Shown: positions 1 through 40,452 of the stretch, in pieces
Numbering within the stretch: the first letter of the stretch is position 1
How the letters are laid out: the number at the start of each line of letters is the position of its first letter
Assembly (NCBI GenBank): GCA_903899885.1
Contig: CAIULK010000242.1
Location: forward strand, 1-40,452
Source: an uncultured Rhodospirillaceae bacterium
GTDB lineage: Bacteria; Pseudomonadota; Alphaproteobacteria; Rhodospirillales; Magnetospirillaceae
Direction: 5' to 3'
Length of the DNA: 40,452 nt
Program-made: the position numbers and the translations under genes
Notes under the pieces: model-generated
Databases searched by the model: none
What the model saw: the letters and a program-made list of their open reading frames with translations, nothing else
What the model was told of the DNA's origin: nothing

Positions 1-402
1 GACCGTCTTCGGCACCAGATGGCTGCCATCCTCATAGTATTTCACCATGCGGTCGCTGACCCCCAGGGCTTCGGCCGCGCTCTTCTGGCTCAAGCCGTGG
101 CGGTTGCGCCAAGCCCGGAAGGCGTCCGGCGAAAGCGATGCCCCAGCCTGATAACGGCCAAGCCGGTACAGGTGATCGGCGTCCAACTCGACGTCATCGC
201 CCCAGGCCACAGTCCAACCGTGCTCCCCAACCGCCGCCGAGGCGAAGGCAACGGCCGAGCGGATTGCCTCCAATGACCGGCTGTCGCCGATCAGCGGGTC
301 GAGATCGATTTTATCCTCGCCGTGATCACGCCAGCGAACGCGCAGGACATGATCGGCGATGACCTCGACGGCGACGATATTCGGTGGCTTGGCGCGGGAC
401 AT
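1..402 (-). CDS. DUF2442 + XRE-type HTH protein, 3' end outside the window
   Basis: This 134-codon partial gene begins at the ATG at 402-400 and runs off the left edge. Reading the minus strand gives an N-terminal DUF2442-like domain (residues about 1-90, with motifs such as VEVIADHVLRVRW and WGDDVELDADHLY). A helix-turn-helix of the XRE/MqsA type follows (RNRHGLSQKSAAEALGVSDR, then MVKYYEDGSHLVPKT). The ribosome site is TAGGAGA, whose TAG is the stop codon of the upstream DUF4160 gene, so the two are translationally linked. DUF2442 proteins with an HTH are usually the DNA-binding and probable antitoxin partner of DUF4160 proteins. The HTH suggests autoregulation at the palindrome at 673-687. 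I see the domains directly. The antitoxin role is inferred from family pairing. Confidence 0.8.
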   Translation of the reverse strand, partial: MSRAKPPNIVAVEVIADHVLRVRWRDHGEDKIDLDPLIGDSRSLEAIRSAVAFASAAVGEHGWTVAWGDDVELDADHLYRLGRYQAGASLSPDAFRAWRNRHGLSQKSAAEALGVSDRMVKYYEDGSHLVPKTV

Positions 403-413
403 GATGATGTCTC

Positions 414-636
414 CTATCCGTTCAGTTCGTTCCACAACCGCCAAAGAAAGTCGGCATTGACCTTGGCCCAGGCGATGACGTCTGCCATCCCGGCAGGCAG
501 GGGGCGACCTTCAATGACCTTGAATCCGCAGATCCACCGACACCGAGCACCCGAGGCCGAGGATATGAAAATGGGGCGGGTTGTGATCCCGAAAGATCGC
601 CAGCCGCAGGTTCCCGAACCTCTCGACGGTGGTCAT
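414..636 (-). pseudogene. DUF4160 protein, frameshifted
   Basis: From the ATG at 636-634 the minus strand reads MTTVERFGNLRLAIFRDHNP, then PHFHI, which is the typical DUF4160 start with its NPPHFH motif. It hits TGA after about 41 codons. The rest of the family pattern (FKVIEGRPLPAGMADVIAWA, then LWRLWNELNG) continues in another frame and stops at 416-414, directly in the ribosome site of the next gene. The whole span is 74 codons plus one base. One extra base near 520-530 would therefore explain the break. It is either a genuine inactivation or a sequencing error. DUF4160 proteins commonly pair with DUF2442 proteins in toxin-antitoxin-like operons. If the lesion is real, only the regulator survives. 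Confidence 0.75.
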
Positions 637-660
637 TGACTCTCCGAATCGCTCTCTTCG

Positions 661-870
661 TTGGTCAGTATAGTGAAATCATTTCACCAACGCAAGGCGC
701 CTGTAGGATTTCGCCATCCCCACGCCGAGGGCGGTTGGCAGAAGTTTCAATGGACCTCGCCGCGCGGCACGGCGCCGATCACCGTCCTCTGCCGCAAATG
801 GTCCGCCGCCACCAAGATCGGCCAAATCATCACCGTGTCGGCGACCTTCGAGCAGACCTTTGGGGTGTGA
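661..870 (+). pseudogene. Phage minor tail protein M (lambda gpM-like), 3' fragment
   Basis: The last 50 or so residues (HPHAEGGWQKFQWTSPRGT, then ITVLCRKWS and a terminal SATFEQTF) match the pattern of the C-terminus of the lambda tail-tip protein gpM (HGGWKSFLWTPP, ITxxKWS, SAEFEQ). gpM-type proteins are about 110 residues. Here only about half remains, the frame closes at TGA 637-639 upstream, and no proper start or ribosome site is seen. The 5' half appears to have been replaced by the DUF4160-DUF2442 module. The next tail genes in lambda order (L, K, I) follow on the same strand, which supports the identification. The fragment is not expected to be functional. Confidence 0.7.
667..695 (-). 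promoter_or_regulatory. Promoter with palindromic operator for the DUF4160-DUF2442 operon
   Basis: On the minus strand a -35-like TTGCGT (695-690) and a -10-like TATACT (672-667) are 17 bp apart. The spacer holds a perfect 7-1-7 palindrome, GTGAAATGATTTCAC (673-687). The start codon lies about 31 bp downstream. An operator inside the promoter spacer fits autorepression by the HTH protein. The sequence elements are seen directly and the repressor assignment is inferred. Confidence 0.55.
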
Positions 871-873
871 CGA

Positions 874-1203
874 CTATGGTACCGCGCGCCCCAGCGTCTC
901 GGAGGCCCACTGATTGATGCTCTTGCCGGACAATTCGGCGGCGGTGGCGACCTTGGCGTGGAGATCGGGCGCCACCCGCAGCATCAGTTTGCCGGAATAG
1001 GGTTTTTGCGGCTTGCGTCCGATCCGTGCGCTGGTTTCCAAGTAGTGGTCCACCGCTTCACGAAACGCGGCCTCCAGTTCTTCGACACTGGAACCGTGGA
1101 ACGTGACGATGTCGTCGATACCGACCAGCCGTCCGGCGAAAATATGGTCCTCGGCGTCGAATTCGACCAGGGCGGCATAGCCCTTGTAGGTCATGGCATT
1201 CAT
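874..1203 (-). CDS. hicB: HicB-family antitoxin
   Basis: This 109-residue protein starts at ATG 1203-1201, which overlaps the hicA stop as ATGA. The N-terminal half (residues 1-70: MTYKGYAALVEFDAEDHIFA, then GIDDIVTFHGSSVEELEAAF) is the partially degraded RNase-H-like fold typical of HicB. The C-terminal 40 residues (LRVAPDLHAKVATAAELSGK, then SINQWASETL) form a ribbon-helix-helix DNA-binding domain. HicB neutralises the HicA mRNA interferase and represses the operon, probably through the inverted repeat at 1463-1481. Toxin-first order is normal for hicAB. It ends 3 bp from the end of the gpM fragment on the opposite strand. HicB identity is secure; function was not tested. Confidence 0.92.
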   Translation of the reverse strand: MNAMTYKGYAALVEFDAEDHIFAGRLVGIDDIVTFHGSSVEELEAAFREAVDHYLETSARIGRKPQKPYSGKLMLRVAPDLHAKVATAAELSGKSINQWASETLGRAVP

Positions 1204-1454
1204 GGCTTCACTCCAGCCTTTTCCAAAAATTCCCGTACCGCCTTGATCCGATAGCGCAGGGCCTCCTTGCCGGGGTGAGGGCGATGGAAGTCCGCCCGGC
1301 GGTCGTGCAGCAGAATGGTGATCCGCGACCCGCTGCCCTCGACGATCTCGGCCCCCAGCGCCACGAACAGCGCCTCGACGCGCCGCCACTCGATATTCCC
1401 GGACACCGGGTCGGTGAAGATCGCCTCAAAGGTGGCTCGGTGCTTGCTGTTCAT
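1200..1454 (-). CDS. hicA: HicA-family mRNA interferase toxin
   Basis: This 84-residue protein fits the small dsRBD-like HicA toxins: MNSKHRATFEAIFTDP, then IEWRRVEALFVALGAEIVEG, SGSRITILL and FHRPHPGKEALRYRIKAVRE. The His-containing segment (FHRPHPGKE) is where the catalytic His of HicA normally lies. HicA toxins cleave mRNA and are blocked by HicB. I chose the ATG at 1454-1452. An in-frame upstream start at 1499 would add 15 residues but would run through the promoter palindrome. No Shine-Dalgarno sequence precedes 1454, and the -10 box ends only 6-7 bp upstream, so the message may be leaderless. Confidence 0.9.
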   Translation of the reverse strand: MNSKHRATFEAIFTDPVSGNIEWRRVEALFVALGAEIVEGSGSRITILLHDRRADFHRPHPGKEALRYRIKAVREFLEKAGVKP

Positions 1455-1460
1455 GATGGC

Positions 1461-1490
1461 ATGATAGCAAGAAATGCTATCGCGCAGCAA
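1461..1490 (-). promoter_or_regulatory. hicAB promoter with inverted-repeat operator
   Basis: On the minus strand TTGCTG (1490-1485) and TATCAT (1466-1461) are spaced 18 bp. The inverted repeat GATAGCA-N5-TGCTATC (1463-1481) covers the spacer and part of the -10 box. This layout fits autorepression by HicB. The -10 box ends 6 bp before the hicA ATG, which places the transcription start at or next to the start codon. Confidence 0.55.
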
Positions 1491-1534
1491 GCTGGACATA
1501 TGGCTTTCCCGTTCTCAGGTTTTCGACTCGCCCC

Positions 1535-2228
1535 ATGCCCATCCGCTCCGAGATCCAATCGCTGGCGCCGTCGGCGCTGATCGAGCTGTTCGTGCTCGAC
1601 CTCGCCCTGCAGGGCGGGCCGACCCTGTATTTCCATGCTGGCACGAATAGTCTCGGCGGCGACGTGATCTGGCAGGGCCAGACCTATACCCGTTTCCCGG
1701 TCGCGGCCTCCGGCTTCAAGCGGTCATCGACCGGCGCCTTGCCGCGTCCGACGCTGACCGCCTCCAACATCGGCGGGGCCTTGGCGGCGCTGGCCCGCGC
1801 CTATGGGGGGGGTCGCCGGGTGCAAGCTGACCCGCATCCGCACCTTCGCCCGCTTTCTCGACGCCGTCAATTTTCCCGGCGGCAATCCAGCGGCCGACCC
1901 CACCCAGGCCCTGCCGCCGGAGATCTGGTACATCGACCGCAAGGCCGGCGAGGACGGCCAGACCATGAGCTTCGAGATCGCCGCCTCGCTTGATCTGGTG
2001 GCGGTCAAATTGCCGCGTCGGCAGTTCATCCAGAATTGCTGCACCTGGGTCTATCGCGGCGCCGATTGCGGCTATGCCGGGCCGCCGGTCGCCGATATCG
2101 GCGGCAATCCAACCTCGGTCGCGGCCCAGGACGCCTGCGGCAAACGGCTGTCGGATTGCATCCTGCGCTTCGGACCAAACGCTGTGCTGCCCTATGGCGG
2201 TTTCCCCGGCTGCGGGCTGGTGTCGTGA
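1535..2228 (+). pseudogene. Phage minor tail protein L (lambda gpL-like), frameshifted at an 8-G tract
   Basis: The first frame (1535-about 1812) reads MPIRSEIQSLAPSALIELFV, then IWQGQTYTRFPVAASGFKRS, TGALPRPTLTASNI and LARAYGG. The other frame (1813-2228) continues with RIRTFARFLDAVNFPGGNPA, DPTQ, WYIDR, CTWVYRGADCGYAGPPVADI and a Cys-rich end. Together this is the layout of lambda gpL, the tail-tip protein with a C-terminal four-Cys cluster. The switch falls at G8 (1805-1812). Seven Gs would give one 231-codon frame. The lesion may be a real slippage mutation, a reversible length switch, or a base-calling error. The TGA overlaps the GTG start of the next gene, as expected for compact tail operons. 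Confidence 0.8.
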
Positions 2229-2932
2229 CTCCGCTTGCCGACGAGGTGCTGGCCGCCATCCGCGCCCATGCGGCGGAAACCTATCCGCACGAATGCTGCG
2301 GGCTGGTGGTGGTGCGCCAGGGCCGCGCGGTCTATCACCCCTGCGCCAACGTCTCAGCGCACCCGGTCCAGGAATTCGTCATCGCCCCGGAGGATTACGC
2401 GAGCGCCGAGGACGAATGCGAGATCGTCCGCATCGTCCATTCCCATGTCCACCTGCCGCCCGAGCCGAGTGCCGGTGATTTGGTCGCCTGCGAGGCATCC
2501 GGCCTGCCCTGGCTGATCGTCTCTTGGCCGACCGGGCGGATGCATGAGTTCGAGCCCTCGGGTTACGAGGCGCCGCTGGTCGGGCGGCCGTTCCATCACG
2601 GCGTGCTCGATTGCTACAGCCTGAAACGCGACCACTTCCGCCGCGAGGTGGGGATCGATCTGCCCGACTTTCCCCGTCGCCCCAACTGGTGGCTGGCGGG
2701 CGTCGCCCTGGTCGCCGCCGCCTTCGTCACCGGCGGGGCGTCCATCGGCGCGGCGGCCGAGGGCGAGGCCGGGATTCTGGGGTCCGGCTACACCTTCACC
2801 TCGACCACCCTGGGCGGCATGGCGCTGTCCTTCGGCTCGACCCTGATCCTGGGCGGGCTGTCGCAGATGCTGGCGCAAAACCCCGCCAAGCCGGGGAGTA
2901 GCATTGGGGGGGGGATATCACCCTCTCTCTGA
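2225..2932 (+). pseudogene. Tail protein K-I chimera: JAB/MPN peptidase plus start of NlpC/P60 fused to the gpI C-terminus
   Basis: The 235-residue frame starts at GTG 2225 (overlapping the gpL stop). Residues 1-110 are a JAB/MPN domain with the intact JAMM set: Glu in HECCGLVV and HSHVHLPPEPSAGD (HxH-x7-S-x2-D). An NlpC/P60 domain then begins with its catalytic Cys (HGVLDCYSLKRDHFRREVGI) but breaks off after about 35 residues. From about residue 155 the sequence (VTGGASIGAAAEGEAG, then LSFGSTLILGGLSQML) matches the glycine-rich hydrophobic C-terminus of lambda gpI. An in-frame deletion has therefore joined K to I. After SQMLAQNPAKPG the gpI pattern is lost at a 9-G tract (2906-2914). The next tail gene (J) is absent. 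Probably not functional as a tail protein. Confidence 0.75.
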
Positions 2933-3023
2933 CAGAGGCGTCATCGTTTTTCAAGACCCACGAATGACGGTAAAATCCCGGCTCGATCTCGGTGCGAAGG
3001 TGCTCGATGGTTGGCATGGTCAT
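2933..3023 (-). pseudogene. 5' fragment of an unrecognised gene
   Basis: On the minus strand an ATG at 3023-3021 with a fair ribosome site (AAGGGG 3 bp upstream) opens MTMPTIEHLRTEIEPGFYRH, then SWVLKNDDASV. After about 30 codons the frame becomes the antisense of the gpI remnant, so the gene appears cut at the same junction (about 2905-2932) that ends the K-I chimera. I do not recognise the family. Confidence 0.35.
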
Positions 3024-3076
3024 TTTCCCCTTACGGTGGTAGGAGCCACTTCATCCATTGGAGCGAGGAGGCAGCG

Positions 3077-3340
3077 ATGCTTCGACGGGCATCATCACCA
3101 ATTGACGGTGGCGTCACGCCGACCTCGTCATTAAGCGCCAAGCAGGCCGCTCGGGGACGAGGGGGCAGGAGATTCCGCGTGAGTGCTCGGGCCGTTGCCG
3201 TTCTCCTTCTTGGCGCGGCTTTGGCTGGTTGTGCCCAGGAGGGCCGTCCCTGGGAAGATTTCGAGAGCTTGGCCGTGATCTCAATGGGAGCCCGATACCG
3301 GCCGACAAGTCGGCTTGACTGTCGGCCTATATATTTTTAA
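3077..3340 (+). CDS. Small putative lipoprotein
   Basis: The ATG at 3077 has a strong ribosome site (AGGAGG, 5 bp spacing) and gives 87 residues. An internal GTG at 3179, with its own AGGAG 8-9 bp upstream, would give a 53-residue form that begins directly with a lipoprotein signal: Arg, a hydrophobic run and a lipobox (AVAVLLLGAALAGC). Cleavage would leave a mature peptide starting CAQEGRPWEDF. The GTG start makes the better signal peptide, because the longer form puts about 34 polar, Arg-rich residues in front of it. The C-terminus reads into a terminator-like hairpin, so the original end may have been lost. No family recognised. The gene may be a remnant. Confidence 0.4.
   Translation: MLRRASSPIDGGVTPTSSLSAKQAARGRGGRRFRVSARAVAVLLLGAALAGCAQEGRPWEDFESLAVISMGARYRPTSRLDCRPIYF
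3300..3338. terminator. Terminator-like hairpin with alternative pairing
   Basis: GGCCGAC (3300-3306) can pair with GTCGGCC (3321-3327), followed by TATATATTTTT on the plus strand. The same left arm can also pair with a nearer GTCGGC (3309-3314). It lies inside the last codons of the lipoprotein ORF and next to the stop codon of the minus-strand remnant at 3327-3470. Confidence 0.4.
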
Positions 3341-3470
3341 TTACCGCCACAATGCGGCGAGCGGGCGGGTTCACATGGATAGTCTTGTGGCCGGTCGGTA
3401 GATTGCCTTCGACCACCAGCGTATCCTGGAGAATTTCGTTGGCCTGGGACAGGGCGTTTGACCTTCCCCT
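3327..3470 (-). pseudogene. 3' fragment of an unrecognised gene
   Basis: The minus strand reads, with no start codon at its beginning, ALSQANEILQDTLVVEGNLP, then TGHKTIHVNPPARRIVAVIK and a TAG at 3329-3327. It is bounded upstream by an in-frame TAA at 3473-3471. The sequence looks like real protein (balanced composition, coherent strand pattern) and not like a chance frame. I do not recognise it. It is probably the C-terminus of a gene cut by rearrangement. Confidence 0.35.
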
Positions 3471-3747
3471 TTATTCGATCCGCTCAGAGGGTGTGCATTT
3501 GGGTGGATATCATGGACGTCGCCTTCGGTCGCCTACGGCTCCCTGCGACGTCATCCCCCGTCCAGAGCTGTTACACCATCTCATGGGACACGATCTCGCC
3601 CAATGAATTGGCCGGATACCGGCAGCAACCGCGTCGGCAATCACCTTTGACATCCGGCGGGTCATGGGTGACATTCACGATGCTCTCTGGGCCAGGATTG
3701 TTCGATAAGCGGGCTCTGGATCGCACGGCAACCGGGGGCACTGCCGC
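3471..3747. other. Non-coding stretch with a REP-like palindrome, upstream of the glycosylation island
   Basis: No convincing gene is seen here. The stretch holds a perfect 8-bp inverted repeat, GACGTCGC (3515-3522) and GCGACGTC (3545-3552), around a 22-base loop, similar in layout to REP-type intergenic palindromes. The rest is unremarkable and leads into a weak G-rich ribosome site (GGGGG, about 8 bp before the ATG at 3748). Any promoter of the island should lie here, but I see no clear -35/-10 pair. Confidence 0.4.
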
Positions 3748-4470
3748 ATGAACGAAAAAGTCAACTTTTTTAGAGCCTTCGATGCCTGCGTCACGGATGC
3801 CTGCGATTTCCTGGGTATCACGCGGTCCGAATTTTTCGAGCTGGCGGGGCAATGGCCGCGCCATGTGGACCGTTTTCAGACTTTCGAATCCCCGGAGGAC
3901 TTCTATCGCGGTTTTCAGGGCGAGGTGGGCCGCTCGAATCTTTGCGCTAACATCATAGATCAGTTCACCCGCTTCGATATCGCGGAGATCCTGACACGGT
4001 TGCCATGCGTATCGGCCATGGGATTCCCGCTTACCTTGGCGGATGTCGGGTGCGGCACGGCCGCCCTCACCTTTCCCTTGGCAGCAAAGTATGGGCGAGC
4101 TTATCTTATTGACCTGCCTAATATTTCGCAAGATTTCATATCATTTCGCCTCGGCAAACACGATTACCCAAATATATTTACGGGGCAACTTTCCGACATC
4201 GCCACCGACGTTAACGTGATGGTAAGCTTGGATGTGCTAGAGCATATCTCTCAGTCCTCGGAATATTTCCGCTCCATGGACCGCGTTTTGTCCCCAGGAG
4301 GCCTCTTGCTGCTTCGCGCGCCATGGCATTCCCTCTTCCCCCACAAGGAGCACCTGCCGGAGGCCGAGGCGAACTGGCGCGAGGACGGGGGGGCCGCCTT
4401 GCTCGACGAAAACTACACTTTGATCCGTCCCTTCTTCGCGGGTGGGATTTATCTGAAAAATATGAAGTGA
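3748..4470 (+). CDS. Class I SAM-dependent methyltransferase
   Basis: This is a 240-residue protein. An N-terminal region of about 90 residues (possibly substrate-binding) precedes a Rossmann methyltransferase core. Motif I is LADVGCGTAAL (Gly101-Cys-Gly103), motif II is the acidic end of YLIDLP (about 120-124), and the motif before the catalytic loop is SLDVLEHI (160-167). RVLSPGGLLLLRAPWHSLFP follows near 190. The VLEH signature is common in methyltransferases of antibiotic and polysaccharide clusters. It is the first gene of a tight plus-strand run; the next start is only 6 bp after its stop. Its middle (about 4090-4220) is noticeably AT-richer than the flanks, which suggests transfer. Substrate unknown; a sugar or peptide O/C-methylation is plausible from context. 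Confidence 0.85.
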   Translation: MNEKVNFFRAFDACVTDACDFLGITRSEFFELAGQWPRHVDRFQTFESPEDFYRGFQGEVGRSNLCANIIDQFTRFDIAEILTRLPCVSAMGFPLTLADVGCGTAALTFPLAAKYGRAYLIDLPNISQDFISFRLGKHDYPNIFTGQLSDIATDVNVMVSLDVLEHISQSSEYFRSMDRVLSPGGLLLLRAPWHSLFPHKEHLPEAEANWREDGGAALLDENYTLIRPFFAGGIYLKNMK

Positions 4471-4476
4471 AAAATT

Positions 4477-5694
4477 ATGAACCTGATCTATATCGATCCC
4501 GGCCTTTACAACAATCTTGGACATCACGCCAATTCGTGCCGCCACATTGTCGGCGAAGCACGGGGGCGCGGCATGCCATGCGCCGTTCTCGGCTATATCG
4601 GGATCGAGCCGTCGCTCAAGGATGAGCTGTTCGCCACCCCGTGGTTCCGGTGCAACACCTATGGAAACTATGACACCGACCCCGTCTGCGGCTGGCTGAT
4701 GAATTTCGAGGTCATGGCGCGCACCACCGCCGAGGACCTGTCCCGGCTGGGGGGGGTGAGCCGCGACGACATCGTTTACCTGAATTCCGCGCAACCGGCG
4801 CAGTTCATGGGCGTGGTGCGCTGGGCCCAATCCCTCCCCGAGGATCAACGCCCCACGGTGGTCCTGGAGTTTGGAACCGATCCGGGCTTGGTCGCGACGG
4901 ACACCGGCGAGGGCCGACGCTTCAGCGCCCAAGACCCCCGCCAAGACTGCCGCGCGACCCTGCTGCGCTATACCGCCCGCATACTGGGCGAGGCCGACCA
5001 GCGGTGGCTGCGGCTGGCGACCTTCGATGCGCAGGCGTCGGGCATTTTCCAGATGCTGCTGGATTTCCCGGTCGGAACGCTGCCCTTGCCGCGACAGGCG
5101 GCCACCTCGTGCCGTGACCGCAGCGGAACGCGGCCGATCACCATTGCCGTTCTTGGCCATCAACGCCTGGAAAAGGGCTACGACATGGTCCCCGAACTGG
5201 CGGCGCGGCTGCTGAACACCCGCAACGACATCCGTCTGCTTATCCATAACGGCTGGCCCGAGGGGTTGGTGACCCAGCAAAACGCGCTGCGCGCCCTGGC
5301 CGCCGCCGATTCAAGGGTGATCCTCAACGAGGAAACCGCTGATTTGACCTTGTGGAACAGCCTCCTCGAGCAATCCGATCTCATCGTCTGCCCCTACAAC
5401 CGCAACCGCTTCATCTCGTCCTATTCGGCGGTGGCGAGCGAGGCCCTGTCCAACGCCATTCCCCTGGTCGTTCCGGAAGGCACCACGATGCACGCGGTCA
5501 TGCGGGAATTCGGCGATCCGGGGACCGTCTACACCGAGGAGACCCCCGATGCGCTGTTCGGCGCCGTGGTCGCCGCCGTCGAGGATTTTGACCGTTTGGC
5601 CGGATTGGCCAAACAAGCCTCCAACCAGTGGGGCATGACGCGGGGAACCGCGAAACTGGTCGATACGTTGTTGTCGTGGCGATCGGCCCCCTGA
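4477..5694 (+). CDS. GT-B fold glycosyltransferase (GT4-like)
   Basis: This 405-residue protein has a GT-B layout. The N-terminal acceptor half includes a Gly/His loop (YNNLGHHANSCRHI, 11-24). The C-terminal nucleotide-sugar half starts with IAVLGHQRLEKGYDMVPELA (223-242), where the G-x-x-x-x-x-KG pattern is typical of GT4-type enzymes. It continues with SDLIVCPYNRNRFISSYSAV (about 300-319) and ASEALSNAIPLVVPEG, the donor-binding E-x7-E-like segment (one Glu is visible). It ends with a helical tail. No membrane segment or signal is present, so it should be cytoplasmic. The ribosome site is weak, and it begins 6 bp after the methyltransferase, so coupled translation is likely. It probably extends a glycan in the surface or protein glycosylation pathway of this island. 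Donor and acceptor cannot be read from sequence. Confidence 0.78.
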   Translation: MNLIYIDPGLYNNLGHHANSCRHIVGEARGRGMPCAVLGYIGIEPSLKDELFATPWFRCNTYGNYDTDPVCGWLMNFEVMARTTAEDLSRLGGVSRDDIVYLNSAQPAQFMGVVRWAQSLPEDQRPTVVLEFGTDPGLVATDTGEGRRFSAQDPRQDCRATLLRYTARILGEADQRWLRLATFDAQASGIFQMLLDFPVGTLPLPRQAATSCRDRSGTRPITIAVLGHQRLEKGYDMVPELAARLLNTRNDIRLLIHNGWPEGLVTQQNALRALAAADSRVILNEETADLTLWNSLLEQSDLIVCPYNRNRFISSYSAVASEALSNAIPLVVPEGTTMHAVMREFGDPGTVYTEETPDALFGAVVAAVEDFDRLAGLAKQASNQWGMTRGTAKLVDTLLSWRSAP

Positions 5695-5709
5695 CAAAAG
5701 GAGCGGACC

Positions 5710-7056
5710 ATGAAAGTCCTGTTCAGCAATCCGCCGTGGTGGCAAGGAGTGGTGCCGGTGCAGACCCCGGACGGGGGCACGGCCAACGTCTATCGCACGG
5801 GTGTGCGTGCCGGGTCACGCTGGCCGTTCACGTTCTTGATCCCCTATCCGCCGGATGATTTTCATTTCGGCTCGTACCTGCCTTATCCATTCTTCATGGG
5901 TGCGGCGGCAACCTATTGCGCCCGGGAATTGGGGGGCGGCGTAACCTTCCGCGACAGCATCGCGTTGCGCGAGTCGTATGACACGTACTTCCAGTACCTG
6001 GAGACCGAGAGGTTCGAGTACATCGTCATGGAATCGGCCTCGCCCAGCTGGGAACACGACAAACTGGTGATCAACGAGGTGGTGCGGCGCCTGCCTCATA
6101 CCCGCTTCATCGTCACCGGGCCGATCACCTCGCACGGCGAGGAACTGCTCGACTCCGCCCCCAACATCCAGGCCACCGTGCGCGGCGAGTACGAGAAGGG
6201 CACGATGAAGGCGCTGAACGGCGCCAACGGCGTGGTGGATTTCGATTTCCTGACGCTTGAGGAAATGAACGCCGCGCCCTTCCCGTATTACGACGAGGTC
6301 TATGCGCCACGCTACTGGGACAGCAATCCGGTGGGGCAGCAATATCCCCAGGCCCAGGTGCTGAGCAGCCGGGGCTGTCCCTTCAAATGCATCTTCTGCG
6401 TCTGGCCGGCGACCATGACCTCGAACGACCCCGACGGCTCTCACAAAAGGACCGTCCGCCAGTACAGCGCCGACTACATGGAAGGGTTCCTGACGGAACT
6501 GGTCCAGAAATACAAATTCAAGTCCGTCTATTTCGACGACGACACCTTTAATCTTGGCGACCGCCATGTCGAGAAAATCTGCGCCATCATGCGCAAGCTT
6601 GGCGTTCCGTGGTCGGCGATGTGCCGCGCCGACACCTCCAGCTTCCACCTCTGGCAAGAGATGAAGGACAGTGGGTGTTTCGGCGTGAAGATCGGCTTCG
6701 AAAGCGGCAACCAAGAGGTGATCGACAAGATCGTCAACAAACGCCTGAACTTGGAAGAAGCACGCCGGGTCGCCCACGAGATCCATCGGGTCGGCATGAC
6801 CCTGCACGGAACCTTCACTTTCGGCCTGCCGGGCGAAACGCCCGAGCAAATCCGCGATACCGAGAATTATATGGCATCGTTGCCCTTGAATTCGTGCCAG
6901 CGATCGGGCTGCGCCGAGATCGAGGGGGCGCCGCTGCACACCCTGACGAAGGGGCTCGGCCTCAAGTCATATCCAGGTGCTCGACTCGACGACAATTATG
7001 TCCGTGCCCCCGACGGCCAACTAAAATTCGAACGAATGCTGGCCGAACGGACGTAA
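5710..7056 (+). CDS. B12-binding-type radical SAM enzyme
   Basis: This 448-residue protein has an excellent ribosome site (AAAGGAG). Residues 1-165 look like a B12-binding-type Rossmann domain (MKVLFSNPPWW, then FIVTGPITSHGEELLDSAP), but the His motif that coordinates cobalt (DxHxxG) is not visible. Residues 215-420 are a radical SAM barrel with the CxxxCxxC cluster Cys223-Cys227-Cys230 (CPFKCIFC). Other barrel motifs are VYFDDDTFNLG, IGFESGNQEVIDKI and FTFGLPGETPEQI. Relatives methylate unactivated carbon or phosphorus or rearrange sugars and peptides. It sits between the GT-B gene and the giant repeat protein, so it may modify a sugar or the repeat protein itself. It is followed by a 290 bp gap and is probably last in its transcript. 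Confidence 0.85.
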   Translation: MKVLFSNPPWWQGVVPVQTPDGGTANVYRTGVRAGSRWPFTFLIPYPPDDFHFGSYLPYPFFMGAAATYCARELGGGVTFRDSIALRESYDTYFQYLETERFEYIVMESASPSWEHDKLVINEVVRRLPHTRFIVTGPITSHGEELLDSAPNIQATVRGEYEKGTMKALNGANGVVDFDFLTLEEMNAAPFPYYDEVYAPRYWDSNPVGQQYPQAQVLSSRGCPFKCIFCVWPATMTSNDPDGSHKRTVRQYSADYMEGFLTELVQKYKFKSVYFDDDTFNLGDRHVEKICAIMRKLGVPWSAMCRADTSSFHLWQEMKDSGCFGVKIGFESGNQEVIDKIVNKRLNLEEARRVAHEIHRVGMTLHGTFTFGLPGETPEQIRDTENYMASLPLNSCQRSGCAEIEGAPLHTLTKGLGLKSYPGARLDDNYVRAPDGQLKFERMLAERT

Positions 7057-7346
7057 TTCCCAGTCCCTCCGGGTAATACCGTAGTCCGGCGAGAGAAGCG
7101 CGCGGAGTACGGCCGAAACCGGGAGCGGTGCCGACTTTGAAACGAGGCGGATGCCCCCGGGAGTCCGGCTTTTTGCGCAATTCGCGGCGCCCAAGGTCTT
7201 TCCCCGATAGCCGTGAACGCGCATTAGTTTCGTTGCCTTCCTCCCAAAAATATGATAGAGCAGTAGTGCTTCGCCTAGAAAAGGCGCAGTGGCCCTTTTC
7301 TTAGGCGGCGAAAGGGCTCAGGAAGTCGTCCAGTAAGGAGCGTGCC
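7057..7346. promoter_or_regulatory. Leader of the giant repeat gene with a long inverted repeat
   Basis: This 290 bp gap holds no gene I can support. A near-perfect inverted repeat lies at 7272-7284 and 7294-7307 (CGCCTAGAAAAGG against CCTTTTCTTAGGCG, one unpaired A, 9-base loop), 40 bp before the start codon. It could be an RNA hairpin in the leader or an operator. A -10-like TATGAT sits at 7251-7256 without a good -35. The ribosome site AAGGAG (7335-7340) is 6 bp before the ATG. A short CCGG-GAGT-CCGG stem followed by TTTTT (about 7156-7175) may end the radical SAM transcript but is weak. Confidence 0.45.
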
Positions 7347-10300
7347 ATGTCCCTGCCCCCCCTCGTTTCCAATTATACCGTCGCGCAGATCCAAACTCAG
7401 CTGACCACCACCACCGTCAGCACCATGACGACGACCGATGCGAGCGCCCTGAAAAGCACGCAATTGGGGGCAATGAACGCGGCCGATTTGGACGCGATGT
7501 CGGCGACCAACATCTTGGATATCGCGACGACGCAGTTGTCGGGACTGTCGTCCAGCCAAGTCAACGATCTGGCCCTGAACTTCAACACCGTCGTGTTCAG
7601 CGCGGCGCAGTTGCTGGTTCTCAGCTCGGTGCAATTCGGCGGGTTCAGCAACGCCACCACCGAGCTTGCCGCCCTGACCACCACCCAGGTGGGGGCGCTG
7701 TCGGCCGCCGACCTCGGCGCCATCGGCCCGACCGGCGCGAGCGCGCTGACGACCACCAGCATCAACAAGCTGACCTCGACCCAAGTCAGCGGCTTGACCG
7801 CCAACGAACTGAATAAACTGAACAATACGCAGCTGACCCAGCTGACGACCACGCAGTTGACCGGCCTCGCGTCCTCCCAGGCGAGCGGCCTGACCTCGAC
7901 GACGGTGGATACCCTGAAAGCCGGCCTCACCGCCGCCGTGGTGGGGCAGTTGTCCGCCACCGCCCTGAGCAACATATCGACCACCGACATCAGCACCCTG
8001 ACCACCACCCAGGCGGGCGGGCTGACCGGCGCCCAGCTCAACGGCGTGAGCACCACGAATTTGGGTGCGTTGACATCGACGGATGTGGCCGTTCTGTCCT
8101 CCACGTCGATCGGCGGCATGACCGGCACGGCCTTGAACAATCTGTCGGCCACCAGCCTCGGGGTTCTAAGCACCACCCAGACCGGTGTGCTGTCCAGCAC
8201 CCAGACCAGCATTTTGACCGCCACCACTCTCAACGCCCTGTCGACGACGGTGCTGAGCAAACTTTCGACCACCCAGGTGAGCGGGCTGACCGCCACCGCC
8301 ATCAACGGGCTTTCCGCCCCCGCCAACGCCGCGCTGACGACAACGTCGGTGGCCAATCTCACCGCCACCCAGCTTGGCGGACTGAGTTCGACGGCGGTGG
8401 ACGCGCTTGAGACCAAGCTCACCGCCGCCGATGTGGGGAAACTCTCCACCACGGCCCTGACCAACATATCGACCACCGACATCAGCACCCTGACCACCAC
8501 CCAGGCGGGCGGGCTGACCGGCGCCCAGCTCAACGGCGTGAGCACCACGAATTTGGGTGCGTTGACATCGACAACGCTGGCCGGTTTGACCACGACGGCG
8601 GCCAGCGGCCTGTCCTCGACCACCGTTGATGCGCTGGAAACCAACCTCGCGGCCGGCTCGATTGGGCAATTGACCGCCACCGCCTTGAATGGCCTGTCGG
8701 TTACCGACATCGGTAATCTGACCGCGACCCAGGCGGGCGGGCTGACCGCCGGGCAGATCAACACCCTGAACACCACCAATCTCGGCTCGCTAACGACAAC
8801 GGCGCTGGGCGGTTTGACCTCAACGTCGGTCAGTGGCTTGAGCGCCACGACTCTTAACAACCTGTCGGTCACCGACATCGGCAACCTGACCTCGACCTCG
8901 GCCAGCGGGCTGACCGCCGCCCAGATCAACGCCGTGACCACCACGAACCTGGGCGCGTTGACGACGACGACGCTGACCGGTTTGTCGGCGACGGCGGCCA
9001 GCGGCCTGACCTCGACGACCCTGACCAACCTGTCGGCAACCGATATCGGCAACCTGACCTCGACCACCGCCAGCGGATTGACCGCCGCGCAGATTAACGG
9101 CCTGAACGCCACGAACCTGGGCGCGTTGACATCGACGACGCTGACCGGCTTGTCGGCAACGGCGGCCGGCAGTCTGACGACCTCGACGGTTCACGCCCTC
9201 GAGACCCTTCTGAACGCCACCGGCGTTGGGCATGTCGCCGCCACGATCCTGAATAGCCTGACCACCACCGATCTTGGCAACTTGACCTCGACCCAGGCGA
9301 GCGGGCTGACCGCAACCCAGATCAGCACCCTGAGCACCACGAAATTGGGCTCGCTGACATCGACGGCGCTGACCGGTCTGTCCGCCACGGCGGTCGGTGG
9401 GCTGACCACCACGATCTTGAATAATCTGTCCGCCACCGATATTGGCTCCCTGACCTCCACCTCGGCTAGCGGGCTGACCGGCGCCCTGGTCAACGGCCTG
9501 AACGCCACGAGTCTGGGTGCGCTATCGACGACGGCGGTGTCCGGCCTGTCCACCACGGCGGCCTCCACCCTGACCTCGACCACCCTGAACAATCTGTCCG
9601 TCAACAACCTCCAGTCCCTGACCTCGACCACGGCCAGTGGGCTGACCGCCGCCGCCATCAACGGCCTGAACGCCACGAGTCTGGGAAACCTGACGACGAC
9701 GACGGTGTCGGGCCTGTCCACCACGGCGGCCTCCACCCTGACCTCGACGGCGGTCGATGGGTTGGAGGCAGGCCTCTCGGCCGCCGCCGTTGGTAAGCTG
9801 ACCACCACGGCGCTGAATGGACTGCCCAACGGCGATATCGGCAACCTAACCTCGACCCAGGCGGCGGGCCTGACCTCGAACCAGATCGTGGGTATCGGCA
9901 CGACCGGGATCAACGGCCTGTCGTGGTTTGCCCAAGCACAGCTTACATCGACGCAGTTGGGCGGCCTAACCGCCACCACCATCAACGCGCTGGACGTCGG
10001 GACCCTCGGTTCGCTATCGACGACGGCGGTATCCGGTTTGTCGACCACCCAGGCTAGCGGCCTGACCTCGACCTCGGTCGATGCGCTGGAGGGCGGCCTG
10101 TCCGCCGCCGCGATCGGCCAACTGACCACCACGGCCCTGATCGGACTATCGACCACCGACATTAACAGCCTGACCTCCACTCAAGTGACGGGTCTGACCT
10201 CGGCCCAGGTTACCGCGATCGCCACCACCCGGATCGACGCCCTGTCGGGCGATGCCCTGGCGAAGCTGACCTCGACGCAGTTGAGCGGCCTGACCGCCAC

Positions 10301-13300
10301 AACCCTGAACGCGCTGGCTACCGCGACCACCAGCGGGCTATCGACGACGGCGGTGTCCGGCCTGTCCACCACCCAGGCCAGCGGCCTGACCTCGACCACG
10401 GTCGATGCGTTGGAGGGCGGCCTGTCCGCCGCCGCGGTGGGGCGTCTGACCAACACGGCCCTGAACAATCTATCGACCACCGATCTGGGCAGCCTGACCG
10501 GCACGCAGGCCGCGGGGCTTTCCACCACCCAGCTCAACACCTTGCAGACCACGACCGTCAACGCCCTGTCGGCGACGGCGCTGGGCTCCCTCTCGACCAC
10601 CCAGGTGGCCGGGCTGACCACCACCACCCTGAACGCGCTGGCCACCGCGACCACCAGCGCGCTATCGACGACGGCGGTGGCCGGTCTATCCACCACCCAG
10701 TTCGGCGGCCTGACCTCGACAACGGTCGATGGGCTGGTCACCAGCTTCTCCGCCGCTGAATTGGGGAATCTGTCCAGCACGGCCCTGAACAACCTGTCCT
10801 CCACCGACCTTGGCGGTCTGTCCTCGACCCAGGTCACGGGGCTGACCAACACTCAGTTCGGCAACCTGACCTCGACCACCGTCAACGCGCTATCGACCAC
10901 GGCGCTGAACCAGCTGTCGTCCGCGCAGGTGAAGGGGCTGGCCACCACCGTCCTTAACGCGCTGACCACCACGGCCGCCGGCGCGCTGTCGGTGTCGGCG
11001 GTGAACAATCTCACCGCAGGCCAGCTCGGCGGGTTGTCGTCGAAGGGGGTGGACGGGCTGTACGGCAACCTGACCGCCGCCGAAGTGCAGAAACTTTCGA
11101 CCACGGCGCTGAACACCCTGTCCAGCACCGATCTCGGCAGCTTGACCTCGACCCAGGTTTCGGGTTTGACCTGCGCCCAGGTCAGCGCCCTGTCCACGAC
11201 GACCCTCAACGCCCTGTCGGTAACCGCGCTGGGCACACTCACCGGCGTGCAAATCAAGGGGATGACCTCCACCACCTTGGACGCCCTCACCTCCACGGCG
11301 GCCAACGCGTTGTCGACGACGGCGCTGTCCGTGCTCTCCGCCGCCCAGTTCGGCGCCCTGCTGTCGACGGGTGTGGACGGGCTCGAAGCCAATTTGAACG
11401 CAACCGAGGTGGGGCAGCTCTCCACCACGGCGCTGAACACCCTTAGCACCACTGACCTTGGCAATCTGACCTCGACCCAGGTCACCGGGCTGAACAAAAC
11501 CCAGCTTAGCAATCTGACCTCGACCACCGTCAACGCGCTGTCGGCGACCGCGCTGGGTCAGATCTCGACCACCCAAGTGACGGCGCTGACCACCACCGTC
11601 CTGAATGCCTTGTCCACCACGACCGCCAGCTCGCTGACGACAACGACGGTGGCCGGCCTTTCCACGACCCAGTTCGGCGGCTTGCTGTCGACAGCGGTGG
11701 ATGGGTTCGAGAGCGGCTTGAACGCCGCCGAGGTGGGGCAACTTTCCGCCGCGGCCTTGAACGCGCTGTCGACCACCGACATCGGCAACCTGACCACGAC
11801 CCAGGCCGTGGGGCTGACCACGACTCAGGCCAACACCCTGACCTCCACCACCGTCAACGCCCTATCGACGACGGTACTGGCCAAGCTGACCACCACCCAG
11901 GTGACCGGCCTGACCGCCACCACCATCAACGCACTCACCACCACCACCACGGGGGCGCTGTCGGCGACGGCGGTGGCCAATCTCTCCACCACCCAGCTGG
12001 GCGGATTGACCTCGACGGCGGTGCATGGACTCCAGTCCAACCTCACCGCCACCACCCTCGGGCAGCTGACCTCCACGGCGCTGAACGGGCTTTCGACCAC
12101 CGATCTTGGCAACATCAGCACGACCGCGGCCACGGGGCTGACCACCAGCCAGCTGAATGCCGTCAACGCCGCCACCGTCAACGCCCTGTCGGCGACGGTG
12201 CTGGGCAAGCTTTCGACCACCCAGGTGACGGGCCTGACCGCCACCACCATCAACGCGCTGTCCACCACCACCAACGCGTCGCTGTCGGCGACGGCGGTGG
12301 CCAACCTCTCCACCACCCAGCTCGGCGGATTGAGCGCGGCGGCGGTGGACGGGCTCAGGGCCAACCTCACCTCCACCGATGTCGGACAACTGTCCGTTGG
12401 GGCTCTGAACGGGCTGTCGACCACCGACCTCGGCAATATTACCACGACCCAGGCCACCGGGCTGTCCACCACCCAGCTGAATTCCGTCAATGCCGCCACG
12501 GTGAATGCCCTGTCGGCGACGGTACTGGGCAAACTTACGACCACCCAGGTGACGGGCCTGACCGCCGGCACCATCAATGCCCTATCGACCACCACCAACG
12601 CGTCGCTATCGACGACGGCGGTGGCCAATCTCTCCACCACCCAGCTGGTCGGATTGACCTCGACGGCGGTGGGTGGGCTCAAGACCCTCCTTACCGCCAC
12701 CGACGTGGGGCAACTGTCCACCACGGCTCTGAACGGTCTATCGACCACCGATCTTGGTAGCCTGAGCACGACCCAGGCGACGGGGCTGTCCACCACCCAG
12801 CTGAATACCGTCACCGCCGCCACGGTCAACGCCCTGTCGGCGACGGCACTGGGCAAGCTTACGACCACCCAGGTGACCGGCCTGACCGCCACCACCATCA
12901 ACGCGCTGTCGACCACCACCAACGCGTCGCTGTCGGCGACGGCGGTGGCCAATCTGTCCACCACCCAGCTGGGCGGACTGTCCTCGACGGCGGTGGACGG
13001 GCTTAAGGCCACCCTCACCTCGACCGACATGGGGCAGCTCACCAGCACGGCGCTGAACGGGCTGTCGGGCAACGACCTCATCAACCTGACCACCACCCAG
13101 GTTTCGGGGCTGAACACCACTCAGATCGGCAACCTCACCACCACCACCCTGACCTCCTTGTCGGGGGCGGCGCTGGCCCAGATCTCGGCCACGCAAGTGA
13201 CGGGCGTCACCGCCACCACGCTCAACGCGCTGGCGGCGACCATCAACGGCGCGCTGTCGGCGACGGCGGTGGCCAGTCTGACCACCACCCAGCTCGGCGG

Positions 13301-16300
13301 CCTGCTCTCGACGGCGATCGATGGGCTGCTGGCCAACCTGACCTCCACCGACGTCGGGCAATTGGCCGCCGGAGCGCTCGATGCCCTATCGACCACCGAT
13401 CTCGGCAATATCAGCACGGTCCAGGTCAGCGGGATCACCGCCACCACGCTCGCCACCCTTCAGACCACCACCATCGCCTCGCTGTCGGCGGATGCGCTGT
13501 CCACGATCTCGTCCACCCAGGTGAGCCAGCTCACCACCACCAACATCAACACGCTTCCGGCCGGGACCTTGACCTTCCTGTCATCGACGGCGGTGGGCGG
13601 GCTTTCCTCCACCCAGGTCGGCGGGCTGACCTCGACGGCGGTGGACGGGCTTGAGAACAGCCTCACCGCCACCGTGGTCGGGCAACTCTCCAGCACGGCC
13701 CTGAACGGACTGTCGGTCGCCGACCTCGGCAACCTCAGCACCACCCAAACCGCCGGGCTGACCGCCACCCAACTCACCGCGTTGACCACCACCACCGTCA
13801 ACGCCCTGTCGGGCGCCGCGCTGGCGCGGATCACGACCACGCAGGTGGTTGGGCTGACCACCTCGGTGATCAACAACCTCTCGGCCGTCACCCTTGGCGG
13901 ATTGTCGACCACGGCGGTGGCCGGGCTCACCAGCTCGCAGTTCGGCGGTCTGAAATCGACGGCGATCGATGGGCTTGAAGCCAGCCTTTCCGCCAGCGAG
14001 GTGGGACAACTGTCCGCCGGTGCCTTGAACACCCTGACCACCACCGATCTCGGCAACCTCAGCACCACGCAGGTCGGCGGGATCTCCGCCACCACGCTCG
14101 GCAGCCTGACCACCACCACCGTCAACGCCCTGTCGGGAGACGCTATCGCCGGCCTCTCGACGACGCAGGTGAACGGGTTGACCGTTATCAACTCGCTCTC
14201 CGCCACGACGTTGAGCCTCCTGTCCACGACGGCGGTGGCCGGTCTTTCCTCCTCGCTGCTCGGCGGCCTGACCTCGACGACGCTGGATGCGCTGGAAACC
14301 AAGCTGACCGCCCCGAACGTGAGCCAGCTCTCGGTTCCGCCGGTGAACAACCTGTCGACAACCGACATCAGCACCCTGACCACCACACAGGTCTCGGGGT
14401 TGAGCACCACTCAGATCGGCGGCCTGACCACCTCCGCCATCAACTCGCTGTCGGGACCGGTTTTGGCCAGTCTATCGACAACACAGGTCAACGGGCTTAC
14501 CGCCATCAACTCGCTCGACGCCGCGACCCTCGGCGCTCTCTCGACGACGGCCGTGGTCGGTCTCTCGACCACCCAGCTTGGCGGTCTGACCTCGACCACG
14601 GTGGACGTGCTCGAACCCACTTTGACCGCCCCGGAGGTGGGGAGTTTGTCGGTCACCACCGTGAACAACCTGACCACCACCGACCTCGGTAACCTATCGA
14701 CGACCCAGGTCACCGGGCTATCGGTCACCCAAATCAGCCAACTCGGCTCGACCGCGATCAACGCGCTGTCGGACAACGCGCTGGCCCAGCTTTCGACCAC
14801 GCAGGTGCATGCCCTCACCGCCACGCAGATGGGCTCGCTGGACACCTCCACCATCGACGCATTGTCGCCGACGGCGTTGACCAGCCTGAGTTCGGCGCAG
14901 TTGCGCGGGCTTAGCACCAATCAGCTCAACAGTCTGACCACCTCGACCCTGGGCTCGCTGGCCTCGGCCGCGATGCAGTACCTCAGCACCACGCAGGTCA
15001 CAAACCTGCAATCGGCCGCGATCGATGGTTTCGAGGCCAACCTCACCGCCGGTCAAGTGGCTCAGTTGAGCACCACGACGCTGAACGCGCTATCGACCAC
15101 CGACCTCGGCACCCTGACCACCACCCAGGTGTCTGGCCTTACCAGCGCCCAGTTCGGCGGGCTTGCCACCACCACGGTCAACGCGCTGTCCACAACGGCG
15201 CTCGGCAGCCTGACCGTGGCACCGCAAGGTCTGACCACGACCACGCTGGCCGGTCTCGTCACCACCACGATCAACGCGTTGGCCCCCTCGCTGACCGGGC
15301 TGAGCGTGACGCAGGTGGGCAACTTGACCACCTCGCAGATCAACAGCATCACCGCCACGACGCTGGGGGACTTGACCCAGGCGCAGGTGCGCGGCGGCCT
15401 CTCCGCCACCCAACTCGGCGGATTGACCTCCTCGGCACTGCATGTGCTGGCGCCCAATCTTTCGGGCACCGAAGTCGGGCAACTTGCCACCACGGCCTTG
15501 AACAACCTGACGACCACCGACATCGGCGGCCTGTCCGCCGTCGAGGCGCGCGGGTTCAGCACCACGCAGTTGGGCGGCCTGGACAGCACGCGAGTCAACG
15601 CGCTGTCGAACGCCGCGCTCGGCACCTTGTCGGCGACGCAAGTCAGCGGCTTGACCACCACGGTGCTGAACGGCCTGACGGCCACGACCCTGGGGGCGCT
15701 GTCCGTCGCCTCGGTCCAAGGTCTGTCCACGGCTCAAGTCAGCGGCTTGACGGCGACGACGCTGGGAACGCTGGAACTGGCGTTGACCAGCACCGAGGCG
15801 GGGCAGCTTTCCACCACCGCGTTGAATGGTCTGACGACCACCAAGGCAAATCTTCTGTCCTCCACGCAGGTGGCCGGGTTCACGGCCACCCAGATCGGCG
15901 GCCTTAAGACCACCACCATCAACGCGTTGACGACCACCGCCGTGGGCACCGTGAACGCGGCCCAGGTGCGCGGCCTCAACACCACGCAGATCCAAACTCT
16001 GACCACCACGGCGCTGGGCGCGCTGTCGGCGACCGCCGTGGCGGGGCTGACCAGCACGACGGTGAACGGGCTCAATGCCCCGACCCTGGCCACCCTGACG
16101 ACCACCCAAGTCAGCCTGCTCCAGCCGATCCAGGTCTTGGCCTTGACCACCACCGCGGTCAACGCGCTCTCGACCACCGCGCTGGGAAGCCTGACCGGTG
16201 CCCAGGCGCGCGGTCTGACCACCTCGGTCCTGAACGCCATGACCTCGACAGCGCTTGGCGCGCTGTCGGCAACCGCCGTGGCCGGGCTGACGCAAGGCCA

Positions 16301-18014
16301 ACTCGGCGGCTTGGCATCGACGGCGGTCGATGGCCTCGAGGCCAGCCTCACCGGTGGCGCGGCGGGTCTTCTGACCACCACGGCGCTGAACGCCCTATCG
16401 ACCACCGATATCGGCAATCTCAGCACCACGCAGGCGCATGGGTTGGCGGCCGGTCAGCTTGGGGCTCTCACCAGCACCACGCTCAGCTCGCTCTCGACCA
16501 CCGTCCAGGGTGCGTTGAGCGCGGCGCAGGTCCAGGCCCTCAGCACCACGCAGATCAACAACGTCACCACCACGGCGGTAAGCGCCCTGTCGGCGACGGC
16601 GATCAAGGGCATGACCACGACGACGCTGAGCGGATTGTCGGTGGCCAACCTCGGCAGCTTGACCGCCACGCAGGCGGCCAGTCTGACGACCACGCAGTTG
16701 AGTGCGAGCTTCACCACAACCACCGCCAACGCGCTGACGACGACCGATCTTGGCTCGCTGTCGGCCACCCAGGCACTCGCACCGGTCAACTTCCTGTCGG
16801 CGACCGCGCTTGCCGCATTGTCGACCACCCAGGTCCGGTCGCTATCGACCACCCAGCTCAACGAGCTCGGTGCCGCCACGCTGGGCTCGCTGTCGGCGAC
16901 CTCGGCCGGCAACCTTACCGCCAGCCAAGTCGGCGGGCTTACCTCGACCTCGGTCGATGGCCTGATCGGAACCCTGACCTCCACCGAGGTGAGCAGCCTC
17001 ACCACCACGGCGCTCAACGGCCTGTCGACCACCGATATCGGCAACCTGAGCACCACCCAGGTCACCGGGCTGACCATCACTCAGATCGGCGACACGGTCT
17101 TCGGGATCACCACCCTCGGCACGCTATCGACCACGGCGCTGGGGCAATTGTCGACCACCCAGGTGCAGGCTTTGTCCACCACCCAGCTTACCGACGCGGC
17201 CGTCACCACGACCACGCTGGGGGCTTTGTCGGCAACGGCGGTGGGCGGACTTACCGCCTCGCAAGTTGGCGGCCTGACCTCGACGGCGGTGGACGGGTTG
17301 TACGCCAACCTCACCGCAACCGGACTGGGCGAGATCGACCCGGCGGCGCTGAACGCGCTATCGACCACCGACCTCGGCAACTTGACCGCCACCCAGGTGG
17401 TTGGGCTGACGACCACCCAGTTGGGCGACGCCACCACGGTCACCACCACCGTCAACGCACTGTCGGCGAATGCGCTGGGCGCCCTAAGCTCGACGCAGGT
17501 GAACGGGCTGACCTCGACCACCGTCAATACCCTCAGCGGGGCCACGCTGACCTCGCTATCGACGACGGCGGTTTCGGGACTTTCCAACGCGCTGTTGGGC
17601 AACCTGACCTCGACATCGGTGGATTGGCTCGAAGCCAACCTCACCTCCACCGAGGTGGGTCAGCTCACCACCACGACCGTCAACGCACTGTCCGCCAACG
17701 ACCTCGGCTTCCTGACCAGCACGCAGGTGACCGGACTGTCGGTAACCCAGGTCCACGCGGCGACCACCACCACCCTCAACGCGCTGTCGGTCGATGCGCT
17801 GGGGGCTCTGACTGGCACCCAAATCCGCCAGCTCACCACGACGACGCTGAACAGCCTGACCGGCTACGCGGTGTCCTCGCTGGGAACAACGGCGGTCGGC
17901 GGGCTTACCACCACGCAGATCAACGGCTTGACCAGCGCGGCGGCGGATGCACTGACCACCAGCGGCGTGACCTGGACCGCAAACCAGCTCAGCGCTTACA
18001 ACTCGGTGGCGTAA
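7347..18014 (+). CDS. Giant 3555-residue Thr/Ser-rich octapeptide-repeat protein
   Basis: After a less regular first 110 residues, the protein is built almost wholly of octapeptides with the pattern L-[ST]-[TSA]-T-x-[LVI]-x-[GNA] (for example LSTTQVTG, LTATTINA, LSATAVAN). By eye, 27 longer 12-residue units (such as LEANLTSTEVGQ) interrupt the octads. Where the array is most regular (about 12000-13650) one unit recurs every 108 residues (12 octads + 12 residues = 324 bp). In a hand-counted block Thr is about a quarter and Thr+Ser over a third. Charged and aromatic residues are scarce, and I noticed one Cys. There is no signal peptide, membrane segment, LPxTG or obvious type I secretion tail; it ends TANQLSAYNSVA. 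N-x-S/T sequons are frequent. Relatives are annotated only as 'beta strand repeat' proteins in proteobacteria. The likely role is a fibrous or S-layer-like surface protein, perhaps glycosylated by the adjacent GT41 enzymes (inference). Confidence 0.85.
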   Translation: MSLPPLVSNYTVAQIQTQLTTTTVSTMTTTDASALKSTQLGAMNAADLDAMSATNILDIATTQLSGLSSSQVNDLALNFNTVVFSAAQLLVLSSVQFGGFSNATTELAALTTTQVGALSAADLGAIGPTGASALTTTSINKLTSTQVSGLTANELNKLNNTQLTQLTTTQLTGLASSQASGLTSTTVDTLKAGLTAAVVGQLSATALSNISTTDISTLTTTQAGGLTGAQLNGVSTTNLGALTSTDVAVLSSTSIGGMTGTALNNLSATSLGVLSTTQTGVLSSTQTSILTATTLNALSTTVLSKLSTTQVSGLTATAINGLSAPANAALTTTSVANLTATQLGGLSSTAVDALETKLTAADVGKLSTTALTNISTTDISTLTTTQAGGLTGAQLNGVSTTNLGALTSTTLAGLTTTAASGLSSTTVDALETNLAAGSIGQLTATALNGLSVTDIGNLTATQAGGLTAGQINTLNTTNLGSLTTTALGGLTSTSVSGLSATTLNNLSVTDIGNLTSTSASGLTAAQINAVTTTNLGALTTTTLTGLSATAASGLTSTTLTNLSATDIGNLTSTTASGLTAAQINGLNATNLGALTSTTLTGLSATAAGSLTTSTVHALETLLNATGVGHVAATILNSLTTTDLGNLTSTQASGLTATQISTLSTTKLGSLTSTALTGLSATAVGGLTTTILNNLSATDIGSLTSTSASGLTGALVNGLNATSLGALSTTAVSGLSTTAASTLTSTTLNNLSVNNLQSLTSTTASGLTAAAINGLNATSLGNLTTTTVSGLSTTAASTLTSTAVDGLEAGLSAAAVGKLTTTALNGLPNGDIGNLTSTQAAGLTSNQIVGIGTTGINGLSWFAQAQLTSTQLGGLTATTINALDVGTLGSLSTTAVSGLSTTQASGLTSTSVDALEGGLSAAAIGQLTTTALIGLSTTDINSLTSTQVTGLTSAQVTAIATTRIDALSGDALAKLTSTQLSGLTATTLNALATATTSGLSTTAVSGLSTTQASGLTSTTVDALEGGLSAAAVGRLTNTALNNLSTTDLGSLTGTQAAGLSTTQLNTLQTTTVNALSATALGSLSTTQVAGLTTTTLNALATATTSALSTTAVAGLSTTQFGGLTSTTVDGLVTSFSAAELGNLSSTALNNLSSTDLGGLSSTQVTGLTNTQFGNLTSTTVNALSTTALNQLSSAQVKGLATTVLNALTTTAAGALSVSAVNNLTAGQLGGLSSKGVDGLYGNLTAAEVQKLSTTALNTLSSTDLGSLTSTQVSGLTCAQVSALSTTTLNALSVTALGTLTGVQIKGMTSTTLDALTSTAANALSTTALSVLSAAQFGALLSTGVDGLEANLNATEVGQLSTTALNTLSTTDLGNLTSTQVTGLNKTQLSNLTSTTVNALSATALGQISTTQVTALTTTVLNALSTTTASSLTTTTVAGLSTTQFGGLLSTAVDGFESGLNAAEVGQLSAAALNALSTTDIGNLTTTQAVGLTTTQANTLTSTTVNALSTTVLAKLTTTQVTGLTATTINALTTTTTGALSATAVANLSTTQLGGLTSTAVHGLQSNLTATTLGQLTSTALNGLSTTDLGNISTTAATGLTTSQLNAVNAATVNALSATVLGKLSTTQVTGLTATTINALSTTTNASLSATAVANLSTTQLGGLSAAAVDGLRANLTSTDVGQLSVGALNGLSTTDLGNITTTQATGLSTTQLNSVNAATVNALSATVLGKLTTTQVTGLTAGTINALSTTTNASLSTTAVANLSTTQLVGLTSTAVGGLKTLLTATDVGQLSTTALNGLSTTDLGSLSTTQATGLSTTQLNTVTAATVNALSATALGKLTTTQVTGLTATTINALSTTTNASLSATAVANLSTTQLGGLSSTAVDGLKATLTSTDMGQLTSTALNGLSGNDLINLTTTQVSGLNTTQIGNLTTTTLTSLSGAALAQISATQVTGVTATTLNALAATINGALSATAVASLTTTQLGGLLSTAIDGLLANLTSTDVGQLAAGALDALSTTDLGNISTVQVSGITATTLATLQTTTIASLSADALSTISSTQVSQLTTTNINTLPAGTLTFLSSTAVGGLSSTQVGGLTSTAVDGLENSLTATVVGQLSSTALNGLSVADLGNLSTTQTAGLTATQLTALTTTTVNALSGAALARITTTQVVGLTTSVINNLSAVTLGGLSTTAVAGLTSSQFGGLKSTAIDGLEASLSASEVGQLSAGALNTLTTTDLGNLSTTQVGGISATTLGSLTTTTVNALSGDAIAGLSTTQVNGLTVINSLSATTLSLLSTTAVAGLSSSLLGGLTSTTLDALETKLTAPNVSQLSVPPVNNLSTTDISTLTTTQVSGLSTTQIGGLTTSAINSLSGPVLASLSTTQVNGLTAINSLDAATLGALSTTAVVGLSTTQLGGLTSTTVDVLEPTLTAPEVGSLSVTTVNNLTTTDLGNLSTTQVTGLSVTQISQLGSTAINALSDNALAQLSTTQVHALTATQMGSLDTSTIDALSPTALTSLSSAQLRGLSTNQLNSLTTSTLGSLASAAMQYLSTTQVTNLQSAAIDGFEANLTAGQVAQLSTTTLNALSTTDLGTLTTTQVSGLTSAQFGGLATTTVNALSTTALGSLTVAPQGLTTTTLAGLVTTTINALAPSLTGLSVTQVGNLTTSQINSITATTLGDLTQAQVRGGLSATQLGGLTSSALHVLAPNLSGTEVGQLATTALNNLTTTDIGGLSAVEARGFSTTQLGGLDSTRVNALSNAALGTLSATQVSGLTTTVLNGLTATTLGALSVASVQGLSTAQVSGLTATTLGTLELALTSTEAGQLSTTALNGLTTTKANLLSSTQVAGFTATQIGGLKTTTINALTTTAVGTVNAAQVRGLNTTQIQTLTTTALGALSATAVAGLTSTTVNGLNAPTLATLTTTQVSLLQPIQVLALTTTAVNALSTTALGSLTGAQARGLTTSVLNAMTSTALGALSATAVAGLTQGQLGGLASTAVDGLEASLTGGAAGLLTTTALNALSTTDIGNLSTTQAHGLAAGQLGALTSTTLSSLSTTVQGALSAAQVQALSTTQINNVTTTAVSALSATAIKGMTTTTLSGLSVANLGSLTATQAASLTTTQLSASFTTTTANALTTTDLGSLSATQALAPVNFLSATALAALSTTQVRSLSTTQLNELGAATLGSLSATSAGNLTASQVGGLTSTSVDGLIGTLTSTEVSSLTTTALNGLSTTDIGNLSTTQVTGLTITQIGDTVFGITTLGTLSTTALGQLSTTQVQALSTTQLTDAAVTTTTLGALSATAVGGLTASQVGGLTSTAVDGLYANLTATGLGEIDPAALNALSTTDLGNLTATQVVGLTTTQLGDATTVTTTVNALSANALGALSSTQVNGLTSTTVNTLSGATLTSLSTTAVSGLSNALLGNLTSTSVDWLEANLTSTEVGQLTTTTVNALSANDLGFLTSTQVTGLSVTQVHAATTTTLNALSVDALGALTGTQIRQLTTTTLNSLTGYAVSSLGTTAVGGLTTTQINGLTSAAADALTTSGVTWTANQLSAYNSVA

Positions 18015-18041
18015 GGCCGTCTGGGCTGGGAGTGCTGGTGA

Positions 18042-20057
18042 ATGGGGATGGAGATTTTTCTCGGCGCCGTCGGAGCGCTGTCGGAGGGAAGACTTGGCGC
18101 CGGGGATCTGCTCGGCGCGGCGGAGCAATTAACGGCGGAGGGCAGGGCCGACCTTGCCCTCCAGCTCTACAAACTGTGGATTGCTCTTTATCCCACCAGC
18201 CCCGCCCTTCACGCGGTCTGTTTCAACCATGGTGTTCTGGCTGCGAATTGCGGGGATCTTGCCTCCGCGACGGCCGCCTATGAGCGGTCGATCACCGCGA
18301 ATCCGGATTTCATACCGGCCTATATCAACCTCGGCTCGGTGCTGGAGCGTCAAGGCGCCGCCGCCGAGGCCGTGCGTCAATGGCAGGCCGCCGTCGAGCG
18401 ATTGGCCCCGGTAACGGGCTCGGCCGTCCGTTTGAAGACCATGGCGCTTCGCCAACTCGGCCGCGTGGTGGACTCCCATGGCCGCCCCGCCGCCGAAGCG
18501 GCGCTGCGGCAAATTCTGGAGATGAACGATAAAGAGGGCGACGTCGCCGAGCACTTTATCGCTTTGCGGCTGCTTCAATGCAAATCGCCGGTGGTCGAGG
18601 CTCCCGAGGGGGCGAGCATGGAAACGCTGCTGCGCAGCATGCACCCGCTGTCGGCGGCCGCCTTCGCCGATCATCCGCTGTTCAATCTGGCGGTGAACTG
18701 GAACTATAACCGCAAGCGTGTCGGCTATAAGGTTCCGGTGCTTGATGCCAAGCCCGCCGCCGATACCGATCGCAAGCAGCTGCGCATCGGATATCTGTCC
18801 TCGGACTTGTGCGCGCACGCGGTCGGCTATTTGATCGTCGAGGCGATGGAGCTGCACGACAAGGACAAGCTGGAAACCGTCGTCTACTACTGCGGCCCGC
18901 CGTCCGCCGACTGGATCAATGCCCGGATCAGGGCATCGGCCGACCAATGGGTCGATATCAACGACATGGACGACGAGACGGCGGCCCGCCGTATCCAGGC
19001 GGACGGGGTCGATATTCTGGTCGATCTGAATGGCAACACCAAGGGATCGCGGACCCGCATCTGCGCCATGCGCCCGGCGCCGGTCATCGTGAATTGGCTG
19101 GGCTTCCCCGGCACCATGGCCAGTCCCTATCACCACTACATCATCGCCGACGAGTGGATCCTTCCCGAGGGGGCCGAGATCTACGTCTCGGAAAAGGTCA
19201 CCCGGCTGCCGTGCTACCAACCCAATGACCGCAAACGGCAGATCGCGCCGCAACGGCCCACGCGACAGGACATGGGACTGCCCGAGGACGCCATGGTCTA
19301 TTGCTGCTTCAACTGGTCGCAGAAGATCAGCCGGCCGATTTTCAAGATGTGGATGAGCATCCTGGCCGAAGTCCCGAACAGCGTGCTTTGGCTGCTCGAC
19401 ACCGACGCCGAAACCAACCGCCATTTGACCGGCTTGGCCGCCGAACACGGGATCGGCCCGGAACGGCTGGTCTTCGGCAAGTGGATGTCCAGCCCCGATC
19501 ATCTGGCGCGTTACCCGCTGGCCGATCTTTTCCTCGACACCTACCCCTACGGCGCCCACACCACGGCGTCGGACGCGTTGTGGATGGGGGTGCCGATCTT
19601 GACCCTGTCCGGGCGATCCTTCGCCTCGCGGGTGTGCGGCAGCCTCGCCCGCTCGGCCGGGGTCGGCGATCTGGTCTGCGCCACGCCCGAGGAATATATC
19701 GCGCGGGCGGTCGCACTGGGCCGCGCCCCGGACCGGACCCGGCGCTACAAGGAGCAGCTCGAAGCCACCCGGACCACCTGCACGCTGTTCGATACCAACC
19801 TGTTGGTCCGCCATCTCGAGGACCTCTACGCCGGGATGTGGGAGGATTACCGCAAGGGAACCCTGCCGCGGCCCGACATCACCAACCTCGACGTCTATCT
19901 CGATGTCGCGGTCGAGGATGATATCGAAACGCTGCGCATGACCGACGTGGCGGATTACCCGGAATGGTTCCGCGAGAAGCTGGCCCGCCGCCACCGGTCC
20001 TGCCCCATTCCCGCGGACAGCCGGTTATGGACCGCGGCGGCCCGTTCGCCGACCTGA
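18042..20057 (+). CDS. TPR + GT41 (O-GlcNAc transferase/SPINDLY-like) glycosyltransferase
   Basis: This 671-residue protein has tetratricopeptide helices in residues about 25-130 (HGVLAANCGDLASATAAYER, then YINLGSVLERQGAAAEAVRQ) and a GT41 catalytic region from about 245 to 640. Visible OGT landmarks are IGYLSSDLCAHAVGYLI (His at the position of the OGT active-site His), FNWSQKISRPIF (conserved UDP-binding Lys) and YPYGAHTTASDALWMGVPIL, then SRVCGSL (the donor loop). GT41 enzymes transfer GlcNAc, fucose or glucose to Ser, Thr or Asn of proteins in the cytoplasm. It starts 27 bp after the giant repeat gene on the same strand, so the two are almost surely co-transcribed, and the repeat protein is the obvious candidate acceptor. 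Its 3' end overlaps the convergent paralogue by 33 bp. An alternative start is the ATG at 18048. Confidence 0.92.
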   Translation: MGMEIFLGAVGALSEGRLGAGDLLGAAEQLTAEGRADLALQLYKLWIALYPTSPALHAVCFNHGVLAANCGDLASATAAYERSITANPDFIPAYINLGSVLERQGAAAEAVRQWQAAVERLAPVTGSAVRLKTMALRQLGRVVDSHGRPAAEAALRQILEMNDKEGDVAEHFIALRLLQCKSPVVEAPEGASMETLLRSMHPLSAAAFADHPLFNLAVNWNYNRKRVGYKVPVLDAKPAADTDRKQLRIGYLSSDLCAHAVGYLIVEAMELHDKDKLETVVYYCGPPSADWINARIRASADQWVDINDMDDETAARRIQADGVDILVDLNGNTKGSRTRICAMRPAPVIVNWLGFPGTMASPYHHYIIADEWILPEGAEIYVSEKVTRLPCYQPNDRKRQIAPQRPTRQDMGLPEDAMVYCCFNWSQKISRPIFKMWMSILAEVPNSVLWLLDTDAETNRHLTGLAAEHGIGPERLVFGKWMSSPDHLARYPLADLFLDTYPYGAHTTASDALWMGVPILTLSGRSFASRVCGSLARSAGVGDLVCATPEEYIARAVALGRAPDRTRRYKEQLEATRTTCTLFDTNLLVRHLEDLYAGMWEDYRKGTLPRPDITNLDVYLDVAVEDDIETLRMTDVADYPEWFREKLARRHRSCPIPADSRLWTAAARSPT

Positions 20058-22103
20058 CGGCCGGTCCCTCCCCGGTTCTTCCGCCTTACCGCAATCCCCC
20101 GGCCACAGCCGGACATCGAACGGAACGGGCGCATAGGCGTGCCGCTCGCGCAGCCGCTCCCGGTACAGTTCCTCGTAATCGGCGACCGTCATCATCTCGA
20201 GGTCGTCGCGGTCGAGCGACGTGCCGATTTCGTCGTAAATCTCCAAATTGCGAAGATCGGGAGTGGGCAGCCCGTCCTGCCGGTAATCTTCCCACATCTC
20301 CAGCAGCAGATCGTCCAAGTGGGTCATCAGCTTGTCGATATTGAACAGGTCGCAGGTGTCGCGGCTATCGACCAGCTTTTGGCGCAACGCCGCCAGCTTG
20401 GTCCGGTCGGTGCCCAGCTCCACCGCGCGGCGCACATAGTCGTCAAGCGAATCGCAGACCAATTCGGGAAGGCCGGCCGCCGTCACCAGGCTACCGCACA
20501 CCCGGGCGGCGAAGCCCCGCCCGGCCGCCGTCAGGACCGGAACCCCCATCCACAGGGCGTCGGACGCGGTGGTGTGGCCGCCGCAAGGCGCCGCGTCGAG
20601 GAACAAATCCCCCAACGGATAGCGCGCCAGATGCTCGTGGTTGACCAAGGCCTGGGCGAAGATCAGCCGCTCGGGCGCGATGCCCTGTTCCTTGGCCAGC
20701 TCGCGCAGGCGGGCCTCGGTGGTGTCGTAGCTGCCGAACAACCACAGCACGCTTCCCGGAACCTGCGCGAGAATCGACATATGGCGCCGCCACATTGCCG
20801 CCGTCAGTTTCTTGGTGCCGTTGAACGAACAAAAAACCGTCCCTTGCTCGGGCAAGCCCGCGTCGGCCCGCGTCCATGACCGGTTCGCCACCAGCCGCTG
20901 ACGGTCGTTGGGCTGATAACAGGGCAGGCGCAACACCTTTTCGCCGTAGTATTTTTCGTACCCCGGAGGAATGATGAAGTCGTCGGCAATGACGTAGTTA
21001 TGATACGGCGTGCCCATCGAACCGGGGTAACCCAGCCAGTTGACGATGATCGGCGCCGGCCGCAACGCCATCACGTTCAGGCGGGCCGCGCCGGTATATC
21101 CGTTGAAGTCGATCAGAATGTCGATTTCGTCGTCGAGAATCCGCCGCGCCGTCTGTTCGTCGGTCATGCCGCCGACATCGACCCAATGATCGACGCCGTT
21201 CTTGATGCGCAGCTGAATCCGGTCGGCGGTGTAGTCCGAGCACGAATAGGCGAACACCTCGAATTTCTTGCGGTCGTGCAGTTCATACATCCCGGCGGTC
21301 AGGTAACCGTGGGCGTGTTCGCGCAGATAGGACGAAAAATAACCGATCCGGATACGCCGGTTCTTGGCCGCGTTCCTCGCCCGGTCACGATGAAGCGCGT
21401 GCAGCGAGCCCGGCGGCTGACCAACCTTACGCTTGTAATAGGCGGTCCCGCGCGCGAGGTGCAGCAACGGATCGTCGGTGTGGAAGATCAGGCAGTGCGG
21501 CGACATCCCCGAGAACAGCGTTTTGCGCGGGACATTGCCGATTCCCGCCATCACCGGCCACTTGCATTGGGATTGCCGCAACGAGATCCAATGCTGGATG
21601 GCGTCGGCCTCGGCCTTGATCTCGATCGCTTGGCGCAACGCGTCCTCGGCCGAGGTTTCGAGCGCGGTTTTCTCCAGAACCCGTCCGATGTGCTTGAGCG
21701 CCATCAGCTTGTAGCCGACGGTTTCCCCGGTGATCCCGGCCAGCGCGTTGACGACCGACAGCCAATGGCCGACGGCCTCGGCGATCACCCCATCCCGCTC
21801 GGCGACGCTGCCCAAATTGAGATGGGGCGGGACGAAATCGGGCTTGAGCCGGATCGCCGCGGCATAAGCGTCGCGCGCCCGCGCAAGCTCGCCGCGCTCC
21901 GCCAACAAAACCCCAAGATTGAAATGGACGGCGGGGGCATTCGGATCGCCGGCATTATGGTCCAGCCATGTTTGGAAAAGGGCAACGGCGTGTTCCCCCT
22001 TGCCTTCCCCGCCCAACCGGATACAGACATCGAACAGCTCGGCGACACCAAGTTTACGTGTCCGCGCCATTTCTTGAACGGCAACAAGATCGATCATGCT
22101 CAT
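20025..22103 (-). CDS. Second TPR + GT41 glycosyltransferase, convergent paralogue
   Basis: This 692-residue protein has the same architecture as the plus-strand copy: TPR-like helices (FNLGVLLAERGELARARDAY, then HLNLGSVAERDGVIAEAVGH) and a GT41 half with IRIGYFSSYLREHAHGYL, CSFNGTKKLTAAMW, CGGHTTASDALWMGVPVLTA and ARVCGSL. The two are clearly diverged over their whole length, so they are old paralogues that may differ in donor or acceptor. The last 15 or so residues (basic, Gly/Arg-rich) are encoded in the 33 bp that overlap the other gene's end, so they are probably dispensable. It lies 64 bp downstream of the methyltransferase-GT9 fusion and is likely in its operon. The ATG at 22097 is an alternative start. 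No strong Shine-Dalgarno is seen. Confidence 0.92.
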   Translation of the reverse strand: MSMIDLVAVQEMARTRKLGVAELFDVCIRLGGEGKGEHAVALFQTWLDHNAGDPNAPAVHFNLGVLLAERGELARARDAYAAAIRLKPDFVPPHLNLGSVAERDGVIAEAVGHWLSVVNALAGITGETVGYKLMALKHIGRVLEKTALETSAEDALRQAIEIKAEADAIQHWISLRQSQCKWPVMAGIGNVPRKTLFSGMSPHCLIFHTDDPLLHLARGTAYYKRKVGQPPGSLHALHRDRARNAAKNRRIRIGYFSSYLREHAHGYLTAGMYELHDRKKFEVFAYSCSDYTADRIQLRIKNGVDHWVDVGGMTDEQTARRILDDEIDILIDFNGYTGAARLNVMALRPAPIIVNWLGYPGSMGTPYHNYVIADDFIIPPGYEKYYGEKVLRLPCYQPNDRQRLVANRSWTRADAGLPEQGTVFCSFNGTKKLTAAMWRRHMSILAQVPGSVLWLFGSYDTTEARLRELAKEQGIAPERLIFAQALVNHEHLARYPLGDLFLDAAPCGGHTTASDALWMGVPVLTAAGRGFAARVCGSLVTAAGLPELVCDSLDDYVRRAVELGTDRTKLAALRQKLVDSRDTCDLFNIDKLMTHLDDLLLEMWEDYRQDGLPTPDLRNLEIYDEIGTSLDRDDLEMMTVADYEELYRERLRERHAYAPVPFDVRLWPGDCGKAEEPGRDRPSGRRTGRRGP

Positions 22104-22167
22104 GTCTTGTCGAAGCCCCTGGTAACCCTTGCCAATGATTTATAGCGCACCGCCGAACGGTTGACTC

Positions 22168-23724
22168 CTAAAAATTTCCCCGGCACGCGGTGGAAAACGC
22201 GCCGAGAACATCATCAAGCGTGATGAGATTCACCATGCAGTCGAATTTTTGCTCGTTGAAGCAACAATAATTAAACGCGCCTCGCAGCGTATCCGGGGCT
22301 ATGCCGCTGGCAATGGCCTGATTGATATATTCCGGCAATAAATAATAACATCCCCTGGTGGCGCAATTCGGTTCCAACGCCACACACCGCCAGCCGATTT
22401 TCCCCTTGCGGAAGGGCATACGGTCTTTCGCCGGCACGACCGAGTAAATGCCGATGATATGGATCGAGGTCGCCGCCGCCAACTGGACCGGGCCGCTGTC
22501 GGTCGAGATAAGAACATCGGACATGTCCATCAGCGACAGCGTGCCCTGAAAGCTCAACGCATCCACCGCGCTGGTTATTCCCGCCACGTCCAGGGAATGA
22601 ATGCCGTTCGAACCGCCGATGACGATGACCTGGTGCCCAAGATCCAGCAGGCGTTCGCATAAGGCTTGCCATTTTTCGCGCGGCCACGTCCGGTTGGGAT
22701 CGCCCAAGGCCGGATGCACGAGAACCCGCCGACACGACCCGCTCCGCGACGGCAGAGCGCCAAGGACACCCTCGGCCTCCGCCCGGCCAAGGCTGGCGTC
22801 GAGGACGATCTCCTTCAAGGCGGGGGGCGCGGACAAGCCGAAGTGAGCAAGATACGCATCGATCTGATGTCGGCCGGAGACCCCGAATTGCGCAAGCTGG
22901 AGGTTCGCATGCCGGACCCCACCCGCCGCCGCGAATTCCCGCGTCAGCGCGGCCACGCTTTCCGGACTGGTCAAAACCCCATCGACAAAGGGGCAGGTTT
23001 CCAGCAGGGCGCGGAAGCGTTCACCGGTGGCGACGTAAATCGGCTTTCCCGTCATCGCCTTCAACGCCTTCGCCGCCCCCAACACCATCAACACGTCGCC
23101 GATGCCGTGCTGACGATCCAGGCAAATCGCGCCGACCCCGTCCAGGGACCGCCCATGCCGAAAAGGCTTCACCGCCCGAAGAACGATCCGCGCCCATTGG
23201 ATGACGTTGACGTTGTAACGCGCCTTTTCCGCCAAGGTAACGTTATCGACGGCGCCCGACGACACCTGATCCAGCCAAAACGGGTCCACGAAGAAACCAA
23301 CCTCGGTGGTCTCGAAATCGACTTCGATATATCTCGCGTGAGGGGTATTGGAAGACCCGGAGGCCTGCCATTGCTCGACCACGGCCATGTCGAAGGCCTG
23401 AAAAACATTGGGGACGATCGGACGAACATGCGTCGGCGCGGCAAGAAAATCACCATGCCAGGGATGCGTCGCGTGGATTTCGATCCGGCCGTCTGGCTTG
23501 GCGACCCGGTACAACTCCGCGATGATTTTAAGAAATACGGTCGGATCGCGCCCCACATGTTCCAAAACACGCTTCAGAACGATGACGTCCGCGCAATTCG
23601 ACGCGAGGGGCCACGGCGTATTTTCGAGATCGAAGACAATATCGGGGCAGGCGGCTGGCTCGACATCGATATTGACCCATCCGGGCCGATAATCGCGTCC
23701 GCATCCGAGATTAATATTCACCAC
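22168..23724 (-). CDS. Methyltransferase - GT9 (heptosyltransferase-like) fusion protein
   Basis: This 518-residue protein starts at GTG 23724 with GGAG 7 bp upstream. Residues 1-185 are a class I methyltransferase-like domain (INLGCGRDYRPGWVNIDVEP, then VIVLKRVLEHVGRDP). Residues about 200-480 are a GT9-type GT-B domain: CLDRQHGIGDVLMVLGAAKA at its start, LVHPALGDPNRTWPREKW, then LGHQVIVIGGSNGIHSL, and the donor signature LISTDSGPVQLAAA. GT9 enzymes normally add heptose to lipopolysaccharide core. Family members also occur in protein glycosylation loci, including autotransporter heptosylation. A Cys-rich tail (CATRGCYYLLPE, FNYCCFNEQKFDC) follows. The fusion suggests one polypeptide that adds and caps a sugar. 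It is upstream of, and probably co-transcribed with, the second GT41 gene. Confidence 0.85.
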   Translation of the reverse strand: MVNINLGCGRDYRPGWVNIDVEPAACPDIVFDLENTPWPLASNCADVIVLKRVLEHVGRDPTVFLKIIAELYRVAKPDGRIEIHATHPWHGDFLAAPTHVRPIVPNVFQAFDMAVVEQWQASGSSNTPHARYIEVDFETTEVGFFVDPFWLDQVSSGAVDNVTLAEKARYNVNVIQWARIVLRAVKPFRHGRSLDGVGAICLDRQHGIGDVLMVLGAAKALKAMTGKPIYVATGERFRALLETCPFVDGVLTSPESVAALTREFAAAGGVRHANLQLAQFGVSGRHQIDAYLAHFGLSAPPALKEIVLDASLGRAEAEGVLGALPSRSGSCRRVLVHPALGDPNRTWPREKWQALCERLLDLGHQVIVIGGSNGIHSLDVAGITSAVDALSFQGTLSLMDMSDVLISTDSGPVQLAAATSIHIIGIYSVVPAKDRMPFRKGKIGWRCVALEPNCATRGCYYLLPEYINQAIASGIAPDTLRGAFNYCCFNEQKFDCMVNLITLDDVLGAFSTACRGNF

Positions 23725-23873
23725 CTATCATCTCCACGATGCACGGCCCCGCCGCGCGCAAGGATAGCCCAACTTCCTGCCCCCGAGAAGCGCGGGTTGA
23801 CCCTTCTTTCCGCCGGTTAGTTCGGCTACCATCGCCCAGGCGGCCGACCAAACGGCCGCAGCTTTGGGGGCGA
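23725..23873. promoter_or_regulatory. Divergent promoter region
   Basis: These 149 bp separate two divergent genes and must hold both promoters if each gene is transcribed from here. A TTGACC (23797-23802) on the plus strand is a possible -35, but no convincing -10 follows at 16-18 bp. I mark the region by position and not by a proven motif. Confidence 0.35.
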
Positions 23874-24620
23874 ATGATGCATACCGTTGCCAATCCCGCC
23901 GATGTGCCGTGCAAGATCTGTGAAGGGCCGTCGGGCCTGTTTGGCCTTGTCGATTTCTCGAAGAATTGCGAGGAGATCACCGACATCGCGCTGTCCGGGC
24001 TTCCGGTATATTACCGGCGGTGCCGAAATTGCGGCTTTATTTATACAACGGACTTCGATCATTGGACGGCGGAAGATTGGTCCGCCAACGTCTATAATGA
24101 CGACTATATTACGTTCGACCCGGAATATGTTGAAAAACGGCCGGCTCAAAACGCAAAAATGCTCATCAATACGTTCAAGCCAAGAACGCCACCGGTTCGT
24201 CTTCTCGATTACGGTTCCGGCACCGGTCACCTTGCCAAGATCCTGAACGAGTCCGGCTTTGATGCGGCGGATTTTGATCCGTTTGTCGATCCCAAGGCGC
24301 GTCCGCAAGGGCTCTTCGATGTCGTCACGGCATTCGAGGTGATGGAACACACGCCGACCCCGCTCGACACCCTTCGGGACATTGCGAGTTTTCTGAATCC
24401 GAATGGCGTGATTATTTACTCGACGACGGTGGCGCCCCCCATCATCACGACGGTCGGCGTCGCGTGGAAATACATATCGCCGCGCAATGGGCACGTGTCG
24501 ATCCATACGACGGAATCACTTCAGATCCTGCACTCCCAGGTCGGGCTTAATTTTTCGAGCTTCAGCAACGCCTTCCATATCGGCTTTACGGATTTCGCCG
24601 ACTTTACACGCTTGGTCTGA
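23874..24620 (+). CDS. Zinc-ribbon class I SAM methyltransferase
   Basis: This 248-residue protein begins with a four-Cys knuckle, CKIC near residue 13 and CRNC near residue 48, like the zinc-binding N-terminus of the sugar methyltransferases in deoxysugar clusters. A methyltransferase core follows (VRLLDYGSGTGHLAKILNES, about 106-125; then FDVVTAFEVMEHTPTPLDTL and FLNPNGVIIYSTTV). The family's C-terminal second domain is short here. I start at the ATG at 23874; the ATG at 23877 also fits, and a GGGGG tract just upstream could serve as ribosome site. An open frame extends further upstream but lies opposite the start of the divergent gene. The likely role is C- or O-methylation of a nucleotide-linked sugar. 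Followed 18 bp later by another methyltransferase-like gene. Confidence 0.82.
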   Translation: MMHTVANPADVPCKICEGPSGLFGLVDFSKNCEEITDIALSGLPVYYRRCRNCGFIYTTDFDHWTAEDWSANVYNDDYITFDPEYVEKRPAQNAKMLINTFKPRTPPVRLLDYGSGTGHLAKILNESGFDAADFDPFVDPKARPQGLFDVVTAFEVMEHTPTPLDTLRDIASFLNPNGVIIYSTTVAPPIITTVGVAWKYISPRNGHVSIHTTESLQILHSQVGLNFSSFSNAFHIGFTDFADFTRLV

Positions 24621-24638
24621 ATTCAAGGAGGTGCCGTC

Positions 24639-25502
24639 ATGGATGCGAACGCGCTCGACAAGATGAATTCCTATTTGAACCATATGCACGTGGCCACGCA
24701 TTTGCTGGCGCACTCGACAATTTACACCAACAACAAACGCGCCAGTGATTATGGAAATCCGTTTAATAATTATGGAAAGAAGGCATTCTCGCAGACCGAT
24801 GAAGATGGCCTGACATTCGAGATTGTAAAACGACTTGGGATACAAAAGGGCGTGTTCGCCGAATTCGGGGTCGGCAACGGCTTCGAGAACAATACACTGG
24901 CCCTTGCCGCCGCCAAATGGCGGGGTTTTTGGGTCGGCAATGAGGATCTCGCCTTTAATCCCAACCCCATGGGCGAGGAAAAGGTGAACTTCACCTACAT
25001 ACAGGACTTCATCACGCGCGGAAACGTTCTCGATTTAATCCGGCGCGGGAAGGAAGCCATTTCACGCGATACAATTGATCTTATTTCGATTGATCTCGAT
25101 GGGAATGATATTTATCTCGTTGACGAGATGCTGACAAACGGAATTTTTCCGAAAATATTAATCGTTGAATATAACGCGAAATTCATTCCCCCAATCGATT
25201 GGAAAATCGATTACGACGACAACAACGTTTGGCGGCATGACGACTACATGGGCGCCAGCCTCATGGCGTATTGCAACTTACTTACACAGAACGGCTATTT
25301 TCTTGTTTGCTGCAATTCGTTCAGCGGGTCGAACGCCTTTTTCGTTAAAAACGAATATCGTTCCTTTTTTCCAGACGTTCCCGATGACATCGATCGGCTA
25401 TGGTGTGCCCCCATGTACTTGCCGACGCTGAATTATGGCCACCCCCAATCGGCGCGGGTAATTGAAATCATTTTCCGGGATCTCCACAAGGACGTGGATT
25501 AG
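24639..25502 (+). CDS. FkbM-like methyltransferase-fold protein
   Basis: This 287-residue protein has a textbook ribosome site (AAGGAGGTG). A Rossmann-like motif I (VFAEFGVGNGFENNTLALAA, about 72-91) is followed by LISIDLDGNDIYLVDEML (about 148-165) and ILIVEYNAKF, the order of acidic motifs seen in FkbM-type and related methyltransferases. The rest (YMGASLMAYCNLLTQNGYFL, then CCNSFSGSNAFFVKNEYRSF) is consistent. The gene is markedly AT-richer than its neighbours (many AAT, ATT and TTT codons around 25060-25180), which suggests recent acquisition. It is very likely co-transcribed with the preceding methyltransferase. The target is probably a glycan, but the exact substrate is unknown and SAM binding is inferred. 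Confidence 0.7.
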   Translation: MDANALDKMNSYLNHMHVATHLLAHSTIYTNNKRASDYGNPFNNYGKKAFSQTDEDGLTFEIVKRLGIQKGVFAEFGVGNGFENNTLALAAAKWRGFWVGNEDLAFNPNPMGEEKVNFTYIQDFITRGNVLDLIRRGKEAISRDTIDLISIDLDGNDIYLVDEMLTNGIFPKILIVEYNAKFIPPIDWKIDYDDNNVWRHDDYMGASLMAYCNLLTQNGYFLVCCNSFSGSNAFFVKNEYRSFFPDVPDDIDRLWCAPMYLPTLNYGHPQSARVIEIIFRDLHKDVD

Positions 25503-25525
25503 CCCCCCGCCAGAGCCGTCGTTAA

Positions 25526-26767
25526 ATGACCGTGAGTCCGCCCAACGAGACGGTTTGGCACCGGTCCGAACTGAAACGGATGCGCCTTCTGGCCGGCGGT
25601 CTTTTGGTGGTGATGCTGGCGCTGTTCGGGGTGACGTCGGCGATGGAAACGGCGTGGCCGTGGCTGGCCTATCCGCGGGCCTTCGCCGAATCGGCGATGG
25701 TGGGCGCTTGTGCCGATTGGTTCGCCGTGGTGGCGTTGTTCCGCCACCCACTGGGCCTTCCCATTCCCCATACCGCCATCGTGCCACGCCAACAGAAGCG
25801 GATCGGCGAATCCCTCGGACTGTTCATCGCCAACAACTTCCTTTCTCCGGCCGTGGTGACCGCGCGGCTGGAACGGATCGACGCCGCCGACTGGGCCGCC
25901 CGCTGGCTGAAGAAACCAGACAACGCCAAGTCCGCTGCCGCGACCCTTCAAGGGCTGCTTCCGCCGCTCCGCGACAGGCTGGGTGGGGATCATATCCGCT
26001 CGGGCATATGCAATTTGATCCGCAACCTCACCGATTCGATGCAAGCCGGGCCGACAGCGGCGCGGATGCTGTCGGTGTTGGTGGCGAACGGCTACCACGA
26101 CACGCTTTTTTATCTGGCGATCGACCTGGCGGAGGCTTTTCTGAACGGTCACGGGGACGGCATTCGACAGAAGGTAACCAAATGCAGCCCCCGCTGGATT
26201 CCGGGTTGGATTGACGACACGGTCACCGATGCCTTCCTGACTGAATTTCGCGAATCCTTGGAAGCCGCCCGCGCCGCCAGCCATCCTTGGCGAACGGACT
26301 ACCACGAGGCGATCGACCGCTTCCGTATCCGGCTGGCCGAGGACCCCGGCCTGCGCGATCAATGCGAGCGAGTCAAGGCCGACCTCGTGAACCACACGGT
26401 CACCGGCGGCGGCATCGACTGGTTGGCACGCGAAGTCGAAACGGCATTGACCGCTCCGGGCGGCATTTTATCCGAAGGCCTGGAGCGGGCCCTGCTTGCC
26501 GGGGCGAACTACCTCGACAACGACCCGCACATCCGCGCGATGATCAACCATTGGGCACGCAAGCTGGTCCTCAGCACAGTGATCCCCAACCGCGCCGAGA
26601 TCGGCGCGTTCATCGGCGAGGTTGTCGCGCGGTGGGACACGGCAACCTTGGTCGATAAGCTGGAACTCCAGGTCGGCAAGGATTTGCAATATATCCGGAT
26701 CAACGGCACCCTGGTCGGCGGATTGGCCGGGCTGATCATCTTCACCGTGGCCCGGCTGTTCCATTAA
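25526..26767 (+). CDS. DUF445 family membrane protein
   Basis: This 413-residue protein has one hydrophobic segment near the N-terminus (LLAGGLLVVMLALFGVTSAM, about 21-40) and one at the extreme C-terminus (GTLVGGLAGLIIFTVARLFH). The DUF445 signature follows the first one: AFAESAMVGACADWFAVVAL, FRHPLGLPIPHTAIVPRQQK and RIGESLGLFIANNFL. The long middle is helical. The family includes E. coli YjiN; its molecular function is not established. It marks the return to ordinary chromosomal genes: it is not of the glycosylation type, starts 23 bp after the FkbM-like gene and has no clear Shine-Dalgarno. A GTG at 25538 is a possible alternative start. Confidence 0.88.
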   Translation: MTVSPPNETVWHRSELKRMRLLAGGLLVVMLALFGVTSAMETAWPWLAYPRAFAESAMVGACADWFAVVALFRHPLGLPIPHTAIVPRQQKRIGESLGLFIANNFLSPAVVTARLERIDAADWAARWLKKPDNAKSAAATLQGLLPPLRDRLGGDHIRSGICNLIRNLTDSMQAGPTAARMLSVLVANGYHDTLFYLAIDLAEAFLNGHGDGIRQKVTKCSPRWIPGWIDDTVTDAFLTEFRESLEAARAASHPWRTDYHEAIDRFRIRLAEDPGLRDQCERVKADLVNHTVTGGGIDWLAREVETALTAPGGILSEGLERALLAGANYLDNDPHIRAMINHWARKLVLSTVIPNRAEIGAFIGEVVARWDTATLVDKLELQVGKDLQYIRINGTLVGGLAGLIIFTVARLFH

Positions 26768-26782
26768 GGGCCGACATCGCCC

Positions 26783-27028
26783 TCAACCTTCGTTGGCCGG
26801 GACCGATCCCAAACGCAGCAGATAGACCGGCTCGTCGTAATCGCCCAGTTCCGGATCGGCGGTTTGGCGGACGACATCGACCCCGGCGACGGAGCCGCCG
26901 TCCATCATGCGTTGGGCGCGCTGGGTGGCTTGCGGCTCGGTCTTGCACGCGATCGGGGGCTGCGCCTTCAGTCCGCCCCTTTTGCCGGTGATGTAGGGCT
27001 GACAAATAAACAGGGTTTCCTTGGCCAT
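26783..27028 (-). CDS. Small conserved-looking protein of unknown function
   Basis: This 81-residue protein has a ribosome site GAGGA before ATG 27028. It reads MAKETLFICQPYITGKRGGL, then a basic and polar middle (CKTEPQATQRAQRMMDGG) and an acidic end (DPELGDYDEPVYLLRLGSVP). No signal peptide or membrane segment is visible. The start is 7 bp after the stop of the upstream gene, so it is the last gene of the lpxC-side run. I do not recognise the family. The balanced composition and the ribosome site argue that it is real. Confidence 0.65.
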   Translation of the reverse strand: MAKETLFICQPYITGKRGGLKAQPPIACKTEPQATQRAQRMMDGGSVAGVDVVRQTADPELGDYDEPVYLLRLGSVPANEG

Positions 27029-27035
27029 GCCGTCC

Positions 27036-27458
27036 TCATTCGCGGGGTGACCAGGACAGGCTTGCCCCGGCGTCGTTGCCGCGGCACAACTCGGCCAGCG
27101 ACGAGGCAGTCAGACGCGGCAGCAGCACGCCGTTGACCGTGATCGGTCCCTGGCGGCCCAGAACCCAGCCGACCTCGTTGCAGGAATTGGCGGGAACCCC
27201 TTCGGCGACCACCGCCCTGCCGTCGCGTCGAAGCTCGCCACCGAAGACGTGCGGCGAGACGATCACGCCCCCGGCGGCATCTTGCATCTGGTGCAACAGA
27301 ACATCGTTGGGATTGGGGGCCGAGTTACAGCCGCGCAGGCCCGCGAAGACACAACCGGCCACCGCGACAACCGCGAACACCAGCGCCCAGGTGTGGTGCT
27401 TGCGCCGCCGCGCGGTTTTATGCGGCGGATGAGGGTTAGGCGCTGCGTGCGTCGTCAC
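27036..27458 (-). CDS. Single-pass membrane protein, pilin-like ectodomain
   Basis: The protein has about 140 residues from the GTG at 27458. A GTG at 27476 would add six residues. Either start overlaps the end of lpxC (23 or 41 bp). A basic N-terminus (KTARRRKHH) is followed by a membrane anchor ([19 protein letters not shown], about 29-47) and an outside domain. Within it, [27 protein letters not shown] and [10 protein letters not shown] contain two cysteines that could form a disulfide. This resembles the C-terminal domain of PilS-type type IV pilins, but the normal prepilin cleavage site is not seen. The pilin likeness is only an impression. No known link to lipid A or division. Confidence 0.5.
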
Positions 27459-28380
27459 GCGAGACCGGACCGACACCCGCCATCGCCCGCGCCGCCGAGG
27501 CGGGAACCACCGCCCAGGCCGACGCGTCGGCGAACAGGGTGCGCAGCAAACGGTTGGTCAATGCATGGCCCGAGCGGCAGCCGTGAAAGGCGCCCTCGAC
27601 CGGCATGCCGGCCAGGAACAGGTCGCCGACCGCATCCAAAATCTTGTGGCGGACGAATTCGTCGCCGTAGCGCAGCCCATCCTCGTTCAGCACGCGGGTG
27701 CCGGTGGCATCGATCACCACGGCGTTGTCGAGCGAACCGCCCCGCGCCAAACCGGCCGCCCGCAAGCGGGCGACGTCTTGCTCGAAGCCGAAGGTGCGCG
27801 CCCGCGCGATTTCCGCCCGGAACACCCCCCGGTCCAACCCGACCGAAAGTTCTTGCCGCGAAATGGCGTCGCAGCCAAAATCGATTTCGAACGACACCGA
27901 AAAGCCCGAGCCCGGCATCAGAGTGGCGCTGGCCCCGCCCTCTTGCACGCTGACCGGGCGAAGGATCCGCAGCGCCATGCGGACCGCCGACAGCTCGATC
28001 ACGCCCGCGCATTCGATCAAAAACAGGAACGGCGCCGCCGATCCGTCCATCACCGGCACTTCCGGGCCGTTGATTTCGATCAGGCAGTTGTCGATCCCCA
28101 TCCCGGCCAAGGCGGCCATCAGATGTTCGACGGTGCCGACCGAAATGCCGTTCACGCCGGTCAGGCTGGTGTTCATCCGGGTGTCGCCGACTTGATCCCA
28201 GCGGGCGGGAATGACCGCCCCTTTACCCGCGATGTCGGTACGGCGGAAACGAATGCCGGTATCGGCTTCGGCCGGATGCAGGACCATGGTGATCTTGGCG
28301 CCCGAATGCAAGCCGACGCCCGAGCAACCGATCGCGGTTTTCAGCGTGCGTTGCCGTATGATCGCCGTTTGTTGTGTCAC
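27436..28380 (-). CDS. lpxC: UDP-3-O-acyl-N-acetylglucosamine deacetylase
   Basis: LpxC catalyses the committed, zinc-dependent step of lipid A synthesis in the cytoplasm. I start it at GTG 28380, giving 314 residues, close to the usual 305; an ATG at 28455 would add 25 residues with no match to the family. Visible motifs are [16 protein letters not shown] at the N-terminus, [13 protein letters not shown] with the zinc His near residue 86, [24 protein letters not shown] with the second His and Asp ligands, and [17 protein letters not shown] with the catalytic His near the C-terminus. lpxC next to ftsZ is the standard proteobacterial arrangement, but here a chemoreceptor gene lies between the two. 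Confidence 0.95.
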
Positions 28381-28483
28381 CTGATGCCCCCGCCGCTTTC
28401 CCACTCCGGATGCTGCTGGTGTATCAGCCGCGCGCCCACCCCTCAAATCAATCATTGTTTCCGATTGTTACGGCCCGGCGTTC

Positions 28484-29821
28484 TCACATTGCCTCCACGA
28501 TCGCGCGGGTTTCTTCAAGGCCCGTGACGATGGCGATCGAGGCGGCCTTCAAATCAGCGTATTTCGCCTTGGCTTGTTCCTCGGCGTCCAGCCCGCCGCT
28601 GCATCGCAGGTCCACGATCTCGTGCAATAGTTCATGAAGCCGGACATGCGGCGCCTCCAGCGCGCGCATCGGCGCCAGCGCGCGCAAATCGGCCCAGGCG
28701 TCGGAGTAATATGATTTGCCCAGCACACAGCCGGTGTGAGACCCGGCGTCTTCCGGCGACAATTGGATCAGACCGTCTAGGAAGGCACGGACCCGCAGAA
28801 CCCACAGCCGATGGGCGACGATCGCCAGATCGATCGAGGTCGTCCGTTGGTCGCCGCCCGCCAGGACGTATGCCGCCCCCAGCGATCGCGACATCGCCCC
28901 AATATTGTCCGCCAGGACCGACGACAACTGGCACAAACCGGTCATCTCGTGCCCGATGATGCCGGTCTTGCCGACCACTTCGTCAAGGGAGCGATCGACC
29001 TCGTCGGTCGCCTCGGCCTGTTCTTGTACCGCCGCCGCGCTGGATTCGGCCGACTCCCCGATGACATCCATGCGCCGGCACGTCTGTTCGAAGGTCGTCT
29101 CGGCCTCGGCGACCTTAGCGGCCACGGTTTCGATCGCCGCCAGGGCAACCCCCTCGACGGTGGCGATCACGTCGCCGACCTGGCCCTGCAACCGCTCGAC
29201 CACCCCGTGGATTTCCACGGTTTGCCGCCGCGTGTCCAAGGCCAGTTTCTTGACCTCGCCCGCCACCACGGCAAAGCCCTTGCCCGCCTCGCCGGCCCGG
29301 GCCGCCTCGATCGTCGCATTCAGGGCCAACAAATTGGTTTGTCCGGCGATGGCATCGATTTGCGCCGAGATATGATCGATCACCCCGGTCTGTTCACGAA
29401 GCGCCGCCAGAACCGGCGACACTTGGGTGCTAAAAATGGCGATCAAATCGCCCATTTTGGCCGAGGCCTCTTCCATTACCCGCCTGCCATCGCGGCTGGC
29501 TTGTTCCGCCTCGCGGGCCGCCGTCACGGTGACCTGGGCGTTGCGCGCCACCTCGGTGTGCGAGGTCGCCAATTCGTGCACCGCCGCCGCCACGGCGCCG
29601 GTATTTTCGGTCAGTTGCCGCTCTTGACCCTCGACCTGCTCGACATGCCACAACAGTTTGACCAAGCTCCCGGCATTCGCGGCAAGCGACGCCAAGGCCG
29701 TCGCGATGACCGACGTGACCGGAGTGGACGGGACGGACGGGCTTTCAACCGCTACCCCGGCGTCGGCGACAGGCGGTTCCCGCCGGATTTCGTCCCGGCG
29801 CGACGACTTCGACAGGAACAT
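28484..29821 (-). CDS. Soluble methyl-accepting chemotaxis protein with C-terminal CZB zinc domain
   Basis: This 445-residue protein has no membrane segment and no periplasmic sensor, so it is cytoplasmic. Residues about 60-310 are the coiled-coil signalling domain, with the receptor tip [20 protein letters not shown], then [20 protein letters not shown] (about 155-194), that contacts CheA and CheW. Residues about 330-410 are a chemoreceptor zinc-binding (CZB) domain with the 3His/1Cys pattern: AHRLW (His337), GCVLGKSYY (Cys365) and [12 protein letters not shown] (His392 and His396 or His400). CZB receptors respond to zinc or to oxidants such as hypochlorite. The gene is flanked by the ftsZ terminator and its own promoter, so it is transcribed apart from the dcw cluster and may read through to lpxC, 103 bp downstream. 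Confidence 0.92.
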
Positions 29822-29835
29822 GGCGCCCCCCGATA

Positions 29836-29884
29836 TATAAAATTTTATAGGTTTTTAGTATAATCCATTCCACTTTCGGGTCAA
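29836..29884 (-). promoter_or_regulatory. Promoter of the chemoreceptor gene, with AT palindrome
   Basis: On the minus strand TTGACC (29884-29879) and TATACT (29862-29857) are spaced 16 bp. Just downstream lies a perfect 14-bp palindrome, TATAAAATTTTATA (29836-29849), between the expected transcription start and the ribosome site (GGGGGG, about 3-4 bp from the ATG at 29821). The palindrome is well placed for a repressor, but the factor is unknown. Confidence 0.55.
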
Positions 29885-29905
29885 TTATCCCAACACATGG
29901 GGGAC

Positions 29906-29934
29906 AAAAAAAGGGCCCGGCATGCACCGGGCCC
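29906..29934 (-). terminator. Rho-independent terminator after ftsZ
   Basis: On the minus strand an 8-bp perfect stem, GGGCCCGG / CCGGGCCC (29934-29927 and 29920-29913), with loop TGCATG is followed by TTTTTTT (29912-29906). It lies 42 bp after the ftsZ stop and closes the dcw transcript. Confidence 0.9.
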
Positions 29935-29975
29935 CAAGTCTAAAACTCATTAAAGCGCGAAGAATAAAGCGTTTT

Positions 29976-31499
29976 TTAGTTCGCCTGACGGCGCAAGAAG
30001 GCCGGAATATCCATTTCGTTCTGCCCGGCGGTTTCGCGGCGGGTATCGACGGTATTCAAGCGAAGCTGGCCCTGGCCCGCGTCCTCACGCGGGGCGTGGG
30101 CGCGCGGCGGCGCGGCCGGGCGCGCCTTGGCGGGACCCGCCCCCATCATATTGCGCATCGCGCCGACAAACCCAGGGCTGGCCTGGGGGGCGGGCGGCGC
30201 GTATTGCGGCTGTTCCTGGGCCTGGGGCAGCGGCGCCCGTTCGGCGATCTGGGTCAAGGTACGGGCGATATCACCCATGTCGTGATCCTGGGGATGACGC
30301 GCGGGCTGCGGACGGCTCAAGGACGGCTCGACCCGGTGATGATCGTCGTAATCGGCCTCGGGGTTGGCGGGAGCCGGGGGAATGCGCTGCGCCGGGGCGG
30401 GCGGCGGAGCGAACTGGGCTTGCGGGCGGACCACCGGGTGAACCATCTGCGACGGACGGGCCGGGGCGGCCGGGATCGCCTGATTGGCGGGCTGCGGAAT
30501 TTCCACCGACACGGGCGGCTGCGCCCGCTGCGCCTGCTCGCCGCCAATGCCGGTGGCGACCACCGACACCCGCACGCGGCCGGTGAGTTTTTCGTCGAAG
30601 GTCGAGCCGAAGATGATGTTGGCGTCGGAATCGACCTCGGAGCGGATGCGGTTGGCGGCTTCATCGACCTCGAACAGGGTCATGTCCAGGCCGCCCGTGA
30701 TGCTGATCAAAACACCCTTGGCGCCCTTCATCGAGGTGTCGTCGAGCAGCGGGTTCGAGATCGCCGCCTCGGCCGCCTCAATGGCGCGCTTGTCGCCCTC
30801 GGCCTCGCCGGTGCCCATCATCGCCTTGCCCATTTCGGCCATCACGGTGCGGATGTCGGCGAAATCCAGGTTGATCAAACCCGGCATGATCATCAGATCG
30901 GTGACGCCGCGCACGCCCGAATGCAGCACGTCGTCGGCCATCTTGAAGGCGTCGGCGAAGGTGGTGCGCTCGGTGGCGATGCGGAACAGGTTCTGGTTGG
31001 GAATGACCAGCAGGGTATCGACGTACTGGCTCATTTCCTCGATGCCCGCCTCGGCGGTGCGCATGCGGTGCGCGCCTTCGAAGTGGAAGGGCTTGGTGAC
31101 CACGCCGACGGTCAGCAGACCCAGCTTCTTGGCGGTCTGGGCGATCACCGGGGCAGCCCCCGTGCCGGTGCCGCCGCCCATTCCGGCGGTGATGAACACC
31201 ATGTTCGACCCGGCCAGCATGGCATGCAGGTCTTCCAGGCTTTCCTCGGCGGCGTTACGGCCGACCTCGGGTTTCGAGCCGGCCCCCAGGCCTTGGGTGA
31301 CCACCGCGCCCAATTGGATGCGCCGTTCCGTGCGGGACAGCGACAGGGCTTGCGCGTCGGTGTTGGCGACGATGAACTCGACGCCCTGCAATTCGGACCG
31401 GATCATGTTGTTGACCGCGTTGCCGCCGGCGCCGCCGACGCCGACCACGGTGATCCGGGGCTTCAAGTCCGAGGGCGAACCCGGAAGAAAGTTAATCAT
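29976..31499 (-). CDS. ftsZ: Cell division GTPase FtsZ
   Basis: This 507-residue tubulin homologue forms the division ring on the inner face of the membrane. The GTPase core (residues about 1-320) begins [18 protein letters not shown] and has the tubulin signature [10 protein letters not shown] and the T7-loop region [12 protein letters not shown] long Pro/Ala/Gln-rich linker (about 330-485) follows, typical of alphaproteobacteria. The conserved C-terminal peptide is DIPAFLRRQ, which binds FtsA and other partners. A strong ribosome site (GGAGGG) precedes the ATG. ftsZ is 45 bp behind ftsA and is the last gene before the terminator. No unusual residues seen. Confidence 0.98.
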
Positions 31500-31544
31500 G
31501 GAACCCTCCGCGCTTTGACCGCTGTTTTTCGCGGCCGTTGAAAA

Positions 31545-32789
31545 CTAGAAATTCCGTTTCAGCCAAGATCCGATCCGGCCCAACCCGCCCTTGGCCTCGT
31601 CGTCGCCCGCCTTGCGGCCACGAGCCGACGGCGTTTGATGGATCAGCGCATAGCGGATCAGACCGGCCGAGGTGGAAAAGGCCGGGCCGTTTGTGGCCTC
31701 CGGCAAACCGGGCAGGGCGATCGGGCGGCCGACCCGGACTTGCTTGTCCAAAACCCGGCTCGCGAAATCGCGCATGCCCTGCAATTGAGCGCCGCCGCCG
31801 GTTAGCACGACACGGCGCCCGGCTTGACGGTCCAGACCGCGCTCCTCCAAATGATTACGGACCATTTCGAAGGTTTCCTCTATCCGGGGCCGGATGATCT
31901 GGTTCAGCACCGAGCGGGCGATCTGGTTGGCCGCGCCGTCCTCGTCCTCGCCGACCAAGGGCACCTTCAGCATCTCGCGTTCATCGGCAGGCGACGGCAG
32001 GGCCGAGCCGTACAGCGTCTTCAAGCGTTCCGCCCAGCTGTGCGGGGTGGTCAGGCCGCGCGCGATGTCGGCGGTGACGTGCTGGCCGCCGATCGGAATG
32101 ACATCGACATGGATCAAGCGCCCGCGCAGGAACACCGCGATCGAGGTGGTGCCGCCGCCCATGTCGATGCAGGTCACCCCCATCTCGCGCTCGTCCTCGA
32201 CCAGACAGGCCAGCCCCGAGGCATAGGGCGAGACCACCCGCGCCTCGATATCGAGGTGGCAGCGATTGACCACGCTGGCCAGATTGCGCACCGGACCGGC
32301 GTGCGCCGACACCACATGCAGCGAAATCCCCAGCCGCTCGCCATACATGCCGCGCGGGTCCTGAACGCCTTCGTTGCCGTCGATGGTGTATTCCACCGGA
32401 ATGGCGTGCATCAGTTCGCGGTCGGGCGCCTCGCAATGGGCGCGGCCGTGGTCCAGCATGCGGCGCAGATCGGCTTCATCGACCGGATGACCGCCGGTGG
32501 TCACCTCGAAATCGACCAGCGACGAGGCCGGCTGACCGCCCGAAACATTGACGATCACCGAGCGCACGGATTCGCCCGCCATTTCCTCGGCGCTGGCGAC
32601 GGCGGCGCGGATCGAATTTTCAAGCGGTTCCATGTCGGTCACCGCGCCCGCCCGCATGCCGCGCGCGATCTGATGACCGACGCCGACGATGCGCGCCGAT
32701 CCGTCCTCTTGGACGGCGGCCAGGAAGCAGCACACCTTGGTGCTTCCGACATCCAGCGCGGCGATGAGACCTCCTCGCGTCACGGTCAT
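31545..32789 (-). CDS. ftsA: Cell division actin-like protein FtsA
   Basis: This 414-residue protein tethers FtsZ to the membrane. It starts at ATG 32789, which overlaps the ftsQ stop as ATGA; the longer open frame upstream is ftsQ in another frame. ATPase motifs of the actin/Hsp70 fold are visible: LIAALDVGSTKVCCFLA (phosphate 1), GVTCIDMGGGTTSIAVF (phosphate 2) and VVLTGGGAQLQGM (adenosine). The extreme C-terminus (GRIGSWLKRNF) is the amphipathic membrane-targeting helix. The length matches the family. It is translationally coupled to ftsQ and followed by ftsZ. Confidence 0.97.
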   Translation of the reverse strand: MTVTRGGLIAALDVGSTKVCCFLAAVQEDGSARIVGVGHQIARGMRAGAVTDMEPLENSIRAAVASAEEMAGESVRSVIVNVSGGQPASSLVDFEVTTGGHPVDEADLRRMLDHGRAHCEAPDRELMHAIPVEYTIDGNEGVQDPRGMYGERLGISLHVVSAHAGPVRNLASVVNRCHLDIEARVVSPYASGLACLVEDEREMGVTCIDMGGGTTSIAVFLRGRLIHVDVIPIGGQHVTADIARGLTTPHSWAERLKTLYGSALPSPADEREMLKVPLVGEDEDGAANQIARSVLNQIIRPRIEETFEMVRNHLEERGLDRQAGRRVVLTGGGAQLQGMRDFASRVLDKQVRVGRPIALPGLPEATNGPAFSTSAGLIRYALIHQTPSARGRKAGDDEAKGGLGRIGSWLKRNF

Positions 32790-33631
32790 CCTCCCCCGCC
32801 TTGCGCGGTCTTCAGGACCAGCCGGTCGGATTGGCGCAAATCGACCATCACCACATGCTTGGACGACAAGCCTTGGCCGCCCTCCAGCGCCGCCAAGCGG
32901 GCGTAGGCGGCGGCGGCCCCCTCTTCGGGCAAACGCGCTTCCAATCCCCTCGCCGGATCGTCCAGGCGCAGATCCCAGCGGCGCCCGCCGACTCGCACCG
33001 CCGATTTGACGCGCGCCGCGATCACCGGCTGGGCTGCCAGCATTTCTTGCAAGTCGCCGAACTCGGCCGCCGCCCCCTCGCCGACCACCAGCAGCAGATC
33101 CTCGAAACCTTCGATCGGTCCCGGGATGGCGTGGCCTTCGCCGTCGATCAGCACGAAGCGGCCGTCGCGCTGCCACAGCGCCACCGGCTGACGCTCGACG
33201 ATGGTGACGATCAACCGGCCGGGCAAACGGCGCTCGACGGCCGCCGCCTTGACGGTCGGAAGCGCTTCCAGGCGAGCCCGCATCGCGACCAGGCCGACCC
33301 CGAAAATCGCGTCGCCCGGTGCCACATTCACCGCTTGATCAATCTGCTCCCGGGGCGTGCGGACACGGCCCGAGACCGCGACGCTGGCCACTTCGAAACC
33401 GACGCGGCGGCTGAGCGACAGGCTTTCGGCGGCGGTCGCGCGCACGGCGCCCGCCCGCCAGCCCCAGGCGGCGGCCAGCACGAGGCCGAGCGCCAAGGCG
33501 GCGCCGATCTTGCCCTTCATGGCCACCGGCATCGCGGCGGCGGCGCGCGGCGGCGCCTTCGTCTTGCGGCTCTTGCGCGGCGCGGCCGGACGATCGGCCG
33601 CACCCACCATGATGTCGCCTAGGGGTCGCAT
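32786..33631 (-). CDS. ftsQ: Cell division protein FtsQ
   Basis: This 281-residue bitopic protein links the divisome to its periplasmic parts. A basic cytoplasmic tail (APRKSRKTKAPPRAA) leads to a membrane helix (IGAALALGLVLAAAWGW). A POTRA domain follows (FEVASVAVSGRVRTPREQID, then LPTVKAAAVERRLPGRL and VTIVERQPVALW), and then the FtsQ beta domain with LIDGEGHAI. I start at ATG 33631 because GGAG lies 9 bp upstream. This overlaps the end of ddl by 13 bp. ATG 33610, just past the ddl stop, has a poorer ribosome site. Its stop overlaps the ftsA start (ATGA). Confidence 0.93.
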   Translation of the reverse strand: MRPLGDIMVGAADRPAAPRKSRKTKAPPRAAAAMPVAMKGKIGAALALGLVLAAAWGWRAGAVRATAAESLSLSRRVGFEVASVAVSGRVRTPREQIDQAVNVAPGDAIFGVGLVAMRARLEALPTVKAAAVERRLPGRLIVTIVERQPVALWQRDGRFVLIDGEGHAIPGPIEGFEDLLLVVGEGAAAEFGDLQEMLAAQPVIAARVKSAVRVGGRRWDLRLDDPARGLEARLPEEGAAAAYARLAALEGGQGLSSKHVVMVDLRQSDRLVLKTAQGGGG

Positions 33632-34539
33632 TGGGCGTTCTCCACCATCCAATCGACCAGTTCGGGGAACGAGATTCCGGCGGCCTGGGCGATTTCGGGG
33701 ACCAGCGAGGTCGCGGTCATCCCCGGTTGGGTGTTGGTCTCCAGCACCACCATGCGGGCGGGCTGGCCGGGCCTTGTGTCGTCGTAGCGCAGGTCGGTGC
33801 GGCTGACCCCACGGCAGCCCAGCACGCGATGCGCCAACAGCCCCAAGCGCAGGGCCTCGGCATAGTCGGCGGGCGGCAAGGGGGCCGGCATCAGGTGACG
33901 CGAACCACCGGCCGAGTATTTGGCCGCGTAATCGTAAAAGCCCCGGTCCGAGGTGATTTCCAAGGCCCCCAGGGCGCGGTCGCCCATCACCGCCACGGTG
34001 ATCTCGCGGCCCGGCACGAAGGCTTCGACCAGCACCCGGTCGCCCTCGAACGGCCAGCTTTCCAATGGGGTCTTCGTATCGCCCGGCTTGACGATGTACA
34101 CGCCGACCGACGAACCCTCGTTGATCGGTTTGACGACATAGGGCCGCGCCAAGGGATCGGCGGCGCCGTCGGCCTTGGTCACCACGCGGCCCTCGGCCAC
34201 CGGAATTCCGGCGCCTTGAAACAGCAGACGGGCAAAGGCCTTGTCCATCGCCGCGGCCGAGGCCAGGACGCCCGAATGGGTATAGGGGATTTCCAGCAGA
34301 TTCAGCATGCCCTGGATACAGCCATCCTCGCCGAAGCGGCCGTGCAGCGCGTTGAACACCACGTCGCAGCGCGACGCGGCGATCAGATGGGCCAATTCGG
34401 CGGCGTCACGCCCGACATCCAGCGTGATCACCTCGTGACCGGCGGCCTCCAAGGCCGCCGCCGCCGCCCGGCCCGAAGCCAGCGACACCTCGCGTTCGGC
34501 CGACGCCCCGCCCATCACCACGGTCACACGCTTGCTCAT
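33619..34539 (-). CDS. ddl: D-alanine--D-alanine ligase
   Basis: This 306-residue ATP-grasp enzyme makes the D-Ala-D-Ala dipeptide of peptidoglycan precursors in the cytoplasm. It starts [20 protein letters not shown], with the DdlB-type E-R-E-V-S signature. Other landmarks are NALHGRFGEDG, IPYTHSGVLASAAAMDK, YVVKPINEGSSVGVY (ATP-binding Lys and Ser loop) and the metal-binding end VVLETNTQPGMTATSL. The ATG overlaps the murB stop (ATGA) and has GGAG 8 bp upstream. Length and position in the cluster are typical of alphaproteobacteria. Confidence 0.97.
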   Translation of the reverse strand: MSKRVTVVMGGASAEREVSLASGRAAAAALEAAGHEVITLDVGRDAAELAHLIAASRCDVVFNALHGRFGEDGCIQGMLNLLEIPYTHSGVLASAAAMDKAFARLLFQGAGIPVAEGRVVTKADGAADPLARPYVVKPINEGSSVGVYIVKPGDTKTPLESWPFEGDRVLVEAFVPGREITVAVMGDRALGALEITSDRGFYDYAAKYSAGGSRHLMPAPLPPADYAEALRLGLLAHRVLGCRGVSRTDLRYDDTRPGQPARMVVLETNTQPGMTATSLVPEIAQAAGISFPELVDWMVENAQCDP

Positions 34540-35435
34540 GTTCGTTCTCCGATCCGGCGGATTTCCCATTCCAGCGACACGCCGCTTTCGGCCAACACGC
34601 GGGCGCGGACTTCCTCGCCCAGATCCTCGATATCGGCGGCGGTGGCGTCGCCGGTATTGATCAGGAAATTGCAGTGCTTGTCGGAAACCATCGCGCCGCC
34701 CTTGACCAAGCCCCGGCATCCCGCGCGGTCGATCAGTTCCCAAGCCTTCAGTCCCGGCGGATTGGCGAAGGTCGATCCCCCGGTCCGCTGTTTGACCGGC
34801 TGCGAGGCTTCCCGCTGGGTCTTGATGGCGGTCATGCGTCCCTCGATGGCGCGGCGGTCGTCGGGCCGCCCGTCCAACACCGCCGACAGGAAGATCCAGC
34901 TTTCCGGCACCGCGACGCGGCGATAGTCAAAGCCGATCTCGGCATGGGTCAGGGTATGACGCGTTCCGTGGCGATCCAGGGCCAGCACGGCGGTGGTCAC
35001 GCCGCTCATGTCCGATCCATAGGCCCCGGCGTTCATCCGCAGCGCGCCGCCGACCGTGCCGGGAATGCCCGACAGGAATTCCAGACCGGCCAACCCGGCG
35101 TCGTGCGCGGTATCGGCGACCGTGGCGCCCAACGCGCCCGATCCGGCCAGGATGCGATTGCCCGACACCTCGACGCTGGCGAACGCGCCGCCCAGGCGCA
35201 GCACCACGCCCGGCACCCCGCCGTCACGCACCAACAGGTTCGAGCCGACACCGACCACGGTCATCGGCACGTCATCGGGCACTGCGGCCAGGAATTGGGC
35301 CAGATCCTCGGCGTCGGCCGGGCGGAACAACAGTTCGGCCGGACCGCCCACCCGGAACCAGGTGAACCCGGCCATCGGCGCGTCGCGCTTGATCGGGCCG
35401 CGCAGCGGCGGCAGTTGGTCGGCCCAATGGCTCAT
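34536..35435 (-). CDS. murB: UDP-N-acetylenolpyruvoylglucosamine reductase
   Basis: This 299-residue FAD enzyme reduces UDP-GlcNAc-enolpyruvate to UDP-MurNAc. Visible motifs are [14 protein letters not shown] and [20 protein letters not shown] (FAD-binding PCMH domain), [20 protein letters not shown], and GSTFANPPG with the catalytic Ser near residue 223, the type I MurB layout. The C-terminal Glu of [13 protein letters not shown] is the expected proton-relay Glu. The start codon overlaps the murC stop (ATGA), with GGAGG upstream. A longer open frame exists upstream but is inside murC. Confidence 0.97.
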
Positions 35436-36841
35436 GCGGGCAGGACCTCCAGTTCGCGGGGCAGCGCGTGGGCCCAGGCGGTGATGTTGCCCGCCCCCAA
35501 ACAAATCACCATGTCGCCATCCTCGGCCAATTCGGCGATCAGGGGCGCCAGGGCCTTGGAATCCGTCAGCGCCAGGGCACGGCGGTGACCGTGTTCTTGC
35601 AGGCCGCGCACCAGGGCATCACGATCGATCCCCTCGATCGGCGCCTCGCCCGCGCCATAGACATCGGCGACGATCACCGTGTCGGCATCGTTGAAGCAGG
35701 TGCAGAACTGGTCGAACAGCGACGCCAGGCGGGTATAGCGATGCGGCTGAACCACCGCGATGACGTTGCCGGAACAGGCTTGGCGCGCCGCCTTCAGAAC
35801 GGCGGCGATTTCCACCGGATGATGGCCGTAATCGTCGATCACCGTGATGCCGCGCCCCACCCCGGTGTGGGTAAAGCGCCGCTTGACCCCCGAGAACTTG
35901 GCCAAGGCGGCGCGGATCACCGTATCGTCCAGTTCCAACTCGCCCGCGATCGCCACCGCGACCAGCGAATTCTGCACATTGTGCTGGCCGACCATCGGCA
36001 GGGTCAGGTCGGCGATGGTGCGGCTTTCGCCGGTCACCCGGTCGGTCAGGATGACGTCGAAGGTCGAACCCGACTTGTCCATCCGCAGATTGACGGCGCG
36101 CACCAGCGCTTGGGGCGAGAAGCCGTAGGTGACGATCTTGCGGTCCAGCACCTTGGGGATCAGCGCCTGGACTTCCGGATGGTCGATGCATAGGGCGGCG
36201 AAGCCATAGAACGGGATGTTCTCGACGAAGGTGCGGAAGGCGTCGCGTAGCTTGTCGAAGCTGCCGTAATAATCCATGTGCTCGGGATCGATATTGGTCA
36301 CCGCGACCACGGTCGAGGGCAGCTTGGTGAAACTGCCGTCGGATTCGTCGGCCTCGACCACCATCCAGTCCGAAGCACCCAGCCGGGCGTTGGTGCCGTA
36401 AGCGTTGATGATGCCGCCGTTGATCACCGTGGGGTCCAGATTGGCCGCTTCCAGCAAGGTCGCGACCATCGAGGTGGTGGTGGTCTTGCCGTGCGTGCCG
36501 CCGATCGCGATGGCGGCCTTCAGGCGCATCAGTTCGGCCAGCATTTCGGCGCGCCGCACCACCGGCACCAAGCGCGCGCGCGCCGCCATCAGTTCGGGAT
36601 TGTCGGCCTTGACCGCCGACGACACCACGACCACCTTGGCCTCGCCCAGATTGTCGGCCGAATGGCCCACCATCACGCGAATGCCGCGGCGGCGCAGGCG
36701 TTCGACATTGGCGTTCTCGACTTGGTCCGACCCTTGGACGCTATAGCCCAGATTGTGCAGGATCTCGGCGATGCCCGACATGCCGATGCCGCCGATGCCG
36801 ACGAAATGAATGGTCCCGATGGAAAGCGGCATCGACCTCAT
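35432..36841 (-). CDS. murC: UDP-N-acetylmuramate--L-alanine ligase
   Basis: This 469-residue Mur ligase adds L-Ala to UDP-MurNAc. Domains in order: UDP-binding Rossmann ([18 protein letters not shown]), ATP-binding central domain with the P-loop [17 protein letters not shown] near residue 110, EADESDGSF and [11 protein letters not shown], then the C-terminal ligase domain with [10 protein letters not shown] and [10 protein letters not shown]. Start ATG 36841 overlaps the murG stop as ATGA and has GGAG 8 bp upstream; ATG 36832 is an in-frame alternative. Length and motifs are complete. Confidence 0.98.
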
Positions 36842-37941
36842 GACACGGACTCCAAAATCAACGTTTCGACACGGTCGGCCAAGCGGACGGCGGCATCGGG
36901 AACACCGGCCGCACGGGCGCAACGCGCCGCTTGGGCTAGCATGGCGGGGTGGGTGAACAGGCGCGTCAGGCGCTCGGTCAGGGCTTCGGCGGTAAAGGAC
37001 GGCTGCTCGATCAGCCAGCCGCCGCCCGCCTCGTCGAGTGCGCGGGCGTTGGCGGTTTGGTGGTCGTCGATGGCGTGGGGATAGGGCACCAGAATGGCCG
37101 GGCGGCCCAGCGCCGCCAATTCCGCCATCGTCGAGGCGCCCGAGCGGGCGATCACCAGATGCGCTTGCGCCAGCCGTTCGGGGGCGTCCTCGAAGAAACG
37201 GCCCAAGGTTGCCCGGATTCCGGCTTGGTCATACGCGGCTTGCACCAGGGTGCGGTCCTCGGGGCGGCATTGCTGGCTGACATCGATGCGGCGGCGCAAT
37301 TCCTCGGGCAGGGCACCCAACGCGGCCGGAACCACATCCGAGAAAATCCGCGCCCCTTGGCTGCCGCCCATCACGACAATCCGCAACGCTCCCTCGCCGC
37401 CAAGCTCGGGATACGGCGCACCGCACAAGGCGGCGACGCGGGGGCGTACCGGCATCCCGGTCAGCGCCACTTTGTTTGCGTCCCTCGGGGCGATCATCGC
37501 CACCTTGGCGAACGAGGTGGCGATCACCCGGGCGCGCGCGGCGGCCAGCCGGTTGGCGCGGCCCAGCACCGCGTTCTGTTCGTGCAGGATCGTCGGGATA
37601 CGCAGGATTTGCGCCGCCAAAACCGTGGGCAACGAGGCATAGCCGCCGAACCCGGCCACTGCGGCCGGTCGGTTGCGCAGCAGCAGCCGCAACGCTTGCG
37701 CCAAGCCCAAGGCCAGACAGGCGCCCGCGTGAAGCTTCGCCCATTTGCCCTTGCCCGCGACGCCGCTGGCCGAAATTCGGTAAACCGCGATCCCCTCGGC
37801 GGTACCGGCGAAGGCTTGGCCGCGCCGGTCGGTCACGAAGCCGACCGTGCGGCCCCGCGTTGCCAGTTCGGTGGCCAGCGCCTCGGCCGGGAAAACGTGG
37901 CCGCCGGTGCCGCCGGCGGTGATCAAGACAAGCCCGGTCAT
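36838..37941 (-). CDS. murG: Lipid II synthase MurG (GlcNAc transferase)
   Basis: This 367-residue GT28 enzyme transfers GlcNAc from UDP-GlcNAc to lipid I on the inner face of the membrane. It has the three G-loops: [18 protein letters not shown] at the N-terminus, [12 protein letters not shown] near 100, and [12 protein letters not shown] at the start of the C-terminal domain. The donor signature is [20 protein letters not shown], then [17 protein letters not shown] 37941 overlaps the ftsW stop (ATGA); ATG 37950 would add three residues. The much longer open frame upstream is the ftsW gene in another frame. Confidence 0.97.
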
Positions 37942-39062
37942 GCGTCCCATCCTTCCCGCCCGAAGCGCGTCCGCGTTAACGACAAGACCATCCCCATTCC
38001 CAACGCCAAGGCCAGCATCGACGAGCCGCCATACGAGATGAAGGGCAGGGTCATTCCCTTGGCGGGCATCAGGCGCAACGTGGTCGCCATGTTGACGATG
38101 GCTTGCAGGCCGAACTGAACCAGCAGCCCCGATCCGGCGAGCAGAACGAACAGGCTGTCTTGGCGTATCAACCGAGAGAAGCCGCGCATCACGACAAAGG
38201 CGAACAGGGCGACGATCACCAAACAGGCGATTGCCCCGAATTCCTCGCCCGCCACGGCCAGGATGAAATCGGTATGGGCGTCGGGCAGCACCAGTTTGAC
38301 GGTGCCCTCGCCAGGGCCGGTGCCCAAAAGGCCGCCATGGCGCAGGGCGTTCAAGGCGGTGGTGACCTGATAGCCGTCGCCACCCGCCGGTTCCAGGAAA
38401 TGCAGCACGCGGGCCTGAACGTGGGCGAAGGTGATATAGGCCATGACGCCGCCCATCACCGCCATCACCGCCATCACCGCCACCCACATCATCGGCAGCC
38501 CGGCGACCAGGGCCTCGACCCCCAAGATGGCGATGATCACGCTGGTCTGGCCGATATCGGGCTCGATCGCCATCAAACTCGCCACCAGGGCAAAAACGAC
38601 GCCGACAATCACGCGGCCGGGGAACTTGGCATCGGCGCGGGCTTCCGACAGCATCCAGGCCGCGACCACGGCGAAGGTCGGCTTGGCGAATTCCGAGGGT
38701 TGAATGGTCAACGGACCCAGTGCCAGCCACCGGGTCGAGCCCTTGATCTCGTTGGCGAACATCGGCACCAGGGCAAGACCGGCCAGCGCCAGCAGCAAGC
38801 CGATCGCCGACAGGCGGCGCACCGTTTGGGTGTCCATCAACGACACCGACAGCATCACCGCCACCGAGGGCAGCAGATACAAGAACTGGCGGCGCACGAA
38901 GTGAAACGAACTGGCGCCGATCCGTTCGGCCACCGCCGGACTGGCGGTAACGATCAGCACCAAGCCGATGCCGATCAAGGCCATCAGGGCGGCCACCGAC
39001 CAACGGTCGACCGTCCACCACCAGCGTCCAAGAACCGAGGTATCGGTGCGGGTCAGGCTCAT
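37938..39062 (-). CDS. ftsW: Septal peptidoglycan polymerase FtsW (SEDS family)
   Basis: This 374-residue integral membrane protein has about ten hydrophobic segments. SEDS motifs are visible: KGSTRWLALGPLTIQPSEFA near 110-129, MAIEPDIGQTSVIIA with the catalytic-type Asp, LPDAHTDFILAVAGEEFG, and LPFISYGGSSMLAL near the C-terminus. FtsW polymerises lipid II glycan at the septum together with FtsI. ATG 39062 overlaps the murD stop (ATGA) with GGGAG upstream; the longer open frame is an upstream extension inside murD. Confidence 0.97.
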   Translation of the reverse strand: MSLTRTDTSVLGRWWWTVDRWSVAALMALIGIGLVLIVTASPAVAERIGASSFHFVRRQFLYLLPSVAVMLSVSLMDTQTVRRLSAIGLLLALAGLALVPMFANEIKGSTRWLALGPLTIQPSEFAKPTFAVVAAWMLSEARADAKFPGRVIVGVVFALVASLMAIEPDIGQTSVIIAILGVEALVAGLPMMWVAVMAVMAVMGGVMAYITFAHVQARVLHFLEPAGGDGYQVTTALNALRHGGLLGTGPGEGTVKLVLPDAHTDFILAVAGEEFGAIACLVIVALFAFVVMRGFSRLIRQDSLFVLLAGSGLLVQFGLQAIVNMATTLRLMPAKGMTLPFISYGGSSMLALALGMGMVLSLTRTRFGREGWDA

Positions 39063-40390
39063 GGCGCCGTCTCCCTCACCAAGCGGCGGAAGCTGTCGCC
39101 GCGATGTTCGAAGCTGGTGAATTGATCCCACGAGGCGCAGGCGGGCGACAGCAGCACCACGCCCCTGCCCAAATCCTTGGCATGGCGGCGCGCCTCGCGC
39201 ACGGCAACCTCCAGGGTTCCGCATTGGGTGAAGGCGACCTTGCCGCTGAGCACGGATGCGAAGGCCGGGGCGGCCTCGCCGATCAGGAAGGCGTGGCGAA
39301 TGCGCGGGAAATAGGGGGCGAGCGCCGTGATGCCGCCCTCCTTGGCCTGACCGCCCAGGATCCAGAAGATGTCGTCATAGCAAACCAAGGCTTTTTCAGT
39401 GGCGTCGGCATTGGTCGCCTTGGAATCGTTGATGAACAGCACGCGGCCTTCCTGGGCCACGCGTTCCTGGCGGTGCGCCAAGCCGGGATAGCTGGCGATG
39501 GCGGCCAAGATGGCGGCGGGTTCGACGCCATCGGCCCGCGCCATCGCGAAGGCGGCGCAGATGTTCTGGGCGTTGTGGGCACCCGGCAACAACGGGAAGG
39601 CCGACAGATCGGCGACCGCGCGGCCGTCCTCGAACACTTGGCCGTCCTGGGCGGAGATGCCCTTATCCAGGCGCGTGCATGCGGAGATCCGTACCGCCCC
39701 CGGCACGCTTTCGGCCAAGCGGCGGCAAGGATCGTCGTCAATGCCGATCACCAGGGTGCCACCCGGCCGGATTCGGTCGACCATCACCCGCTTGGCGGCG
39801 ATATAGCCATCCATCCCGCCGTGACGGCCAAGATGATCGGGGGTGATGTTGAGCAAAACCCCGGCGTCCAGCGCCAGCGACGGCACCAGCTCCAATTGAT
39901 AGGAACTCAGCTCCAGCACATAACGCCCGTCGGCGCCCAAATCGGGCAAATCCAGGGCGGGGGTGCCCAGATTGCCGCCGGCCGCCACGGCCCGCCCGGC
40001 CTGGGCCAAGATGTGGGCCAACAAGGTGGTGGTGGTCGATTTGCCGTTGGTTCCGGTAACGCCGAACGTGCGGGTATCGGGCTTGGCGCGCGCCAACAGA
40101 TCGATGTCGCAGACCATCGGCACGTTCGCCGCCCGCGCCGCCTCGGCCACCGGATGGCGGGTGGGATGGGTGTGCGGGATACCCGGGCTCCAGACCAACA
40201 GATCGATGGCGAAGAAATCGGCGCCGTGCAGATCGGTCAGGAACGGGGCATCGATCCGGGCTTTTTCATTGTCGTCCCAGGCCAAGACATGGGCGCCGGC
40301 GGCGTGCAGCGCGCGCACGGTGGCGCCGCCGGACTTGCCCAGCCCCATGACCGCCACCTTGGCGCCTTGCAGGAACGACACGTCGATCAT
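39059..40390 (-). CDS. murD: UDP-N-acetylmuramoyl-L-alanine--D-glutamate ligase
   Basis: This 443-residue Mur ligase adds D-Glu to UDP-MurNAc-L-Ala. Domain order: Rossmann-like N-terminus (VAVMGLGKSGGATVRAL), ATP-binding domain with P-loop TFGVTGTNGKSTTTTLLAHI near 110, LELSSYQLE and NITPDHLGRHGGMDGY, and the C-terminal domain with FINDSKATNADATEKAL, WILGGQAKEGG and VLLSPACASWDQFTSFEHRG, the MurD end signature. Start ATG 40390 is 7 bp after the mraY stop and has GAGGGG upstream. Confidence 0.98.
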   Translation of the reverse strand: MIDVSFLQGAKVAVMGLGKSGGATVRALHAAGAHVLAWDDNEKARIDAPFLTDLHGADFFAIDLLVWSPGIPHTHPTRHPVAEAARAANVPMVCDIDLLARAKPDTRTFGVTGTNGKSTTTTLLAHILAQAGRAVAAGGNLGTPALDLPDLGADGRYVLELSSYQLELVPSLALDAGVLLNITPDHLGRHGGMDGYIAAKRVMVDRIRPGGTLVIGIDDDPCRRLAESVPGAVRISACTRLDKGISAQDGQVFEDGRAVADLSAFPLLPGAHNAQNICAAFAMARADGVEPAAILAAIASYPGLAHRQERVAQEGRVLFINDSKATNADATEKALVCYDDIFWILGGQAKEGGITALAPYFPRIRHAFLIGEAAPAFASVLSGKVAFTQCGTLEVAVREARRHAKDLGRGVVLLSPACASWDQFTSFEHRGDSFRRLVRETAP

Positions 40391-40397
40391 CGCCCCC

Positions 40398-40452
40398 TCA
40401 CCGCAGCTTCAAGGTGGACAGGCCGACCAAGGCCAGAATCCCGGCGATGATC
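40398..40452 (-). CDS. mraY: MraY C-terminus, 5' part outside the window
   Basis: The last 17 codons (IIAGILALVGLSTLKLR, stop at 40400-40398) match the conserved C-terminus of phospho-MurNAc-pentapeptide translocase, which makes lipid I in the membrane. The position directly before murD is the usual one in the dcw cluster. Confidence 0.85.
   Translation of the reverse strand, partial: IIAGILALVGLSTLKLR

Follow-up and report, generated by a model that had tools for sequence, protein, structure and literature searches.

A giant octad-repeat protein and its adjacent OGT-type GT41 glycosyltransferases: a putative carrier and transferase module found in several bacterial phyla

Gene content of the locus

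The window analysed here is a complete contig of 40,452 bases (G000:C242) from a genome totalling 3.44 Mb. It contains a gene for a giant protein built of eight-residue repeats (octads), followed by two genes for glycosyltransferases of the GT41 family. The features discussed below are as follows.

4477..5694, + strand: GT4-like glycosyltransferase; gene order kept in the relatives G007 and G018 (66-70% identity)
5710..7056, + strand: radical SAM protein; its gene precedes the octad gene, as it does in G007 and G018 (78% identity)
7272..7307, no strand: imperfect inverted repeat CGCCTAGAAAAGG / CCTTTTCTTAGGCG, lying after the radical SAM gene and ahead of the octad gene start
7347..18014, + strand: giant octad-repeat (ALTTAQ, PF20080) protein, 3,555 aa; proposed glycan carrier; predicted short-helix solenoid
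18042..20057, + strand: GT41A, TPR and OGT-type GT41, 671 aa; member of the octad-linked GT41 clade
20025..22103, - strand: GT41B, second TPR and GT41 protein, 692 aa; a further member of that clade
22168..23724, - strand: GT9 (heptosyltransferase-like) and methyltransferase protein, adjoining GT41B

The original prediction of a nearly uncharged, Thr/Ser-rich octad protein of 3,555 residues agrees with the ORF at 7347-18014. Its roughly 440 octads follow the consensus L-[ST]-[TSA]-T-[QA]-[VIL]-x-[GA] at 2.9 Ser/Thr per octad; Ser and Thr together make up 35% of the protein, and charged residues (D+E+K+R) amount to 152 of 3,555 (4.3%), with a pI of 4.05 and a mass of 345 kDa. The period of eight is far above chance, the Leu-to-Leu probability at spacing 8 being 0.64; shuffled sequences give 0.166 (at most 0.202), and spacings 7 and 9 give 0.02-0.03. 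The ORF was taken as coding because its GC3 is 0.88, it matches PF20080 (ALTTAQ) above the gathering score (434.8 bits, E 1.3e-133, 38 stretches), and it has dozens of in-frame homologues. The octad repeat is thus already a named Pfam family, without an assigned function. Across the 3,555 residues, neither RTX glycine-rich calcium-binding nonapeptides nor any other known adhesin domain gave a Pfam match, and the protein shows neither a signal peptide of the classical type nor a known secretion domain. Pfam matches to HlyD_2 and CAAP1 were discarded as composition artefacts, in which no separate stretch passes.

GT41A starts 27 bp past the end of the octad gene, and GT41B converges on it, as had been predicted, with a 33 bp overlap at the GT41A end; in G007 and G018 the two GT41 genes are codirectional, and GT41B is inverted in the window. 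Both proteins match PF13844 (GT41A, 262.7 bits, E 7e-78; GT41B, 266.1 bits, E 6e-79; gathering cut-off 25) as well as TPR models. The proposed co-transcription of the octad gene and GT41A fits their orientation and spacing, the only features from which it is deduced.

The residues H498, K842, H920-T921-T922 and D925 of OGT, which we take to have catalytic roles, are all retained in GT41A (H259, K428, H506-T508 and D511, respectively), and the corresponding motifs are present in GT41B. GT41A is alignable to human OGT and to XcOGT (2jlb) across both catalytic halves. By these sequence features, both enzymes are assigned to the OGT type of GT41. An identity as GT41 N-glucosyltransferases (NGT) was rejected, as the NCBIfam HMW1C/NGT model NF049992 scores 15.1 and 30.2 bits for the two proteins, far below its equivalog cut-off of 1000.

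Among the remaining features, the GT4-like glycosyltransferase may be a glycan extension enzyme, and the GT9 and methyltransferase protein is another possible glycan enzyme, not conserved in the relatives checked. The inverted repeat, possibly an operator or a 5' hairpin, was not seen in G007 or G018. No tRNA, Rfam family or secretion gene was found in the window.

Distribution of octad and GT41 gene pairs

Recurrence of octad proteins beside GT41 genes had been set beforehand as a test of the pairing. Named genomes were scanned with a GT41A profile and the 80 closest homologue loci were kept, so that the scan reports what neighbours this particular GT41 clade. An octad ORF was adjacent in 73 of the 80 loci, far beyond Rhodospirillales: the linkage spans Alphaproteobacteria, Verrucomicrobiota, Desulfovibrionaceae (Solidesulfovibrio) and Myxococcota, and the pairing is conserved across several bacterial phyla. 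The octad ORF lies directly upstream on the same strand in 70 of the 80 loci (gap median 90 bp, maximum 276 bp) and is divergent from the GT41 gene in three of the 73 octad-bearing loci (L102, L123, L138). In four of the seven loci without an adjacent octad ORF, a contig end lies close to the GT41 gene, and in L113 a weaker-scoring octad-like ORF lies upstream. Of the other two, L143 has no octad ORF, and L121, a supposed octad-GT41 fusion, actually encodes three TPR-GT41 units in a single chain of 2,509 aa devoid of octads.

Octad genes are rare, and not every one has a nearby GT41. The repeat is present in 10 of 41 genomes of the window's family, in 6 of 385 genomes from a random sample of the class and in 28 of 398 from a random sample of the phylum. 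In the window's family, each of the seven genomes searched for GT41, and also G006, has an octad gene and a GT41 gene at a distance of some hundreds of bases to a few kilobases. In the octad-first samples, a GT41 gene lies within approximately 10 kb of 18 of the 41 octad genes with scored composition. Since 38% of class genomes have GT41 genes, a few in each, proximity by chance would amount to a few percent; the binomial p-value for the observed count is 4e-17, assuming 3% chance and ignoring kinship. A nearby GT41 is missing for several octad proteins, of which some are still Thr-rich (G007c, G509); this counts against the notion of a carrier with its transferase and refines it.

In a quick tree of 87 GT41 sequences (SH-aLRT support, no bootstrap), the octad-linked enzymes of all phyla fall into one clade (57 rows, SH-aLRT 97) that includes GT41B from the window. 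The source genome's four other GT41s (C152, C88, C214, C155) lie outside this clade, and no octad genes were found near them. The Pseudoroseomonas locus L167, which belongs to the clade, has an octad ORF at 978-3005, and in Caulobacter segnis the single PF13844 gene found adjoins the octad gene. Because the pairing recurs and the linked GT41s form a clade apart from the other GT41s of the genome, the dedicated carrier and transferase module proposed originally is well supported by the genomic comparison.

Predicted fold, candidate acceptor positions and export

AlphaFold2, run on the N-terminal 300 residues of the giant protein with 21 homologues, yielded a model with a mean pLDDT of 88 in which each octad contributes one short helix to a continuous series. 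Octad positions 3-6 are always helical in the model and position 2 almost never, suggesting that Ser/Thr at position 2 acts as a helix N-cap together with Gln, Asp or Glu at position 5, and that Thr/Ser at positions 3-4 start the helix. Such N-cap geometry would account structurally for Ser/Thr at position 2 and Gln at position 5, and on the model much of the Ser/Thr at position 2 would need no glycosylation to explain its presence. The fold does not demand Thr at positions 3-4, since the designed protein HeliScrew4 (PDB 9zem; 120 residues) has Pro/Glu there and few Thr, while sharing the octad repeat and matching the octad protein in sequence (E 5.5e-8). The best structural match of the model is the superhelix of human mesothelin, a weak likeness in fold only (TM-scores ~0.3), and Foldseek against viral models returned low TM-scores only.

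If positions 3-4 serve as acceptors, GT41-linked octad proteins are expected to be richer in Ser/Thr there. This was observed: Ser/Thr fractions at positions 3/4 are 0.75/0.79 in GT41-neighbouring octad proteins versus 0.53/0.57 in the others (Mann-Whitney p 0.002 and 0.0001, respectively, with kinship ignored). Likewise, the linked copy exceeds the average of the stand-alone copies in all five genomes that possess both kinds (G213, G018, G007, G241, G740). Retention of Ser/Thr between orthologue pairs does not cleanly separate linked from stand-alone octad proteins. The octad protein of G758 hardly ever has Ser/Thr at position 4 despite an adjacent GT41, and would therefore need another acceptor position. 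The enormous array of equally spaced sites envisaged at first is thus narrowed to positions 3-4 at most, with position 2 largely devoted to N-capping.

Genes for type I secretion ABC and HlyD proteins lie next to octad genes in Niveispirillum (L144, L145), L125/L126, G003a and Pseudoroseomonas (L167). The same holds for five or more genomes of family f213; there, a divergently placed TPR-GT41 gene completes the set, and the one TPR-GT41 protein scanned among them also has a GT2 domain. In L144 and L145, the secretion genes are located between the octad gene and the GT41 gene. G016 belongs to the family of the window and has an octad protein gene after an ABC-HlyD pair; contig C191 of the source genome encodes a 51% homologue of the G016 ABC protein along with HlyD, and no octad gene lies beside them. 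No homologue of this ABC protein was found in G018 and G017 at E 1e-100. Presumed type I secretion genes near stand-alone octad genes in G018/G016 proved to encode an asparagine synthase and an amidohydrolase.

These data bear on whether a glycosylated octad protein would leave the cell. It may instead be intracellular, forming a cytoplasmic scaffold or storage filament, with type I linkage being a property of other lineages only. Most GT41A-linked loci lack adjacent secretion genes, and the window protein has no visible export signal of the classical kind, both of which fit a cytoplasmic location, but the ABC-HlyD-octad order in several lineages, including G016, and the related pair on C191 make it unlikely.

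A gene similar to UDP-glucuronate decarboxylase (UDP-xylose synthase) lies within 10 kb in ~18 loci and directly beside the GT41 gene in several of them. This gene was rejected as a co-occurrence marker, being common (35 of 41 relatives have one), so only its physical position is informative. That position hints that UDP-xylose may be a donor.

Comparison with known systems and proposed function

The original prediction regarded the pairing as undescribed. We found nothing on it in the open-access journal literature on the repeat, on HeliScrew and on GT41 enzymes alongside giant or type I secreted proteins, and as far as this search extends the claim holds, with the qualification that the repeat itself is already PF20080 and that a system similar in kind exists in Haemophilus. 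There, the large secreted adhesin HMW1A is encoded with its own cytoplasmic GT41, HMW1C, an N-glucosyltransferase that modifies many Asn sequons before HMW1A leaves by two-partner secretion (PMC3012730, PMC3983070, PMC10507012). Both systems pair a large protein, here presumed to be exported, with its own GT41 enzyme. The one described here differs in its octad-solenoid carrier, its OGT-type TPR enzyme and the type I exporter linked in other lineages; no two-partner secretion domain or outer-membrane partner gene was found in the giant protein or the neighbouring proteins scanned. Human OGT and bacterial OGT-like enzymes (XcOGT, 2jlb; T. terrenum, PMC4683255) share the TPR arm, the GT41 domain and the same catalytic residues, but are not known to have a dedicated giant repeat acceptor, and GT41A lacks the insert of OGT between the catalytic halves. 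Giant type I secreted adhesins of the RTX or LapA type are similarly very large and repetitive, with adjacent ABC and HlyD genes as in some octad lineages, whereas the window protein has no matched RTX repeats or known adhesin domain.

The comparison with Caulobacter FlmG raises the question of the acceptor. FlmG shares the architecture of an alphaproteobacterial TPR-bearing glycosyltransferase: its N-terminal TPRs bind flagellin and its C-terminal GT-B domain attaches pseudaminic acid before export (PMC7591256). By analogy, GT41A and GT41B could act on another target such as flagellin, leaving the octad protein as an unmodified neighbour or scaffold whose Ser/Thr are purely structural N-caps. 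Such an arrangement would agree with the placement of position 2 at the helix N-cap in the model and with a flagellar-hook-like gene that follows GT41A in G017. It appears improbable, because across phyla the constant neighbour is the octad gene and not flagellar genes, and because Thr enrichment at positions 3-4 tracks GT41 proximity. In contrast to FlmG, the sole PF13844 gene that was found in C. segnis is linked to the octad gene; no flagellin gene was recognised in the window, and among the neighbours, annotated in part, no recurrent flagellin or pseudaminic acid family was noted. An accident of shared ancestry that carries the pair along with no functional tie is most improbable: horizontal spread of a linked pair would cluster likewise and MAG contigs can be mis-binned, but persistence through ~50% protein divergence and several phyla is hard to explain without selection, and the genes stay linked where their order has changed (divergent in L102, L123 and L138; secretion genes between them in L144 and L145).

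Gene linkage, the GT41 clade, the retained catalytic residues, the predicted fold and the linkage elsewhere to type I secretion and UDP-xylose-synthase-like genes form the observed basis from which we infer the glycosylation of the octad protein, its sites, sugar, export and biological role. We consider it likely that the octad protein is glycosylated by its own GT41, and hold export and the nature of the sugar with lower confidence. In the proposed mechanism, the octad protein would fold as a long solenoid in which every eight residues form a short helix; GT41A, and probably GT41B, would bind it through their TPR arms in the cytoplasm and O-glycosylate exposed Thr/Ser at helix starts (positions 3-4, with position 2 mainly a structural N-cap). 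Neighbouring glycosyltransferases may lengthen the sugar, and the product would then leave the cell, most likely through type I secretion, for which the C191 pair is a candidate system, as an extracellular or surface-bound glycan-bearing strand for coat, matrix or adhesion. Only tentatively do we extend this to a widespread and hitherto undescribed bacterial O-glycosylation system, in which a TPR-GT41 clade modifies helix-start Thr/Ser of octad-solenoid carriers, possibly from UDP-xylose, and type I export yields a sugar-coated rod with its length set by repeat number.

For a large group of related bacterial OGT-like enzymes without assigned targets, the pairing offers a concrete candidate substrate; for PF20080, a Pfam repeat without an assigned function, it suggests a possible one. 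With its hundreds of near-identical sites spaced along a regular solenoid, such an acceptor would also make a good model for how TPR-GT41 enzymes, human OGT included, read extended substrates. If exported, the octad proteins would represent a surface or matrix glycoprotein of a new type, present in several bacterial phyla.

Higher-order repeat and other genes of the window

At window positions 9694-14614, a 324-bp period (108 amino acids, which is no multiple of eight) is superimposed on the eight-residue repeats of the giant Thr/Ser-rich octad protein. Each 324-bp unit carries one longer element, for example VDGLEANLTATEVGQL, and a longer helix predicted in the AlphaFold2 model takes the position of this type of element. 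Other window genes include:

874-2932, left edge: HicB-like, phage minor tail L-like and Prok-JAB genes, a possible remnant of a phage or gene-transfer agent
31545-39224, minus strand: cell-division and peptidoglycan cluster (ftsA, ddl, a mur ligase, murG and ftsW)

Octad and GT41 genes in other genomes

Among the genus g389 (G478, G513, G524 and G534), each genome encodes multiple giant octad proteins, some exceeding 5,000 amino acids, and their genes mostly have no neighbouring GT41 glycosyltransferase or secretion genes. Immediately downstream of the octad-GT41 pair of locus L055 (genome G017) lies a gene for a flagellar-hook-like protein with 25% Ser/Thr (1092-2642). Paramagnetospirillum marisnigri (G424, the genome of locus L066) has 46 PF13844 matches genome-wide, including a tandem array of approximately 12 or more GT41 genes on contig C28 (~82-134 kb). 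A Magnetococcales MAG encodes three consecutive TPR-GT41 units in a single 2,509-aa protein (L121, 3861-11390), which contains no octads.

GT41 proteins with additional domains

GT41 proteins with a fused extra C-terminal region of ~500-600 amino acids, which looks like another glycosyltransferase, were found in L087 (622-4419) and L133 (1946-5575). TPR-GT41 proteins of 1,250-1,360 amino acids are encoded divergently to ABC-HlyD-octad genes, the ABC-HlyD genes being those of type I secretion, in L231 (2231-5980), L224 and L234-L237. The L231 protein, the only one of these subjected to a domain scan, also contains a GT2 domain alongside its TPR-GT41 region, suggesting a glycan built in two steps.
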